From Bryobacterales bacterium (GTDB lineage Bacteria; Acidobacteriota; Terriglobia; Bryobacterales; UBA6623): a DNA stretch of 64,000 bases. Under the pieces are notes generated by a model, which made no database searches, had not been told where the DNA came from, and worked only from the letters and a program-made list of their open reading frames with translations. Of this stretch, positions 1 through 64,000 are shown one piece after another (the first letter of the stretch is position 1; each line of letters starts with the position of its first letter). The stretch lies in the NCBI GenBank assembly GCA_028819215.1, contig JAPPMG010000038.1, positions 1-64,000 of the forward strand, written 5' to 3'. The position numbers were made by a program, and so were the translations under genes.

Positions 1-132
1 AGCCTCAACTGGCGTCGCACTTTGACTAGCGCCAAACAATTTAACGCTCATGGGGCAGAGCCCCCCGCCAGTCGCCGGCACGCAGTTGGCCCGGTGCCAA
101 GGCTGAGCTGCCGGTCCGTTTCCGGAACGGTG

Positions 133-2415
133 TCAGAACATCCGCTCTGCCGGGCGGACCGTGCCGAAGGACCCGACATTCGCGATCGCGAGGCTGATCC
201 GGATCTGGTTGTCGCTGCGGGCGTTGCCGATCGAGAGGCGCCGCAATTCCACGCTGAATCCGCAGCAGTCGGTGTTGTAGGTCAGCTGAGAGACGGCGTA
301 GAGGAAGATGCCTTGGCGGTAGTCGTAGACGTTGTGGAGCGTGGCATTCCAGCCGCGGCGGTTGTAGTCCCCGTAACGGACTCCCATCAGCAGCTGGTTG
401 CTTGCTGGGGTCAGCTCCCTGGGCACGCGGACTGAGCGGTGTCCCGCCATCGCGTAGATCTTGCGATTCACCTGAACTGTCGCGTCGGCCATCGTGTTGA
501 GGATCCTGTTGTGCAACGGATCGAGGTCGTTGCGCCAGCGGAGGGTCCAGCGGTTGGCCGGGGAAAGGTTAAGCGAGGTCGCGATGGGCGAATAGTTGCG
601 GGCCTCTGACAGGAAGGCGAACGATGAGAAGTCCAGCGTCGAGTGCAGCACGTTGCGGTATCCCGGCACGATCGCGCCCCCGAACTCCGGCTCGAAGTAA
701 CGCCTCTGCCACACCTCCAGGCTGGCGATTTCGCGCACCCTGCCGGTCGAGTCGTTCTTCGAGTACAGGCGATTCGTCACCGAAATCTCGGCTTCGTTGG
801 TGTTGTGGATCAGGTCCTTGGCGTCGAAGCGGATCACGCTGTCAAAGTCTTCGATGCCACGCGTGTATCGGTAGCGCAGGCGCGGCTCGATCACGTGCTT
901 GACGCGGTCGCCGAGCCACTTTGGAGAGCGGTAGACACGCTCCAGTGCTGGGAGGGTGAGATCGGCCGAGAACTCTCCTGTTCGTCGATATAGGTTCTCG
1001 CCGGCGAGCCCGTCAGGGGTGCGGCGCTGGCCGTAAGCCATCGCTCGGGCACCGAGTGTCGGAGTGAGGGTGAAGCCCTTGAACGAGAGCCTGCTCGACA
1101 CCCGCGGGAAGAACATGCCTCGCTGGACGAAGCGCCGCGTCTGGAAACTGCGCTGCGTGCGGCTGATCAGGTCCAGCGACGAGTCGAAGCTAAACCACAG
1201 CGGCACCGACTTCGGCCCGAAAGCCTTGGGCCGGCTGTTGAATTCGATGGCGGGTAGCTTGCGGATGACGATGTTGTCGTCGCGAGCGACGCTCTGGAAG
1301 TGCTCATTGCGCAGCAGAGAGACATTGAATGAGTACGTCGAGAAGTTCTTGGACACGAATCCGATGGAGCGAATTTGCGAGAAGACTGCCTCCTCGTAGG
1401 TCTGCGTGAAGGCTTGGCGGAATTCGAGCGAGCTGAGGTAGTGCAGGTCGGCGACGCCGCGCCAGCCCTCGCCGAACGTCACTTGGCCGCGCATGTCGAA
1501 CGAGTTGCCGCCCTGCTTGAGCCTGCCCCCGTCGTCGAGTTCCCTGCCGCGATCGCGCACGTCGAAGAACACTGCGTCGAAGCTCGAGTTCTTGGTCGGG
1601 CGGCCGCGCAGGCTGGCGTTGGTCGCGAGTCCGCGCGCGGTGAACAGGGTTGCGCCCACGGTAGCGTCATAGCTGCGGTTGATCGCCCAGTAGTAGGCCT
1701 GCCCCAAGATGCGACCGAAGCGAGAGCTGTTGCCGATCGTAGGCGTCAAGAAGCCGCTCTGCCGCGGCATGCGCTTGAGCGACTTTCTGAAATATGGCAT
1801 GTACAGCAGCGGGATGCCGCGCAAGCGCAGCAGTCCGTTGCGCACGATTGCCGAGCCGCCCGGAGTGAGTTCAGACTTAGCTGCGCTGAGAGTCCACCAC
1901 GGGCTGTCGGGGTTGCAGTTCGTGAGCGTGCCGTCGTGGATCGTGTAATGCTCGCCCGCCTTGATTACCAGCGGGGCCTCGAACTGGAACGGGTTGTCGG
2001 TCGTGAGCAGGCGGGGCCCGCCCTGGCTGGCAGAAGCCGCTCTGCCGCGGGCTCCATAGAACGTGCCCAGCTCGGTGCGCAGGTTGTAGGCCAGCTTGTC
2101 CGCCCGCAGGTCTTGGTCCCCGTCCAGCGTGCGGTAGTGGATGTTGCCGTCTGCTTTGAGATCCCCGGTCGATTCGTTGTACTCGACGATATCTGCCGTC
2201 AGGACGACACTCTTGAAGCGCACTTCGACATCCCCCGTCGCGACCCTCAGAGGGCCGTCGGAGCGTTGTTCGAACGACCGGATTTCGACCGCGTGCTGGA
2301 CGAATGGGGCTCGTGCCGTCGACGGCGCGCCTCCCACTGGGTCCGGCAGCTGGCCGGATGCGGGAGCGGCCGAGGAAGCCATCATTGCCAGCGGAATCCA
2401 GAACGCGCGGCTCAT
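133..2415 (-). CDS. lptD: LPS assembly outer-membrane protein LptD
   Basis: LptD is the outer-membrane barrel that inserts lipopolysaccharide into the outer leaflet, working with LptE and the Lpt bridge. The protein has a Sec signal (MSRAFWIPLAMMASSAAPASG), then an LptA/OstA-like beta-jellyroll stretch of about 120 residues (VATGDVEVRFKSVVLTAD is typical), then a long barrel region that includes the family-typical segment LLYMPYFRKSLKRMPRQSGF. It ends in phenylalanine, as outer-membrane barrels usually do. I chose the ATG at 2415 because it opens a clean signal peptide. An in-frame GTG at 2448 would add 11 basic residues. About 760 residues is normal for the family. Neither start has a clear Shine-Dalgarno sequence. 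The gene stands alone and diverges from the haem-protein gene at 2911. Confidence 0.9.
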   Translation of the reverse strand: MSRAFWIPLAMMASSAAPASGQLPDPVGGAPSTARAPFVQHAVEIRSFEQRSDGPLRVATGDVEVRFKSVVLTADIVEYNESTGDLKADGNIHYRTLDGDQDLRADKLAYNLRTELGTFYGARGRAASASQGGPRLLTTDNPFQFEAPLVIKAGEHYTIHDGTLTNCNPDSPWWTLSAAKSELTPGGSAIVRNGLLRLRGIPLLYMPYFRKSLKRMPRQSGFLTPTIGNSSRFGRILGQAYYWAINRSYDATVGATLFTARGLATNASLRGRPTKNSSFDAVFFDVRDRGRELDDGGRLKQGGNSFDMRGQVTFGEGWRGVADLHYLSSLEFRQAFTQTYEEAVFSQIRSIGFVSKNFSTYSFNVSLLRNEHFQSVARDDNIVIRKLPAIEFNSRPKAFGPKSVPLWFSFDSSLDLISRTQRSFQTRRFVQRGMFFPRVSSRLSFKGFTLTPTLGARAMAYGQRRTPDGLAGENLYRRTGEFSADLTLPALERVYRSPKWLGDRVKHVIEPRLRYRYTRGIEDFDSVIRFDAKDLIHNTNEAEISVTNRLYSKNDSTGRVREIASLEVWQRRYFEPEFGGAIVPGYRNVLHSTLDFSSFAFLSEARNYSPIATSLNLSPANRWTLRWRNDLDPLHNRILNTMADATVQVNRKIYAMAGHRSVRVPRELTPASNQLLMGVRYGDYNRRGWNATLHNVYDYRQGIFLYAVSQLTYNTDCCGFSVELRRLSIGNARSDNQIRISLAIANVGSFGTVRPAERMF

Positions 2416-2910
2416 CAGCGGTGCGGTACTGCGCCGTCGAGGGCGCACAACGTCAACAGTCGAGACCCTTCGAGCGCTAGTGGCAGTTCCTTAGGCAAGT
2501 CTAGCTTGAACTGCTGCCGCGCTTTCCGGGCGCGGCTCTTCCGCCAGCGCACTCACCTGCGCGTGGCTCCCTGAACCTATTCGCCGGGAGTGCGTCATCT
2601 AGCCACTCTCTGCAGCCAACTTCCCTCGCACCGTCTGGCCCCGGTGCCTCTGGAACTGAAGATCGCATCAGGCGCCCCATGGCCTGGCCGAGCTCGGATG
2701 CGACATGGACGAAGCGCTCGTCGTGACGGTGATAGGTAGCTCGGAAAAACTGCTCGATCCCAAAGCGGATAATCCCGAAACACAATCCGGGTACTGGATT
2801 GCGAAACCCAAAATGCTCAAGCTGCATCTATCCTTAAGACTGGCTCTTTCTGGCGCAAGTGCGAGGTTCGTGTGTTAGTGTCATACGCGGGGATTGACAA
2901 GAAGAGTAAA
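2416..2910. other. Intergenic region between divergent genes
   Basis: About 495 bases separate lptD from the CxxCH protein gene, so the region should hold both promoters. I found no convincing paired -35/-10 boxes. A minus-strand open frame at 2501-2827 (108 codons) has no recognisable domain and an arginine/proline-rich, shadow-like composition, so I do not call it a gene. Confidence 0.5.
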
Positions 2911-5900
2911 ATGGCCCTGATGTGTGCATCCCTCATGCGGTTGCTCGCATGGCCCTTGGCATTGTCCTTGGGCGTCTCCGTCGCCGGAGCAGAACCCGCC
3001 TACGATGAGTTCGAGCGCGTCCAGGCCGAGGAGGAGCGACTCCGGTCTGAGCATGAGCGCGACCTCTTTCTGCAAGGCATCCTAGAGGCGCGGCGCCAAG
3101 CGGCTCACGAGCGCTTGGAGGACGCCGCTAGCACGATTCAGCCGGAGGCCTTCTGTCCGGCCTTGGTCAGCCAGAGTCCCGCGCCGCGCACATTCCGGAA
3201 GCGCATCGCGGGCCCCTTGCAGCCTAGGTTCGCACCGCCACCGCGCCAGCCTTGGAAGGGTGTCGCGTCGCCGGAGGAAGCCCCGAGCACTCTGTTCAGC
3301 GACTACATTTCAACGCCGGTCGTGCAGTCGAAGTGCATCTACTGCCACGTCGAAGGAGGGGCTTCCGGCCATACGCGGCTGGTGCTCACGTCTCAGGACG
3401 TGGATGGGCACGCCGCCACCAACTTGGCTGTATTCCAGAACTTCGTTGACACCGTCGAGGGCGGGGCCGACCTGATCCTCAACAAGATCCAGGGAGCCGA
3501 GGCCCACGGCGGGGGCGTCCAAGTGGTGGCCGGATCGACCGACTTCGCCAACATGGAGCGGTTCCTGCGCGCATTGGGAGGCGAGACCAGATCCGGGCTG
3601 ATCTCCCCAGACGAGCTCTTCAACGGCGTCACCCTCGCAACGTCTGCCAAGACGCTGCGCCGCGCGGCGCTGCTGTTTGCCGGAAGGCTTCCCACTCAAG
3701 CCGAGCTGAACGCCGTGACATTCGGCAACAAGGCTACCCTGCGGCGAACGATCAGGGGCTTGATGACCGGCCCGGGATTTCACGACTTCCTGATCCGCTC
3801 GGCCAATGACCGGTTGCTGACGGACGCGGAGCGAAGAACCGTGATCCCGAATAACGAGCCACGGTTTGTCGACCACACAAACAAGCTCTGGGAACTGGCC
3901 GATGCGGCCGTCAAGAATGGCTATGACCGTCTGAGCCGATATCCGCCGTATCGCTTCTACTCCAGCGCCGTGCAATACGGTTTCGCGCGCGCTCCACTGG
4001 AACTCATCGCCCACGTCGTCGAGAACGATCTTCCGTACACCGAGATCTTGACGGCGGACTACATCATGGCGAATCCCCAGGCTGCGCTCGCGTATGGCGC
4101 GGACACGGAGTTCGACAACCCCGAGAATCCGACCGAATTCAAGCCCTCAGAGATTCTCAGCTACTACAGAAGGAACAATACCCAGATCGTGGAGCAGGAC
4201 CCGATGCGCGGGCGGAGAGTGATCAATCCGGGCAATCTCCCCACGGACTACCCCCATGCCGGAGTCCTCAACACGACGGTCTTCTTGAGGCGCTACCCGA
4301 CGACTCCGACCAATCGCAATCGGGCTCGGTCCCGCTGGACCTACTACCACTTCCTAGGCTTCGACATCGAGAAGTCCGCGGCGCGAACGACGGATCCAGT
4401 CGCCTTGGCGGACACCAACAACCCGACGATGAACAATCCCGCGTGCACCGTCTGCCATATTCCGATGGACCCGGTTGCCGGCGCGTATCAGAACTACGGC
4501 AACGACGGCCTGTACCGAGACAAGCGCGGAGGGATGGACTCCTTGCCGACGCTGTACAAGTACCCCAAGGACGGAACGACTTCCCCGTACCAGCGAGGCG
4601 ACACTTGGTTCCGGGACGTGCGTGCGCCGGGCTTCGACGGCATGACAGCCCCTAGCGCTGACAACAGCCTGCAGTGGCTGGCGGAGAAGATGGTTGCGGA
4701 CGAGAGGTTCGCCAGCGCGGCCGTCCGGTTCTGGTGGCCCGCGGTCATGGGCGTGGAACTCGTCGAGCCTCCCACGGAATCCTCCGATTCCGATTTCAAC
4801 GTGATGCTGGCCGCTTCCTCGGCGCAGGCCCTTGAGATCGACGCGCTTGCCCAGTCGTTCCGCGACGGGTTCGATGGCGGCACGCCGTACAACGCGAAGG
4901 ACCTGCTGACTGAGATCGCCCTTTCCCCGTGGTTCCGGGCCGAGTCGGTCACGGGTGATGACGAGACTCGGATGGCCGCTCTCCGAGACGCCGGCGTCGC
5001 GCGGCTACTGACGCCAGAAGAGCTCGTAGCGAAGACAGATGCGATCACCGGCTACGTTTGGGGCAGGCGCTTCCAGTTGCCTTTCGGGTTCGAAGAACCT
5101 AGGAGCAAGCTCCATAATCCGGCGAGCTATGCCGGCTACCAACTGCTCTACGGGGGGATCGACTCGAACGGGATCACCGAGCGCACCGGCGACATGACGG
5201 CCCTGATGGCGTCGGTCGCCCAGAGCCACGCCGTGGAGGTGAGCTGCCCGATCGTCCGCCGGGAATTCTTCTACTGGCCAGACGAGCATCGCTTGCTCTT
5301 TGACGGGATCAGTCGGCTAGACACCCCGTTGTCGGAAGCGGGAGGGTTTTTTGAGATCACGGCCACGTCGGAGGATGCTCAGCAGCTGGTCGCCTTGGAA
5401 GTTTCGCTCTCGGCAGGATCCCAGACGGTCAATCTGGCGTTCACGAACAACAATACCTTCGGGCAGAAGGACAGTGAGGGGAACAACCTTGATCGCAACC
5501 TGAACCTGGATCGGCTGGTTGTCCGCGATAGCAACGGGGCGGCCGTATCCGAGGTGGAACTGGAGACGCTCGACAGGCAGAGCTGCGGCTACCCGAGGCC
5601 GAGGGCAGGCATCTACTTTATGAGGGGCAATTGCACTTTGCAGGTTCCGGTACAGGTCGCGTCGAGCGGTGAATATACCGTTGAGATCCAGGCCTACCAA
5701 GACCAGGCTGGCGACCAGGCCGCTCGCTTGGAGGTCGACGTGCGATCGGAAAGCCGCCGTCCGCGAGGCGAGATGGCGATCCGCCGGAAACTGGCCGACC
5801 TGCACGCAAAGCTCTACGGCGTAACAGTGGGGGTCTATTCCACTGATGTCAACGAGGCTTTCGACCTCTTTCTCGAGGTATGGAACCGCAGGCGGACTTC

Positions 5901-6141
5901 GGGCGACGAGGGATTCTTCAACGGGCAGCTCACGTGTAACGGCGGTGCAGACCATGGCTACTTCGAGGGCCTTGCCCCCGACGCACTGTTCTTCCAATCC
6001 GGCGGAGCCAGCAACCTCGACAGCGATGCCGTACGAGCATTCGCGAGAGAGATGAACATCGCCGATTCGAACCACATCGCCGAGGCCTGGGTCGTAACCT
6101 TGGCGTATATGCTGGCCGACTATCGGTACCTGTACTTCTAG
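2911..6141 (+). CDS. Exported CxxCH (haem c) protein, DUF1592/DUF1588-family-like, with CBM60-like motif
   Basis: About 1,076 residues from the ATG at 2911. An in-frame GTG at 2872 is also open, but 2911 opens the signal peptide (LLAWPLALSLGVSVAGAEP). Two CxxCH haem-c-type motifs are visible: CIYCH at about residue 142 and CTVCH at about 512. The second, followed by IPMDPVAGAYQNYG, resembles the cysteine motif of the planctomycete-type DUF1592/DUF1588/DUF1585 proteins. Near residues 841-867 is FTNN followed by DRNLNLD, which resembles the calcium-binding FTND...DRNL.vD signature of CBM60 xylan-binding modules. Together these suggest a periplasmic or surface redox protein that docks on polysaccharide; this function is inference. 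The stop overlaps the ribosome-binding site of the DUF1501 gene, so the two are almost certainly co-translated. Many DUF1592-type genes in other phyla have the same DUF1501-type partner. Confidence 0.75.
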   Translation: MALMCASLMRLLAWPLALSLGVSVAGAEPAYDEFERVQAEEERLRSEHERDLFLQGILEARRQAAHERLEDAASTIQPEAFCPALVSQSPAPRTFRKRIAGPLQPRFAPPPRQPWKGVASPEEAPSTLFSDYISTPVVQSKCIYCHVEGGASGHTRLVLTSQDVDGHAATNLAVFQNFVDTVEGGADLILNKIQGAEAHGGGVQVVAGSTDFANMERFLRALGGETRSGLISPDELFNGVTLATSAKTLRRAALLFAGRLPTQAELNAVTFGNKATLRRTIRGLMTGPGFHDFLIRSANDRLLTDAERRTVIPNNEPRFVDHTNKLWELADAAVKNGYDRLSRYPPYRFYSSAVQYGFARAPLELIAHVVENDLPYTEILTADYIMANPQAALAYGADTEFDNPENPTEFKPSEILSYYRRNNTQIVEQDPMRGRRVINPGNLPTDYPHAGVLNTTVFLRRYPTTPTNRNRARSRWTYYHFLGFDIEKSAARTTDPVALADTNNPTMNNPACTVCHIPMDPVAGAYQNYGNDGLYRDKRGGMDSLPTLYKYPKDGTTSPYQRGDTWFRDVRAPGFDGMTAPSADNSLQWLAEKMVADERFASAAVRFWWPAVMGVELVEPPTESSDSDFNVMLAASSAQALEIDALAQSFRDGFDGGTPYNAKDLLTEIALSPWFRAESVTGDDETRMAALRDAGVARLLTPEELVAKTDAITGYVWGRRFQLPFGFEEPRSKLHNPASYAGYQLLYGGIDSNGITERTGDMTALMASVAQSHAVEVSCPIVRREFFYWPDEHRLLFDGISRLDTPLSEAGGFFEITATSEDAQQLVALEVSLSAGSQTVNLAFTNNNTFGQKDSEGNNLDRNLNLDRLVVRDSNGAAVSEVELETLDRQSCGYPRPRAGIYFMRGNCTLQVPVQVASSGEYTVEIQAYQDQAGDQAARLEVDVRSESRRPRGEMAIRRKLADLHAKLYGVTVGVYSTDVNEAFDLFLEVWNRRRTSGDEGFFNGQLTCNGGADHGYFEGLAPDALFFQSGGASNLDSDAVRAFAREMNIADSNHIAEAWVVTLAYMLADYRYLYF

Positions 6142-6145
6142 GAGG
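6141..6145 (+). promoter_or_regulatory. Ribosome-binding site overlapping the upstream stop
   Basis: GGAGG lies five bases before the ATG at 6151, and its first base is the last base of the upstream TAG stop. It favours ATG 6151 over the in-frame GTG at 6148 and indicates translational coupling. Confidence 0.75.
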
Positions 6146-6150
6146 ACGTG

Positions 6151-7437
6151 ATGAATCGGCGTAGCTTCATGCAGGTGATGGCAGGCGTGGGGGCCGTGAC
6201 GGGCTTCCGCGTCCCGCTCGCGAAGGCCACGGACTACCGGGGCAAGCTGTTCGTATTCGTTCAAGCCCGCGGCGGCTGGGACCCGACCAGCTTGTGCGAC
6301 CCGAAGACCAACGTCGCTGGCGAGCCGATCATCAACCACTGGGCGGAGGCTGCCGAGGTGCGTCAAGCGGGCAACATTCGCTATGCTCCGTTCGCGAAGA
6401 ACCAGGCCTTCTTTGACAAGTACTACCAGCGCATCCTAGTTGTGAACGGCGTGGATGCCCAGACGAATTCCCACTCGGCTGGCGTCACCCACAACTGGAG
6501 CGGGCGGATCTCGGAAGGCTACCCAACGACGACGGCCCTCCTTGCCGCTCACAACGGCGCGGGCCTTTCGATGCCCTACCTGAGCTTTGGAGGGTTCTCG
6601 AACACGGCCGGAGTCGCCGTGTTCACCCGGCTGAACAATCCAGGCGAAATCCGGAACATCGCCAAGCCGGAACTGTTGGGCGGGGACTCGACCCGTAGGC
6701 CATATTTCAGCGCAGAAGATTGGACGTCATTTACACGCCACCGCGACAAGCGAATGGCTCGCCTTGCGGCGGCTCCCAATCTCATGCCCAGAGACGCCCG
6801 AAATAGGGAACTGTACGCTGCGGCCTTGGACGTGGACGCGGCCGAGGGGCTCAGGTCGTTCGCCGACATGATTCCCAGCGATCGCGAGCTGAACCAGGTG
6901 GAGGAGTACGGTTTGTATCGCAGCTCCCTCAAGCGGCAAGCACAGCTGACAGTGCTCGCCTTCAAGGCCGGCGTCGCCGTGAGCGCGGACCTGTTCATGG
7001 GCGGCTTCGACACGCATGACAATCACGACCCGGACCAGAACTGGCTGCTGGGAAATCTCACGGACTCGATCGACTACCTGTGGGACTACGCAGAACTCCA
7101 CGGAGTCGCGGACCGCATGGTGGTCGTGATGGGGTCGGATTTCGGTCGGACCAATAAGTACAACTCCGACCTAGGGAAGGATCACTGGCCGATCGGCAGC
7201 TTCATCATCATGGAGAAGAACCAGGGATGGACGAACCGTGTGATCGGCGAGACGGACGAGCTGCACTTTGCTTACAAGGTCGATCCTACGACCCTGCAGC
7301 GGAACGACGCGGGGGGAACGCGGATCCATCCCAAGCACATCCACAAGGCCCTGCGAAAGTACCTAGGCGTCGGGGACACTGCAAATAGCCTGCGGTTCCC
7401 GTTCAACAACACCGAAGAGCTGCCGCTGTTCTCTTAG
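6151..7437 (+). CDS. Tat-exported DUF1501 family protein
   Basis: 428 residues starting with a twin-arginine signal (NRRSFMQVMAGVGAVTGF). The body shows the DUF1501 pattern, a relative of the alkaline phosphatase/sulfatase fold: FVFVQARGGWDPTSLCDP near the start, GGFDTHDNH in the middle and VVMGSDFGRTNKYN towards the end. No enzyme activity is established for the family. DUF1501 genes commonly sit directly after DUF1592/DUF1553-type cytochrome-like genes, as here with a nine-base gap. The protein is probably folded with a cofactor or metal in the cytoplasm and then exported to work with its partner. The family call is secure; the function is not known. Confidence 0.85.
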   Translation: MNRRSFMQVMAGVGAVTGFRVPLAKATDYRGKLFVFVQARGGWDPTSLCDPKTNVAGEPIINHWAEAAEVRQAGNIRYAPFAKNQAFFDKYYQRILVVNGVDAQTNSHSAGVTHNWSGRISEGYPTTTALLAAHNGAGLSMPYLSFGGFSNTAGVAVFTRLNNPGEIRNIAKPELLGGDSTRRPYFSAEDWTSFTRHRDKRMARLAAAPNLMPRDARNRELYAAALDVDAAEGLRSFADMIPSDRELNQVEEYGLYRSSLKRQAQLTVLAFKAGVAVSADLFMGGFDTHDNHDPDQNWLLGNLTDSIDYLWDYAELHGVADRMVVVMGSDFGRTNKYNSDLGKDHWPIGSFIIMEKNQGWTNRVIGETDELHFAYKVDPTTLQRNDAGGTRIHPKHIHKALRKYLGVGDTANSLRFPFNNTEELPLFS

Positions 7438-7636
7438 GCGGCGCTGATCCGCAACCACTGGCAGAGCGAGAACTGCCTGCGCTCCGTTCGCTCCGCTCCC
7501 TCCCCGGCCGCCTCAGGCACCATCGCGGGGAAGGAGGGACTCCGCCAAGCCTGCGGCGGATGCCCCCCAGATCTGTGAATTTTGTTGGTTATTGGCAGAT
7601 TTCTGAGAACTAGCCGTTGGAATAGCAAGATCTGCG

Positions 7637-7665
7637 TTGACCAGACGGCCCGGTGGCCCTATGAT
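7637..7665 (+). promoter_or_regulatory. Sigma70-like promoter of the TonB-dependent receptor
   Basis: TTGACC (7637-7642), a 17-base spacer, then TATGAT (7660-7665). Each box matches the consensus at five of six positions with ideal spacing. Transcription would begin near 7672. Confidence 0.65.
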
Positions 7666-7792
7666 GCGGCCAGCCGAACGGGCTGAGTGCCGGACAGGCG
7701 CCAGCGGATCCGGCCAGAACGATCACTGAACTGAGCTCTTGGTTGCATCAACTCGGACCTCGCCCGTGACCGAATCGGCTACGGAACCCTCC

Positions 7793-7800
7793 AGGGAGGA
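7793..7800 (+). promoter_or_regulatory. Ribosome-binding site deciding the receptor start
   Basis: AGGGAGGA ends four bases before the ATG at 7805. The frame is open from a TTG at 7739, but this site and the signal peptide directly after it fix the start at 7805. Confidence 0.8.
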
Positions 7801-7804
7801 CGAA

Positions 7805-10800
7805 ATGCAATCCAAGACAAGACTGTACGCGATCCTAGCCGCGTTATTCGCTTGCGCCGCAACGCTGACTGCACAGGTCGACACGGGGGTGCTGAGCGGC
7901 ACTGTTTCCGACGCCTCGGGAGCGGTCATTCCGGGTGCGAGCGTGGAGGTCCTCAACACCGCCACGAACTACCTGTTGACGCGGGAGTCGAACGCTTCCG
8001 GATTGTACGTCTCACCTCCCCTGCCACCGGGACCGTACCGAATCACGATTTCCAGCGAGGGCTTTCGGACGGTAGCGAAAGAAGTCGCGCTGAACCTGTC
8101 CGAGAGAATCGCGGTCGACTTCGAGCTCGAAATCGGTGCCGTGGCCGAGTCGGTCGACGTGGAAGCCATCGGGGCGGTCCTGCAGACCGAGACCGCCACT
8201 TTGAGCACGTTGCGCTCTGAGGAGGAGGTCAAGGAACTCCCGAACATCTCCCGGAACTTCGTGGACCTGATGCGCTACAGCGCTGGAGTTGTCTTGGCCC
8301 AACCTCACAACTCCGGCCTGCCGCTGTCTCAGATTCGCGGTAGCACGGTGTCGTCTGTGAACGGCGGGCACATGACGGACAACAACTTCGTGATCGACGG
8401 CCTCCAGAACAACAGCAACCATCAGGGCCAAGGCGTGATGGTGTTCCCTGAGATCGAAGCGCTCGAGCAATACCGCGTGGAGACTTCCGCACCGGACGCA
8501 CGGTATGGACGAACGGGCGGGACGCTGAACATGGGCTACAAGTCGGGCACCAACGAATTCCACGGATCGGCCTTCTGGTTTCTGCGCAACGATGCCCTCG
8601 ACGCGAGGAATTTCTTCAATACCGGCGACAAGACCCCGCTGAAGAGGAACATGGCGGGTGCCACGCTCGGCGGGCCACTCGGTCGCAAGGACGGCTCGAC
8701 GTTCTTCTTCCTCTCGTACGAGGGGACGCGAACACGTCAGAACACCACGAACATCGCAAGCGTGCCAACGGATCTGATGAGGACTGGAGACTTCAGCGAG
8801 GTGACCGGCCGGAACCGCATATTTGATCCGCTCACATCGACTCGGAACGAGGCGGACAGGCTCGTCCGTGAGCCGTTCGCGAACAATTCGATTCCGGATG
8901 CACGCTTCAGCCCACAGGGGCTGGCGGCCCTGCGGCACTTTCCAGATCCGACGGATCCCGGCCTCGCGGCCAACTTCACCACCGCTGCCAGCAACACACA
9001 AGATACCGACCAAGGCACGGTCAAGATCGATCGGGACTTCAGCGGAGGATCGCGCGGATTCTTCCGCCTGACGAGAGGCCGGGCCGATTTCGTCAACGGG
9101 TTCGCCAATATCCTGGGTCCGGAAGCAACGCCTTTTGTCCGAGTCCAGGCACCCTCGTCACAGATCGTGATCAGCCACACGCAGATCATCAGTCCCAGAA
9201 CCATCAATCAAGTCCGCGTCGGATTCACGCGCGAGAACTTGACGGCCGTTTCTCTGAACGGCGGCCGCAACACCGCCGAGGAGTTTGGCATCCCGAACGT
9301 AAACGTGGATGAGTACACGACCGGGCTGTCCGCCATTACCGCCGCCGGGTACCCACGCCTGGGAGACAACTTTTGGAACCCGGCGATCCTGCCAATGAAC
9401 AACATTCAGTTCAGCGACAACTTCGAGATGACGCGCGGCAACCACAGCTTCCGGTTCGGGTTCGATGCGGTGCGTCGCCACACCAACGGCTTCCAGACTT
9501 CCAGGCCTCGAGGAGACTTCGGATTCTCTCTCAGATTCACGAACAATCCAGCCAACGCTAGGAACACGGGATTCGGCCCTGCTGAGCTGCTGCTTGGCAA
9601 ACCCGCTACGGTCCTGCTCGTGTACATGCAAGGAACTCGCGGAATGCGTAGGACCGACTACGCGGCCTACTTCCAAGATGACTGGAAGGTGAATCAGAGA
9701 TTCACGCTCAACCTCGGGCTCCGCTGGGACCTTCTGGCGGACTACCCGCAAACCGAAGTCGGCGACAGGCTGATCCAGTTCGATGTAGAGTCTGGGAATC
9801 CTGCTCCGGTCAACGAAGGCCCGTTCCCATGGAGAAGTGGCATTGCGAATGATCTGAACAACTGGGCGCCACGCGTAGGGATGGCGTACCGCATCGGGAA
9901 CGGCACTGTCATTCGCGCCGCCTACGGCATCTACTACAACGGCCAGCCGATTCACCTCAACGCGGGCCTACTCTCGCAAGCACCCTTCTTCACAAACACG
10001 CGAGTCGTCAACGCCCAAGGCGATTTTGAGGGCGCCCGAGGCCTGGCCGACGGCCCGCTCCGGACCAGGGAGCTCCTTTCTCCGGGGCAGAGCCGGCGGG
10101 GCTACGATCCCAACAGCTATGCCATTCCGTACATGCAGCAATGGAACATTGCGATCCAGCAGCAGATTCCCGCCCAGCAGCAGCTGACCGTTGCTTACGT
10201 TGGATCGAAGGCAACTGCGCTGCGCCAGGGGATCAACTTCAACCAGGCCGTGCCGGGAGCCGGGCCCGTTGCCAGTCGCCGACGCTGGCCGAGTCACGCG
10301 AACGTCCTCATCGTGCAGACCCGAGGCAATTCCAACTATCACAGCCTCCAAACCACTCTCCGCAAGCACTTTTCCAGAGGCTTGCAGTACCAACTCAACC
10401 ACACGTGGGCGCACAACATCGACGAATCAACCGGTGGCCTGCCGATCACGGACTTGTCCGGGAATCGGGCCAACAGCAGCCTGGATCTTCGCCATTCGGT
10501 CAACGCCACCGTTGGATATGATCTGCCGATCGGCGGCGGCAAGGCGCTGCTCGGCGACGCATCCGGCGTGCTCGACCAGATCGTCGGCGGATGGAAGATC
10601 AACGGGGTGATGACTCTCACGGACGGCTATTGGTTCAGCCCAGCCGGGCCGAATACGCTGAACATTGGCGAAGGAACCCGGCCGGATCGGATTGCCGACG
10701 GAAATCTGCCTGACAACCAGCAGACGATTCAGCGGTGGTTCGACACCGAGGCATTCGTGGCACCGGGCTTCCGGCTGTGGGGCAACTCGGGCCGCAACGT

Positions 10801-11041
10801 GCTCTATGGCCCGGGAACGAAGCTGGCAAACGTTTCGGTCCACAAGAACTTCAGCGTCGGCGAGGGGAAACGGCTCCAGTTCCGGGCCGAGTTCTACAAC
10901 GTGACCAACACTCCGCAATTCAACAACCCGGCTTCGAACATCAGATCGCCTGCCGTGGGGCGGATTACCAGGGCCGGCAGCGAGAACCGGTTCCAACGCA
11001 CGCAGCGCCTCTTGCAGTTCGGACTGAGGTTCGTGTTCTGA
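7805..11041 (+). CDS. TonB-dependent outer-membrane receptor with N-terminal carboxypeptidase-regulatory-like domain
   Basis: 1,078 residues. A signal peptide (MQSKTRLYAILAALFACAATLTAQ) is followed by a carboxypeptidase-regulatory-like beta-sandwich at about residues 26-110 (GVLSGTVSDASGAVIPGASV), a plug region with RGSTVSSVNGG and NNFVIDGLQNN, and a long barrel ending in FGLRFVF, with the terminal phenylalanine usual for Bam substrates. This layout is characteristic of the very large acidobacterial receptor families that import glycans and other bulky ligands with TonB energy. The ligand cannot be read from sequence. The next genes (exported oxidoreductase, sulfatase) suggest a sugar substrate, but only by context. 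The gene has its own promoter and a strong hairpin 27 bases after its stop. Confidence 0.92.
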   Translation: MQSKTRLYAILAALFACAATLTAQVDTGVLSGTVSDASGAVIPGASVEVLNTATNYLLTRESNASGLYVSPPLPPGPYRITISSEGFRTVAKEVALNLSERIAVDFELEIGAVAESVDVEAIGAVLQTETATLSTLRSEEEVKELPNISRNFVDLMRYSAGVVLAQPHNSGLPLSQIRGSTVSSVNGGHMTDNNFVIDGLQNNSNHQGQGVMVFPEIEALEQYRVETSAPDARYGRTGGTLNMGYKSGTNEFHGSAFWFLRNDALDARNFFNTGDKTPLKRNMAGATLGGPLGRKDGSTFFFLSYEGTRTRQNTTNIASVPTDLMRTGDFSEVTGRNRIFDPLTSTRNEADRLVREPFANNSIPDARFSPQGLAALRHFPDPTDPGLAANFTTAASNTQDTDQGTVKIDRDFSGGSRGFFRLTRGRADFVNGFANILGPEATPFVRVQAPSSQIVISHTQIISPRTINQVRVGFTRENLTAVSLNGGRNTAEEFGIPNVNVDEYTTGLSAITAAGYPRLGDNFWNPAILPMNNIQFSDNFEMTRGNHSFRFGFDAVRRHTNGFQTSRPRGDFGFSLRFTNNPANARNTGFGPAELLLGKPATVLLVYMQGTRGMRRTDYAAYFQDDWKVNQRFTLNLGLRWDLLADYPQTEVGDRLIQFDVESGNPAPVNEGPFPWRSGIANDLNNWAPRVGMAYRIGNGTVIRAAYGIYYNGQPIHLNAGLLSQAPFFTNTRVVNAQGDFEGARGLADGPLRTRELLSPGQSRRGYDPNSYAIPYMQQWNIAIQQQIPAQQQLTVAYVGSKATALRQGINFNQAVPGAGPVASRRRWPSHANVLIVQTRGNSNYHSLQTTLRKHFSRGLQYQLNHTWAHNIDESTGGLPITDLSGNRANSSLDLRHSVNATVGYDLPIGGGKALLGDASGVLDQIVGGWKINGVMTLTDGYWFSPAGPNTLNIGEGTRPDRIADGNLPDNQQTIQRWFDTEAFVAPGFRLWGNSGRNVLYGPGTKLANVSVHKNFSVGEGKRLQFRAEFYNVTNTPQFNNPASNIRSPAVGRITRAGSENRFQRTQRLLQFGLRFVF

Positions 11042-11068
11042 AGGAGTCGACCGCGCTCGTTGCCGGAG

Positions 11069-11095
11069 CGGGGCGGCCGCTCGACGGTCGCCCCG
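11069..11095 (+). terminator. Strong GC hairpin after the receptor gene
   Basis: CGGGGCG (11069-11075) pairs with CGCCCCG (11089-11095). A G.U pair and an inner CCG/CGG extend the stem to about 11 pairs around a CTCGA loop. No T-tract follows, so it may stabilise the mRNA 3' end rather than act as a classic intrinsic terminator. Confidence 0.5.
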
Positions 11096-11287
11096 TAGCC
11101 TGTCCGCGAGGGCGGGCCCCACGTCGCTATTACTTCCGAAGCCTGCCTCCACAATGCGTGCGACTTGATGGCAGACCGTGACGTGAATGCTGCCATCTAC
11201 ATTCTTCGGTAGTAAGGTACATGTATAGTGCAATGTGTCAACGAGGTTTCGGCACTGGACCGAACCCTCTTAGTGAGGAGCACGGCC

Positions 11288-12637
11288 ATGGATACCAAGT
11301 CCGCATCTAGACGTTCGTTTCTGGCGCATGCCGCTGCCGCTCCGGCTGTCGCCGCTGCGCCTGCCGCTTCGCGGGTCCTCGGGGCCAATGACCGCATCAA
11401 CATCGGCATGATCGGCACGGGCTCGAAGGGCCGCTCACACCTCCGCCGGCTAATGGCTAGGGCCGGCGATCAGGACGACGTCCGCGTCACCGCAATCAGC
11501 GACATCTACCGCAAGCGGAGCGAGGAAGCGCTGGATCTTGCGCAACTCGGCGGAAAGCGAGGCTACGTCGACTACCGCGAGTTGCTCGCGCAGCCGGACA
11601 TCGATGCGGTCTGGATCTCGACCCCCGACCACTGGCACGCCACGATGGCCTTGGACGCTCTCGCCGCCGGCAAGGACGTCTACCTGGAAAAGCCGATGAC
11701 CTACACCATCGAGGAGGCGCGCCGGATCGCCGAGGCGGTCGAAAGCAGTGGACGGATCCTTCAGGTGGGCAGCCAGCATGTCTCGGACCGGCGGTATCAC
11801 GAGGCCCGCAATGTAATCGACGAGGGCTGGATCGGCCCCGTGCTCTGGGCGCAGAACACGTATTGCCGTAACTCGCTGTATGGCGAGTGGAACTACACGG
11901 TCGATCCCGAAGGCACGCCTGAGAATATCGATTGGGAGAAGTTCCTTGGCGACGCGCCGGCGCGGCCGTTCAGCCCCGAGCGCTTCTTCCGCTGGCGCAA
12001 GTACTGGGACTACTCCGGAGGGATCGCGACCGACCTCTTCTACCACCGCCTCGCTCCTCTGATGTTGATGATGGGCAAGGAATTCCCGACTCGCGTGAGC
12101 GGCCACGGCGGGATCTACGTGCATCGCGAACGCGAGGTCCCTGACACCTATGCCACTGTCATCGAGTATGGAAGCCACTACGTCAACCTGTCTGCCTCGA
12201 TGGCGTCATCGGCGGGCAATGTCGGCATGCCCACCGTGGTGTACGGGCACGAGGGAGCGATCACATTCCTGCCGGATGCGATCGAAGTTCGACCCGAGTA
12301 CCAGTTCGCCTCGAAATTCCGCGAATCCACCGGTCAAGATCTCCTGCGTATCGAGGTAGAGCAGCCGGATGTCAGCAACGCTCACATCGGCAACTTCCTC
12401 GGTTGCATGCGCGACCGTTCCAAACCCGTGTTCGACGCTCAGTTCGGCTATCAGGCGATGACGGCGATTCGGCTCGGCGTGGACTCCTATCGCAGCGGTC
12501 GCATGATGGCGTTCGATCCACATGGCGAGCGAGCGCGTCCGTTTGCCGGGCCGCGGCCGGGCTACGAGGGTTCCGGCCAGAACTTCAAAGAGCCGCCTCG
12601 GCGACCGCCTCGCAACCAGCGCCAGACGAGCGGGTAA
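11288..12637 (+). CDS. Exported Gfo/Idh/MocA-family oxidoreductase
   Basis: 449 residues. A Tat signal (SRRSFLAHAAAAPAVAAAP) precedes an NAD(P)-binding Rossmann fold with GTGSKG at residues 43-48 and the catalytic-type EKP at 134-136, then the C-terminal alpha/beta domain with a long central insertion (YWDYSGGIATDLFYHRL). Tat export with a bound nucleotide is typical of glycoside-active members in Acidobacteria and Bacteroidota, which oxidise or otherwise transform sugars in the periplasm. The start is ATG 11288, preceded by AGGAG at about 11274; the frame is open further upstream without a better start. A TATAGT box at 11224-11229 could be a -10, but no good -35 pairs with it. The sulfatase starts 42 bases downstream on the same strand, so the two may be co-transcribed. 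Confidence 0.88.
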   Translation: MDTKSASRRSFLAHAAAAPAVAAAPAASRVLGANDRINIGMIGTGSKGRSHLRRLMARAGDQDDVRVTAISDIYRKRSEEALDLAQLGGKRGYVDYRELLAQPDIDAVWISTPDHWHATMALDALAAGKDVYLEKPMTYTIEEARRIAEAVESSGRILQVGSQHVSDRRYHEARNVIDEGWIGPVLWAQNTYCRNSLYGEWNYTVDPEGTPENIDWEKFLGDAPARPFSPERFFRWRKYWDYSGGIATDLFYHRLAPLMLMMGKEFPTRVSGHGGIYVHREREVPDTYATVIEYGSHYVNLSASMASSAGNVGMPTVVYGHEGAITFLPDAIEVRPEYQFASKFRESTGQDLLRIEVEQPDVSNAHIGNFLGCMRDRSKPVFDAQFGYQAMTAIRLGVDSYRSGRMMAFDPHGERARPFAGPRPGYEGSGQNFKEPPRRPPRNQRQTSG

Positions 12638-12679
12638 GGCCGCACCGCACCACGCTGGCGGCTTTGCTACCGTCTTTGC

Positions 12680-14119
12680 ATGGTTTACCGCTGCGTCGCT
12701 GCATTGTTGCTGGTCTGGGCCTCGGCGTCGGCCCAAGACAGGCTCAACGTCTTGTTCATCGCTACCGATGACATGAACAACGATCTTGGGACCTACGGGC
12801 ACCCCGTGGTCACGACGCCGAACTTCGACCGGCTGGCCCGCCTCGGCGTCCGCTTCGATCAGGCCTATTGCAACTACCCGGTGTGCAATCCGAGCCGAGC
12901 GTCGCTGATGACGGGCCTCTACCCGGACCAGACGAAGGTCCGCAACAACGCGACCTACTTCCGCAACACGATCCCGAGCGTCAAGACGCTGCCGCAGATG
13001 TTCCGCGACAACGGCTACTTTGTTGCTCGCGTGGGCAAGATCTATCACTACGGCGTCCCAACGCAGATCGGGGAGAACGGCCTGGACGACCCTGCCTCTT
13101 GGGAGGAGCGGGTCAATCCCCGCGGCCGTGACAAGTGGGAGGAGGACCAGATCTATTCGATCGATCCCGTCACCGGGAACCTTGGCGGCACTCTGAGCTG
13201 GATGGCCCAGGACGGCACTGACGAGGAGCAGACCGACGGGATTGGCACGACCGCAGCGATCGAGTTGCTGGAGCGGGAGCGCGACCGGCCGATCTTCTTG
13301 GCGATGGGCTTCTACCGCCCCCACACTCCGTACGTGGCGCCCAAGAAGTACTTCTTCCAGTACCCGCTGCACATGGTGCGGCTGCCGGCCGAGCCGCTCG
13401 ACGATTTGGTCGACATACCGCCAGCGGCATGGGTGGACCGCCCCTTCCAGCTCAACCTACCATTGAGGAAGCAGCGCGAAGCCATTCAGGCATATTACGC
13501 CTCGATCAGCTTCGTGGACGCCCAACTCGGTCGCCTGCTGGACGCCTTGGAGCGGCTGGAGATGGTGGACAACACGCTCATCGTGTTCTGGTCCGACCAC
13601 GGCTACCACATGGGAGAGCACAAGCTCTGGCAGAAGACGACGTTGTTTGAGAATTCGGTGCGCGTGCCTTTCTTCATCGCTTCGCCCGCGCACCGCAAGA
13701 CCGCCGGCTTGAGCACGCGCTCGCTGGCCGAGTTGGTAGATGTGTACCCCACCTTGGCCGAGCTGTGCGGCCTGGATCCTCCCAAGCACGTGGCCGGCAA
13801 GAGCTTGGTGCCGGTTCTTGAAGATCCCACGCGGTCCGTTCGCGACTCCGCTCTTGCCACGTTCGACACGCATGACCGCGTGAATCCTCGGCGGCCGCTG
13901 CGTCCGAGAGCCGTTGGCTACACGGTGCGAACGGATCGCTGGCGCTACACCGAGTGGGGTCCGGACGGCGTAGAGGGGGTTGAGCTCTACGACCACTGGA
14001 ATGATCCAAAGGAGTACGTGAATCTTGCCAGGGCACCTAGCCAGCAAGGCACGGTCAAGGAGATGAAGCAGTTGCTGAAGCGGAGGGTTGCCACGGCCAC
14101 GGCAGCACCGGACCTGTAG
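12680..14119 (+). CDS. Secreted sulfatase, iduronate-2-sulfatase-like
   Basis: 479 residues with a Sec signal (CVAALLLVWASASAQ). The formylglycine motif CNPSR lies at residues 69-73, where the cysteine is matured to formylglycine, followed by SLMTGLYPDQTKV. Metal-binding aspartates are in ATDDMN (D30, D31) and WSDHGYHMGEHKLWQ (D306, H307), with the catalytic-type His/Lys in the latter. The overall pattern, including KIYHYG and GFYRPHTPYVAPKKYF, fits the S1 iduronate-2-sulfatase-like group, which removes sulfate esters from sulfated polysaccharides. It follows the exported oxidoreductase closely. No sulfatase-maturing enzyme is in the window, so maturation must be encoded elsewhere. Confidence 0.9.
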   Translation: MVYRCVAALLLVWASASAQDRLNVLFIATDDMNNDLGTYGHPVVTTPNFDRLARLGVRFDQAYCNYPVCNPSRASLMTGLYPDQTKVRNNATYFRNTIPSVKTLPQMFRDNGYFVARVGKIYHYGVPTQIGENGLDDPASWEERVNPRGRDKWEEDQIYSIDPVTGNLGGTLSWMAQDGTDEEQTDGIGTTAAIELLERERDRPIFLAMGFYRPHTPYVAPKKYFFQYPLHMVRLPAEPLDDLVDIPPAAWVDRPFQLNLPLRKQREAIQAYYASISFVDAQLGRLLDALERLEMVDNTLIVFWSDHGYHMGEHKLWQKTTLFENSVRVPFFIASPAHRKTAGLSTRSLAELVDVYPTLAELCGLDPPKHVAGKSLVPVLEDPTRSVRDSALATFDTHDRVNPRRPLRPRAVGYTVRTDRWRYTEWGPDGVEGVELYDHWNDPKEYVNLARAPSQQGTVKEMKQLLKRRVATATAAPDL

Positions 14120-14274
14120 ACCGGTTCCTGAGACGTCCGTTACTCTGCGACAGGCGTGGCCATGCTGCCACTTCCGGCTAGCAACATTCGGTCTCAGGTG
14201 GTCCTCCCCCTGCCTGCAGAGCAGGAAAGCGACTCGAGCCTGTAGAAGAAGTTCCGAGCCGTTGGGATATATGG

Positions 14275-14304
14275 CATAATTGACTAAGTCCACCAGACTA
14301 AGTC
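14275..14304 (+). promoter_or_regulatory. -10-like box and direct repeats before the toxin-antitoxin genes
   Basis: CATAAT (14275-14280) could be a -10 box; its -35 (TTCCGA at 14252) is weak. Two identical copies of GACTAAGTC follow at 14282-14290 and 14296-14304, 14 bases apart and just before the antitoxin. Repeats there suit an operator for the antitoxin, since such operons are usually autoregulated. Confidence 0.4.
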
Positions 14305-14316
14305 GGAGATACCATT

Positions 14317-14562
14317 ATGCGCACCGTCAACATGCACGAAGCCAAGACCCATCTATCGCGTCTCGTATCAGCTGCTGCCAACGGGGAGCCATTCATCATC
14401 GCCCGTTCCGGTAAGCCGTTGGTGAAGGTAATTCCAATCGACTCACCCGTGTCGGGAACGGGACGGCGAACGGGCTTCTTGAAAGGGATGATCAAGGTCC
14501 CACCTGATTTCGACCGCATGGGAACCGATGAGATCGAGGGGCTGTTCGAGGGAGACTCGTGA
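14317..14562 (+). CDS. Phd/YefM-type antitoxin
   Basis: 81 residues. The N-terminal half (NMHEAKTHLSRLVSAAANGEPFIIARSGKPLVKV) is the Phd/YefM DNA-binding fold. The acidic C-terminal tail (DRMGTDEIEGLFEGDS) would wrap the toxin. It binds and neutralises the PIN toxin encoded next and should repress its own operon through the repeats upstream. The stop overlaps the toxin start in a GTGA arrangement, so the two are translationally coupled. Confidence 0.88.
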   Translation: MRTVNMHEAKTHLSRLVSAAANGEPFIIARSGKPLVKVIPIDSPVSGTGRRTGFLKGMIKVPPDFDRMGTDEIEGLFEGDS

Positions 14563-14945
14563 GATTGCTACTTGACACCCATGTGCTGATATGGGTGACA
14601 GCCGAGCCGGACAGAATCTCGAATGACGTGCTCCGGATCATCGAGAGCCGTGACACGGAACTCGTGTTTAGCGCTGCTTCGGTATGGGAGGTTGCGATCA
14701 AGCGCACATTGGGACGCGAGGACTTCGAAGTTGATCCGCGCCTGCTACGGAGAGGCTTGATGGAGAACGGCTACACGGAACTTGCCATCACTGGCGCACA
14801 CGCGGCTGCGGTTGATAGTCTTCCGCCCATTCACAAGGACCCGTTCGATCGGATTCTAATCGCGCAGGCTTTAGCTGAAAGCTTGATGCTCCTAACTGCG
14901 GACCCCGTAGTCGCGCGGTACCCTGGGCCGATCATGAGCGTATAG
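14559..14945 (+). CDS. PIN-domain ribonuclease toxin (VapC-like)
   Basis: 128 residues from a GTG that overlaps the antitoxin stop. It has the PIN-domain acidic residues: D in LLLDTHVLIW, E in ASVWEVAIK, and two D in KDPFDRILIAQAL, plus a late LLTADP. Such toxins are Mg2+-dependent ribonucleases that cut tRNA, rRNA or mRNA when the antitoxin is lost. The Phd-type partner with a VapC-type toxin is common in acidobacteria. The catalytic residues look intact, so it is probably active. Confidence 0.88.
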   Translation: MRLLLDTHVLIWVTAEPDRISNDVLRIIESRDTELVFSAASVWEVAIKRTLGREDFEVDPRLLRRGLMENGYTELAITGAHAAAVDSLPPIHKDPFDRILIAQALAESLMLLTADPVVARYPGPIMSV

Positions 14946-15107
14946 GCGAGCGACCTCGGTTGCCACGCTCCTCAGGAACTCGCCTCCACTGCCGCTTTCA
15001 TCCACGGGGCCCGGAGTTCACACTGGTTCGTGGAGTAAGATTGGGAACCGTGGCACGAGCGTCGTAGGCTTCCGCCAGATCCTTGCTGCCGTGACAAGGT
15101 TAGACCG

Positions 15108-15746
15108 ATGAACTCAATGCTCGACACCCTTAACCGCCGCGGATTCTTGGCTGCGGTCGCGGCCGGCATGGCGCTTCCGGCCTCCGATGCTGCCGAGGAT
15201 GGCTTCGAACCGCTGTTCAATGGCAAGGATCTCGCCGGCTGGGAGGGAGACCCGTTCCTATGGAAGGTCGAAGACGGCATGGTGGTTGGTCGCTCTCCGG
15301 GCATTGCCTATAACGACTTCCTCACTACGACCGACGAATACTCGGATTTTGTCCTGCGGTTTCAAATCCAACTCGTCGACAACATCGGAAATAGCGGTGT
15401 GCAGATCCGCAGCCGCCGAGTCTCCGGCTCGATGGAGATGATCGGCTACCAGGTCGATATTGGCCCGAGCTGGTGGGGCTCTTTGTACGACGAGTCGCGG
15501 CGAAGGGTCACTCTGGCGGCTCCGTCGGAGGCCACGATCAAGAAGGCGCTCAAGCCGACAGACTGGAACGACTACGAGGTGCAGGCGAGCGGCAAACACA
15601 TTGTTCTCAAGCTAAACGGGGTGGTCACGGTGGACTACACCGAGGAGGACGAGAGCATCGAGCAAACGGGCCTGATCGGGCTGCAAGTGCACTCCGGCCC
15701 GCCGCTGGAAGCGAGATTCCGCAACATCCGCGTCAAGCGCCTGTAG
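15108..15746 (+). CDS. Exported DUF1080 protein (3-keto-disaccharide hydrolase family)
   Basis: 212 residues. An RR-type signal (NRRGFLAAVAAGMALPASDA) is followed by one concanavalin-like beta-sandwich of the DUF1080 family: EPLFNGKDLAGWEG at the start, the central NIGNSGVQIRS, and GLIGLQVHSGPPLEARFRNIRVKRL at the end. Members of this family cleave 3-keto-glycosides made by prior oxidation at C3. It lies between two exported Gfo/Idh/MocA oxidoreductases, which could supply the oxidised substrate; that link is inference from context. An in-frame ATG at 15117 is a possible alternative start. Confidence 0.88.
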   Translation: MNSMLDTLNRRGFLAAVAAGMALPASDAAEDGFEPLFNGKDLAGWEGDPFLWKVEDGMVVGRSPGIAYNDFLTTTDEYSDFVLRFQIQLVDNIGNSGVQIRSRRVSGSMEMIGYQVDIGPSWWGSLYDESRRRVTLAAPSEATIKKALKPTDWNDYEVQASGKHIVLKLNGVVTVDYTEEDESIEQTGLIGLQVHSGPPLEARFRNIRVKRL

Positions 15747-15803
15747 ATTCCGTCGTCCGCAGCGCTGTCAAGTGCGGCCAACTGGATCGCGCGGTCTCTG
15801 CAG

Positions 15804-16262
15804 CTAGTCGAGCCGGTTCGCCTTGCGGCGCGCTAGCTCGCCGATGATTGGCACTTGCCACATGTGTCCTTGCCACGCCATGTATGCCGCTCGCACCCAG
15901 CATGCCGCCACCAACAGGTGCATAAGGTTGGAGAGCAAGCCCTCGAGGAAAACGAAAGAGAGTGTCCAAGTGAGCGCTGCGAGGACGATGGATGCCAACG
16001 TTAGGAACAAGCACTGGTAGCTGTGGAAGCGTGCAAATCGATTCTGGCTGTATGGCTCGAAGATGAGCAGCGCCAGTGCCGGAACAGGCGTGAAGTAAGC
16101 CAGGAGCCCGATCTGTCTCTCGTCAAAGCCACCCAGTTCCGATTCCGGGTCCGTTGCAGCGTCGTTCCAGGCGGCACCGCCCGCATGGTCGACTCGAGCG
16201 CCGCACTGCCCGCAGTAGCGCGTGCCGGCTAGCTCCGCGCCACACTGCGTGCAGTACTTCAT
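15804..16262 (-). CDS. Zinc-ribbon membrane protein
   Basis: 152 residues. An N-terminal zinc ribbon (C4, C7, C17 and C20 in CTQCGAELAGTRYCGQCG) is followed by a hydrophilic linker and about three or four membrane segments with the pattern QIGLLAYFTPVPALALLIFEPY and FARFHSYQCLFLTLASIVL. The phrase RFHSYQ is typical of DUF4870/YtcA-like small membrane proteins. The role is unknown. It diverges from the glycerophosphodiesterase gene, with only 35 bases between the starts. Confidence 0.75.
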   Translation of the reverse strand: MKYCTQCGAELAGTRYCGQCGARVDHAGGAAWNDAATDPESELGGFDERQIGLLAYFTPVPALALLIFEPYSQNRFARFHSYQCLFLTLASIVLAALTWTLSFVFLEGLLSNLMHLLVAACWVRAAYMAWQGHMWQVPIIGELARRKANRLD

Positions 16263-16297
16263 TGCTGCCCTCCGGCAGACTGGTAGTATAGCCGCTG

Positions 16298-17131
16298 ATG
16301 ATGCAATTGCTCGCCGCGCAAACTCGGCGTCGGAGTCGGTTGGCCCTGCTGGCCGGCGTGCTTGCCTGGCTGCCCTTGAGCGGCGCCGCAGTCGAGATCG
16401 TAGCCCATCGCGGCGCCTCGTACGACGCCCCCGAGAACACGCTGCCGGCGGTCGAACTGGGCTGGGAGAAAGGCGCAGATGCGGTGGAAGTCGATATCCA
16501 CCAGACGAGCGACGGGAATGTCGTTGCGATCCACGACCGTGACACGTGGCGAGTCACGGGCAAGCGCGGCGTCGTGGCCGAGATGCGCTTGGACCAATTG
16601 CTCTTGCTGGACGCCGGAGCATGGAAGGGGTCACAGTGGTCTGGAACCCGGATCCCCACTTTGGGGCAGGTGCTTGAGACCGTGCCGCCCGGCAAGACGC
16701 TCGTGGTAGAGATCAAGTGCCCCAGAGACGTCCTGCCAGAACTGGAGAGGGTGCTGGATGCGTCCGGAAAGCGGGAGCAAGTCATGCTGATTGCGTTTGA
16801 CTACGAGACGATCAGCGAGGCAAAGCAAAGGATGCCAGATCGGCCCTGCTACTGGCTGTACGGCTTCTCAGAGTCGGAAGCTGCCACTTATGGCGTGCGG
16901 TCGCGGGACGATTTGCTCGAGAGAGTGCAGAGGGCCGCGCTCGACGGGCTCGACGTCAGGCACAGCGGCGCGTGGACCGCAGGGTTGGCGGACGCCTTGC
17001 GCAAGCTGGGCAAGGCCCTCTATGTTTACACCGTGAATGATGCGGACCAAGCGCGCAGGCTCCGCGACGCCGGCGTGGTGGGCATTACGACCGACCGACC
17101 GGCCTTTATCCGCGAGGCGCTTGCAGAATGA
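16298..17131 (+). CDS. Glycerophosphodiester phosphodiesterase
   Basis: 277 residues with an N-terminal signal or anchor (LALLAGVLAWLPLSGAAV). The GDPD TIM-barrel catalytic set is present: HRGA, PENTLPA, AVEVDIHQTSDG and VAIHD, holding the two catalytic histidines and the metal-binding acidic residues. It hydrolyses glycerophosphodiesters from phospholipid turnover to glycerol-3-phosphate and an alcohol, here probably outside the cytoplasmic membrane. Its last four bases overlap the start of the next small gene. Confidence 0.88.
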   Translation: MMQLLAAQTRRRSRLALLAGVLAWLPLSGAAVEIVAHRGASYDAPENTLPAVELGWEKGADAVEVDIHQTSDGNVVAIHDRDTWRVTGKRGVVAEMRLDQLLLLDAGAWKGSQWSGTRIPTLGQVLETVPPGKTLVVEIKCPRDVLPELERVLDASGKREQVMLIAFDYETISEAKQRMPDRPCYWLYGFSESEAATYGVRSRDDLLERVQRAALDGLDVRHSGAWTAGLADALRKLGKALYVYTVNDADQARRLRDAGVVGITTDRPAFIREALAE

Positions 17132-17487
17132 CCTTCCGGACGGTCCTCGTGAGGCTCGCGGTGCTAGCCTCAGCGGCGGCTGTGGCGCATGTTTTCTTCG
17201 CCCAGTTCTGCGACTTGGTGTATGGTTGCGGATGCGAGGCTCCTTGGGCCGGCGCGGCACGGCACTGCAATATCCACAACGCCGCTCCTCCCCACTGCCC
17301 ATGGTGCTTGGACGAGGGATCGCTCGGCCGGTTGTCGCTCGGCGCCGTGGTTCTCTCGCAGTGCGCCCTGACGCTCTTGCCGGGCAGATTCGGCCCGGTC
17401 CGGGCAGTCGCGACCTTCTTGGCGTTTCCCGTCGTCGGCGCGATTGGCGGCTTGCTCGCGGGGCTTGGCACGCAGTATTGGCAGTAG
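17128..17487 (+). CDS. Small cysteine-rich membrane protein
   Basis: 119 residues, coupled to the phosphodiesterase by an ATGA overlap. Two or three membrane segments are visible (LVRLAVLASAAAVAHVFFAQF, LSLGAVVLSQCALTLL, VATFLAFPVVGAIGGLLAG). The loop after the first segment carries seven cysteines and histidines in a short span (CGCEAP, HCNIHN, HCPWC), which could bind a metal or form disulfides on the periplasmic side. I do not recognise the family. The overlap and the codon use like its neighbours argue that it is real. Confidence 0.6.
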   Translation: MTFRTVLVRLAVLASAAAVAHVFFAQFCDLVYGCGCEAPWAGAARHCNIHNAAPPHCPWCLDEGSLGRLSLGAVVLSQCALTLLPGRFGPVRAVATFLAFPVVGAIGGLLAGLGTQYWQ

Positions 17488-17520
17488 TGGCACTGATCGG
17501 CTGCCTTTCGCGCGGCAGCC

Positions 17521-18831
17521 TCAGACCTTTTCGGGGACCACGTAAGGGATTCGGTAGTGGCGCGAGAGCATCTCGTTGGCCATCCCGTTGCCGACGAACT
17601 GTCCGGTCTCTCGATCTGTATGCAACTGTTGCCCACAGCGGTAGCTGATATTCGCAAGGTGACACAGCTCGGCTGCGGCCGCCCCGATCTGCACGTCGGC
17701 ATTCAGTGCGTAGTGGTTTCGCGAGCGCACCGCCTCGACGAAATTGGCCATGTGCGGGCGGGGGTCCCAGATCTTGTCTTCGTGAGGCCCTTCCTCGTGG
17801 GTTTTCTGTCGCTCGTCCCCCATGAAGACGCGGAATCCGTACGGGTCCACGACCATGTAGCCTTGGTCGCCGAAGAAGATGTTGCCCACGTAGTTGCTGC
17901 CACGCAGCGGTGCGTCACCTTCGTTCGGGCTGGGCAGGTTGCGTACATCGAAGACGATCTCGGACTCGTCGAATCGAAAGTGTGCTTGCTGTGTGTTGGG
18001 GGTCTCTTGGTCGTCCTTCCAGACGAACTTGCCGCCGCTTGAGGAGATCGCCCTGGGCCTGCCGTATTCGGAGAGTCCCCAGCGGCATATGTCTATCTCA
18101 TGCACGCCCTGGTTGCCGATATCGCCGTTGCCGGTGTCCCAGAACCAATGCCAGTTGTAGGCGAAGCGGTTCGTGCTGTAGGGCCGCATTGGGGCCGGCC
18201 CGAGAAAGAGATCCCAGTCCAGGCCGGCGGGAACCGGTTCCTCGGGCGTGTGGCCGATCGACTTCCTGCGGCGGAAGCAGAGCCCGCGGGCCATGTACAC
18301 CTTGCCGATCGCGCCGTCGCGGAGCATGGCAATCGCTTTGCGCTTGTGCCCAATGGAGCGGCTCTGGGAGCCGACCTGCACCATGCGCTTGTACTTGCGG
18401 GCCGCCTTGACCATCTGCTCGCCTTCGAATGCGTTGTGGCTGGCCGGTTTTTCGACATAGACATCCTTGCCTGCCTGGCACGCCCAGATTGTGCTCAGCG
18501 CGTGCCAGTGATTGGGCGTTGCCACCGACACCGCGTCGATGTCGCCGTCCTCAAAAAGCTCGCGCATGTCCGCGTATTCCTTGGGGGCGCTGTCTTGAAG
18601 CTTGCGGACCATGGCCGACGCGCGTTCCCGCGCCTCTTGGTTGACGTCGCAGATCGCGGCGATTCTGGCACCGGGCACTTCGGAGAAAAATCCGAGATGG
18701 CCGCGCCCGCGCCCGCCCGTGCCGATGACGGCCAAGTTCACGGTGTCGTTGGCTCCAAGCACCGGAAACGCGCGGCTCGCTACGACCGCTCCCGCCCCGC
18801 GAAGGAACGTCCGTCGACTGGCTTGACTCAT
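17521..18831 (-). CDS. Exported Gfo/Idh/MocA-family oxidoreductase
   Basis: 436 residues from the ATG at 18831; the frame is open further upstream but the Tat signal (SRRTFLRGAGAVVASRAF) fixes the start. GTGGRG at residues 37-42 binds the dinucleotide, EKP lies at 127-129, and NQGVHEIDICRWGL holds the histidine expected in the active site. It resembles the exported acidobacterial members acting on sugars, and is a separate, more compact relative of the protein encoded at 11288. The gene points away from the M28 peptidase, and the two start codons touch at 18829-18832. Confidence 0.88.
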   Translation of the reverse strand: MSQASRRTFLRGAGAVVASRAFPVLGANDTVNLAVIGTGGRGRGHLGFFSEVPGARIAAICDVNQEARERASAMVRKLQDSAPKEYADMRELFEDGDIDAVSVATPNHWHALSTIWACQAGKDVYVEKPASHNAFEGEQMVKAARKYKRMVQVGSQSRSIGHKRKAIAMLRDGAIGKVYMARGLCFRRRKSIGHTPEEPVPAGLDWDLFLGPAPMRPYSTNRFAYNWHWFWDTGNGDIGNQGVHEIDICRWGLSEYGRPRAISSSGGKFVWKDDQETPNTQQAHFRFDESEIVFDVRNLPSPNEGDAPLRGSNYVGNIFFGDQGYMVVDPYGFRVFMGDERQKTHEEGPHEDKIWDPRPHMANFVEAVRSRNHYALNADVQIGAAAAELCHLANISYRCGQQLHTDRETGQFVGNGMANEMLSRHYRIPYVVPEKV

Positions 18832-20368
18832 GGCGTACAGCGTACTACAGGGACCTTGCGGTCCCATCTGTGATACCTTCACTTGCTTGTTGCCGATCCG
18901 ACATCTGATCCGCGCTCTGCTGCTGGCGGGCTTGGTAGCTGAGCTTGCCGTCCCGGCGGTGCTCGGGCGCGTCGAGACGGCTGTGCGCACGTCGCAAGGC
19001 CTCGAGTCCGACTTGCGAACCCTGTGCGACGCGATCGGCCCGCGCATGGCCGGGACCGAGGCGATGCAGGACGCCCTGCAGTGGGGACTGCGGTCGTTTC
19101 AAGAAGCTGGCTTGCAGAACGCAAGCCTAGAGCCGGTTCCGATCCCGCTGGCGTGGCGCGAGGGGGCGACCAGAATCGAGGTGGTAGAGCCGCGACCCTT
19201 CCGGTTGCGTGCCGCCGCCTCGGCTTTCTCTCCAAGTGTCCTGGAGCCGATGGAGGGAGAGCTGGCGCTAGGAGGGGGTGGCCAGGAAGGGGCGGTTCTC
19301 CGGGCCGGCGAGAGATTGCGCGGCAAGATCGTCTTGGTGGAATTGCGCGAGGCTTCCTCAATGGAGAGCTTGGGCGTGTCCCAGCGCGATTCGATGGTGG
19401 CCGTCCGCGAGGCTGCCGAGGTTGGCGCCCTCGCTGTGCTGATCGTGTCAACCCGCCCGCAGCAACTCCTATATCGACACGTCAACAACCTCTCGGCGCA
19501 GCTGGATCCGATTCCATCTGCACTGGTGTCTCGCGAAGAGGGCCTGCGGCTCGCGCGCCTGCTCGAACACGGTGAGAGCGTGCGGGTCCGAATGGAAATG
19601 CCCAATCAGATTGGACCTTCGTTCGAGACGGCCAACGTCGTGGCAGACATTCCCGGAGAAGGCCTGCCGGACGAGATCGTGCTGCTCGGAGCCCACCTCG
19701 ATTCGTGGGACATGGGAACGGGGTGCTTGGACAATGCCGTGAACGTCGCCCTGGTCCTGCATGTCGCCCGCGCGATCGCCGAAGCGGGAGTTCGCCCGCT
19801 GCGTACGTTGCGTTTCGTGCTTTTCGGGGGCGAGGAATTCGGCCTGTTCGGATCGCTGGCGTATGTCGATTCGCATCGCGCCGAACTCGACCACCACGTG
19901 GTGACTATCGTGCATGACATGGGAGGCGGGCCGCTGAGCGGCTACTCGACCGGAGGCCGCCGGGATCTATTGCGCCAAGTCGAGCGGCTGCTTGGCGGCG
20001 CGGACGAATTCGGGCGCTTTCGGCACACTGCGAAGGCTTACTTCATGAGCGACAACTTCACGTTCATGCTGCAGGGCGTGCCGTCCCTGTTCGCGGTGCA
20101 GGAGACTTCGGACTATTACTCCTCCTATCACTCCGAGGCCGACACGTTCGACAAGGTCGACATCGACAGCGTCAGGAGTTCGGCGGTGGTTGCCGCACGG
20201 ACGCTAGTCGGGATCGCGCAAGAGACTGAGCGCATCGCTGAGAGGTTGTCGGCGGCCGAAGTTTCAAGATGGCTTCAGGGCCAGGGGCTGATCAGGCACT
20301 TGCGGTTCCTGGGCGTCTGGGATGAATGGCGGCCGCAACGGGACGGCGCCGGCTTCGATTCGAACTGA
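18830..20368 (+). CDS. Secreted M28-family zinc peptidase
   Basis: About 512 residues from the ATG at 18830, or about 493 from a TTG at 18887 that sits closer to the signal peptide (LIRALLLAGLVAELAVPAVLG); I regard the start as open. A protease-associated (PA-like) domain lies in the middle (RGKIVLVELREASS...GALAVLIVS). The zinc ligands of M28 follow: HLDSWD, CLDNAVN, GGEEFGLFG, VHDMGGG and YHSEADTFDKVD. These enzymes are aminopeptidases or carboxypeptidases that act on extracytoplasmic peptides. The carboxyltransferase gene starts 35 bases downstream. Confidence 0.88.
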   Translation: MAYSVLQGPCGPICDTFTCLLPIRHLIRALLLAGLVAELAVPAVLGRVETAVRTSQGLESDLRTLCDAIGPRMAGTEAMQDALQWGLRSFQEAGLQNASLEPVPIPLAWREGATRIEVVEPRPFRLRAAASAFSPSVLEPMEGELALGGGGQEGAVLRAGERLRGKIVLVELREASSMESLGVSQRDSMVAVREAAEVGALAVLIVSTRPQQLLYRHVNNLSAQLDPIPSALVSREEGLRLARLLEHGESVRVRMEMPNQIGPSFETANVVADIPGEGLPDEIVLLGAHLDSWDMGTGCLDNAVNVALVLHVARAIAEAGVRPLRTLRFVLFGGEEFGLFGSLAYVDSHRAELDHHVVTIVHDMGGGPLSGYSTGGRRDLLRQVERLLGGADEFGRFRHTAKAYFMSDNFTFMLQGVPSLFAVQETSDYYSSYHSEADTFDKVDIDSVRSSAVVAARTLVGIAQETERIAERLSAAEVSRWLQGQGLIRHLRFLGVWDEWRPQRDGAGFDSN

Positions 20369-20403
20369 GCGATGGCTCGCTGGCGGATTGGTAGGGTAGG
20401 GCG

Positions 20404-22038
20404 ATGGCGTTTCCACTCGGCCCGCAGTCCGGCCTGACGGGTCCGGATGCCGAAGAGCGAGGCGCGCGGCGCGCCTACATGCACGCGCTGATTGCCGAGT
20501 TGCAGGAACTGGAGGACGCGATCCGGCTTGGCGGCGGCCCCAAGCGGATCGAGCGGCAGCGCAAGGCGGGCAAGCTGCTGGCGCGGGAGCGCATCGCGGC
20601 CCTGCTGGACGAAGGCGAGGAACTGTTGGAACTGGGCCTGCTCATGGCCCACGACGCCCACGGCGGCGTGGCTCCGGCGGCGGGCGTCGTGACCGGGATC
20701 GGCCGGGTGGGCGGCCGTCAGGTTGCTGTGATGGCCAATGATGCCACGGTGAAGGCTGGCAGTTGGTTTCCCGAGACTGTCTCGAAGGTGCTGCGTATCC
20801 AAGAGGCAGCGATGCGCTGCCGCATCCCGATCGTGTACTTGGTAGATTCCGCCGGAGTGTTCCTGCCGGAGCAGCACGGCACGTTTCCGGGAAAATATGG
20901 CGGCGCGCGGATATTCCACAATTGCGCCCGCATGCGCCGCCAATTGAGGATTCCGCAGATTTCCGCCGTGATGGGACAGTGCATCGCTGGCGGCGCATAC
21001 CTGCCCGCCCTGAGCGATGTGATCCTCATGGTGGAGGGCACGAGCTTCATGGGCCTGGGCGGACCGAACCTGGTCCAAGGCGCGATCGGCCAACAGGTCG
21101 AGGCGGAGGCTCTCGGTGGAGCATCCATGCATACCGAGCGAAGCGGCGTCGCGCACTACCGCGTGGCTGACGATGAGGAGTGCATCGCCCGCATCCGGAC
21201 GCTATTGCTCGGGCTCCCCCGCTCTCCTTCAGCGCCGCTGAACCGATCGGAACCTGTGTCCAGCGGAGGGCTTGACGAGATCTTGCCGAGCGACCGCCGC
21301 CTGCCCTACGACATGCATGCCGTCGTCCGGCGCATCGTGGATCGGGACGGGTGCGTGGAATTCATGGCCGGGCGCGCCCCGGAACTGCTGTGCGCGAATG
21401 TCCAGGTCGGGGGATGGCCGGTTGGATTGATCGCCAACCGGCGGGGCTTGTTCCGCGACGGCGACAGTACCCGCATCGGAGCCATCATCTACGCCGAGAC
21501 AGCCCGCAAGGCGGCTGAATTCGTACAGAAGTGCGACCGCCAAGGCCACCCGCTGGTCTACTTCCAGGACGTCACCGGCTTCATGGTCGGGCCCCAGGCC
21601 GAGCGGAGCGGCATCATTCGCGCCGGTGCCGAAATGGTCGAATCGATGGCAACGACACGGGTGCCCAAGATCGTGGTGACCTTGCGGCACGCTAGCGGGG
21701 CGGGGTACTACGCGATGGCTGGCCAGGGGTTCGATCCGGAGTTCATTTTCGGCTGGCCGACGGCCCGAGTCGGCGTCATGGAGGGCGAATCGGCCGTCCA
21801 GGCGATGTTCGCGAGCGAGTTGCGGGCCCCGGAAGGAGATGAGTCCGGCCCGCCGGAAGACTTGCTGCACGAAATCGAGCGCACCCGCCAGCAATATGAC
21901 CGCACGCTCGACGCAAAATGGTGCGCTTCGAAAGGGCACGTAGATGCCATCATCCGCCCGGAGGCCACGCGAAACGTCTTGATCGGCTGCTTGGAGGCCG
22001 TTCACGGTCACGGGTATGCGCTAGTGACCGAGGGCTGA
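20404..22038 (+). CDS. Acyl-CoA carboxylase beta (carboxyltransferase) subunit
   Basis: 544 residues with the two crotonase-like halves of the propionyl-/methylcrotonyl-CoA carboxylase beta family. The N half has LARERIAALLD, PIVYLVDSAGVFLPEQ and GQCIAGGAYLPALSD; the C half has HPLVYFQDVTGFMVG, ASGAGYYAMAG and FIFGWPTARVGVM. It moves a carboxyl group from biotin to an acyl-CoA. The DSAGVFLPEQ segment resembles the methylcrotonyl-CoA type, which would point to leucine breakdown. No biotin carboxylase or biotin carrier gene is nearby, so the partner must be elsewhere. Confidence 0.9.
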   Translation: MAFPLGPQSGLTGPDAEERGARRAYMHALIAELQELEDAIRLGGGPKRIERQRKAGKLLARERIAALLDEGEELLELGLLMAHDAHGGVAPAAGVVTGIGRVGGRQVAVMANDATVKAGSWFPETVSKVLRIQEAAMRCRIPIVYLVDSAGVFLPEQHGTFPGKYGGARIFHNCARMRRQLRIPQISAVMGQCIAGGAYLPALSDVILMVEGTSFMGLGGPNLVQGAIGQQVEAEALGGASMHTERSGVAHYRVADDEECIARIRTLLLGLPRSPSAPLNRSEPVSSGGLDEILPSDRRLPYDMHAVVRRIVDRDGCVEFMAGRAPELLCANVQVGGWPVGLIANRRGLFRDGDSTRIGAIIYAETARKAAEFVQKCDRQGHPLVYFQDVTGFMVGPQAERSGIIRAGAEMVESMATTRVPKIVVTLRHASGAGYYAMAGQGFDPEFIFGWPTARVGVMEGESAVQAMFASELRAPEGDESGPPEDLLHEIERTRQQYDRTLDAKWCASKGHVDAIIRPEATRNVLIGCLEAVHGHGYALVTEG

Positions 22039-22125
22039 CCGCCGCCTCCTTGGCCGACCCGAAACGGGAGCCAAAGCGCCGGCGTCAAATTTCAAGGGCC
22101 TGTGCAAGAATCAAGAATTGGCGCG

Positions 22126-25100
22126 ATGAGAGGGAGGGGCATCTTCGCAGCCGTCGGCGCTCTTGCCATAGCGTCCGTCGCCGTCGGCCCTGTATTCGCG
22201 GCTCCCGCGCACTTCGACAAGGTCGCCTGCGGGAATCCGCGCGCTGCCCAGGAAGCTGTTTTCCTGGCGCAGCAGCGGCGGTTGTTGGAGAGGAAGGAGC
22301 GCTTCAGGGCCCGCGCCCAATCTGGACCGTCGGTGCCGACTAGCGTGGATGGCATCGCGATCGTCGAAGCCACGGACGAAGTGCTCTCGCCGCCTCGCCC
22401 GTTTGACCTAGCCGAGTCGTCGATCACGATCACGCCCGAGCGGGATAGTTTCCGAGTCGCAGTTTCAAGATTTCCCGGAGGGGCACCGCTGCCCCAAGAA
22501 GGAATTCCATTGGATTTGGAGGATGACGACTTCAAGCTCGTCCAATTGCCGTTTGAGTTTCCATACTACGGTTCTTCCCACGACAGGCTCTTCGTCAATT
22601 CCGACGGCAATCTCACCTTCGTGCATCCGGAGGCGAGTTCCTGGCCTAGGAGCTATCAGCGGGCTGCCGCCGGTCCGGCGCGGATTGCCCCCCTGTTTCG
22701 CGATCTAGATCCGAGCCGTGGAGGAAGCGTCCGAGTCGCGGCTACATCCGAAGCGCTGACCGTGGCATGGCATGCTGTGCCGCTGTTTACCGAGGGTCCC
22801 GTAGGAGACCCGCAGACGTTCCAAGTGACGATCCAACGAGATGGCGGAATCGAGTTCCGCTATGGGGAAGTAAACCTCCTCGAAGCGGTGGTCGGTTTGT
22901 TCGGCGGCCAAGCCATCAGTGGTGCCGTAGCAGTCGACTGGAGTTCAGTCGAGTCCATGCTTTTCGATGGGGGCAGCATCCTAGCCGAGGTCTTCATGAG
23001 CGATCCGGCTATCGATGAAGTTGCCATGGTGCGTTCGTTCTATCGCACCCAAGAGGATGCTTACGACACGGTGATTATTTTCAACGATCTTGACATGGCT
23101 GCGGGCGATGCTTCTCTTGCTCACGCCTATACCGTGCGGAACGAGGTTCGCGGAATCAACGAATATATCTCCGATTACGGTCGCCTATACGGTTCGCCGC
23201 GTCGCCTTTCGGCGTTCGTCAATATGGGCGCGCTATCGGACTACCCTGCCAGCCCGGCTGCGCCGATTCGCGGACTGCCGTATTCTTCGATGCTGACGAT
23301 CTTGGCGCACGAGGTCGGACACCGGTTCCTGGCTTACACGCCCTTCAAGGACCCCGAGACCGGCGAGCTGTCCGATGCCCTGCTCGGGCGCCAGTTCGCG
23401 CACTGGAGCTTTTTCTTGAACTCTAGCGCTTCTGTGCTCGAGGGCAATGCCATCACGGACAATGGCGAGGGCACCAGTCCCCGTTTCGAGACCACCGCTG
23501 CCACACAGACTTACAGCCTCCTGGACCAGTACTTGATGGGACTGCGGGATCCGTCGGAGGTGCCGCCGACGTTCTTGGTCACGAACCCCACGTCGACGAC
23601 GGCGTCACTCGGAAATGCGTCACGCACGCCGGAAGTCGGTGTAGAGTTCGACGGAGTCCGCAAGGAGATCCGCGTCGAGGACATCATCGAGGCAGTAGGT
23701 CCCCGCCGGCCCGACACTTCGGTGTCCCAGAGACAGTTCCGCCAGGCGTTCGTCCTGCTGGTCGATGAGGGTGTCCAGCCCAAGCCGGAATCGCTGCGCA
23801 CGTTGAGGCAGTTGCGAAGGTGGTGGCTCTCATTCGTCGATTTGCATTTGGAAGCTAGGGCTTCGAGTTCGGCCGACCTCGTGCGAATGCTGCACTTGTC
23901 AACGTGGCCCGCAGGCGGGCTGCTGGTCGGCTGTGCCGGCCCTGGGCAGGTCATGATCGCCGAGTCCCGCGACACAGATCTCGTCGTGAACCTGCGGCTT
24001 GACAGTGCAATTGCCGAAATCCCCTCCACCGTGACGATCCCGGCCGGGGAAGTGTCGGCCGAATTTGAGGCTCGCGGACTCGAATCCGGCACGGCAACCC
24101 TGACGGCGGAAGCAGCCGAGACCGGCTATGACCGCTTGGAGACTCGATTGGTGGTACGGGCGGACGCCACCGAGCTCAGCTTGGAGCAGCTGCACATCCC
24201 GGAGCAATATGGCATTGCGGGCTCGCCGCTGGGTGCGCCGCTGGAGTACCGAGTTCGGGATGAGAACTTGGTGCCCTATAGCGGTGTCGAGCTTGCATTC
24301 ACGGCGACCGGCGCGGATGCCGCCGAACTCCCTTCCAGTCGGACCGACGCGTCGGGACGAGCCCAGATCGACTGGCCCTTGGCGTCTTCGGCGGGCCAGC
24401 AGACACTGACGGCAAGCATTAGCGGTGCGCCGGACAGCAGCGTCGAGACCCAAGCGGTCGCTTCAGAGAATCCGCCCGCGGTGATGGCCGCTCTCACAGC
24501 CAATGCTGCCAGTGGTGAGACTACCGAAGCAGGCCGGGGCTTCGCCCGCGGGAGCTTGGTGACGATCTACGGCAATGCTCTGGCGACCGGGCCGTTCGAA
24601 GCTGACACGCTGTTGCTGTTCGGCAATCCGGCTCTTCCGGTGGATCTGGGCCTGACCAGCGCGCATGTCGCTGGAGTGGCAGCTCCGCTGGTAAAGGTGT
24701 CGACGACAGAGATTACCTTTCAGTTGCCTTTCCAGATCCCAGCGGATACGGCGGAAATCGTGGTGTCTTCCCCGTTCGGGCGTACAGACCCTGTGACGAT
24801 CCCCTTGGGGCCCGCACAGCCGGGCATCTTCCCGGATCGGGTGAGCGGGGGGGCGCGCGCTGCCGTGATAGATCCGAACAATCCGGGAGGCGGCGTGTTG
24901 CCACGTGCGGGGGGCTTGCTGGAAATCTATGGCACCGGATTCGGAGCGGTCAGCCCGCCCGGGCGCACGGGGCGACCCGGGCTCTCGATGCCTAGGCAGA
25001 ACGTGGTCGCAGAGACGGAAGCGTGGGTGGACGAACAGCCCGTCACGGTCACCATGAGCGCACTGGCATCTTTCGAAGCGGGCGTTTATGTGGTCACACT

Positions 25101-25194
25101 GGACCTGCCGGCGGATCTCGAAGCCGGCGATCACACGGTCAAGATTGCAGTGGGCGGGCAGGAGAGCAATTCGGTCGCGTTCGAGTCAGAATAG
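22126..25194 (+). CDS. Secreted multi-domain HExxH protein with a Solibacter-type C-terminal domain
   Basis: 1,022 residues from the ATG at 22126 (signal GIFAAVGALAIASVAVGPVFAA). In order: an N-terminal region of about 130 residues; a nidogen-like beta domain (PFEFPYYGSSHDRLFVNSDG) near 145-270; a catalytic-type zinc region with HEVGH at 395-399, AHWSFFLNSSASVLEGN and QYLMGLRDP; an Ig-like (Big) repeat around 630-780; and a C-terminal domain of about 220 residues with RGSLVTIYGNALA and LEIYGTGFGAV, matching the acidobacterial TIGR03437 type. The HExxH and the later H/E residues suggest a metallopeptidase, but the family is uncharacterised, so proteolysis is inference. The protein should be surface-exposed or released. 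Confidence 0.82.
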   Translation: MRGRGIFAAVGALAIASVAVGPVFAAPAHFDKVACGNPRAAQEAVFLAQQRRLLERKERFRARAQSGPSVPTSVDGIAIVEATDEVLSPPRPFDLAESSITITPERDSFRVAVSRFPGGAPLPQEGIPLDLEDDDFKLVQLPFEFPYYGSSHDRLFVNSDGNLTFVHPEASSWPRSYQRAAAGPARIAPLFRDLDPSRGGSVRVAATSEALTVAWHAVPLFTEGPVGDPQTFQVTIQRDGGIEFRYGEVNLLEAVVGLFGGQAISGAVAVDWSSVESMLFDGGSILAEVFMSDPAIDEVAMVRSFYRTQEDAYDTVIIFNDLDMAAGDASLAHAYTVRNEVRGINEYISDYGRLYGSPRRLSAFVNMGALSDYPASPAAPIRGLPYSSMLTILAHEVGHRFLAYTPFKDPETGELSDALLGRQFAHWSFFLNSSASVLEGNAITDNGEGTSPRFETTAATQTYSLLDQYLMGLRDPSEVPPTFLVTNPTSTTASLGNASRTPEVGVEFDGVRKEIRVEDIIEAVGPRRPDTSVSQRQFRQAFVLLVDEGVQPKPESLRTLRQLRRWWLSFVDLHLEARASSSADLVRMLHLSTWPAGGLLVGCAGPGQVMIAESRDTDLVVNLRLDSAIAEIPSTVTIPAGEVSAEFEARGLESGTATLTAEAAETGYDRLETRLVVRADATELSLEQLHIPEQYGIAGSPLGAPLEYRVRDENLVPYSGVELAFTATGADAAELPSSRTDASGRAQIDWPLASSAGQQTLTASISGAPDSSVETQAVASENPPAVMAALTANAASGETTEAGRGFARGSLVTIYGNALATGPFEADTLLLFGNPALPVDLGLTSAHVAGVAAPLVKVSTTEITFQLPFQIPADTAEIVVSSPFGRTDPVTIPLGPAQPGIFPDRVSGGARAAVIDPNNPGGGVLPRAGGLLEIYGTGFGAVSPPGRTGRPGLSMPRQNVVAETEAWVDEQPVTVTMSALASFEAGVYVVTLDLPADLEAGDHTVKIAVGGQESNSVAFESE

Positions 25195-25224
25195 GACGAA
25201 ACGCCATGTCGCTAGACTCTTAGC

Positions 25225-25905
25225 ATGTTGGGCGCGGTGCTTCGCTGGGGTCTCTTCACAAGTACCGTCCTCGCGCTGGTCTTGGTGCCCTTCTTGCTGT
25301 TCGAAGAGAGCATCGCGCGTCTCTCGGAAGCGCTGCTGCAAGGCTCCGCAGGCGGGCTCTCGGTCGGTGTGGCCGTCGTGTTGCTGCTTGCCTCCGACCT
25401 GTTCGTGCCCGTCCCCTCGAGCTTGGTGGCGACAGCTTCGGGGATATTGTTGGGTCTGGTGCCGGGCATGGCTGCCACATGGGTCGGGATGCAGTCCGGG
25501 GCGCTCGCCGGTTACGGCGTCGGCCGCCTGGCTGGCAGGCGGGTCGCCGCCCGCATGGTGGGCGAGTCCGAGCTTCAGCGCGCCGCCCGCGCGCATGCCC
25601 GTTGGGGCGGGCTCTTCCTGATTGCGTCGCGCGCCGTGCCAGTTCTGGCCGAGGGTTCGGTTGTCATCGCGGGGGCGGCGAACATGCCGCTTCTGCGCTT
25701 CTTTGGTTGTGTCGGCATGTCGAATCTCGCGATTGCGGCGGTCTATGCCGGTGTGGGAGCATTCGTCCGCGACGTCAACACGTTCTTGGTCGCGTTTGCG
25801 GCTTCTATCCTGCTTCCCGGGTCTCTGATGCTGGCGCAGCGGGCTCTTGCGGGGCGGGCGGCACGCGGCTCTGCGGCCACGCGATGGGGACGGACCGTCC
25901 GATAG
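25225..25905 (+). CDS. VTT-domain (DedA/TVP38-like) membrane protein
   Basis: 226 residues with about five hydrophobic segments and the re-entrant VTT/SNARE-associated pattern (SDLFVPVPSSLVATASGILLG, GLFLIASRAVPVLAEGSVVIAGAA). Relatives move undecaprenyl phosphate or other lipids across the membrane. The basic C-terminal tail (RAARGSAATRWGR) should face the cytoplasm. The SAM-cleaving enzyme gene starts 19 bases after it, so the two are probably one operon. Which substrate it moves cannot be read. Confidence 0.8.
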   Translation: MLGAVLRWGLFTSTVLALVLVPFLLFEESIARLSEALLQGSAGGLSVGVAVVLLLASDLFVPVPSSLVATASGILLGLVPGMAATWVGMQSGALAGYGVGRLAGRRVAARMVGESELQRAARAHARWGGLFLIASRAVPVLAEGSVVIAGAANMPLLRFFGCVGMSNLAIAAVYAGVGAFVRDVNTFLVAFAASILLPGSLMLAQRALAGRAARGSAATRWGRTVR

Positions 25906-25924
25906 CGGGGCGGGGAGAGCGGGC

Positions 25925-26713
25925 ATGTCGCAAGTGTTGCCGGGCGTGCTGACGCTGACGACCGACTTTGGCTACCGCGACCACTATGTCGGGGCGATGA
26001 AGGGCGTGGTGGCCAGTCTCGCTCCGGGCGTGCAGGTCTTTGACGTCACCCACGACGTGCCGAGCTTCGACATTGCCGAGGGCGCCTTCGCGATCGCGCA
26101 GACGTGGCGGAGCTATCCCGACGGCACGGTCCACGTGGTGGTCGTGGATCCCGGAGTGGGGTCGTCGCGGGCACCCATTGCGGCTGCCGCGGGCGGGCAC
26201 TTTTTCGTCGCACCCGACAATGGAGTGCTCTCACAGGTCTTGGAATCGGCCGGGACGTCCAGCATTCGCCGAGTCGATACCCGGCATGGGCTGGAGGCGA
26301 TCAGCCGCACGTTTCACGGGCGCGACCTGTTCGCCCCGGTGGCGGCTAGATTGGCTGCCGGCCTGATGTTCGAGGATGTCGGCCCTAGCATGGCTGAACC
26401 GATCCGGCTTCCGCCGGTCACTGTCACCGCTGGCATCGGGGCCGTGCTCCACGTGGACCGGTTCGGCAACATCGTGACCAGCTTTCGTCCGGAGAACCTG
26501 ACTGACGGTTCCGGCCTGGAGGTCGCCGGAAGGGTCGTTGGCTCGCGAGCCGATTCGTACGCCGATGCTCCCGAGGGTGAGCCGTTCCTGATCTTGGGTA
26601 GTTCTGGATACGTGGAGATTTCGCTGAACCGGGGCAGCGCGGCCGCTTCGCTGCAGGCGCGCGCGGGAGCGCGCGTGGCGCTGGCACGCCTTCGGTCTGG
26701 CGAGGGAGGATAG
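25925..26713 (+). CDS. SAM hydroxide adenosyltransferase (DUF62 family)
   Basis: 262 residues from the ATG at 25925, supported by GGGGAG upstream. LTTDFGYRDHYVG opens the fold and DPGVGSSR follows. The hydrolase triad is visible as D in VDPGVG, R in SSRAP, and H in TFHGRDLFAPVAA. The enzyme cleaves S-adenosylmethionine with water to adenosine and methionine. The intact triad indicates the hydrolase rather than a fluorinase or chlorinase. The C-terminal barrel has DRFGNIVTSF. It probably sets SAM level, but the physiological role of the family is unclear. Confidence 0.88.
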   Translation: MSQVLPGVLTLTTDFGYRDHYVGAMKGVVASLAPGVQVFDVTHDVPSFDIAEGAFAIAQTWRSYPDGTVHVVVVDPGVGSSRAPIAAAAGGHFFVAPDNGVLSQVLESAGTSSIRRVDTRHGLEAISRTFHGRDLFAPVAARLAAGLMFEDVGPSMAEPIRLPPVTVTAGIGAVLHVDRFGNIVTSFRPENLTDGSGLEVAGRVVGSRADSYADAPEGEPFLILGSSGYVEISLNRGSAAASLQARAGARVALARLRSGEGG

Positions 26714-26730
26714 CGCTCCCGAGGCCCCGT

Positions 26731-26767
26731 CCTAGCGGCCGTCGCGGCCCTTGCCGGTCCGGCTAGG
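26731..26767. terminator. Inverted repeats between convergent genes
   Basis: CCTAGC (26731-26736) pairs with GCTAGG (26762-26767), with GGCC/GGCC and GCCGG/CCGGC repeats inside. It fills the 66-base gap between the converging SAM-hydrolase and fhs genes and could end both transcripts. No T-tract is present. Confidence 0.35.
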
Positions 26768-26779
26768 CTCGCCGAGGAA

Positions 26780-28459
26780 CTAGCCTAGACCTTCTACGAG
26801 TCCGTCGTCGGTGACGCGGATGGATTCCGCGGACGGCACCTTGGGAAGTCCAGGCATTGTCATGATCTCCCCGCAGATTGCAACGACGAAACCGGCCCCC
26901 GACGACAAGCGAACCTCCCGAACGGGCACCGCATGCCCGCTGGGCGAACCTAGCAGCTTGGGATCGGCGGAAAAGCTGTACTGCGTCTTGGCCATGCACA
27001 CCGGGAGCTTGCCATAGCCGGACTCGTCCCAGCGGCTCAGCTGGCCGCGAACCTTCTTGCCCGCCTCAATGCCGTCAGCATGGTAAATCCGCCTCGCGAC
27101 GACTTGCATCTTCTCTAGCAAGGGCATTTCGTCCGGATACAACGGCGTAAATCGGCTTTCGCGCTTCCGCAGCATCGCGATGACATGGCGCGCAAGCGCC
27201 TCCGCTCCCGCCGAACCGTCCGCCCAGTGCGTGCAAGGGATAGCCTCGATTCCGCAGCTGCTCGCATAGGACTGGATGGTGGCGATTTCGTCATCAGTGT
27301 CCGCAGCGAAACGGTTGATCGCCACGGCGGTCGGCACCCCGAACTGCCGGACATTGTCGATGTGTCGACCTAGGTTAGCGCAGCCCCTCGCGACCGCGGC
27401 GGCGTTCTCGGCAGCGAGGTCATCCTTCGGGACCCCGCCATTCCACTTCAGCGCGCGCGCGGTGGCGACGATTACCGCCGCCTCGGGATTCAACCCGGCG
27501 CCGCGACACTTGATGTTGAAGAATTTCTCTGCCCCGAGGTCCGCGCCGAACCCAGCCTCGGTGACCACGTAGTCCGCAAGCTTCAGCGCAGTCTTGGTTG
27601 CGATCACGGAATTGCAGCCGTGGGCGATATTTGCGAACGGGCCGCCATGGATGAACGCCGGAGTGTTCTCGATGGTCTGGGCGAGATTCGGTTGCATCGC
27701 GTCCCGCAGGAGCACGCTCATGGCACCATCGGCGCGGAGGTCGCGGCAGTACACGGGAGAACGGTCGCGGCGGTAGCCGACGATGATCTCGCCAAGCCGT
27801 CGTCTCAAGTCGCTCAGGTCGCTTGCCAGGCACAGAATGGCCATGATCTCGGAGGCGGCTGTGATGTCGAATCCGGTCTCGCGAGGGAACCCGTTGCGAA
27901 CGCCTCCAAGCGAGCTGACGATCTGGCGCAAGGCGCGGTCGTTCGTGTCGAGAACGCGCCGCCAGACCACACGCCGGGTGTCGATACCCGCGTTGCCACG
28001 CCAGTGGATGCTGTTGTCAACCAGTGCGGCGAGCAAGTTGTGGGCGGCCGCGATCGCGTGAAAGTCCCCGGTGAAGTGGAGGTTTATGTCCTCCATGGGG
28101 ACGACTTGAGCCCGCCCGCCACCGGTGGCCCCTCCCTTCATCCCGAAACATGGGCCGAGCGAAGGTTCGCGCAAGCATATCGCCGTCGTGTTGCCTAGCT
28201 GGCTCAGGGCGTCGCCTAGGCCGACAGTGGTCGTGGTCTTGCCCTCACCGGGAGGAGTCGGGTTCACCCCGGTAACCAGGATTAGCTTTCCGTCCGGTCG
28301 CCCGCCCAGCGAATCCGTGAACTGCCCGGACAGTTTCGCTTTGTCTCGACCGAACGAGAGGACATGCTCGCTCGGGACTCCAAGCCTGGCCGCAACCTCT
28401 TGTATTGGCCTAAGCCTTGCTGCTCGCGCTATTTCGATGTCGGTGCTGAAAGATGCCAT
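26780..28459 (-). CDS. fhs: Formate-tetrahydrofolate ligase
   Basis: 559 residues, the usual length. The nucleotide-binding TPPGEGKTT lies at about residues 68-76, followed by [23 protein letters not shown] and [11 protein letters not shown], all highly conserved in the family. It uses ATP, formate and tetrahydrofolate to make 10-formyl-tetrahydrofolate for purine, formyl-methionine and one-carbon metabolism. The gene stands alone, convergent to the SAM-hydrolase. It starts at ATG 28459. Confidence 0.96.
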
Positions 28460-28885
28460 AAGAAGTAGTCCGCTCTAGATCGACGGAGAATATCGGATCG
28501 CTGCTGTCAGGATCGGCCCGTGGGAGGGGCATGGGCCGGCGAGCAATCGGCTGTCCGCCGAGAACCGCTAGGGCGGGGCACTTGTGGCGAGCCATCTCGG
28601 CGAAGGCAAGCCTGCCGTCCAATGGATCTCATTGCACGAGAGCGTCCTTGACAGTTCGGATTGTAGCCGACAGGTTGGAGACCCGGAGTTCGGAGCAGGC
28701 TGGCGTGCCGCACTGGCCGCTTCCGCTGCGCCGCGTCCGGGCTCCATCCGAGCGTCGCGATGCGGTGGCAGGCGAGGGACTGAAGAACACGCGCGCTGGG
28801 ACTGTTCTCGTCCGCGCGGAGAGTAGCGGCATCGGCGACGCCACGCAAGACCGGCCAGGCTAGTGCGCCGGATTTCGTTCTCAAG
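28460..28885. other. Intergenic region with no supported gene
   Basis: A 426-base gap between fhs and the M23 gene. Both strands have open frames (minus 28507-28884, plus 28531-28863), but they are arginine/serine-rich and mutually overlapping with no recognisable domain. A TTGACA lies at 28648-28653 without a matching -10. It should hold the fhs promoter. Confidence 0.5.
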
Positions 28886-29749
28886 CTAGTCGGCGCGAGA
28901 AATGGGGTATGTGTTTGGCTTGCTCCTGAGATACCGGTACGGGTTGACGGTCAGACCCTTGGACCTCACCTCGTAGTGGACATGTGCGCCTGTGGTGCGC
29001 CCGGTCGATCCCACGAAACCGATCAGCTCGCCACGTTGGACCGGCTGGCCCGGTCGAACAAGGTATTCCTTGAGGTGTCCGTAGGTAGTGCTGAAGCCGT
29101 CCCTGCCGTGAAGGATCTTCACGCAGTTGCCGAGTCCCGCATCCCATCCCGCCATCGAGACGAATCCATCCGCTGTCGCCCGAACCGGGGAACCGTATGG
29201 CGCGCTAATGTCCATCCCGGTGTGGAACACGCCCTTGCCATTGAATGGGTCTTGGCGCTCTCCGTAGGTGCTCGTGATGTAGCCCTTGACTGGCCAGATC
29301 GACGGCGTGCTGTTCGCCAGCAGTGTCGAGTCGCCCAACAAACGGCGGTCGAGCGCGCCCTGAAGGCGGTCATACTGGTTTAGCGACGCGTAGTAGGCCG
29401 GGACTAGATCCGAGCCGAAGGCGTCTTCTGCCCCGGAGGCGTCGCGTTGAATGCCGTAGGCGATCGAGACTTGGTAGGCCAAACCACTCAGCGAGGCCAG
29501 CTGTTCGTCGCGCTCCTGCGAGGTCAGCACTAGGCTCTCGTACTCCGCGCGCAGCGCCTCGCTCTGGGACAGCAGCCGCTCCGTCTCCTTCGCCTGCCTA
29601 AAGTATCCGGCCGCCAGACCGATGGCTGCCAGCAGTGCGACTACAACCAAGCTAGCGGCTAGCTGCAATCCCAAGTGCGAGACCTCGAAGCGCCCAAGAC
29701 GTCCCAGCCGAGGATGGGCAATAATGACTAGGAATCGTTTGTCTCGCAT
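28886..29749 (-). CDS. Membrane-anchored M23 (LytM) peptidoglycan endopeptidase
   Basis: 287 residues from the ATG at 29749. A basic cytoplasmic N-terminus is followed by one membrane helix (LGLQLAASLVVVALLAAIGLAAGYF), a coiled-coil stretch (ETERLLSQSEALRAEYESL), and a LytM domain with HTGMDISAP and HVHYEV, which supply the zinc ligands His, Asp and His. This suggests an active endopeptidase, or an amidase activator such as EnvC/NlpD if the coiled coil dominates. It acts in the periplasm on cross-links. The frame is open further upstream, but this start gives a proper membrane topology. Confidence 0.88.
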   Translation of the reverse strand: MRDKRFLVIIAHPRLGRLGRFEVSHLGLQLAASLVVVALLAAIGLAAGYFRQAKETERLLSQSEALRAEYESLVLTSQERDEQLASLSGLAYQVSIAYGIQRDASGAEDAFGSDLVPAYYASLNQYDRLQGALDRRLLGDSTLLANSTPSIWPVKGYITSTYGERQDPFNGKGVFHTGMDISAPYGSPVRATADGFVSMAGWDAGLGNCVKILHGRDGFSTTYGHLKEYLVRPGQPVQRGELIGFVGSTGRTTGAHVHYEVRSKGLTVNPYRYLRSKPNTYPISRAD

Positions 29750-29920
29750 GCGGAACCTAGTGCTGGCACAGTGAACTGACCGATGCGCACGAGCGACATT
29801 GCGCGATCTTGGGCCCCAACTACCCAAAATACAAGACGGTGGACAGCGTTGTCAAGTTGCATTCGGTTCAACAAAGCCTTGGCGATGTGCGATTTAGTCC
29901 GAATTAATTCGTGCTAGGCC

Positions 29921-30853
29921 ATGGAAGATCAGCTCATCCGGATGATTGAGGCCCTCTGGGCCGGCCAGCGCAATTCTCACGTCGCAGTCGCTGGAGGGGA
30001 CGACTGCGGTGAGTTGCGCGTGTCGGACGGCGCGGTTGATTGGTTGATGACTTCGGACCAACTGATCCAAGACCGCCACTTCGTCCGGGATAGGCATCCG
30101 CCGCGGGACCTAGGCCGCAAGGCGCTCGTCCGATCGCTCAGCGACATAGCGGCGATGGGGGGAACGCCGCTGTGCTTCTTGCAAACCGTCTGCCTGCCTG
30201 ACTGGGCGGCGCGTTCGGCTTGGCACGAGGAATTTCAGCGGGGAATGCGGGCAGCGGCAGACGATCTCGATCTCCCTGACCTGGCGTTGTTGGGAGGGGA
30301 TGTTGCTGCCGGTGATCTGTTCGTCGCGACCGTGACCGCGATCGGGCAGGTCGCCACGGGAACCGCTTTGCTGCGTAGCGGCGCCCGCCCGGGCGACCAG
30401 CTCTGCGTCTCGGGCAGCTTGGGCGGATCCGCGCAGGGACTGAAGCTGCTCCTCAGCGAATCGCCCCCTCCGCTCGACCATCCCGCAGTGCGCCGGCACT
30501 GCGCGCCAAGTTCAAGACTGCCTTTGGGATGGTCGTTGCGGGAACTTCCCGCAACCGCGGCCTTGGACCTTAGCGACGGACTCGCGATCGATGCCAACCG
30601 CTTGGCCGACGCCAGCCGCGTGGCGCTCGTGATCGAAGCGTCCCGCGTGCCTGTGTTTCCGGGTTCGGCGCTAGCTGATGCGCTGGTCTCGGGCGAAGAG
30701 TACGAACTGCTGTTCACCTGTGCTGCCGGATGCACCGGGTTGAGCGGGCTGGACGTGACTCCGATCGGCGGGGTCGAGAGGGGATCGGGCGTTTGGCTCG
30801 AGACCGATCAAGGACGGCAGCGGCTCGTTCCAAGGGGATACAGCCATTTCTAG
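29921..30853 (+). CDS. thiL: Thiamine-monophosphate kinase
   Basis: 310 residues of the ThiL/AIR synthase-type fold. Signature parts are VAGGDDCGEL, the Mg-ATP loop region LSDIAAMGGTP, LLGGDVAAGD, ALDLSDGLAID and GEEYELLFTC. It phosphorylates thiamine monophosphate to the active cofactor thiamine diphosphate. It diverges from the M23 gene and converges on the symporter gene with a 16-base gap. Confidence 0.92.
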   Translation: MEDQLIRMIEALWAGQRNSHVAVAGGDDCGELRVSDGAVDWLMTSDQLIQDRHFVRDRHPPRDLGRKALVRSLSDIAAMGGTPLCFLQTVCLPDWAARSAWHEEFQRGMRAAADDLDLPDLALLGGDVAAGDLFVATVTAIGQVATGTALLRSGARPGDQLCVSGSLGGSAQGLKLLLSESPPPLDHPAVRRHCAPSSRLPLGWSLRELPATAALDLSDGLAIDANRLADASRVALVIEASRVPVFPGSALADALVSGEEYELLFTCAAGCTGLSGLDVTPIGGVERGSGVWLETDQGRQRLVPRGYSHF

Positions 30854-30869
30854 ATCCGTTCCCAGCCCC

Positions 30870-32342
30870 CTATACGTCCAGCAGCGCGTCGATCTCGCGG
30901 CCGAGCCGGGGCGGTGGGGTTGCTAGCGAGACCACGACGAATACGACGGTCGCTGCCAGCAACGCGACCGCACCGACCGCCAAGCCGGGCGGCAGAAGCG
31001 CGAAGCCGTGACGCGCCGACATCTCCAAGGTGAAATTCAGCGCAATGCTGGTAGTGATCGAGGCCACGCAAGCCTGTCCCGTGGCCCGCTTCCAGTTCAT
31101 GCCTATGCATACGCTGGGAACGATCGCGGCCGCGAATGTCCCCCAGCCAAACGTGCCGAGCAGGGCGATCAGGCTCTCCATGTAGAGCGCAAACACCGCC
31201 GATACGACCAGTAGCGCCCCCGTCACGATCCTGGACCACAGCAGTTCGCGCTCCAATGGCCTGCCCCGGAGCGCCATGGGAATATCCCGCACGACCGCGG
31301 CCGCGCCTAGGTTGAGGAATGAGTCCGCCGTCGACATGATTGCCGCCAACAGGCCCGCAAAGACGATGCCTGCCAGAAGTTCCGGGGTGTACTGGAGCAG
31401 GAACGTGGGTGCTGCAAGGTCGGGATTCTCCAGCTCGGGGTGATCTCCTCTGGCAACCAGCGTGCGCATCGCTAGCCCGATCCCCATCCACAGCATGGCC
31501 AGCACGAGGTAGCTCGCGCCGGTTGCGAGGGCGCTCCACTTCAGCTGCCGGATGTCCTTGAGCATCATCAGCTTGGTGACCGCGTGAGGCTGTCCGGATG
31601 CCCCGATCCCGAACAGAAGCATCCAGCTCAGCGCAGCCATGTCGCCCCGCGAGCCCCAAGGCCCGAAGTAGTCCGGTTCCATGGCCCACAGCGTCTGGCT
31701 GATGGCCTGCATGCCCCCGCCGACCTTGAGGCACTGCAGCAACACCGCGATGGCTGCGCCGAGCATCAGCAGGCCTTGGAACAGATCCGTATAGACGCCT
31801 GCCACAATCCCGCCCGCGATGGAGTAGAAGGCAAGCACCCCCAGCCCGATGCTCAGGGCTACCAGCAGATCGATGCCCAGGACGGCCTGCAGCACGGTGC
31901 CGATGGCAAGGATCTGCGTGCCGAGGTATCCGATAACGCCCAGGAAGATGGCCGCGCTCATCGCCAGCGCCGGCCACATGCCGCCGTAGCGGGCCGCGAT
32001 GGCTTCTGGCAAGGTCAGGATCGGTCGCACCTCGGCTAGCAGCCGCAGGCGCTTGCCTGTCAGGAGGAAGACCACCGGCAGGCTGAATGCCGATACGAAC
32101 ACCATCCAGAGCGAGCTCGAGCCGGATTCGTAGACCAGGCCGGGGCCGCCGACGAAGCCGAACCCGCTCATCACGCTCGAGATCGTCGCCATGACCACGA
32201 CGACCGGTCCCAAAGACTTGCCAGCGAGGAAGAAGTCGGCCGCCGAAGAGGTGCGGCGCATTGCCCACACGCCGATCGCCGCGCAACTCGCCAGATAGAC
32301 GACCACGCAAGTGATGATGAGCTGGGAATCGGCGGTCGGCAT
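30870..32342 (-). CDS. Sodium:solute symporter (SSS family)
   Basis: 490 residues with about 12-13 membrane segments. The family core is visible: SAADFFLAGKSLGPVVVVMATISS, YSIAGGIVAGVYTDLFQGLLM, IGASGQPHAVTKLMMLKD and LLAAIMSTADSFLNLGAA. It couples Na+ entry to uptake of an organic solute such as a sugar, carboxylate or amino acid; the substrate cannot be read. It follows a small membrane protein gene (16 bases apart) and a sulfatase in one minus-strand unit, so it may import what the upstream proteins release. Confidence 0.9.
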   Translation of the reverse strand: MPTADSQLIITCVVVYLASCAAIGVWAMRRTSSAADFFLAGKSLGPVVVVMATISSVMSGFGFVGGPGLVYESGSSSLWMVFVSAFSLPVVFLLTGKRLRLLAEVRPILTLPEAIAARYGGMWPALAMSAAIFLGVIGYLGTQILAIGTVLQAVLGIDLLVALSIGLGVLAFYSIAGGIVAGVYTDLFQGLLMLGAAIAVLLQCLKVGGGMQAISQTLWAMEPDYFGPWGSRGDMAALSWMLLFGIGASGQPHAVTKLMMLKDIRQLKWSALATGASYLVLAMLWMGIGLAMRTLVARGDHPELENPDLAAPTFLLQYTPELLAGIVFAGLLAAIMSTADSFLNLGAAAVVRDIPMALRGRPLERELLWSRIVTGALLVVSAVFALYMESLIALLGTFGWGTFAAAIVPSVCIGMNWKRATGQACVASITTSIALNFTLEMSARHGFALLPPGLAVGAVALLAATVVFVVVSLATPPPRLGREIDALLDV

Positions 32343-32357
32343 GAGTCGCTCGGACGC

Positions 32358-32768
32358 CTACTGCTTGGAGGAATAGCGCTCAATGAAAGCGCGCTGCCGG
32401 TCAGGCGGAAGGATTTCGCGGTCGAAGATCAGGCCGTAGAGCACGCCAAGCATCAATCCCAGGGGCGCGATGCCGTATACGAGCAGCGCCGTTCCAGCCG
32501 GGAACCCGCCGATGGTCCTGAGCGGCCCGGTCGGGTCGTGCAGGTGGAACTGAAGCGCCAGTACGCAGCAGAATCCGATCCCGAACGCCAGCACGGCTGC
32601 AACGGTGAGCTTGGATGGCCGCCCGGGCGAGCGCAGTCCAAGCAGGCACAGCACCACGATCAGCGCCACCGAGGCCATGCCGAGCAGGGCCGCGTTCCCG
32701 GCGAATCCGCTGGCCAGCGCGATCAGGCAAATGACGGCGGCCAGAGCCGCCAGCGGGGAATTGTTCAC
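32358..32768 (-). CDS. Small four-helix membrane protein, symporter partner candidate
   Basis: 136 residues from a GTG at 32768 that overlaps the sulfatase stop in a GTGA arrangement. Four membrane segments: ALAAVICLIALASGFAG, AALLGMASVALIVVLCLLGL, LTVAAVLAFGIGFCCVLALQF and ALLVYGIAPLGLMLGVLYGLI. Its place directly before a sodium symporter resembles the YhdT/PanF-type arrangement of a small subunit with the transporter, but the family is not certain. The longer frame from 32900 lies in sulfatase coding sequence. Confidence 0.65.
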   Translation of the reverse strand: MNNSPLAALAAVICLIALASGFAGNAALLGMASVALIVVLCLLGLRSPGRPSKLTVAAVLAFGIGFCCVLALQFHLHDPTGPLRTIGGFPAGTALLVYGIAPLGLMLGVLYGLIFDREILPPDRQRAFIERYSSKQ

Positions 32769-34201
32769 TTCCAAGGGGACTCGCGGTCCTCCAAGATGGA
32801 ATACGCCTCGGTGTAGACCTCCGCCATGCGCTCGTCCCAGCCTACGGCGATAGACGGGTCCTCTGGCTGCTCGCCCATGTCGCCTGTGTGCTGGATCCAC
32901 AGGTCAAGAGCGGATGCCATGCGCGTGAGTATCTGCTGATGCTCCGGCGATTCGGCAAGGTTGTGCAGCTCGTTCGGATCGGTCTCGGTATCGTACAGCT
33001 CTTCTTCCGGGCGGCTGCGGGCGAGGAACGGATTCTCGCTGGCGCTGAGCTGCCCGTCCTTCTCCAGCCTGAGCATCTGGCGCCAGATGGGATAGGACGT
33101 CTCTTTGTATCGGTTCAGCTGCATATAGGGCCGATCGGGAAAGTAATTGCGGATGTACTTGTAGCGCTTATCGCGGACCGCGCGAATGCGGTCAACCGTC
33201 TCGTCGCAGCGATCGCGCGCTGCAAACACGTACTCCCGCGCAGGCGCCGCGTCCTCGCCAAGGAAGACGCGGCCCTCCAAGTGGGACGGCACCTCAATGC
33301 CGGCGATTGCCAGCGAGGTCGCCGACAGGTCGATGCTGCTCACCAGTTCATCGCGCACGCTGCCGGGCTCGAGCTGCCCTGGCCAGCGGATCAGCAGAGG
33401 CACGCGGATACCGCCGTCGTAGAGGAATTGCTTGTCGCGGGGCATCGGCCGTCCGTGGTCTCCGAAGAAGATCACGACCGTCCGATCCGCGATGCCGTCT
33501 TCCTCCAAGCGGTCGAGCACGCGGCCGACTTTCTCGTCGAGCAGGCGCACGGCGTCCAGGTATCCCGCCCAGTCTTTCTTCGCGACGTCGCCCTGCGGGT
33601 AGTATGCCGGAGGAGCTACGGCAGATGGATCCGTCGGCGAGTCGATGTCGCCGGCGAAGCCCCATGGCTCGGTCGCCTTGCCCCGGTGCGGCTCGAAGAT
33701 GTTGACTTGGGCGTAGAACGGTTGCCCGGCTGCCCGGTCGCGCCAGTTGCTGCCGTCGAACGGCTTTTTGTGCTGGAAATTGAAATCGGTCTTGTTGCGC
33801 CCGCCCAGGCCGCTCTGGTGGTCGTTGACGGTGTAGTAGCCTGCCTCGCGGAAGTAGTCCGTGATCAGCCGTACAGGCTCGGGCAGCGCGTAGCCATCGT
33901 TGCGATGGCTACGGTGCGCGTGCGCGCCGATGCTCGTCTGGTACATGCCCGTGATGAGCGCGGACCGCGATGGCGAGCAAACCGGGCACGTGACGTAGGC
34001 GTTGGTGAACCGAGCGCCCTCGGCCGCCAGGCGGTCGATGTTGGGGGTGCTGACCTCGGTGCTGCCATAGCACGACAGATCCGGCGAGAGGTCGTCGGCG
34101 ATGATCCAGACGACGTTCCAAGGTGCGGGCAACGATACGCCGCATCCGATTGCGCCCGCGGCGGTCACGCTTCCGAGGAACTGCCTGCGTGTAGTGGTCA
34201 T
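32765..34201 (-). CDS. Exported sulfatase, heparan-N-sulfatase-like
   Basis: 478 residues from the ATG at 34201 (a longer frame to 34222 lacks a better start). A Tat-type signal (TTRRQFLGSVTAAGAIG) leads to the metal-binding ADDLSPD (D36, D37), the formylglycine motif CSPSR at 75-79, and FFGDHGRPMPRDKQFLYDGG with the metal-binding D and H. The S1 N-sulfatase-like pattern also shows EELYDTETDPNELHNLAESP near the end. It would remove sulfate groups from a sulfated sugar. It is the first gene of a three-gene unit with the small membrane protein and the symporter. Confidence 0.88.
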   Translation of the reverse strand: MTTTRRQFLGSVTAAGAIGCGVSLPAPWNVVWIIADDLSPDLSCYGSTEVSTPNIDRLAAEGARFTNAYVTCPVCSPSRSALITGMYQTSIGAHAHRSHRNDGYALPEPVRLITDYFREAGYYTVNDHQSGLGGRNKTDFNFQHKKPFDGSNWRDRAAGQPFYAQVNIFEPHRGKATEPWGFAGDIDSPTDPSAVAPPAYYPQGDVAKKDWAGYLDAVRLLDEKVGRVLDRLEEDGIADRTVVIFFGDHGRPMPRDKQFLYDGGIRVPLLIRWPGQLEPGSVRDELVSSIDLSATSLAIAGIEVPSHLEGRVFLGEDAAPAREYVFAARDRCDETVDRIRAVRDKRYKYIRNYFPDRPYMQLNRYKETSYPIWRQMLRLEKDGQLSASENPFLARSRPEEELYDTETDPNELHNLAESPEHQQILTRMASALDLWIQHTGDMGEQPEDPSIAVGWDERMAEVYTEAYSILEDRESPWK

Positions 34202-34277
34202 GGTTGTCTCTGGGGACCGCACGCCGATGCAACCGAGCGGGATGCTGGCTGGGCGGCCAAGAATCCGGGCATGCGCC

Positions 34278-35660
34278 TCAAGGATTTCGGATATTGTACA
34301 GGAACGTGAACTGCAGGCGGATGTCCCCGCCGAGGTATTCCTCGGGAAGAGGCGGGAAGGGATTCGAGGCGCTCACGCCGGCGACGGCCGCGCGATCCAG
34401 CGGCGGTGCACCGGAAGTCTTGGCGATCACCAGCTTGGGCACACTGCCGTTGCGCGCGACCGAGAACTGGATCAGGGTGCGCCCGCGACTCATGCCTAGT
34501 CGGGCGCTCTCCGGGATCACGGCGAACCAGTTCCGCCTCACCGCTGCCAGCACCTGAGTCAGATAGGGCCTGAAGTCGACACCGCGCGGGTCGCTCAGCA
34601 GCTCTACGAGGCTGCCCGATTCGGACGGGCTGTTAGGCAGCATGACCCTGGCGTTGGAGCCGCCGATGCCATCGCCCACCGCTTGTCTCGGAGGCCCGCT
34701 GCGCTTCATCTGCTCGATCGCTCCGGAGATGACCTCTCCGGGCCGGGGAGTCAGTTCCAGCGTTCCTAGCTGGGCGCTGCCTTGGCGGCTTGGCATACGC
34801 GCAGGAGGATTCTCGAGCTTCAGGACTGCGCGCTTGCGAGCAGGTGCCGCGGGCATCGGTAACAGCCGTGGGTCGCGGGCCTGCGCGAGTTCAACGCCCC
34901 TGCGAAACTCTCCCGGGTCTGGGCTCTGCGCTGGCGGAGGCTCCGGTTCCGGTGCTTCCTCTTCTTCCTCGAGCGCCGGATTTTCGGGTTCGGGCTCGGG
35001 TTCTTCGACTTCGACCGGCTGGGCCACCTCCGCGACTTCCTCTGGCTCCGGCTCTGGGGCGGGCTCGGGCTCGGGTCCGGGGCCCGGATCCGGCGCCGGC
35101 GCGGGCAGGCCGCGGAACCCGTCCTGTCCCTCGCCCGCTATGGCGACTTGCCTCTGCAGCGGTGGCAGGTCATCCAGTGACGGGGTCATCAGGGTGATCT
35201 GCACGGAGTTCCAATCCGCCGGCTCGCTCAGCTCCAGCTGCATCGTTCCCGGTGCGACCAAGATCAGCAAGCCGGCTGCATGCAGTACTGCCGAGGCTGC
35301 CTTCGTCAGCGCTGCGCGCGATTGCAACCCCCGCCGTTCCCACGCAACTTCGAGATGAAGATCGGTCCCAGCGTCGGGCGGCCATACGCCGTCTCCGGCG
35401 GCGTCGTCGTATCTGTGCCGGGGATCGAAGCGTTCCGCCATGAACTCCGGGGCCGGGCCATCCCGGCGCAGCCGATGCGGAGTCGCCGCGCCGTGCGCCC
35501 GCTGCCAAGCGAGCCGCCGTTCGAATTCGGCGACCCGCAGGTACAGCGGGTGTTCGCTGGGCTGCAGCGCCGCCCCGTGCGCGATCGAGGCCCGGGCGGC
35601 CAAGCTCTCGGAATAGTCTTCGAGCAGGAGATGAAGTCGGAATTTGTCCGGGCCCGGCAA
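34278..35660 (-). CDS. TonB-like protein with a long proline/glutamate-rich spacer
   Basis: About 460 residues from a TTG directly after the upstream TAA stop. A cytoplasmic N-terminal region of about 115 residues precedes a single membrane helix (about 117-137, AALTKAASAVLHAAGLLILV), a periplasmic Pro/Glu-rich spacer (about 185-250), and a C-terminal TonB-like region with FRPYLTQVLAAVRRNWF and PFPPLPEEY. It would carry proton-motive-force energy to outer-membrane receptors. The long cytoplasmic extension is unusual for TonB. An in-frame ATG at 35441 would shorten it. It may be co-translated with the GnnA-like gene. Confidence 0.72.
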   Translation of the reverse strand: MPGPDKFRLHLLLEDYSESLAARASIAHGAALQPSEHPLYLRVAEFERRLAWQRAHGAATPHRLRRDGPAPEFMAERFDPRHRYDDAAGDGVWPPDAGTDLHLEVAWERRGLQSRAALTKAASAVLHAAGLLILVAPGTMQLELSEPADWNSVQITLMTPSLDDLPPLQRQVAIAGEGQDGFRGLPAPAPDPGPGPEPEPAPEPEPEEVAEVAQPVEVEEPEPEPENPALEEEEEAPEPEPPPAQSPDPGEFRRGVELAQARDPRLLPMPAAPARKRAVLKLENPPARMPSRQGSAQLGTLELTPRPGEVISGAIEQMKRSGPPRQAVGDGIGGSNARVMLPNSPSESGSLVELLSDPRGVDFRPYLTQVLAAVRRNWFAVIPESARLGMSRGRTLIQFSVARNGSVPKLVIAKTSGAPPLDRAAVAGVSASNPFPPLPEEYLGGDIRLQFTFLYNIRNP

Positions 35661-36626
35661 TTATCTGTGGGCGGCCAAAGTCTCTGCAACCAAGTGAGAA
35701 TGCGCTTCGATCGCCTTTCTTATTCTAAGTGCGAGTTGTAGCGCTCCGAGGGCGTCTTGCCCCGTCACGCGGGGCTGCGAGCGGTCCCGCACGCAGCGCA
35801 GGAAGGACTCTAGCTGCCGTCGCAGCGGTTCTCCGCTGTCCGAGGCGAGAGGCAGGATGCGCAGCCCTGCCGAGCTGTCAAGTCCAATGCGAACCCCCTG
35901 GCGCTTGATGTAGTCCAGCGAAACGTATTCGCGCGGCTGGAAGAAGCGCAGCTTGCGAATCCTCTCGGTGGAGACCCTGCTGGCTGTTAGGTTCGCAACG
36001 CAGCCGTTCTCGAATTGGATGCGCACGTTCGCGATGTCGGTCGTGTCCGAGATCACGGAAAGGCCGCTGGCAGACACCTCGCGCACCGGCGAGTCGACCA
36101 GCTTGAGCACGATATCGAGGTCATGGATCATCAGATCCAGCACGACGTCGATATCTAGGCTTCGCGGGCTGAACGGGCTCATGCGGTGAATCTCGAAGAA
36201 CAGGGGCAGCGTGGCAGCGTCCGCCGCCTGCTCGACGGCCGGGTTGAATCGCTCCAGGTGTCCGACCTGCAAGACGCGGCCGGCATTCTGAGCGGCCGTC
36301 ACCAGATCTTTCGCCGACTCGACATCCGCCGCGATGGGCTTCTCGACAAGCAAGTCCACGCCCTGCGCCAGCAGCGCCAGCCCGACACGGGCATGATGCT
36401 GCGTCGGCACTGCGAGGCTTGCGGCTCGCACTCCGGGCGGCAGGACCGCTGGATCCGACAAAGCCTCGCCACCGTATTCGCCGGCGACCTGCCGTGCGCG
36501 CGCTATGTCGCAATCGACGACGGCCGCAAGCTCTGCCTCGGGCAGTGCAGCGTAGACGCGGGCATGTTGTCGCCCGAAATTTCCGGCGCCAACGACGGCA
36601 ACCGGGATGGGCTCGACCTCGCTCAC
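35661..36626 (-). CDS. GnnA-like UDP-N-acetylglucosamine 3-dehydrogenase (Gfo/Idh/MocA family)
   Basis: 321 residues from a GTG at 36626, with no signal peptide, so cytoplasmic. The Rossmann motif GAGNFG lies at 13-18 and EKP at 95-97. Segments LMIHDLDIVLKLVDSPVREV, FENGCVANLTASRVSTERIRKLRFFQ and YVSLDYIKRQGV closely resemble GnnA from lipid A gene clusters, which oxidises UDP-GlcNAc at C3 so that GnnB can add an amino group. That would give lipid A with diaminoglucose. The partner aminotransferase GnnB and the usual lpx genes are not in the window, so the role is likely but not proven. It precedes the TonB-like gene with no gap. Confidence 0.65.
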   Translation of the reverse strand: MSEVEPIPVAVVGAGNFGRQHARVYAALPEAELAAVVDCDIARARQVAGEYGGEALSDPAVLPPGVRAASLAVPTQHHARVGLALLAQGVDLLVEKPIAADVESAKDLVTAAQNAGRVLQVGHLERFNPAVEQAADAATLPLFFEIHRMSPFSPRSLDIDVVLDLMIHDLDIVLKLVDSPVREVSASGLSVISDTTDIANVRIQFENGCVANLTASRVSTERIRKLRFFQPREYVSLDYIKRQGVRIGLDSSAGLRILPLASDSGEPLRRQLESFLRCVRDRSQPRVTGQDALGALQLALRIRKAIEAHSHLVAETLAAHR

Positions 36627-36655
36627 TTGGATTCCGTCTGCCTAGGCCCAGGCGG

Positions 36656-38110
36656 CTAGCGCAGGTCGTAGGCCGCCAGCTCCGTCTGGTTGCGGACGAA
36701 CAACAGGCCGTCCGCCATGGCCGGCACGTTCCAAGTCTTGCCCGGGATGGAATCGAAGCGAACCAGCTCCCGGTATTCCGCAGGCGTGGCCTCCACCAGC
36801 GCCAGCTCACCGTCCTCGCTGATGATCACAAGATGTCCGGACGCGTACAAGAGTTGTCCGTAGCGGTAGCGGCCACCCTTCCAGAGACGCTCGCCGGTGC
36901 GCACGTCGACCGCCGCAAGAATCCCCTCGTCCAGCCCGTAGACGACGCCGTCAACCAGCACCGACGGATTGAACTTGTTCTTCATGTTGAGGTTAAACCA
37001 GACCTCTTCGACTGAGAAGCGGCCCTCGGCCTGCGAGATCTGCAACAGGGTCGCACCGTGGCCGTAGCCGGACGAGACGAATACGTGGTTGGCATCCACT
37101 ACCAGAGGCTGAGCACAGTTGGCGTCGTAGCTCGTCTTCCAAGGGTGGCTCCAGAGCTCGGAGCCATCATCCAGCGACGCGCCGAGCACCCGCGTTCCGC
37201 TCACGATCAGCAATTGCCGCCGCCCGGCCAGCGTCGCCACCTGCGGGGAGACGTATCCGGCCTTGTCGTCAAGGTTTGACCAGAGAACGTCGCCGGTAAG
37301 CCTGTCGTAGGCGAAGATCGACTTCCCGCCCCTTCCGCCGGGCAGGGCTATGACCATGTTGTCAACCACCAAGGGGGCCGCCGCCATTCCCCAGGTCAGG
37401 TTCGACGCGTTGGCGTCCTTCAGGATGTTTCGCTGCCAGAGCACGTCCCCGTTGCCGGCTGCCAGACACAGCAGGTCGCCGTTTGCGCCCTGCGCGTAGA
37501 TCTTGCCGTCAGACCAGGTTGGCGTGGCGCGCGGCCCATCGCCTCCCATCGACTCGCTGAACCGAGATTTCCACGAATGTTCCCAAGCCTGGCCTCCGTC
37601 CTCAATCCTGTAAGCTGCCACGACTTCGCGGTCGCGCCGCTGCTCAATCGTGAACAGCAGCCCGTCGGCGACGACCATCGAGGCGTAGCCGCCGCCGATC
37701 TGCTCGCGCCAGAGTTCCGGTGGGCCATCGGCCGGCCAATCAGTCCTGATTGGCGATTGATCGTAAATGCCGGCGCGTCCCGGGCCGCGGTACTCGGTCC
37801 AGTAGTTCGCTGTTGCGGAAGCGTCGGGGGGGCTCGCGGCGGCGGGCCGTGCCATGACCGGAACCGCGCCTTGGGAAGCGTCGCCCTCGGCTGCAGCCAG
37901 CGAGCCGGAGTCTATACGCCGGTCCGCTTCCAGATCCTGCATGCGTGACTCGGAGTCGACGTGCTCAACGACGATGCCGCGGCCAGAACCGGAGAGGCCG
38001 ATCGTAGCCCCCGACCAGTGCAAGTACAGCCCGCCCGCCAGCGCAGCGGCGAAGATGGCTACGAGAACGTACAAGGCAGTCCGAATCAGCCTCTTGGCGA
38101 GCAACAGCAT
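36656..38110 (-). CDS. Membrane-anchored PQQ-type beta-propeller protein
   Basis: 484 residues with one N-terminal membrane helix (LIRTALYVLVAIFAAALAGGLYL), a low-complexity linker, then repeating PQQ-like blades (ASMVVADGLLFTIEQRRDRE, GDLLCLAAGNGDVLWQRN, KSIFAYDRLTGDVLWSN, VVYGLDEGILAAVDVRTGERLWKG). YRGPGRAGIYDQSP is typical of the acidobacterial family. The propeller sits in the periplasm. Relatives range from dehydrogenases to BamB-like scaffolds, and no catalytic residues are obvious. It lies 29 bases upstream of the GnnA-like gene. Confidence 0.8.
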   Translation of the reverse strand: MLLLAKRLIRTALYVLVAIFAAALAGGLYLHWSGATIGLSGSGRGIVVEHVDSESRMQDLEADRRIDSGSLAAAEGDASQGAVPVMARPAAASPPDASATANYWTEYRGPGRAGIYDQSPIRTDWPADGPPELWREQIGGGYASMVVADGLLFTIEQRRDREVVAAYRIEDGGQAWEHSWKSRFSESMGGDGPRATPTWSDGKIYAQGANGDLLCLAAGNGDVLWQRNILKDANASNLTWGMAAAPLVVDNMVIALPGGRGGKSIFAYDRLTGDVLWSNLDDKAGYVSPQVATLAGRRQLLIVSGTRVLGASLDDGSELWSHPWKTSYDANCAQPLVVDANHVFVSSGYGHGATLLQISQAEGRFSVEEVWFNLNMKNKFNPSVLVDGVVYGLDEGILAAVDVRTGERLWKGGRYRYGQLLYASGHLVIISEDGELALVEATPAEYRELVRFDSIPGKTWNVPAMADGLLFVRNQTELAAYDLR

Positions 38111-38153
38111 GGATCTCCCTCACCCGCGAGCCGCGAGGATCGCTGCTCTTAGC

Positions 38154-39812
38154 CTAGCGGACATGGCGCTGCGCGATCGGGAATCGGCGGCCCATCCCGA
38201 ATGCCTTGGATGTCACGCGCAGGCCCGGAGCGGCTTGCTGGCGCTTGTATTCGTTGCGGTCCACCATGCGGGCGATGTCGCGCACCATTTCGATTGGATG
38301 GCCCAACCGCTCGGCAATTTCGGGCGCGGACAGACACTCCTCGACGTACAGCCGCAGGATTGGGTCCAGCACCTCGTAGGGCGGCAGGGAGTCCGAATCC
38401 TTTTGATCAGGCCTGAGTTCCGCTGATGGCGGCTTGTCCAGCACCGATTGAGGGATGCCGCCCCGGTGCCGCCGATTAGCCACTCTCGCCAGCTCGTAAG
38501 CTAGCGTCTTCGGCACGTCGCTGATGACCGCCAAGCCTCCGCACATATCGCCATAAATCGTGCAATAGCCAACAGCCAATTCGCTCTTGTTTCCGGTCGT
38601 GAGCACGAGGCTGTGGAACTTGTTGGACAACGCCATCAGAGTCGTTCCTCGCAGTCGGGCCTGCAGGTTTTCTTCGGCGATATTCGGTGCCAAGCCCTTG
38701 AAGGCGGGCGCCAGTTGCTCTTCGAACGCGCGGTATGCCGGATTGATGCCGATTGTCAGGAACTGAATCCCCATGGCCTCTGCCGTGCGCCGCGCGTCGC
38801 TCAAGCTGCCTTCGGACGAGTATGGTCCCGGCATGGCGACGCCGGTCACGTTGCTCGCGCCCAGTGCCTCGGTTGCGATCACGGTCGTGAGGGCAGAGTC
38901 GATCCCGCCGCTCATCCCAATGATCGCCTTGCTAAACCCGCACTTCCTCACGTAGTCTCGGGTTCCCAGCACGAGTGCGTCGTACACGGCGTCGGTATCG
39001 CCCGCGGCGCTCTCCTCCGACCATGTGTCCTCTGGCGCCTCGCAGGGAGATCCCGGTTCCCAGCAAACTACATCCTCCGCAAAGGACAGCGCCCGCGCTT
39101 GAAGGGTCCCGGACCCGTCAATGGCGAAGCTAGACCCGTCGAAGATCAGTTGGTCGTTGCCGCCGACCTGGTTCACGAGGGCGACGGGCACACGGTGGCG
39201 CGCCGCCATGGCCTTGAACATGGCCAGCCGGAATCCGCGCCTGCCGACATGGTACGGCGACGCGGAAATGTTGACGAGCAGGTCGATGCCTTGCCCTGCC
39301 AATTCCTCGACTGGATCCATCGAATACCGCGAGCGTTCCCAGAATTGCTTGTCATTCCAAGCGTCCTCGCAGATCGTGAGGCCGATGCGCCGCCCCCGGA
39401 ATTCCCACACCGCGATCCGCTTTCCCGCTCGAAAGTAGCGGGCCTCGTCGAAGACGTCGTATGTCGGCAGCAGTAGCTTGCGCTGACGGAAAACGATCCG
39501 ACCGCGTTCGAGGCAGGCCAGGCAGTTTGCCGCGTTGCCCGACTCGTCGGCTTCGCCGCAGTAGCCCACGACCAGAGCCGTGTCCAAGCTGGCAGATTCC
39601 CGCGCCAGCCTCTGCAACTGGGCCTCGTTCGCGTCGCGGAAACCTGCCGTGGTGACGAGGTCGAGCGGCGGGTAGCCGCAGATCGACAGTTCTGGGAATA
39701 CAGCTAGATCCGCGCCCTGGTCGTTCGCCTCGCGGGCGCACCGTAAGAGACGGTCTGTATTGGCCTCTAGATCCCCAACGGTGAAGTTGAGTTGCGCGAG
39801 CGCTACCCTCAT
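38154..39812 (-). CDS. nadE: Glutamine-dependent NAD+ synthetase
   Basis: 552 residues combining an N-terminal nitrilase-type glutaminase (FPELSICGYPPLDL for the Glu, RKLLLPTYDVFDEARYF for the Lys, LTICEDAWND for the Cys) and a C-terminal NAD synthase with the ATP loop GMSGGIDSALT, TTGNKSELAVGYCTIYGDM and KPPSAELRPDQKD. It makes NAD+ from deamido-NAD+, ATP and glutamine-derived ammonia. The start is ATG 39812. It may be co-transcribed with the propeller gene 43 bases downstream. Confidence 0.95.
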   Translation of the reverse strand: MRVALAQLNFTVGDLEANTDRLLRCAREANDQGADLAVFPELSICGYPPLDLVTTAGFRDANEAQLQRLARESASLDTALVVGYCGEADESGNAANCLACLERGRIVFRQRKLLLPTYDVFDEARYFRAGKRIAVWEFRGRRIGLTICEDAWNDKQFWERSRYSMDPVEELAGQGIDLLVNISASPYHVGRRGFRLAMFKAMAARHRVPVALVNQVGGNDQLIFDGSSFAIDGSGTLQARALSFAEDVVCWEPGSPCEAPEDTWSEESAAGDTDAVYDALVLGTRDYVRKCGFSKAIIGMSGGIDSALTTVIATEALGASNVTGVAMPGPYSSEGSLSDARRTAEAMGIQFLTIGINPAYRAFEEQLAPAFKGLAPNIAEENLQARLRGTTLMALSNKFHSLVLTTGNKSELAVGYCTIYGDMCGGLAVISDVPKTLAYELARVANRRHRGGIPQSVLDKPPSAELRPDQKDSDSLPPYEVLDPILRLYVEECLSAPEIAERLGHPIEMVRDIARMVDRNEYKRQQAAPGLRVTSKAFGMGRRFPIAQRHVR

Positions 39813-39929
39813 CGATCCTAGCTTTACTCTATCGTCTGGCTAGGATGGGCCCGGGTGCGGTTTGGCTCGCACCCCGCCGGGCTTGACGGCAGGAGCGGAT
39901 CGCGATCCGCTGCCAGATTCCAGCAGTCG

Positions 39930-41153
39930 CTAGAAAGTGTGCCCGTCCGTAAGAGTGAGGCGGAACGGGTCCTTCGACAAGCCGGAGGCGACGCCGTCGA
40001 TCGTCACCATGGAGCCGGTGCGCAGGCCGGAGCGACGGCGATTCTCGAGGTTTAGCACGACCTTCGTGCTGCCCCCGGGCTCGTCGGTCAGATTGATCGT
40101 GGCGGGCCGCTCGGGCGGGCTTGCCGAAACGACATAGAGGCGCATCTTGGGGGTAAGCTTGCCGTTGAGATCGGCCCAGATCGCAGCTCCGCCGGCCGTG
40201 TCGGTCAGGCGGTTCTCGAGATCCCGGAAGACCCACAGGAGCGGGTTTTCCTTGCGCGACTTTTGCTCGGCCTCGAATTTCAGTTCGTCGGAAGACTTCA
40301 GCTCGATGCGCTCGCTCGGTAGTGCCGTTGCCTTGGCGATTTCCTCGATCTTGGGCCAATACAGCTCATAGGCCTGGTCGCCGTAGTTGCCCTTCAGCAG
40401 GTTCTGCACGTATTCCAAGACCTGCGTTCGGCCCTCGGCGGGCATCGAGTTCGGGCCGTCGTATAGCGCGGCGCGCGCAAACGAGAGGAACGCGAGATCG
40501 TACTTCGCTGCATCCTGCTGTGCCAGAATGACCTGGCCGAGCCAGTACGAAACCTGGCCGCGCGACGGATCGATAGAGAGCACTTCCCGGAAAGCGCCTT
40601 CCGCGGCCGAGTTGTCCTTTTGTTGCATGCGTCCCCAGCCGATGGTCAGATGCGACGATGCTATGGCTTGCTGCTTGGCGTTGTCCCACGCCTCTTGCGC
40701 TACCGTGTCGGGCTTGTTCGCGAACTGCTGGTCGACGAGCTTCAGCACGGAATTAGCGGCATCGATACCATCGCTCACCGTCTGCGTGTCGGCTTTGCCC
40801 AAGTACGGGGTCGAAAGAGTGATCACGTAATGCGCGGTAAACGAGTCCGGCACTTTGGTCAATAGCGTCTTCGCGGCTTCGACGGCTTGCGCTGTCTGGC
40901 CCGTCTTCTGGTAGCTGTCGAGGTAGAAGCTCGCACGCTCGATGTGGTAGTCCGTCTCGGGATACTTCTCAGTCCACTCGTCCAGCAGCGCGAGCTTCGC
41001 GGCCGGGTCGGCCTCGCCGTAGACCTTGGTGATCACATCGTATTCGGCCCGGTCCTTGTAGTTCTTCTCCTGCGGATTCGGGATGGCGACCGCTGCCACC
41101 ATCAAGAGCAGGCACGTTGTGAGCGCGCAGTGCGCGACTTTCTTCAAGATCAT
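39930..41153 (-). CDS. Secreted TPR-type protein of unknown function
   Basis: 407 residues from the ATG at 41153, preceded by AAGGA. The signal peptide is VAHCALTTCLLLMVAAVAIP. TPR-like helix pairs follow (AKLALLDEWTEKYPETDYHIERASFYLDSYQKTGQTAQAVEAAKTLLT) with NSAAEGAFREVLSIDPSRGQVSYWLGQVIL later. The C-terminal quarter (IWADLNGKLTPKMRLYVVSASPPERPATINL) is a small beta region. It is probably periplasmic and works as a protein-binding scaffold. The frame continues upstream to 41222, but this start gives the best ribosome-binding site and signal peptide. Confidence 0.75.
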   Translation of the reverse strand: MILKKVAHCALTTCLLLMVAAVAIPNPQEKNYKDRAEYDVITKVYGEADPAAKLALLDEWTEKYPETDYHIERASFYLDSYQKTGQTAQAVEAAKTLLTKVPDSFTAHYVITLSTPYLGKADTQTVSDGIDAANSVLKLVDQQFANKPDTVAQEAWDNAKQQAIASSHLTIGWGRMQQKDNSAAEGAFREVLSIDPSRGQVSYWLGQVILAQQDAAKYDLAFLSFARAALYDGPNSMPAEGRTQVLEYVQNLLKGNYGDQAYELYWPKIEEIAKATALPSERIELKSSDELKFEAEQKSRKENPLLWVFRDLENRLTDTAGGAAIWADLNGKLTPKMRLYVVSASPPERPATINLTDEPGGSTKVVLNLENRRRSGLRTGSMVTIDGVASGLSKDPFRLTLTDGHTF

Positions 41154-41849
41154 TCCTTGAACTCCGAAGCCATCGTCTGACGGCATAGAGAAAATGATGG
41201 CATACTTCCGCAGGTGGCGCAACGGCGCGGATCAAGCGGAAAACTAGCCCTTGCTCATCTTTGACGAAGTATAGCCACCTAGGGCCGGTGCGCGCAAGTA
41301 GATTTTAGTGATGCGGCGGCTGGAATGTTCCGCCGCCAGCCGCGTTCCGGGATGCACCAGCGCACTTTCCACCCGGCGGGTGCCCGAGCGTGCGCCCCCG
41401 ACTGTCACCGCCAACGTGCGAACCGCCTCAGGGAGCACCGATCAGCCAGGCCTCTAAGAGCGGAAACGCGATCTCGCCTGCCGCTCGACTTCAGAATGAA
41501 CGAAAGCAGTCCTAGCGGTCCCGGTCACCGGCAGTTAGCCGCCACCACATTGGCAAGGCGGGCAGTCTTTATCGGGCTGGTTCGCGATGAGTGCTACCCG
41601 GTCCCACGGCGCCGTAGATTGTTATAACTTTTGCCCCGTCTGGCATCCAAGTTTGAGCCCGTATCTTGAAGGGGAAAATCAATCCTTGACAACCCACCGG
41701 ATTTCCTGTTATTCATGGAACTAGCAAATAGCTGAGGGCCTGCTTGGCCCGACGTGTTGAAGCACAGGTATCCACTCCAAGAATTCCATTGACCAAGTCG
41801 ATCTGAGCGCTTGGATGGATGCCACTCTAGAAGGAGCAACAATCTCGCA
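41154..41849. other. Intergenic region with a promoter
   Basis: About 700 bases. No convincing gene: a plus-strand frame at 41325-41627 and minus-strand frames at 41244-41438 and 41594-41950 are unrecognisable and overlap each other. The right half is unusually AT-rich for the window and carries the promoter at 41686-41715 for the small gene that follows. Confidence 0.55.
41686..41715 (+). promoter_or_regulatory. Promoter with extended -10 element
   Basis: TTGACA (41686-41691), a perfect -35, is followed 18 bases later by TATTCA (41710-41715) preceded by TGT, an extended -10. The predicted start of transcription lies about 130 bases before the small gene, leaving a long leader. Confidence 0.55.
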
Positions 41850-42098
41850 ATGGAAATCAACGAAATCCTCAATGAGTTGAAGACCGAACTGGACCAAAAC
41901 AGCACAGCCATCGCGGCTCTGAGCGGCCTGCCTACGAGCCGAGAGACCAAGAAGGTTCTCGACTACTTGCAAAGCAATCGCGCGTTGGTCGAAGATGCGG
42001 TCGTCGCCCTCGCGAACCTCGAGCGTAGCCGTGGCAAGCGCCGCGGCCGCCGTCCCGCATGGATCGAGGAAGTCATGGGATCCAGAGGCGCCAGCTAG
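41850..42098 (+). CDS. Small basic protein with a coiled-coil and an AT-hook-like tail
   Basis: 82 residues from the ATG at 41850, with AAGGAG 13 bases upstream. The N-terminal half (EINEILNELKTELDQNSTAIAALSGL) looks helical; the tail (RSRGKRRGRRPAWIEEVMG) carries an R-G-R-R-P core like an AT-hook. Its own promoter, long leader and trailing hairpin support it as a single-gene transcript. It resembles a loose group of small acidobacterial proteins with a helical front and a GRRP-type tail that may bind DNA; I infer this from pattern only. A longer start at 41811 is possible but weaker. Confidence 0.65.
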   Translation: MEINEILNELKTELDQNSTAIAALSGLPTSRETKKVLDYLQSNRALVEDAVVALANLERSRGKRRGRRPAWIEEVMGSRGAS

Positions 42099-42107
42099 GG
42101 CGTTTGC

Positions 42108-42123
42108 CCCACGCGGTCGTGGG
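42108..42123 (+). terminator. Hairpin after the small basic protein gene
   Basis: CCCACG pairs with CGTGGG around a CGGT loop, ten bases after the stop, and is followed by CTTTCT. The T-tract is weak, so this is a probable but imperfect intrinsic terminator. Confidence 0.45.
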
Positions 42124-42172
42124 CTTTCTAGCTCCGCCCTTGGCGGCGTGCGGGGTTTGCCGACAGGCGGGC

Positions 42173-44512
42173 TTAGTACAGGAGAAACGCTCGCCGCCTT
42201 GTCCGAAAGTCGCTGATTGATTGGTCGATACGGCTCCAAATCGCTGCTGTGTCTTGGCCGTTATTTAGGGCATCTACAGTCTCTAAATTACCCACCAAAT
42301 TCTTGGCCCGTTCAAAGTCTACTTTGTTGGCGTGAGTCTCGGCCAGCGCACTGGCTATCACCAATCCTAGGCGCGTTGGCTGAAGAGCGTTCCTATCGGT
42401 GATCGAAAACTGCACGCCATCGATCACCGTGCCACTGAATACCGAAGCGGTAGGTTTTTGCCGGCGGGTGTACACCCTTATTCCTGGCAAAGAGGCTCGT
42501 CGGATGGCATCTGCCAGCGCCACGCCGTCAATCCAGTCCGCACCGACGAATTGGAATGGAGTGTCGGTGCCCCGGCCCACAGAGTAGTTCGGCAGCTGCT
42601 CCAACATGGCGATGCCGGGATACAAGATGGCCTGATCGAGTGTCCTTATGTTCGGCGAAGGATTGACCCAGGGCAGGCCGGTTTCGTCAAACCACAGGCT
42701 GCGCTCCCAGCCCTGCATCCGGACCACTTCGAGCTTGGCCCCGATTTCCCTCTCCGCGTCGAACATTCCGGCAAGTTCTCCCACCGTCATGCCGTGGCGC
42801 ACCGGGATGTTGTGGTAGGCCACAAAGGACTCCAACTCGTCATCCCTCTGCGGTCCCTCGACGTCCGTTCCATTAATTGGGTTGGGGCGGTCCAACACGT
42901 AGAATTCGATGCCCGCTTCGGCCGCGGCCTCCAAGGCGTATCCCATCGTCGTGATGTAGGTATAGAAGCGCGCGCCGATGTCTTGGATATCGAACACAAG
43001 AGCGTCTAGGCCCCGCAACTGTTCCGTCGTTGGCCGCTTGCGGTCGCTGCGATAGAGGCTGTGCACAGCGACTCCGCTGTGCTGGTCCACGCCGTCGGCG
43101 ATGTCAGGCTGGTCCAATTCTCCGCCCAGTCCGTGCTCGGGCGTGAAGATCGATTCGAGGCTGACATCTGGCGCCGCCGTCAGCAAGTCGATGTTGCGTC
43201 GGCGCAGTCGGTCGATGCCCGTGTGGTTGGTCAAGAGTCCGATTTTCTTGCCACGCAGACGTGCGAAGCCCTCGGATGCAAGCACATCCAGACCCGTCTT
43301 TACGGGCGAAAAAACAGCTCTGTCGCGAGTCTGGTCGGCGCGCACCGATGGATCGGCGCCGCCCAGGTTCGCCGCGACGATGGTTGCGACTAGACTGCGC
43401 AGTCGGACCACGGATGTCTTGTCGGCCGGATGGACGCGATTCGTCATCAACACGACAAAGGAATGACTGACTGGGTCAATCCAAAGCGACGGCCCCGTAT
43501 AGCCGGTGTGTCCGAATGACGCAGTGCTGAACAAGTCACCGCGCGGCGAGGAATAGGGCGTATCAATGTCCCACCCGATCCCGCGGGCGACCGCTCCCTC
43601 AGGGCTCTGCGAGGTGCGCATGCGCAGCACGCTCAAGGGGCTCAAGATCCGCGTGCCGTCAAGTTCCCCGCCGTTCAGCATCATGCGCGCGAAGGCGGCG
43701 ACATCTCTGGCAGTAGAGAAGACCCCAGCTTGTCCCGAGACACCTGCCATCCTGCGTGTCGTTGGATCGTGAACAATGCCCCGCAGGAAGCTGCCATCTG
43801 CTAGCTGCACGGTCGGCGCAATGCGCGAGCGCAGCTCGGCCGCAGGGCGGAAAGAAGTGTCGTCCATTCCGAGCGGCTCGAAGATGCGTTCTTCCGCAAG
43901 CTTGTCCAGTGTTGTTCCGGTGACCCTGCGGACGATTTCCGCCAGCAGAATATAGTTCACATCGCTGTAGATGAACTTCGTGCCGGGCGCGATCGTCGGC
44001 CTCTCCTGCAGCGCGAGATCGACGCCCGCTTGATAGCCTCGCCAGGAGGATTCGAGCGGGAGCGTGGGGCGCAGGCCCGAGAAATGGGTGAGTAACTGTA
44101 GGACTGTGATGCGCGTGCGGTCTCGAAAATCAGGCAGATATACCTGGATGTTGTCGTTGAGGCGGACCTTGCCCTCTTCCGCCAGCATCATGATCGCCGG
44201 GGCCGTGACCATTACCTTCGTGAGGGACGCGCAATCAAAGATGGTGTCGAGTTCCATCGACTCGCGCCGCGGTGCAACGCTCTTGGCCCCGTAGCTGGCA
44301 AAGTGCAGAAGCTGCCCGCGGGACTCAATCCACGCCACCGCCCCAGGCGTGATCCCGTCCTCGATCGCTTGGTTGATCGTCGTGTCGAGGATCTGTGAGC
44401 CTTCCCATTCCGCCGGCTTTGCGGTGGGCAGCTGTGTAAGCATGCCCGCAGACGCGAGGGCAAGGACCGCGAGCGCGGTACCGCGAAGTCCGGAACGGAT
44501 CGTGGTCTGCAC
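42173..44512 (-). CDS. Fusion of serine hydrolase (class C beta-lactamase fold) and NamZ-type muramidase (DUF1343)
   Basis: 779 residues with a signal peptide (GTALAVLALASAGMLTQLP). Residues about 35-385 are a class C/penicillin-binding-type hydrolase with the nucleophile motif SLTK in CASLTKVMVT, YSDVN and HTGYTGPS. Residues about 395-779 match DUF1343: KIGLLTNHTGIDRL, FTPEHGLGGE, DIQDIGARFYTYITTMGYALE and VLDRPNPINGTDVEGP. NamZ proteins remove terminal N-acetylmuramic acid from wall fragments, so this fusion couples a peptide- or ester-cutting domain with a muramidase in the periplasm. The two activities are read from separate families; the combination may recycle cell wall. Confidence 0.88.
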   Translation of the reverse strand: MQTTIRSGLRGTALAVLALASAGMLTQLPTAKPAEWEGSQILDTTINQAIEDGITPGAVAWIESRGQLLHFASYGAKSVAPRRESMELDTIFDCASLTKVMVTAPAIMMLAEEGKVRLNDNIQVYLPDFRDRTRITVLQLLTHFSGLRPTLPLESSWRGYQAGVDLALQERPTIAPGTKFIYSDVNYILLAEIVRRVTGTTLDKLAEERIFEPLGMDDTSFRPAAELRSRIAPTVQLADGSFLRGIVHDPTTRRMAGVSGQAGVFSTARDVAAFARMMLNGGELDGTRILSPLSVLRMRTSQSPEGAVARGIGWDIDTPYSSPRGDLFSTASFGHTGYTGPSLWIDPVSHSFVVLMTNRVHPADKTSVVRLRSLVATIVAANLGGADPSVRADQTRDRAVFSPVKTGLDVLASEGFARLRGKKIGLLTNHTGIDRLRRRNIDLLTAAPDVSLESIFTPEHGLGGELDQPDIADGVDQHSGVAVHSLYRSDRKRPTTEQLRGLDALVFDIQDIGARFYTYITTMGYALEAAAEAGIEFYVLDRPNPINGTDVEGPQRDDELESFVAYHNIPVRHGMTVGELAGMFDAEREIGAKLEVVRMQGWERSLWFDETGLPWVNPSPNIRTLDQAILYPGIAMLEQLPNYSVGRGTDTPFQFVGADWIDGVALADAIRRASLPGIRVYTRRQKPTASVFSGTVIDGVQFSITDRNALQPTRLGLVIASALAETHANKVDFERAKNLVGNLETVDALNNGQDTAAIWSRIDQSISDFRTRRRAFLLY

Positions 44513-44831
44513 AGGCTCATCGTATCAAGCAAGGGCACGCCTGAATCGGTTGGGAGCCGAGGCACGATTCGACCGCCGGGCCCGCACGGCTAAGGGCGGC
44601 CCCGCCGCCGTGGCGGCACCGAGGGACGTGCACGGCCCACCTGTTCCAATTCGCGCCGGCATCGGAGGTCGCATGCGCTCTGCGCGGTTGAAATCGACTA
44701 CTCGGGCGGCTTAGAGCTGGCCGATTTGCGGGCGTGTCATACTAGGGCTCTGAACGGCGCGCGGGCACCGCGCTGGCTCGCGTTTCACTCTGGTCGTTGC
44801 GTCCCGCTGGTCGCGGCTTTCCCTCTATCCC
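44513..44831. other. Divergent promoter region before serS
   Basis: 319 bases between the fusion gene and serS with no recognisable gene. CATACT at 44738-44743 could be a -10 for serS, but no matching -35 is evident. Confidence 0.45.
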
Positions 44832-46124
44832 ATGCTTGATCGCGCCTACCTGCGACAACACTTTGACGAAGCCAAGGCCCGCCTGGAAGATCGAGTCGAC
44901 ATAGGCGTGCTTGAACAGTTCGCCGAGACCGACGCTAGGCGCCGCGCCGCTGTCACCGAGATGCAAGCATTGCAGGGGCAGCGCAATGAACTCAGCGCCA
45001 GAGTGGCCAAGGCCAAACGGGCCGGCGAGGACGCCTCCGCAATGGTGGCGCAGTCTCGCCAAGTGCATGCCCAGATCGGCCAGTGCGAGGCCTCGGTGCA
45101 TGAGCTGGACGAGGCGATGAACTCAGTCTTGAGCCAGATTCCGAACGTTCCCCACGAGAGTGTGCCGGCGGGCGCTGACGAGTCCGCCAACCGCGAGGTC
45201 TGCCGCTGGGGCGAGCCCGGCGAGTTCGCGTTTGAGCCGAAGCCGCATTGGGATCTCGGCGTGCAACTCGGGATTGTCGATTTCGAGCGGGCGGCCAAAC
45301 TGGTCGGCTCGCGTTTTGCGGTGTATTGCGACGCCGGAGCCAAGCTCGAGCGCGCACTGATGAATTTCATGCTTGACGTGCACACCTCGGAGCATGGCTA
45401 CCGCGAAATCTTGCCGCCTTTCATCGCGAATTCCCGCAGCCTGTTCGGCACCGGCCAGTTGCCTAAGTTCTCGCACGACCTATTCAAGCTCGAGCGCACC
45501 GACTATTGGCTGGTGCCGACCGCCGAAGTGCCTCTGACGAACCTGTACGCTGGCGAGACGCTAGCCCATGACGACCTGCCGATGTCGCTCACCGCGTTCA
45601 CGCCCTGCTTTCGCAGCGAGGCTGGTTCCTATGGCCGTGACGTGCGTGGCATCATCCGCCAGCACCAGTTCCAAAAAGTCGAACTGGTCAAGTTTGCCAG
45701 CCCGGAAACCAGCTACAGCGAACTCGAGCGCCTAACCGCTGATGCCGAAGACATCTTGCAGCGCCTAGGGCTGCCATATCGCAAAGTCTTGCTTTCGAGC
45801 GGAGACATGGGCTTTAGCGCGGCCAAGACCTATGATCTGGAAGTCTGGCTGCCCGGGCTCGGAGAATACAAGGAAATCTCCTCCTGCAGCAACTTCGAGG
45901 CGTTCCAAGCCCGTCGCGCAAGAATTCGCTTCAGGAGCACCGAAGGCGGGCGCGGCAAGCCCGAATTCGTGCACACCCTCAATGGGAGCGGCCTGGCCAT
46001 AGGGCGGACTTGGCTGGCGATCTTGGAGAACTATCAGCAGGCCGATGGCAGCGTGGTCATGCCCGAGGCGCTGCACGGCTACCTGAATGCCGAGCGCATC
46101 GACCCCAAAGGCGAGCTGGGCTGA
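44832..46124 (+). CDS. serS: Serine-tRNA ligase
   Basis: 430 residues of class II aaRS. The N-terminal coiled-coil arm is at about residues 25-100 ([20 protein letters not shown]...[17 protein letters not shown]), which binds the long arm of tRNA-Ser. Motif 2 is [18 protein letters not shown] and motif 3 is [30 protein letters not shown] is the usual serine-pocket segment. It charges tRNA-Ser (and Sec) with serine. The gene stands alone and ends nine bases before the convergent glycosyltransferase gene. Confidence 0.97.
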
Positions 46125-46133
46125 AGCGGCCCG

Positions 46134-46871
46134 TCAGGAATATGCTCCTCTAAGGTCGTTCCATCTGACTCTCCAGACGTCGGCGAATGCTGCCAGCCCG
46201 TCGCAGAGCCCGACGGAAGAGTCAGGCTGATTGTTCCAGCGCACTGGGACCTCGGCGATTGAGAAGCCGAGCTTGTGCGCGATGTAGAGCTGCTCCACGT
46301 CAAAGCCGAAGCGTTCGATTCGCTGCTGGGCCGCGATTCGTTGCGCCGCCTCTCGGAGGAATAGTTTGAAGCCGCACTGCGTGTCTGCAACGCGCAGTCC
46401 CGTGGCCAGCCTCACGTTGAAGTTGAACAGGCGGCCCACGCACTCGCGGTACTTGGGCTGATGGATGCCGATCAGCGAGCGGTCCAACGCGCGCGAGCCG
46501 ATCGCGACTGCGTGGCCACCGGCTCGTGCGGCGTCAACGAGCTTCTCCACTTCCGCGATTGGCGCGGACTCGTCGGCATCGCACGACAGCACCCATTCGC
46601 TGCTGGCCTCGCGCATGCCGCGGCGCACGCTGTAGCCCTTGCCCCGGTTGGCATCGTTGCGAAACAGGCGCAGCGCGATGCCGTTGGCCGCCAATGCCGG
46701 CTGTGCTGAACGTGCGGCCTCCGACGTGCCGTCTCGGGACCCGTCGTCGACGACGATCACCTCGGTCTCGCCGAACGGAGACCCCGGCAGATAGCCCGAC
46801 AGGTTGCGCAGTGTCGTCGGAAGGCGGCGCGCTTCGTTGAAGGCCGGGATCACGACGCTGAGGGACGGCAC
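46134..46871 (-). CDS. Family 2 glycosyltransferase, dolichol-phosphate-glucose-synthase-like
   Basis: 245 residues from a GTG at 46871, four bases after the sulfotransferase-like stop. GT-A fold motifs: LSVVIPAFNEARRL, VIVVDDGSRDGT, the DAD metal site in SCDADESAP, and NFNVRLATGLRVADTQCGFKLF. This type adds a sugar to a polyprenyl phosphate at the membrane. Here it would supply lipid-linked sugar for envelope glycans. The coupling to the gene before it makes the GTG a natural start; the frame extends to 47036 but overlaps the upstream gene. Confidence 0.82.
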   Translation of the reverse strand: MPSLSVVIPAFNEARRLPTTLRNLSGYLPGSPFGETEVIVVDDGSRDGTSEAARSAQPALAANGIALRLFRNDANRGKGYSVRRGMREASSEWVLSCDADESAPIAEVEKLVDAARAGGHAVAIGSRALDRSLIGIHQPKYRECVGRLFNFNVRLATGLRVADTQCGFKLFLREAAQRIAAQQRIERFGFDVEQLYIAHKLGFSIAEVPVRWNNQPDSSVGLCDGLAAFADVWRVRWNDLRGAYS

Positions 46872-46875
46872 GTGG

Positions 46876-47604
46876 TCAGGCGCGAAGGGCTCGCTCTTGC
46901 AGCTTGGCGTAATACGGGCGGCACTCCTCCAACAACGGCCGGAGCTCCGCGGGAAACGGTCCGGGCTTGGGCCGGAACGGGCGGAACCCGGTGCTCTGGT
47001 GAGCACTTTCGTACCATTCCGGCGCCCATGCGCCATCGAACTCCTTGGGCCCGTCCGGCCAACGCAGCATCGCCTCGTCGAACGGAATTTCGAGGTAAGC
47101 GCAGAGCGCTTCCAGGGCGCCCGGTGGGTCCGTCAGCAGATCGCGGGAATCGAGCACCGCGGGACTCTGGCCCCAATCCTCCAGCATTTCGATAAGCTCG
47201 CACTGCCGTGCGAAGCCGGCGTCGCGCATGCGCGGCTGCCCGATGCGCAACAGCAGCGAAGGCAGCACCTGTTCCGGGTCTCGCGTGAGGAACACGTTGC
47301 GCGTTTTCCTCATGAAGTCTAGGTTCAGGTCGACCAAGTGGTGGGCCATCTGCTTGAAGAACACCACGGGGCTGGCCCACGGCCCGAGGATTTCCTCGCG
47401 GGCCACCCGATCGCCATCGGAGTCTTGGGCGGCCAGGCAGGCCTCGCGCAACGGGTGCTGCGCGCCGCTGACCCGCAGGAAGTGAGCATACAGTGGCTCG
47501 TCGACGACCGTGGTGTCGCTGCGCTGGGAAAACGAGTACATCAGGGCCGTGGACACGTTGCGCGGCCCGGACCATAGACAGATCCGATTCGTCGAGTCAG
47601 TCAC
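46876..47604 (-). CDS. Sulfotransferase-like P-loop protein
   Basis: 242 residues from a GTG at 47604. The PAPS-type loop SGPRNVSTALMYSF (5'-phosphosulfate binding) and the later FLTRDPEQVLPSL, with the RDP of the 3'-phosphate site, mark the sulfotransferase fold. It lacks a signal and should be cytoplasmic. Bacterial relatives modify small molecules or lipids, and the acceptor here is unknown. It is directly upstream of the lipid-type glycosyltransferase, which hints at a sulfated glycolipid or related envelope product. It is divergent from the thioredoxin/NHL gene. Confidence 0.75.
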   Translation of the reverse strand: MTDSTNRICLWSGPRNVSTALMYSFSQRSDTTVVDEPLYAHFLRVSGAQHPLREACLAAQDSDGDRVAREEILGPWASPVVFFKQMAHHLVDLNLDFMRKTRNVFLTRDPEQVLPSLLLRIGQPRMRDAGFARQCELIEMLEDWGQSPAVLDSRDLLTDPPGALEALCAYLEIPFDEAMLRWPDGPKEFDGAWAPEWYESAHQSTGFRPFRPKPGPFPAELRPLLEECRPYYAKLQERALRA

Positions 47605-47809
47605 GAGTAGAGAATTCCTCGCCGAGGCCGACCGATCTCATCAATGCCGTCCGGCGGCGGGTGCGTGCCGAACGACTGGGAGCGGAGCTTGCCGTCGGCC
47701 TGCCGTCCATTTTGGCACGTGCATTGCCATAGGCGCGTCCCCGCGTGGAGCCGAGCGGGTCCGGCGCCGAGTGAGTAACCATGCCGCAAGGCTCTGCCAT
47801 GATGGACTC

Positions 47810-49693
47810 ATGGCGGACACCGCCGACCGCGGCACTCGGGTGATCCAGCCGGGAACTGTTAACGCTCCCGAGTTCCCGTCCGGGCTCGAATGGCTCAACA
47901 CGGAAACGCCCCTGTCCATCAAGGAGCTGCGCGGCAAGATCGTGCTGCTGGACTTCTGGACCTATTGCTGCATCAATTGCATGCACGTGCTGGAGGACCT
48001 GAAGCGCCTCGAGCGCAAGTACCGGGAGGAACTCGTCGTAATCGGCGTCCATTCGGCCAAGTTTGATGCCGAGAAGCACACCGACAGGATTCGTGAGGCG
48101 ATCCTGCGCTACGGCATCGATCATCCGGTGGTGAACGACGCCGAAATGCGTGTGTGGCAGGAGTATGCGGTGCGGGCGTGGCCCTCGTTCATCCTGATCG
48201 ATCCTCTCGGCAAGGTCTTCGGGACCCATTCGGGAGAACAGGTGTTCGACCTGTTCGACAAGGTTATCTCGCAGATGGTCCGGCACTACGAAGCTGGCGG
48301 GGAATTGTGCCGCGGCCCGCTGCAGAATGCCTCCGAGGCCAGCCGTGTTCCGGATTCGTTGCTGTCGTTTCCTGGCAAGGTCCTCGCCGATGAGGGCGGC
48401 GGCAGGCTGTTCATCGCCGACTCGAACCACCATCGGATCGTGGTCGCCTCGCTGGCGGACGGCACCGTACGCCAGGTCATCGGCGGATGCGAGCCGGGAT
48501 TCGCGGACGGCACGGCCGAGACGGCGCGCTTCTGCCAGCCGCAGGGGATGGCGCTGAGTGCCGATCGGCTCTACATTGCCGATACCGGCAACCACGCCGT
48601 GCGTGTGGTCGACTTGGACAAGCCAGCAGTGTCCACCCTCGCCGGGGACGGCCAGCAGGACACCGAGTGGAACAGCCGGCCCGGCCCTCTGGACAGCCGG
48701 CGGCTGAACTCGCCTTGGGACCTGCAGATGGCGCACGGCGTGTTGTTCGTCGCCATGGCAGGAAACCACCAGATCTTTGGCATTGATCTGGATGGAGGGT
48801 ATATCGCGAGCCACGCGGGCAGCGGCCGCGAGGATCACGTGGACGGCCCCTTGATGGCCGCGGCGCTGGCTCAGCCCAGCGGCTTGACCTCAGACGGGGA
48901 GAGCCTGTTTGTCGCCGATAGCGAGATCAGCTCGATCCGAGCCGTTTCGCTCGACCCGAGGGGAGGCCACGTGCGCACAGTCGTAGGGAAGGGCTTGTTC
49001 GACTTCGGGGACGTCGATGGCGTGGGGCAAGAAGTCCGCCTGCAGCACCCGCTTGGAGTTGCGTATGCGGATGGCAAGCTGTTCGTCGCCGACACCTACA
49101 ACAACAAGATCAAATCCATCACGCTGCCGGCGCTCGACACGAAGGCAGTGGCTGGCACTGGGGAAGCCGGCTGCCGAGACGGGGCCGCGAGCGAGGCGCG
49201 ATTCAATCAGCCGGGCGGCCTGAGCTATGCGGCGGGCAACCTGTACGTCGCGGATACGAACAGCCACGCAATCCGCAAGGTCGATGCCCGCAGCGGGGCC
49301 GTCTCACCGTGGCCGTTGCGCGAGGTGGCCCGGCTGGCGCCTCAGCGACGAGCACTGCGGACGCTCCCCGAGCGCTCGGTCAAGCCTGGGATCGTAACCG
49401 TTCGGGTTGACGCTGAGTTGCCCGCGGGCCGCGTCCTCGCCCATGAGGCATCGTCAGGGGTGACCGTTCGCGCCGGAGAGCGTGCGTTTCCCGCGGTCTT
49501 TCGGGACGGAATCGCAGAGACTTCCATCGAGATCATCCAGGACGAGATCCTCCATGTCGAGGCGATCCTCTACTACTGCAGCGCCGGACGCAGCGGAGCC
49601 TGCTATTGCCACAACGCGACGCAGGTCGTGCCGCTGCGCACCGATCAGGGCGGGCCGTCCGAAGTTGCGCTCGCATTCGCAGTCAGTGCCTGA
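47810..49693 (+). CDS. Thioredoxin-like protein with NHL beta-propeller (NHLRC2-like)
   Basis: 627 residues from the ATG at 47810. The N-terminal thioredoxin-like domain has FWTYCCINCMHVLEDL, with the CINC redox-type pair plus an adjacent extra cysteine, and WPSFILIDPLGKVF. At least five NHL blades follow (GGGRLFIADSNHHRIVV, DRLYIADTGNHAVRV, GESLFVADSEISSIRAV, GKLFVADTYNNKIKSI, GNLYVADTNSHAIRKV), then a small beta domain. The overall architecture matches NHLRC2-type proteins found in bacteria and animals, whose role is not well defined. No signal peptide is evident, so it is probably cytoplasmic. The frame reaches upstream to 47510, but that part lies opposite the sulfotransferase-like gene. 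Confidence 0.88.
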   Translation: MADTADRGTRVIQPGTVNAPEFPSGLEWLNTETPLSIKELRGKIVLLDFWTYCCINCMHVLEDLKRLERKYREELVVIGVHSAKFDAEKHTDRIREAILRYGIDHPVVNDAEMRVWQEYAVRAWPSFILIDPLGKVFGTHSGEQVFDLFDKVISQMVRHYEAGGELCRGPLQNASEASRVPDSLLSFPGKVLADEGGGRLFIADSNHHRIVVASLADGTVRQVIGGCEPGFADGTAETARFCQPQGMALSADRLYIADTGNHAVRVVDLDKPAVSTLAGDGQQDTEWNSRPGPLDSRRLNSPWDLQMAHGVLFVAMAGNHQIFGIDLDGGYIASHAGSGREDHVDGPLMAAALAQPSGLTSDGESLFVADSEISSIRAVSLDPRGGHVRTVVGKGLFDFGDVDGVGQEVRLQHPLGVAYADGKLFVADTYNNKIKSITLPALDTKAVAGTGEAGCRDGAASEARFNQPGGLSYAAGNLYVADTNSHAIRKVDARSGAVSPWPLREVARLAPQRRALRTLPERSVKPGIVTVRVDAELPAGRVLAHEASSGVTVRAGERAFPAVFRDGIAETSIEIIQDEILHVEAILYYCSAGRSGACYCHNATQVVPLRTDQGGPSEVALAFAVSA

Positions 49694-49734
49694 CTGCGGA
49701 TCGGCTCGCAGGCTGACCTAGGCCGGATTCGAGA

Positions 49735-49917
49735 TCACGCGTCCTCGACACGGAAGGTGCCGGCCGGCTGCTCCTCGGCAAGGTCGCTGTCCCACGCTTC
49801 GCGACACGCAGCGAGCAGCTGATCCAAGACTTGTGCGACCTGCGCCGCCTCGTCGGCCGGAGCTGGCTCGCCATCGGTTTTACCCCTCTTGGTCGAAGTT
49901 GGAACAGGGTCGCTCAT
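49735..49917 (-). CDS. Possible small acidic protein
   Basis: 60 residues from the ATG at 49917 (MSDPVPTSTKRGK..., acidic helix in the middle). No domain is recognised. No clear ribosome-binding site is seen; a CGGGAC-TT-GTCCCG inverted repeat lies just upstream (49926-49939). Composition is more protein-like than the neighbouring shadows, but the call is weak. Confidence 0.35.
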   Translation of the reverse strand: MSDPVPTSTKRGKTDGEPAPADEAAQVAQVLDQLLAACREAWDSDLAEEQPAGTFRVEDA

Positions 49918-50007
49918 CAAGACTGCGGGACTTGTCCCGGTGGGCCCATTATGCCCCGGCTCGGCTAGCGGTGGCATGCTAATATCGTCCGAACAAGGAC
50001 CGACGGT

Positions 50008-51771
50008 ATGGCTGAAACCATCGCAAGGCTATTTCAAGAAGTGATCGCATTTGGCAAGGCGGATGCGATTCTCACCAAGGATTCGGGCACCTACGAGCCC
50101 ATTTCGTCGGCTGAGTTGGAGCGACGTTGCATTCAGCTGCACTCTGCCTTGGCCGCGGCGGGTCTGCAGAAGGGCGACAAGTGCGCCCTGATTTCCGAGA
50201 ACCGCTGGGAGTGGGCCGTGGCCGACTTCGCGATGATGACGGCGGGCATCATCAGCGTCCCGATCTACCCGACGCTGCTGGCCGACCAGGTGCGCTACCT
50301 GCTCGAACACTCCGAGTCAAGGGCGATCTTCTGCTCGACCGAGGACCAGGTGGAGAAGATTCTCTCGGTTCGCGACCAATTGCCGAACCTTACGCTTGTG
50401 ATTGGTTTTGACAGGACTGATCAAGAGGGAGTGTCGAACTTAGCCGATCTCATTGGCGAGGCCAGCCCCGACGACGCGGCCCGGCAGCGCTTCGAAGCAA
50501 CGCTGGAAGCGGTCGAGTCCGGCGATCTGGCGAGCATCATCTACACCTCGGGCACGACGGGTATTCCCAAGGGCGTGATGCTGTCGCACTCCAACATCTG
50601 CACCAACATTCGTGACTCGAAGATCGACACAGAAGCAGACGATGTGGCCCTGTCGTTCCTGCCGCTGTGCCATATCGCCGAGCGCTTGGCGGACTATGTC
50701 TACTTTTCCGGCGGCGTCACGGTGGCGTATGCGGAGTCGATGGAAACGGTGGCCGCCAACATGGGCGAGGTCAAACCCACCATGGCGGTCGGCGTTCCCA
50801 GATTCTTCGAAAAGGTCCATGACCGTGTGATGGCGGCCATGGCCGGTGCGCCTGCCATTCGCCGTAACTTGTTTCACTGGGCGGTTGGCGTGGGCAAGGC
50901 CGCGACGCCGTACCGCTTGCAGGGCAAGCCGCTGCCGGGATTGCTTGGCATCAAGCACAGCGTGGCCGACAAGCTCGTCTTCACCAAGCTGCGTGGCCGG
51001 CTGGGCGGTAGGATCCGCTTCTTCGTTTCTGGGGCCGCCCCGTTGGCGCAACACTTGGCCGAGTTCTTCTATGCGCTGGGACTGCCGATCCGCGAGGCCT
51101 ATGGCCTGACCGAAACGTCCCCCGTGGTCTCCATCAACCCAATCGAGGCACTCAGATTCGGCACGGTGGGTACGATCATTCCCAATGTCGAGGTGCGCAT
51201 CGCCGAGGATGGGGAAATCCTCGTCCGCGGCCCGAACATCATGCAGGGCTACTTCAAGATGGAGGAGCAGACCGCTGAGGTGATGGACGGGGACTGGTTC
51301 CACACCGGGGACATCGGCCATCTGGACGAGGATGGCTACCTTTCCATCACCGATCGCAAGAAGGATCTGTTCAAGACGTCTGGTGGCAAGTACATCGCGC
51401 CATCGCCGATCGAGGGCCGGCTAAAAAGCAGCCCCCTGATCGAGCTGGCGGTGGTCGTGGCCGAGGGGCGCAACTTCCCCAGCGCCTTGGTGGTGCCGGC
51501 GTTCGAGGCCCTGCAGGGTTGGGCTGAGGCCAACGGCATCCAGGCTGCCAACAATGAGGAACTGTGCGCGAATGCGGCTGTGCAGGACCACGTGATGTCT
51601 GAGGTGGCATCGCTGTGCAGTGACATGGCCGGCTACGAGCAGATCAAGAAGATCGCGCTGGTTCCGAATGATTTCACCATCGGAGGCGGGGAACTCACGC
51701 CGACCATGAAGGTGCGGCGAGGCGAAGTTTACGCCAAATACGCCAGCCAGATCGACGCGATCTACTCGTAA
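50008..51771 (+). CDS. Long-chain acyl-CoA synthetase (AMP-binding)
   Basis: 587 residues of the FadD15-like AMP-forming family. Phosphate-binding loop IIYTSGTTGIPKGVMLSH, the adenylate motif REAYGLTETSPVVS, and DGDWFHTGDIGHLDEDGYLSITDRKKDLFKTSGGKY with the hinge and Lys region. It activates fatty acids to CoA thioesters with ATP. A helical insert around 240-330 (FEKVHDRVMAAMAGAP...GRLGGRIRFFVSGAAPL) marks the long-chain group. The POTRA protein gene follows after 32 bases, though no functional link is obvious. Confidence 0.92.
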   Translation: MAETIARLFQEVIAFGKADAILTKDSGTYEPISSAELERRCIQLHSALAAAGLQKGDKCALISENRWEWAVADFAMMTAGIISVPIYPTLLADQVRYLLEHSESRAIFCSTEDQVEKILSVRDQLPNLTLVIGFDRTDQEGVSNLADLIGEASPDDAARQRFEATLEAVESGDLASIIYTSGTTGIPKGVMLSHSNICTNIRDSKIDTEADDVALSFLPLCHIAERLADYVYFSGGVTVAYAESMETVAANMGEVKPTMAVGVPRFFEKVHDRVMAAMAGAPAIRRNLFHWAVGVGKAATPYRLQGKPLPGLLGIKHSVADKLVFTKLRGRLGGRIRFFVSGAAPLAQHLAEFFYALGLPIREAYGLTETSPVVSINPIEALRFGTVGTIIPNVEVRIAEDGEILVRGPNIMQGYFKMEEQTAEVMDGDWFHTGDIGHLDEDGYLSITDRKKDLFKTSGGKYIAPSPIEGRLKSSPLIELAVVVAEGRNFPSALVVPAFEALQGWAEANGIQAANNEELCANAAVQDHVMSEVASLCSDMAGYEQIKKIALVPNDFTIGGGELTPTMKVRRGEVYAKYASQIDAIYS

Positions 51772-51803
51772 CGCCTGGCCGGCAGGCCCTGTCTAAGTGA
51801 GCA

Positions 51804-53105
51804 ATGGGCAGGATGCATCTCAGTTCCGGCAACGCTCGCCTCGGCGGGTTGGCCGCCCTGTGCGTCTTGGCTGCTGCCGGCCTTGCAGGCCAGACCGCGT
51901 TTCCGCTGCGTGCCGTCGAGTTCGAGGGCAACGCCAACTTCCCCAGCGACGCCTTGGTTGCGGTCACCGGCTTGGAGACCGGGCAGCCGGTGAGCAAGCC
52001 GGATTTCGACCGAGCGCTGCGCAAGTTGAACGAGACGGGGCTGTTCGAGTCGCTGCGCTATCGCTATGAGCCGCTAGACGGGGGATACCGACTGACCATT
52101 GCGGTGCAGGAGCTCCCGGAACTGTACGGGGTCCGTTTCCAGGGTTTCGACGCACACGCGGAAGAACCCGCAAAGCTGCTGCGAGAGAGGTTGCCGCTCT
52201 ACGTCGGCTTGGTGCCGGCTGGCGGGCCGATGGTGCGGATGATGGTCAATGCGCTGCAGGCTTGGTGGGAAGAGCGGGGCGGCGAAGCGGAGATTGTGGC
52301 GGACATCGTACCGACCACGGGGGGCGGGTTCGAGATGCTGGTCGGGCCTGAGCAGGAGACGAGCAACATCGCGTTCACCACCTTTCGCAACACCGGCGAC
52401 GTGAACCCGCTGGAATTGCAGCGGACCTTCAACCAAGCGGTGATCGGCGAGCCGTACTCCGAGCCTAGGCTGCTCGAGCTGCTCTATCACAACGCTCGCC
52501 CGCTGTATACCGAGCGCGGTTACATGAACGTAGAGTTCTGCCCGTGCGATGTCAGTCCCGACCCCGACACGGCCGGTCTGTTGGTCGAGATCGAGGTGCA
52601 ACAGGGCGAGGTCTACCTATTCGGTGACCTGGCTTGGCCCGAGCCCATGCCGATCGATCCAGAGAGCTTGGCAAGGGTGAACCAGATCGGTTCGGGCCAG
52701 GTCGCCAACATTCGGGCGGCCTACGACACGATGGCAGCCATCGGAGAGGGGATGAAGCGCCAGGGTTATATGAAGGCCCACGCCCGCTTCGACGAGCGGA
52801 TCGATCATGACGAGCGTTTGGTTCATCTGGACATTGAAATCAGCCCCGGCCAGCAGTATCTGTTCTCGCGACTGATCGTGAAGGGGCTGGACATTCTCTC
52901 CGAGCCGGCTGTGCGCAAGCGCTGGGGCATGCAGCAAGGCCAGCCCTTTGACGTGCGCTATCCCGCATACTTCCTGGACCGCGTCAAGGCTGACGCGATG
53001 TTCGAAGGTCTCAAGCGGACTTCGTGGAGCGTCGATATCGACGAGGCTGTGGGACGGGTCGACGTGACGCTGGTTTTTTCCGGAGTCGCCGAAGAGAGTC
53101 GCTAG
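51804..53105 (+). CDS. POTRA-repeat protein without a barrel, BamA/TamA-related
   Basis: 433 residues with a signal peptide (LGGLAALCVLAAAGLAGQ). POTRA-type repeats follow: FPLRAVEFEGNANFPSDALVAVTGLETGQPVSKPDFDRALRKLNETGLFESLRYRYE is a clear first repeat; FTTFRNTGDVNPLELQRTFNQAVIGEPYSEPRLLEL and QQYLFSRLIVKGLDILSEPAVRKRWGMQQGQPFD look like later ones. The protein ends where a BamA barrel would begin. It resembles the periplasmic part of a BamA/TamA-type insertase, so it may be a chaperone or adaptor for outer-membrane proteins. Whether it partners a barrel elsewhere cannot be told. A second ATG at 51813 is possible. Confidence 0.75.
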   Translation: MGRMHLSSGNARLGGLAALCVLAAAGLAGQTAFPLRAVEFEGNANFPSDALVAVTGLETGQPVSKPDFDRALRKLNETGLFESLRYRYEPLDGGYRLTIAVQELPELYGVRFQGFDAHAEEPAKLLRERLPLYVGLVPAGGPMVRMMVNALQAWWEERGGEAEIVADIVPTTGGGFEMLVGPEQETSNIAFTTFRNTGDVNPLELQRTFNQAVIGEPYSEPRLLELLYHNARPLYTERGYMNVEFCPCDVSPDPDTAGLLVEIEVQQGEVYLFGDLAWPEPMPIDPESLARVNQIGSGQVANIRAAYDTMAAIGEGMKRQGYMKAHARFDERIDHDERLVHLDIEISPGQQYLFSRLIVKGLDILSEPAVRKRWGMQQGQPFDVRYPAYFLDRVKADAMFEGLKRTSWSVDIDEAVGRVDVTLVFSGVAEESR

Positions 53106-53133
53106 CGGGCGCGTTGCGGTCTAACCGAGGCGT

Positions 53134-54087
53134 TCAGGTGCGGGCCTTGTACATGCCGTGTCGGTAGACCACCGCTCGGCTCGGAATCGCAGGGTCGTAG
53201 AGCACGGTCACGGTCTGGCCGTTGCGCAACTCAGGGTTGCGCTCCCTGGCCCTGAGCGTCTGCCGCTTGCCGCTCGCGTCGTAATTGACTAGGAACGTCC
53301 GGACGCCGCCTCTGCGGCGAACGTCTGCGGTGAACCCGGACACCGCATTGCCCGACACCGCCAGCCTGCGGTGCAGCCTCCGCTGGGCTTCGGCGAATCC
53401 GGCCGCGAGCACGAGTACGGCGGCGATGAACACAACCATGCCCGTAGTCACCGGCGAGGTGATTTCTGGCAGGTAGTGCCGTTGCGGGTTCAGTGGCATG
53501 TACACGACCTCTGTGGTGTCGCCCTCGCTGACGCGTGCGTACACCCGTGGGGGGACGCTCTGGTTCACACGCATCGGTCGTCCGGCGTCGGCGGTGAAGG
53601 AATAGCCGAGAAAGTACAGCGTGCGGCCGTTCTCGAGGCTGCGCATCTCCTGCGAGTGGACTGTTGCCGACGTCGAGACGCCTTCTTGATCGAGCAGCTT
53701 CTTCGAAGGCGGTGCGGGCAGGCGCCCGAAATGTTGGTGCGAGAGCAATCCGAACACTGCAAGGACCGCCACCCACACGGCTAGCACCAGCTTGCCTCGG
53801 GCCGTCAGCGTCACCTCGCGGGGGGTGGCAACCCGCAGTTCGGGTTCGATATGGGAGTCGTCGGCACTCGCGCGGGCGGCCCCTTCGTGCCGGGGGGGCG
53901 GCCGAGTCACCTGATCGGTACCCGCCAGACCCTGGCGCAGAGCGAGCGATCCGGCCGCGATCAGGCCCACTCCCAGCCAGAGAGTCTCACCACCCTCGGG
54001 CAGGGACATCACGACGGTAAAGCCCCCCGAGATTGCCAGCGATGCGCCCAGGGCGAGCCAGATCTTGCTTGCCTGACCGGATTGCAT
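53134..54087 (-). CDS. DUF3592-type membrane protein
   Basis: 317 residues with two pairs of membrane segments (IWLALGASLAISGGFTVVM with LWLGVGLIAAGSLAL, LVLAVWVAVLAVFGLLSH and TGMVVFIAAVLVLAAGF). The segment VSTSATVHSQEMRSL...YFLGYSFTADAGRPMRVNQSVPPRVYARVSEGDTTEVVYMPLNPQRHYLP is a DUF3592 domain, and NYDASGKRQTLRARERNPELRNGQTVTVLYDPAIPSRAVVY looks like a second. The function is unknown. The gene begins near and points away from the SGNH hydrolase gene. Confidence 0.75.
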   Translation of the reverse strand: MQSGQASKIWLALGASLAISGGFTVVMSLPEGGETLWLGVGLIAAGSLALRQGLAGTDQVTRPPPRHEGAARASADDSHIEPELRVATPREVTLTARGKLVLAVWVAVLAVFGLLSHQHFGRLPAPPSKKLLDQEGVSTSATVHSQEMRSLENGRTLYFLGYSFTADAGRPMRVNQSVPPRVYARVSEGDTTEVVYMPLNPQRHYLPEITSPVTTGMVVFIAAVLVLAAGFAEAQRRLHRRLAVSGNAVSGFTADVRRRGGVRTFLVNYDASGKRQTLRARERNPELRNGQTVTVLYDPAIPSRAVVYRHGMYKART

Positions 54088-54262
54088 GGCAGCACTTCAG
54101 TCTATGACAGCAGGAGTTGCAGCTGAACAGCCGCGCCTTCCTCAGGCTGCAGTGTCGGTGTTAGAACGGGAGCGGGACGCCCCTCGCCCTGCCGGGGCGG
54201 AGAGCGTCGTCTCGATGGCGTACTCTAGATTGGGCGCGAGCGTTGCGGCGCGCAACAGAGCC

Positions 54263-54973
54263 ATGAAACTCCGAACCTTACACTTCGCGGCGATCTGGGC
54301 CGCGCTTGCCCTCGTGTTGGCGGTTTCCGGAACGGCACAAGTAGGCGAAAACCGCATTGTGCAGGCACCGGCGGCCCAGCAGGCGGATGCCGACCGATGG
54401 GAGGCCGTGATCCGATCGTTCGAAGAGAGCGACCGCAAGAATCCTCCTCCAGAGGGTGGCATCGTCTTCCTCGGAAGCTCGAGCTTTCGGCGCTGGGATC
54501 TGGACAAGTCTTTTCCCGGGCGTGGCTTGATCAACCGTGGATTCGGCGGCTCGCAGATGGCCGATGCCATACGCTACGTGGACCGCATCGTGTTGCCCCT
54601 CAAGCCGCGGACGATATTCCTGTACGAGGGCGACAACGATACTGGCAATGGCAAGACCCCCGCGACGGTCGAGCGGGAGTTTCGGCAGTTGGTGGGGATC
54701 GTCCACGAGGCCCTGCCGAAGACTAGGATCGTGTTTGTCAGCATCAAGCCCAGCATCCGGCGCTGGCACCTGATCGATGTGGCCCGTGCCGCCAATGCCC
54801 GTGTTCGCGCGGTCTGCGAACAGAATGATTTGCTCGAGTACGTGGATGCGGCCAACCCGCTGCTGGGGGGCAATGGCGAGCCTCGCGCGGACCTGTTCGT
54901 CGAAGACGAGCTCCACCTCAACGACGCCGGCTACGCCATCTGGGCGGAACTGATCGCACCGCACTTGGATTGA
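54263..54973 (+). CDS. Secreted SGNH/GDSL-family hydrolase
   Basis: 236 residues from the ATG at 54263 with a signal peptide (FAAIWAALALVLAVSGTAQ). The SGNH blocks are visible: block I with FLGSSSFRRW (catalytic Ser), block II with NRGFGGSQ (Gly), block III with EGDNDTGNG (Asn), and block V with EDELHLNDAGY (Asp and His). It should cleave esters, such as acetyl groups on glycans or lipids. The frame is open back to 54086, but this start opens the signal. Its last base is shared with the start of priA. Confidence 0.85.
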   Translation: MKLRTLHFAAIWAALALVLAVSGTAQVGENRIVQAPAAQQADADRWEAVIRSFEESDRKNPPPEGGIVFLGSSSFRRWDLDKSFPGRGLINRGFGGSQMADAIRYVDRIVLPLKPRTIFLYEGDNDTGNGKTPATVEREFRQLVGIVHEALPKTRIVFVSIKPSIRRWHLIDVARAANARVRAVCEQNDLLEYVDAANPLLGGNGEPRADLFVEDELHLNDAGYAIWAELIAPHLD

Positions 54974-57408
54974 TGCGCTCGTCGGCCTCGAGCGCGGCCT
55001 CGGTCGAGTACTGCCAGATCGCCCTCCCAGTCCCGCTGGACCGGACGTTCACCTATCTGGTGCCCGAGGGGTTGCGCGGCCGGGAACTAGTTGGATGCCG
55101 GGCCCTTGTCCCCTTCGGGCGGCGCAAGCATGTCGGCGTCGTGCTGTCCGTTGACCGGGCCGCCCCAGACTTTGAAGTCCGCCCACTAGTCAGGCTGTTG
55201 GATGACAGCCCCGTGCTGAATTCGGAGTTGCGCGAATTGGCCATGTGGGTGGCCGACTACTACTGCACTCCGGTCGGTGAAGTCCTCAAGGGCATGCTTC
55301 CCCTTGGGGGAGAGACGCATTCGAAGAAGATGGTCTCGATCACCCCTGAAGGGGAGGCCGAGCTGGGCGCGCGGCTCTGGCCCAGCACCGCCGATGAAGA
55401 GGTGCTCGCAGCGATCCGGCGCAAGCCTCTCACGCTGCGTGGCCTGTCCAAGAAGATCGCCGGCGGAGCCGATGCGGTATGGCGCCTCCGCAACCGCGGC
55501 TTGGTTGCTGTCGAGGAGGTTGTACAGGAGCGTGACCCCACGATGGCGCGCGGGGCCGTTCTGTTGGTCGAACTGGGGAACCCCGCCGCAGCACCTGCCA
55601 GACCGAAGGCGGCCGAGCGATGGCTCCTGGACTACTTGCGCCGCAATCCGGGCCGCCATGATATCCGGGCGCTGGCCATCGAGCGCTCTGACGCGGTTCC
55701 GACCGCGCGCAGGCTCTCGAGGTCCGGGTCGGTGCGACTAGAGGTTGTCCATACGGCCACGCACGTCCGGCGGCCCGCAGCCGCTCTGGAGCTCAATCCG
55801 GCCCAAAGAAGAGCCTTGGCGGAAATCCGGTCGGCGGCCAGCGCAGGGCGGTTTGAGACGTTCCTGCTTCATGGAGTGACCGGCTCGGGTAAGACGGAGG
55901 TCTACCTAAGGACCATCGAGGACATGCTCAACCGAGGTCGCTCGGCATTGCTGCTGGTGCCTGAAATCGGGCTGACTCCCTCGGTCGCCTCCGACTTCTT
56001 CGGCCGCTTCGGTGACCGGGTGGCGGTACTCCACAGCGGCCTGAGCGATCTTCAGCGAGCCGACCAGTGGCGGCGCATCCAGTCTGGGAAGGGCCGCGTG
56101 GTGCTGGGCACGCGGAGCGCGGTCTTTGCTCCTTTGCGCGATCTCGGCTTGGTGGTGGTGGACGAGGAACATGACGGCAGCTACAAGCAGGGAGAGGCCC
56201 CTCCGCGCTACAACGCTCGCGATGTCGCCATCGTCAGGGCGCGGGCGGCCAAGGCCGTCGTGGTGCTCGGCTCGGCTACGCCGGGTCTGGAGACACGCAG
56301 GAACGCCGAGCTGGGCAAGTACCGGCAGCTGTCCATGCCGGAGCGAATCTTGGAGCGGCCGCTGCCCGCTGTCCGCATGGTGGACATGCGGCGCGAGTTT
56401 GCAGAGGTGGGGCGGGCACAGTTGTTCTCGCGAGAGCTTCAGGCGGCCGTCCGGGCGTGTCTGGAGCGCGACGAGCAGGCCATGATCTTCCTCAATCGGC
56501 GCGGCTATTCAACGTACGTGCTGTGCCGCTCGTGCGGTGCGCGGGTCGAGTGTCCCAACTGCTCGGTCACGCTGACCTACCACAAGCGCGACCGCCAGCT
56601 GCTGTGCCACTTCTGCGATCACGGCGAACCGGTGCCGTCCGCATGCGGGGACTGCGGCAAGGAGTACTTGGACTTTCAGGGCAGCGGTTCGGAGCAAGTC
56701 GAAGATGCACTGAGCGAGGCATTCCCGCAGGCTCGCATCGCGCGCTTGGACCGCGACACCGTGCGAGGGCGGAATTCGTTCGAACGGATCCTAGGCTCGT
56801 TCAAGGATGGTGACTGCAATCTCTTGGTGGGGACGCAGATGATCGCCAAGGGCCATGACATCCCCAATGTCACGCTGGTCTGCGTCGTCAACGCCGACGT
56901 CGGTCTCGGCCTGCCGGATTTCCGCGCGGCGGAGCGCACGTTTCAGCTGCTCACGCAAGTGGCTGGCCGTGCCGGTCGCGGCGAAAAGCCCGGCGAGGTC
57001 TTGATTCAGACGGTGAATCCGGAGCACTATGCGGTCGAGCTGGCGGCACGGCAGGACTATGACGGGTTCTATGCGCGCGAGTCAGCTTTTCGGCGGGACC
57101 TCTGGTATCCGCCGTTTACGTCGATCGCGCTGATGCTGATCCGCAGCCCCAAGCTGCAGGACGCCTTGGAAATGAGCCGCGATCTGGGTCGGTACCTGCA
57201 GCCAGTGCCGGAGGGCCTGCGGTTGCTCGGACCTGCGTCGGCGCCCGTCGCCAAGTTGCGCACCGAGTACCGATTCCAGTTCGTCGTGAAGTCCGCGAGT
57301 CGCAAGGGCCTCGCACGCTTGCTGGCGAGCGCCCGCACGTATGCGCTCGAGCGGCAATGGCCGGCGACGGCGCTGACGGTTGATGTGGATCCGCTTAATT
57401 TCCTGTAG
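54973..57408 (+). CDS. priA: Primosomal helicase PriA
   Basis: 811 residues from an ATG sharing one base with the SGNH hydrolase stop (TGATG). The N-terminal 3'-DNA-binding domain (YLVPEGLRGRELVGCRALVPFGRRKHVGVV) is followed by the helicase core with GVTGSGKTEVYLR, the DEEH box in VVVDEEHDGSYKQ and GSATPGLE, and four zinc-binding cysteine pairs (CRSC, CPNC, CHFC, CGDC). GTQMIAKGHDIPNVTLV and QVAGRAGRG close the motor. PriA reloads the replisome at stalled forks. The final bases overlap the convergent hypothetical gene. Confidence 0.95.
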   Translation: MRSSASSAASVEYCQIALPVPLDRTFTYLVPEGLRGRELVGCRALVPFGRRKHVGVVLSVDRAAPDFEVRPLVRLLDDSPVLNSELRELAMWVADYYCTPVGEVLKGMLPLGGETHSKKMVSITPEGEAELGARLWPSTADEEVLAAIRRKPLTLRGLSKKIAGGADAVWRLRNRGLVAVEEVVQERDPTMARGAVLLVELGNPAAAPARPKAAERWLLDYLRRNPGRHDIRALAIERSDAVPTARRLSRSGSVRLEVVHTATHVRRPAAALELNPAQRRALAEIRSAASAGRFETFLLHGVTGSGKTEVYLRTIEDMLNRGRSALLLVPEIGLTPSVASDFFGRFGDRVAVLHSGLSDLQRADQWRRIQSGKGRVVLGTRSAVFAPLRDLGLVVVDEEHDGSYKQGEAPPRYNARDVAIVRARAAKAVVVLGSATPGLETRRNAELGKYRQLSMPERILERPLPAVRMVDMRREFAEVGRAQLFSRELQAAVRACLERDEQAMIFLNRRGYSTYVLCRSCGARVECPNCSVTLTYHKRDRQLLCHFCDHGEPVPSACGDCGKEYLDFQGSGSEQVEDALSEAFPQARIARLDRDTVRGRNSFERILGSFKDGDCNLLVGTQMIAKGHDIPNVTLVCVVNADVGLGLPDFRAAERTFQLLTQVAGRAGRGEKPGEVLIQTVNPEHYAVELAARQDYDGFYARESAFRRDLWYPPFTSIALMLIRSPKLQDALEMSRDLGRYLQPVPEGLRLLGPASAPVAKLRTEYRFQFVVKSASRKGLARLLASARTYALERQWPATALTVDVDPLNFL

Positions 57409-57964
57409 CGGGGTCGGAAGCGCCATCCATGGGTCCGGCTTGCCGGGCGCGAGACTGCTCGCGCACCTCTACCCAAGCCTCGAACACGGTGGGATTTTCT
57501 AGCCACGCCGCCAGCCATCGAAAGGTTTCCCGCTGCGCGCTGAGCTGGTTCGGGGAGCGGGCCCGTTTCAGAGCCAGATCGAGGTGGTTCTTGGTGCGCC
57601 GCACCACCCTGCGGACATCACTCGCCCGCGACGGATCGGCGGCGCTGCGGTACTGGCGAGCGAGTTCGACCAACGATTGCTTGCAGGCGGAGAGGTCGCT
57701 TACCGGGATCTTCGTTCGCAGGTCCACCGGCAAGCCCCCGATCGCACGGTCGACCTCCACGTTCGTCTCGAGCAGGATCGAGAGCAGGTAGCGGTCTGAG
57801 GGCGGCTTGGGCCGTTTCACATGGGCGAGCACGTGCCTGCGGATCTGGAGCAGCTCGGGGCGGCCCACCACTGCCGGCTTGTGCAGGGCGAGATACTCGA
57901 GCACCGCGCCGCGCACGGACTGACGCTCGGGCGAGGCCTCCGCCTCAGCGGAGTGATTGCTCAT
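57395..57964 (-). CDS. Conserved-looking hypothetical helical protein
   Basis: 189 residues from the ATG at 57964, overlapping the upstream mltG stop by 20 bases, so probably co-translated. No family recognised. The sequence is charged and helical (SVRGAVLEYLALHKPAVVGRPELLQIRRHVLAHVKRPKPPSDRY; RRVVRRTKNHLDLALKRARSPNQLSAQRETFRWLAAWLENPTVFEAWVEV), with no signal or membrane segment, so cytoplasmic. The end overlaps priA by 14 bases. The overlap on both sides and the neighbour-like codon use argue that it is real. Confidence 0.6.
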   Translation of the reverse strand: MSNHSAEAEASPERQSVRGAVLEYLALHKPAVVGRPELLQIRRHVLAHVKRPKPPSDRYLLSILLETNVEVDRAIGGLPVDLRTKIPVSDLSACKQSLVELARQYRSAADPSRASDVRRVVRRTKNHLDLALKRARSPNQLSAQRETFRWLAAWLENPTVFEAWVEVREQSRARQAGPMDGASDPATGN

Positions 57965-58955
57965 GTCGGCGCAACGCTTGGACGGCGAGATTGTGGTCAC
58001 GCAAGCGAGTCGAAAAGGTATGCCCTTGTCCGTAGCCGGGTTTGGCGCAGAAGAAGAGATAGTCGCTCTCGTCGGGAGCGAATGCGGAATTGAGCGACAT
58101 CAGGCCGGGATTCGCGATCGGCCCCGGCGGCAATCCCTCATGAACATACGTGTTGTAGGCGTGCGGATCGGACAGGTCGGAGAGGTAGATCTTGCCGCGA
58201 TAGCGCCCGTCGAGCACTAGGCCGTAGATGATGGTGGGATCGCATTGCATCAGCATTCCGCGCTGCAAGCGATTGTGAAACACCGAGGACACCAGGCCGC
58301 GCTCGTCAGGTCTCTCGGTCTCCTTCTCAATCATCGAAGCCAGCACCAGCGCGTCCCAGTCCGAGATCTCCGCCGTGCGCTGGCTGCGAGCCGCTGCGAG
58401 CGCGTCGCGAAATCCGGCAAGCATGGCCTCGAGCAGGTCATGCACGGTGGATGTCTTGGCCAGGTTGTAGGTCTCCGGGAACAGCAGCCCCTCCAAGGTC
58501 TTCGCTTCGGGGAGGATGTCCTTGGCCAGGCTGGGATCCGCCGTCAGCGCAACGAACTCTTCCTTGGTGCTCCAGCCCTCGGAAGCCACGATCTCCGCGA
58601 TTTCGAATCGGTTCAGGCCCTCGGGAATCGTGAGCGGGTAGAGGATTACCCTGCCCGAAGCCAGCTTCTCGAACGCTTCGGCGGCAGATATCGGCCCCTC
58701 GAACACATACTCCCCGGCCATCAGCTTTGCGGATCTAGCCCACAGCCGTTCCCACAGGAAGCCCCACTTGGACGCGATCACACCAGTCGCTTCGAGCTTC
58801 TCGGCGATTTCCATAGAGGACATGCCGCGTCCGATCTCGACAACGACGGGCTCTTCGAACGCATCGGAAGGCCCTTCGTGGTCGGCGCTGCCGCAGCCGG
58901 CGATTAGCAGCGCGGCCGCCAGCAGCGCGCCGGTGCTAGGAGTGTTTCGCCGCAA
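57945..58955 (-). CDS. mltG: Endolytic murein transglycosylase MltG, lipoprotein form
   Basis: 336 residues from a TTG at 58955, overlapping ruvX by 20 bases. A lipobox (LIAGC, Cys 21) suggests lipid anchoring instead of the usual membrane helix. A LysM-like N-terminal domain (GRGMSSMEIAEKLEATGVIASKWGF) and the YceG catalytic domain follow: ETYNLAKTSTVHDLLEAML, the catalytic Glu in ASMIEKETERPDERGLVSSVFHNRL, QCDPTIIYGL and YNTYVHEGLPPGPIANPG. MltG cuts nascent glycan strands and so sets their length. The ruvX-mltG order is seen in many bacteria. Confidence 0.9.
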   Translation of the reverse strand: MRRNTPSTGALLAAALLIAGCGSADHEGPSDAFEEPVVVEIGRGMSSMEIAEKLEATGVIASKWGFLWERLWARSAKLMAGEYVFEGPISAAEAFEKLASGRVILYPLTIPEGLNRFEIAEIVASEGWSTKEEFVALTADPSLAKDILPEAKTLEGLLFPETYNLAKTSTVHDLLEAMLAGFRDALAAARSQRTAEISDWDALVLASMIEKETERPDERGLVSSVFHNRLQRGMLMQCDPTIIYGLVLDGRYRGKIYLSDLSDPHAYNTYVHEGLPPGPIANPGLMSLNSAFAPDESDYLFFCAKPGYGQGHTFSTRLRDHNLAVQALRRHEQSLR

Positions 58956-59349
58956 GGTAGCTCTCCAGAAGAAGCACGGCCGCTAGACGGTCGATCTCAC
59001 CCGGGTCCTTCGGACGCTCCCCGAGGATACTCTCGGCTTCCCAGCTGGTCAGCCGCTCGTCCCACATCTCGACTGGGACTCCGGCATGCCTCGCTAGCTG
59101 GAAAGCGAACCGTTCCGCGCGGCTCGATGAACCGCTCTTGGTGCCATCGAGATGAAGGGGGTTGCCGACGACAACCGTCTCGATATCGCGTTCTCGAATC
59201 AGGCCGATCAAGGCGTCAAGGTCTTGCCGGTTGGTGGTGCGGACCAGTGTGCGCAGGCCGTGAGCAGCGATTCCGAGGCCGTCGCTGACGGCAATGCCGA
59301 TGCGGCGCTTGCCCCAGTCCAGTGCCATCACCCGCATCCGCCCAGTCAT
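58936..59349 (-). CDS. ruvX: RuvX/YqgF RNase H-like nuclease
   Basis: 137 residues, the usual size. ALDWGKRRIGIAVSD starts the fold, with VVGNPLHLDGTKSG and WDERLTSWEAE following; the acidic active-site residues are D in ALDWG, E/D in WDERLT and a late D in GEIDRLAAVLLLE. It is a putative resolvase or RNA-processing nuclease involved in 16S rRNA 5' end maturation. It overlaps mltG by 20 bases. Confidence 0.93.
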   Translation of the reverse strand: MTGRMRVMALDWGKRRIGIAVSDGLGIAAHGLRTLVRTTNRQDLDALIGLIRERDIETVVVGNPLHLDGTKSGSSSRAERFAFQLARHAGVPVEMWDERLTSWEAESILGERPKDPGEIDRLAAVLLLESYLAAKHS

Positions 59350-59375
59350 CCAGTGTAAGGCGGGCTCGGCGCCGC

Positions 59376-61100
59376 TAGGTCCCTTTGCGGCTCTAGCGGC
59401 GCATGTCCTTGATAGTTCTGTCCCACGGTTGCGGCGGCAAGGGGTCGTATCTGGGTCTGGAATCCTTTGCCGGCATCGACCGGACCACGGTGCTCAGCTT
59501 GGCGAGAGCCTCGCGGTGCTCTGGCTTGCCGCTGGCGAGCAGGTTGTTCTCTTCGCCGGGGTCGGCCTGCAAGTCGTACAGTTCCCGGACTTCCGCCTCG
59601 TGGACGTGGACCTTGTAGCGCTTGTCTCGGATCACTCGCGGGGCGTAGTCCAGCCGACCCCGCACGCCTCGTTCGTCCAAGATGGCTGCGCCGAATCCCA
59701 GCGCTAGGATCCAGTCTCGCGGGCCGGATCGCCGCTTGCCTAGGATCACGTCGGCTATCGACTTGCCGTCGATCTGCACCCCTTGGGGAAGGGCAGCGCC
59801 GGCCAGTTCGCAGAAAGTGGGCAGCAGATCCGAGAAGTCGGTTAGTTCACCGGTCACGACGCCGGCGGGCACTAGGCCCGGACCGTTCACGATGAATGGC
59901 TGCTTGGGGCCGTTCTCGGTCAGCTTGGCCTTGCCGCCCCTCACGGGTCTGCCGTTCAAGCTGCCGTGGATCCCGCCCGACGTTCCGTTGTCGGTGGTGA
60001 AGATCACGATCGTGTTGGAGCGGACGCCGGAGTCATCGAGCGCCTTGACCAGCCGGCCGACCAAGTAGTCGGTGTAGCGCACCATCGCCTTGTGCTTCTC
60101 GAGCTTGCTCTCGGCGAACGGTTCGTGAGGCGTCGACACAAGCGGACCGTGGGTGAGAGCCATCGGGTAGTAGAGGAACATCGGGCGGTCGCGGTGACGC
60201 TCGATGAAGTCCGTCAAGAAGTCGTTGAAGATGTCGGGGCCGAACTCCCCCGCGTACGTCCGGCTGCTCGACTTGCTGGTGTAGATGTACGGATCCCAGT
60301 ACCGTTCGTTGCTGACGGGATTGCCGCCCTCGCCTCCGGTCCAGACGGACCACTCGTCAAAGCCGTGACGGTCGAGGATGTCGGGCTGCACGCGGAAATC
60401 GTTGATCTGCCACTTGCCCGCGATCGCGGTCGCGTAGCCAGCCTCACGCAGCAGGCGAGCTACCGAGATGTTGTGCTCGGGGTCGAAATGGCAGCCCGCT
60501 CCCCACCGCGGCACGTCCCAGTGGTTCGTCCATCCGTGGCGGAACGGGTACTGTCCGGTAAGCAGCGTGACTCGCGTCGGCGTGCACTGCGGCATCGAGT
60601 AGGCGTTGCTGAAGCTCATGCCGCCCTGTGCGAGCTTGTCGATATTCGGCGTCTCGATGCCTTCGCCCCCGTAACTGGAGATCCATTCCGGCCCCAGGTC
60701 GTCCACCATGATGAAGACGATATTGGGGGGTGCCGCCCATACGGGAATGGCAAGCAGCAAGATTGCGAAGCGGAGCACGGGTGCCATGGCGGTGATTTCC
60801 AGCGTAACCCGATTCGGTTGTGGAGATGTTGTCGCAGAACGGCGATCTTGCGCGCCTGCCGCGCTCCGAGCTGGCCGAAACCACGCGTTTCAGGCGTGCT
60901 GCTGATCGGAATGGCCGTAGCCGAGAGGACAGATCAGAGGCCTGCCCAGACTCGCCGCAGCCCACCTGACATCGGAGTGCTAGTGCTTGGGTCCGCCAGA
61001 TCGATGGACGCCTTCCCGAACTCGATTGCCAGAAGTGCCAGCCACATCTCGCAACCGAGAGATTGTGGATTTTCGTTTCGATCCGGTTGATATCGAACTC
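59376..61100. repeat. Direct duplication, copy A
   Basis: A 1,725-base unit that recurs at 61431-63155 with a constant offset of 2,055 bases. It holds the sulfatase gene plus about 310 bases upstream of it (60788-61100). The left edge is at TAGGT; the right edge is at GATATCGAACTC. The copies have diverged by point changes, but I saw no indels in the coding part. Confidence 0.85.
59393..60787 (-). CDS. Secreted sulfatase (arylsulfatase family), copy A
   Basis: 464 residues with a Sec signal (FAILLLAIPVWA). Metal-binding VDDLGPEW (D29, D30), the formylglycine motif CTPTR at 68-72 with SFSNAYSMPQ before it, and FTTDNGTSGGIHG. The variant T in the fourth place of C-x-P-x-R is accepted by many S1 sulfatases. 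It would remove sulfate from a polysaccharide or glycoconjugate. The second copy at 61448 has 34 amino-acid differences over 464 aligned positions by my count (about 93% identity). Most changes are conservative; some lie in the segment before the active-site DNG and around residues 170-190, possibly near the substrate site. Confidence 0.92.
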   Translation of the reverse strand: MAPVLRFAILLLAIPVWAAPPNIVFIMVDDLGPEWISSYGGEGIETPNIDKLAQGGMSFSNAYSMPQCTPTRVTLLTGQYPFRHGWTNHWDVPRWGAGCHFDPEHNISVARLLREAGYATAIAGKWQINDFRVQPDILDRHGFDEWSVWTGGEGGNPVSNERYWDPYIYTSKSSSRTYAGEFGPDIFNDFLTDFIERHRDRPMFLYYPMALTHGPLVSTPHEPFAESKLEKHKAMVRYTDYLVGRLVKALDDSGVRSNTIVIFTTDNGTSGGIHGSLNGRPVRGGKAKLTENGPKQPFIVNGPGLVPAGVVTGELTDFSDLLPTFCELAGAALPQGVQIDGKSIADVILGKRRSGPRDWILALGFGAAILDERGVRGRLDYAPRVIRDKRYKVHVHEAEVRELYDLQADPGEENNLLASGKPEHREALAKLSTVVRSMPAKDSRPRYDPLPPQPWDRTIKDMRR

Positions 61101-61355
61101 TTCGGGCGCATTGGCGGCAAGATCGTTGCCGCCAAGCGCGTGCGCCAACAAATCGGCGCGGTTCTGAGGTGGGCCATCACCCAGGGCCTGTTCTTGGACA
61201 CCCCGGAGGCAAGTTTCCCGCATGTGCTCTGGATCGCTACAGAGCCATCCGCCGTTCCATACGGCCGCCACATCGCCGTGGTCTCTGTTTCGACAGCGTC
61301 TCGGCAACTGCTGTACGTGGCCTCTTGGAGGTGTTGCGTCATCCCCTTGAAGTGA
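61101..61355 (+). pseudogene. Degraded phage-type tyrosine recombinase fragment
   Basis: In the spacer between the duplicated sulfatase units, the plus frame reads AAKRVRQQIGAVLRWAITQG then TEPSAVPYGRHIAVVSVS. These match, in order and spacing, the core-binding segment of phage-type integrases (R-x-R-I-x-x-V-L-x-W-A-x-x-x-G, then the H-x-A-L-P-Y-x-x-V-x-x-V pattern). There is no catalytic domain after it and the frame ends at 61355, so it is a remnant. It was found by pattern alone; the rest of this 330-base spacer shows nothing. Confidence 0.4.
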
Positions 61356-61430
61356 TCTTGGATCTTCTCCACCTCTCGGCTCTTGCTCGATCTACAAAAT
61401 ATTGCAATGTCTAACGTTCGTCGACGCCTG

Positions 61431-63155
61431 TAGGTCCTCTTCGGCTCCTAGCGGCGCATGTCCTTGATCGTCTTGTCCCACGGTTGCGGCGGCAAAGGGT
61501 CGTATCGGGGTCTGGAATCCTTCGCCGACATCGACCGGACCACGGCGCTCAGCCTGGCGAGAGCCTCGCGGTGCTCTGGCTTGGTGCTGGCGAGAAGGTT
61601 GTTCTCTTCGCCTGGGTCGGCCTGCAAGTCGTACAGTTCTTGGACTTCCGCCTCGTGGACATGGATCTTGTAGCGCTTGTCCCGGATCACTCGCGGGGTG
61701 TAGTCCAGCCGACTCCGCACGCCTCGTTCGTCCAAGATGGCTACGCCGAATCCCAGCGCCAGGATCCAGTTTCGCGGGCCGGCGCGCCCCTTGCCCAGAA
61801 TGACGTCGGCTATCGACTTGCCGTCGATCTGAACGCCTTGGGGAAGGGCAGCGCCGGCTAGTTCGCAGAAGGTGGGCAGCAGATCCGAGAAGTCGGTCAG
61901 TTCAGCGGTCACGACGCCGGCGGGCACCAGGCCCGGACCGTTCACGATGAATGGCTGCCTGAGGCCGTTCTCGGTCAGCTTGTCCTTGCCGCCTCTCACG
62001 GGCCTGCCGTTCATCCTGCCGTGGATCCCGCCCGGCGTTCCGTTGTCGGTAGTGAAGATCACGATCGTGTTGGAGCGGACGCCGGAGTCATCGAGCGCCT
62101 TGACCAGCCGGCCGACCAGGTAGTCGGTGTAGCGCACCATCGCCTTGTGCTTCTCGAGCTTGCTCTCCGCGAACGGCTCGTGAGGTGTCGCCACCTGCGG
62201 TGGGTGGGTCAGAGCCATCGGGTAGTAGAGGAACATGGGGCGGGCGCTGTGACGCTCGATGAAGTCCGTCAAGAAATCGTTGAAGATGTCGGGGCCGAAC
62301 TCGCCCGCATACGTCCGGCTGCTCGACCTGTTGGTGTAGACGTACGGATCCCAGTACCGCTTGTCGCTAGTGGGATTGCCACCCTCGCCTCCGGTCCAGA
62401 CGGACCACTCGTCAAAGCCGTGCCGGTCGAGAATGTCGGGCTGCACGCGGAAATCGTTGATCTGCCACTTGCCCGCGACCGCGGTCGCATAGCCAGCCTC
62501 ACGCAGCAGGCGAGCTACCGAGATGTTGTGCTCGGGGTCGAAATGGCAGCCCGCTCCCCACCGCGGCACGTCCCAGTGGCTCGTCCATCCGTGGCGGAAC
62601 GGGTACTGGCCCGTAAGCAGCGTGACTCGCGTCGGCGTGCACTGCGGCATGGAGTAGGCGTTGCTGAAGCTCATGCCACCCTGAGCGAGCTTGTCGATAT
62701 TCGGAGTCTCGATGCCTTCGCCGCCGTAACTGGAGATCCATTCCGGCCCCAAGTCGTCCACCATGATGAAGACGATATTGGGAGGTGCCGCCCATACGGG
62801 AATGGCAAGCAGCAAGATTGCGAAGCGGAGCGCGGGTGCCATGCCAGTGACGTCCAGCGTAACCCGGTTCGGTCCTAGAGATGTTGTCGCCGAGGCGAGA
62901 TGTTGCGCGCCTGCCGCGCACCGAGCCGGCCGAAACGACGCGTTTCAGCCGTGCCGCTGATCGGAACGGCCATAGCCGAGAGAACAGACCGGAGGCCTGC
63001 CCAGAATCGCCGCAACCCGGCTGACACCGCATTGCTAGCGCCTGGGTCCGCCAGATCGATGAGCGCCTTCCCGAACTCGATTGCCAGAAGTGTCAGCCAC
63101 ATCTCGCAACCGAGAGATTGTCGGTTTTCGTTTCGATCCGGTTGATATCGAACTC
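61431..63155. repeat. Direct duplication, copy B
   Basis: Partner of the unit at 59376-61100. The last shared bases on the right are GATATCGAACTC (63155); beyond them the sequence is unlike the spacer after copy A. The non-coding flank (62843-63155) also keeps high similarity, so the unit duplicated as a block and not as an mRNA copy. Confidence 0.85.
61448..62842 (-). CDS. Secreted sulfatase (arylsulfatase family), copy B
   Basis: 464 residues, a paralogue of the sulfatase at 59393 with the same signal, D29/D30, CTPTR at 68-72 and DNGTPGGIHG, so it should be active. Differences from copy A cluster in residues 173-225 (for example TSDKRYWDPYVYTNR against VSNERYWDPYIYTSK, and LTHPPQVATPH against LTHGPLVSTPH), which could alter substrate fit. 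No premature stops or indels. Confidence 0.92.
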   Translation of the reverse strand: MAPALRFAILLLAIPVWAAPPNIVFIMVDDLGPEWISSYGGEGIETPNIDKLAQGGMSFSNAYSMPQCTPTRVTLLTGQYPFRHGWTSHWDVPRWGAGCHFDPEHNISVARLLREAGYATAVAGKWQINDFRVQPDILDRHGFDEWSVWTGGEGGNPTSDKRYWDPYVYTNRSSSRTYAGEFGPDIFNDFLTDFIERHSARPMFLYYPMALTHPPQVATPHEPFAESKLEKHKAMVRYTDYLVGRLVKALDDSGVRSNTIVIFTTDNGTPGGIHGRMNGRPVRGGKDKLTENGLRQPFIVNGPGLVPAGVVTAELTDFSDLLPTFCELAGAALPQGVQIDGKSIADVILGKGRAGPRNWILALGFGVAILDERGVRSRLDYTPRVIRDKRYKIHVHEAEVQELYDLQADPGEENNLLASTKPEHREALARLSAVVRSMSAKDSRPRYDPLPPQPWDKTIKDMRR

Positions 63156-63382
63156 GGCATGGAACTGAAGCTGCTTGGTTTCTGCTGCGGTGACCTCCGT
63201 GAAGTCATCGGGTCCGAACAGATTGGGCTTTGAGGTTAATCTGTGGGGTAGCGAGCGTCTGTGGCGGGCAAGGCGTGCCGAATCGCGCGCGAGCTACGGG
63301 TCCCGACTTGGACCATGTAGCCTTCCCTGCGAAGCCGACGGCACAGGCATCCTATAATCCGACCGCGCGACGGTTGGTCACC
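62843..63382. other. Intergenic region between sulfatase copy B and the amidohydrolase
   Basis: 540 bases: the first 313 are the duplicated flank (62843-63155) and presumably hold the promoter of the sulfatase; the rest carries the -10-like box of the amidohydrolase. Short open frames (plus 63175-63357, minus 63236-63460) show no recognisable content. Confidence 0.5.
63353..63358 (+). promoter_or_regulatory. Consensus -10 box before the amidohydrolase gene
   Basis: A perfect TATAAT lies 25 bases before the ATG at 63383. No good -35 is present, so the promoter may need an activator. The leader would be very short. Confidence 0.45.
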
Positions 63383-64000
63383 ATGCACACTCGCCGAAGA
63401 TTCGTCCGACGCACTCTCGGACCGCTGGTTGTCGCTGTCGCCAGTTCCCTCTCGAACCAAGTCGTTTACTCGCAGAGCAGGGGCCGATCCTACCCCTATT
63501 CGCTAGTCGTCAAGGGTGGCCGGGTGATTGATCCGTCCCAAGGACTATCCGTTTCTCGTGACATCGCGGTTTCAGGATCGAAGATCGCCCGGATAGCGGA
63601 ATCGATCCCGGAGAGCGACGCGCTCCACGTGATTGATGCATCGGGCCGAATCGTGACACCAGGCTGGATCGACATCCACGTCCACGTCTATGACGGTGTC
63701 GCTCCCTTGGGGATCCCGGCGGATCCCAACTGCATCGCCAAGGGCGTCACCACGGCGATTGACGCGGGGTCAGCGGGAGCCCACACGTTCCCTGGGCTCC
63801 GCAAGTACGTCATCAACACCGCCGACACCCGCATCCTCGCTCTCCTGAACATCTCGGTGGTTGGACAGTCAACGCTGTCGCAGGACAATCCGTGGGGCGA
63901 GCTGCTCGACCTGCGCTACGCCAATGCTGCGCTCGCCGCGAAGACCATCGAACGGCATCGGGACGTAATCGTGGGAATGAAGGTCAGACTGACTCGGAAC
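63383..64000 (+). CDS. Exported amidohydrolase (metal-dependent), 3' end outside the window
   Basis: At least 206 residues; the frame is open to the window edge. A Tat-like RR signal (HTRRRFVRRTLGPLVVAVASS) is followed by the amidohydrolase start (YSLVVKGGRVIDPSQGLSVSRDIAVSGSKIARI), TPGWIDIHVHVYDG with the HxH metal pair, and GVTTAIDAGSAGAHTFPGL. The DAGSAGAHT segment resembles the enamidase/deacetylase (EF_0837-like) group. The substrate is unknown. Export in a gene like this is uncommon for dihydroorotase relatives but common in acidobacterial catabolic sets. Confidence 0.85.
   Translation, partial: MHTRRRFVRRTLGPLVVAVASSLSNQVVYSQSRGRSYPYSLVVKGGRVIDPSQGLSVSRDIAVSGSKIARIAESIPESDALHVIDASGRIVTPGWIDIHVHVYDGVAPLGIPADPNCIAKGVTTAIDAGSAGAHTFPGLRKYVINTADTRILALLNISVVGQSTLSQDNPWGELLDLRYANAALAAKTIERHRDVIVGMKVRLTRN

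Follow-up and report, generated by a model that had tools for sequence, protein, structure and literature searches.

A secreted-looking multidomain protein of Bryobacterales carries a metallopeptidase-like domain outside the family libraries searched, with a recurrently substituted predicted metal site

Zincins of the reprolysin/metzincin type (PF13582, PF13574, PF13688, PF13583) carry HExxH on a helix that follows a run of helix and strands, with a third histidine ligand and a conserved methionine downstream; in metzincins this third histidine lies 6 residues after the second. Substitutions within HExxH have been described in two further groups. In Volvox VMP3, an extracellular protein of family M11 (gametolysin type), the available part of the source reports glutamine in place of the first histidine in an otherwise intact site (QEXXHXXGXXH) and a preference for copper (PMC7717551, citing Heitzer and Hallmann 2002). 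The CLCA metallopeptidase-like family combines HExxH with evolutionarily kept substituted sites, histidine to arginine being named the common change of the first histidine in the available part of PMC3650047. At the level of whole proteins, the uncharacterised Solibacter C-terminal domain TIGR03437 provides a further point of reference.

The domain described here likewise has HExxH on a predicted helix after helix and strands, and shares with the reprolysin/metzincin zincins a likely histidine third ligand and a downstream methionine (M471). However, its predicted third histidine follows the second by 27 residues, its Pfam matches to these families stay under the cut-off, and no fold match was obtained in the PDB. 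The HExxHxxGxx[HD] metzincin motif is absent, with the window protein reading HEVGHRFLAYT and the alignments lacking the glycine and the H/D at the required spacing. Glutamine replaces the first histidine in some relatives, as in VMP3, but the third-histidine spacing differs and the window protein itself has histidine at the first position; no M11 model was present among the Pfam matches of 77 members (E <= 0.5) or 38 members (E <= 0.1). As far as the available CLCA text goes, both are HExxH families with substituted sites, whereas the change is H to Q here and H to R in CLCA, and Pfam scans of the window protein and of the same 77 and 38 members gave no CLCA match. Residues 797-1018 are a clear member of TIGR03437, here split into two TIG-like halves.

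The window, the whole 64,000-nucleotide stretch of DNA that was analysed, contains an uninterrupted open reading frame at 22102-25194 (+), in which the ATG at 22126 gives a protein of 1022 residues (Table 1). The start codon is common to close orthologues. Four of these are 88% identical over all 1022 residues (dN 0.066-0.069, dS 0.35-0.46), and a fifth, which ends at a contig edge, is 87% identical over 964 residues (dN 0.074, dS 0.37), such that dN/dS against the five is about 0.15-0.20. The sequence-only reading had tied its case to conservation of HEVGH in close homologues, and all five orthologues retain HE[VI]GH together with HWSFF. The low dN (0.066-0.074) relative to dS (0.35-0.46), with the motifs kept, indicates a frame under purifying selection rather than a chance open reading frame. 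The gene is real and conserved, and its product is secreted-looking. HEVGH occupies residues 395-399, AHWSFF 425-430, SVLEGN 436-441 and QYLMGL 468-473; the frame, these positions and the orthologues confirm the initial observation of a secreted-looking multidomain protein with HEVGH. The nearest relatives are encoded by Bryobacterales and Terriglobia metagenome assemblies, the best being 86-88% identical over the core, which points to Acidobacteriota as the phylum.

Table 1. Features of the window gene and its product (positions in the window).
Feature	Position	Strand	Basis
Coding sequence, 1022 aa, secreted-looking multidomain protein	22126..25194	+	Open reading frame; orthologues 87-88% identical
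Putative Sec signal peptide, residues 1-26	22126..22203	+	By eye; N-terminus same in orthologues
Nidogen-like beta-sandwich, residues about 95-281	22408..22968	+	All-strand part of AlphaFold2 model 81-625; weak NIDO
Metallopeptidase-like domain, residues 284-588	22975..23889	+	Without Pfam or NCBIfam family
HEVGH, residues 395-399; predicted ligands H395 and H399, predicted general base E396	23308..23322	+	111- and 156-row alignments
H426-W427 of AHWSFF; H426 predicted third metal ligand	23401..23406	+	Joint loss, invariance
E439-G-N, conserved in close group only	23440..23448	+	E in 118/148 intact, 1/8 broken copies
Y469-L-M-G472; Y469 and G472 invariant, broken copies included	23530..23541	+	156-row alignment
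Ig-like domain (Big_1-like), residues 706-776	24241..24453	+	E 6.8e-5, under Pfam curated cut-off
TIGR03437 domain, residues 797-1018, two homologous TIG-like halves	24514..25179	+	126.9 vs 29.05 bits

The proposed order of nidogen-like, HExxH, Ig-like and TIGR03437 parts holds. NIDO (PF06119) was weakly matched at residues 154-208 (E 0.0038, 17.7 bits against a curated cut-off of 25), and at E <= 0.01 in 20 of the 48 full-length family members scanned (best 1.7e-8). TIG was scored below threshold at 929-1019, and a faint Reprolysin_3 match appeared at E 0.18. Many relatives are only about 570-670 residues long and stop soon after the core, and the nidogen-like part plus the core thus looks like the minimal unit. 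Further relatives bear DUF5719 or BNR/VPS10-type repeats, and in some the core lies near the start of open frames of more than 4,000 residues (4,033 to 7,011). Very long carriers include L226 911-13009 (+), L224 10049-19900 (+) and L225 1-10347 (-); in the two very long proteins that were scanned, CARDB, FlgD_ig and Ig-like modules follow the HExxH domain. A third, divergent copy in the same genome (C76:13618-17049, L006, 208-2322 (+)) stands behind leucine-rich repeats and has HEFQH and a later SHWGF, with EGN absent. The family is broader than the architecture first proposed, taking in leucine-rich-repeat fusions, frames beyond 4,000 residues and short core-ending proteins.

The M28 peptidase and carboxyl transferase genes upstream of the window gene, and the genes for a VTT-domain protein and a SAM hydroxide adenosyltransferase (SAM_HAT) downstream, do not indicate an operon partner, staying with the gene in close relatives only, at 6-7 of 81 loci. 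Across these loci, whose flanks vary in length so that the counts are lower bounds, M28 was retained in at least 6, carboxyl transferase in at least 7, VTT in at least 6, SAM_HAT in at least 6 and FTHFS in at least 3; the loci keeping neighbour genes all belong to close relatives. Elsewhere in the window, a sulfatase gene (12680-14119 (+); PF00884, E 3e-49) lies near a gene for a TonB-receptor-like outer-membrane protein (7739-11041). Two tandem 464-residue genes at 59393-60787 (-) and 61448-62842 (-) appear sulfatase-like by eye, and the 93% identity of their proteins identifies the pair as a recent duplication.

The C-terminal domain had been recognised as TIGR03437, and its score lies far above the cut-off (Table 1; NCBIfam E 9.6e-37), with the model ending 5 residues before the stop. 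Its two halves align with each other at probability 96.9 (E 1.4e-10), three cutting points agree, and the TIG score from Pfam falls on the second half; this profile comparison resolves TIGR03437 into a TIG-like module and its internal duplicate. The same genome has the domain at 14 places in 13 open frames, all above cut-off, and 27 of the 48 full-length family members carry it. Among 94 distinct stop-containing copies, a set skewed to relatives of the window protein, the distance from domain end to stop is at most 15 residues in 80, 16-100 in 13 and larger in 1. We read TIGR03437 as tandem TIG-like Ig folds that prefer the C-terminus and form a putative stalk or anchor. Of the two jobs suggested earlier, sorting or anchoring, the two homologous TIG-like halves favour a structural or anchoring role over a short sorting signal. 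A search for SprA_N (type IX secretion) was uninformative, giving no match in this genome nor in any control genome.

Residues ~284-588 matched no Pfam or NCBIfam model above threshold and gave weak reprolysin echoes. Reprolysin_3 was weakly matched in 13 of 77 members (best E 0.0094) and Reprolysin_2 in one divergent row (E 0.00082), both under cut-off. Recurrent though weak, these matches speak for a peptidase reading; that they stay below cut-off and may reflect no more than the HExxH helix counts against it. The domain recurs across genomes. With a single core sequence as query, hits at E <= 0.001 came from 66 of the 396 genomes sampled from the phylum. A profile matched 82 of the 396 at E <= 1e-5. 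This profile began with the final 58 residues of the nidogen-like part, and in 10 of these genomes the hits are confined to that end (profile positions <=90), leaving about 72. In the phylum of a Pirellulales-titled record, matches came from 3 of 246 genomes, one of them the genome of the record itself. Among the best 80 of 388 stretches encoding relatives, 77 are titled acidobacterial, the exceptions being L047, L073 and L111. Profiles of the close (A4) and divergent (A5) groups align at an hhalign probability of 100 (E 1.2e-69) and, on this comparison, the two are one superfamily. The suggestion of a family of its own, mainly acidobacterial, is borne out.

PDB sequence searches returned nothing below E 0.5. 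Oligoendopeptidase F and aminopeptidases, at E 0.5-0.8, overlap the HExxH stretch and were set aside as no evidence of kinship. PHROGs gave no match, and in plasmid records one match fell in the nidogen-like part and one in the core. A literature search returned nothing on TIGR03437, Soli_cterm, nidogen-like Acidobacteria proteins or Bryobacterales sponge peptidases, and nothing among the literature on HExxH proteins and Solibacter usitatus was recognised as the window-protein family. The metallopeptidase-like domain is absent from the family libraries searched. In the same genome, a full-length paralogue on C17 (50% identity) retains HEIGH and HWSF. At this locus (L228, C17:14000-29000) the paralogue divergently adjoins an astacin (M12A) gene (PF01400, E 4.1e-32), the pair lying at 9107-11635 (+) beside 5703-9167 (-). 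In genome G516 (L227, C78), divergent copies of the domain occur in three tandem genes.

AlphaFold2 modelled residues 81-625 at pLDDT 90.2 and pTM 0.84. A fold search with this two-domain model returned a list filled by the beta-sandwich and was uninformative on the HExxH part; the domain was therefore folded alone (residues 284-588; pLDDT 93.0, pTM 0.90). The resulting model runs through a helix, four strands, the HExxH helix, further strands and a long last helix, with HExxH on a predicted helix after a strand. This predicted order is compatible with a zincin, and fits one without testing it. Foldseek against the PDB gave a best E of 3.2 with no zincin among the matches, and VIA-align, which re-examines Foldseek candidates only, a best Z of 3.1. 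Since typical zincin folds might be expected to match, the missing PDB match counts against the metallopeptidase reading; it shows neither a new fold nor the absence of a zincin fold. In a viral fold library the best match, a SprT-like protein (E 1.0, TM 0.14), was unusable.

Conservation within the family points to the likely metal site. In a 111-row alignment, position 395 is H in 95 rows, Q in 13 and R in 3, while E396 is kept in 109, H399 in 108, H426 in 107, E439 in 106 and M471 in 109. Adding divergent members gave 227 profile hits; removing redundancy and requiring at least 75% completeness left 156, namely 129 with HExxH, 19 with QExxH and the remaining site intact, and 8 broken copies with E396 or H399 changed. 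The HExxH core that had been emphasised earlier thus holds in the five orthologues and in 129 of 156 copies, but its first histidine is not universal. Where E396 and H399 are both kept (148 copies), H426 accompanies them in 146, and the two exceptions (L132, L193) show histidine there in another alignment. All eight broken copies lack H426, with T, E, Y, A or N instead. Among sufficiently filled columns, 426 is the best at splitting intact from broken copies, ahead of 395 and 396, which themselves partly define the split. The 8 copies of this joint-loss set come from few lineages, and an independent-pair test gave three supported pairs, each of them as expected (p 0.25, significance being unreachable). 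The 38 divergent A5 rows, picked without Q and broken forms and thus speaking for H426 and against E439 but not for H395, are invariant at H395, E396, H399, H426, Y469, G472, G525 and R527. On these patterns, H426 is likely the third metal ligand.

Loss of the metal-site residues leaves much of the domain in place. All eight broken copies (L029, L031, L035, L036, L168, L173, L175 and L176; candidate pseudoenzymes) keep W427, S436, G440, D467, Y469, G472, R527 and P529; as aligned, the scaffold is conserved apart from the metal site, indicating that non-catalytic roles exist in the family. Y469 is doubtful as a catalytic residue, and since broken copies keep both, Y469 and G472 are probably structural. 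Outside the 156 rows, L223 (genome G203, C35:12400-15500) has EEWGH with HW kept in a stop-interrupted frame.

Taken together, we consider it reasonably likely that the window protein is a metallopeptidase that is secreted and probably retained at the surface or in a matrix, and that its family lies outside the libraries searched; in this model metal identity, peptidase activity, zincin fold, location and substrate are all inferred. In this model, the protein would exit through Sec, and the nidogen-like sandwich just before the catalytic domain would probably bind a partner or substrate. A metal, most likely zinc in the H-type window protein, would be held by H395 and H399 of the helical HEVGH and, 27 residues further on, by H426. 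E396 would activate a metal-bound water for attack on the peptide bond, while the C-terminal Ig-like and tandem TIG-like modules would serve as a stalk or anchor. Domain order, HExxH core, separate and mainly acidobacterial family and TIGR03437 stand from the sequence-only reading; the points to correct concern the third ligand, the first histidine of HExxH across the family, the make-up of the C-terminal domain and the breadth of the architecture. Of most interest beyond that reading are the third histidine far from HExxH, the repeated exchange to glutamine in an otherwise intact site and the scaffold kept in broken copies.

It is also conceivable, if somewhat unlikely, that the HExxH domain serves chiefly in binding or scaffolding. 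Its metal would then be structural, or its site would bind without catalysing, and the H, Q and broken forms would be grades of a fold selected for a non-catalytic job. The eight scaffold residues kept in every broken copy, the 19 Q forms as standing variants, and the occurrence of the domain in giant adhesin-like proteins (CARDB, Ig-like) and behind leucine-rich repeats would fit such a role. However, E396, needed only by catalysis, is kept by 148 of the 156 copies, with every one of the 19 Q forms among them, and by each of the 38 divergent rows (these picked without Q and broken forms), which argues against such a role. A metal-dependent hydrolase that uses the same site to cut a different bond, for instance an amidase or esterase working on cell wall or glycans, is improbable. 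Although the domain has no clear fold counterpart among solved peptidases, the only recurrent weak family matches are to reprolysin-type peptidases and, to our knowledge, nearly all characterised HExxH enzymes of similar build are peptidases. Highly improbable is a gluzincin arrangement in which E439 of EGN, the only glutamate candidate seen, is the third ligand and H426 is otherwise employed: E439 is lost in 7 of 8 broken copies, but it is replaced in 30 of the 148 intact HExxH/QExxH copies, largely in the divergent group with invariant H426, so that of the AHWSFF and SVLEGN motifs singled out earlier the histidine of the former, rather than the glutamate of the latter, is the likely third ligand.

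A change from histidine to glutamine needs one base change. Within the 148 intact copies, a tree built without the site columns requires at least 11 H/Q changes, and collapsing branches with support below 80, 90 or 95 leaves 9, 8 or 4, respectively. All 19 Q forms retain E396, H399, H426, W427, Y469 and R527, and 18 of the 19 retain E439. Different forms occur side by side, with QEAGH, QETGH, QEQGH, RAVGQ and HETAH in the five copies examined from genome G377, and QEFGH, QEQGH and HETAH in three copies from genome G132. Because the site is otherwise intact and the QEXXH of VMP3 prefers copper, it is a fair hypothesis by analogy that the Q forms are active with a switched metal; alternatively, they may be weakened or dying enzymes. 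A fuller proposal, which we offer as speculation and think unlikely to hold in its entirety, is an undescribed secreted metallopeptidase family, perhaps with its own fold, that repeatedly switches its first ligand between H and Q with natural changes of metal (HExxH zinc; QExxH copper or other), such that H, Q and metal-less copies coexist in single genomes.

These results delimit a confidently modelled domain and offer a specific active-site prediction for exported acidobacterial proteins that are without a family model. The split of TIGR03437 into two halves suggests a structural reading for the domain that ends many exported acidobacterial proteins. Moreover, should the Q forms prove active, their family would be a natural test set for how the metal of a peptidase depends on a single ligand, a question that so far rests on an algal example.
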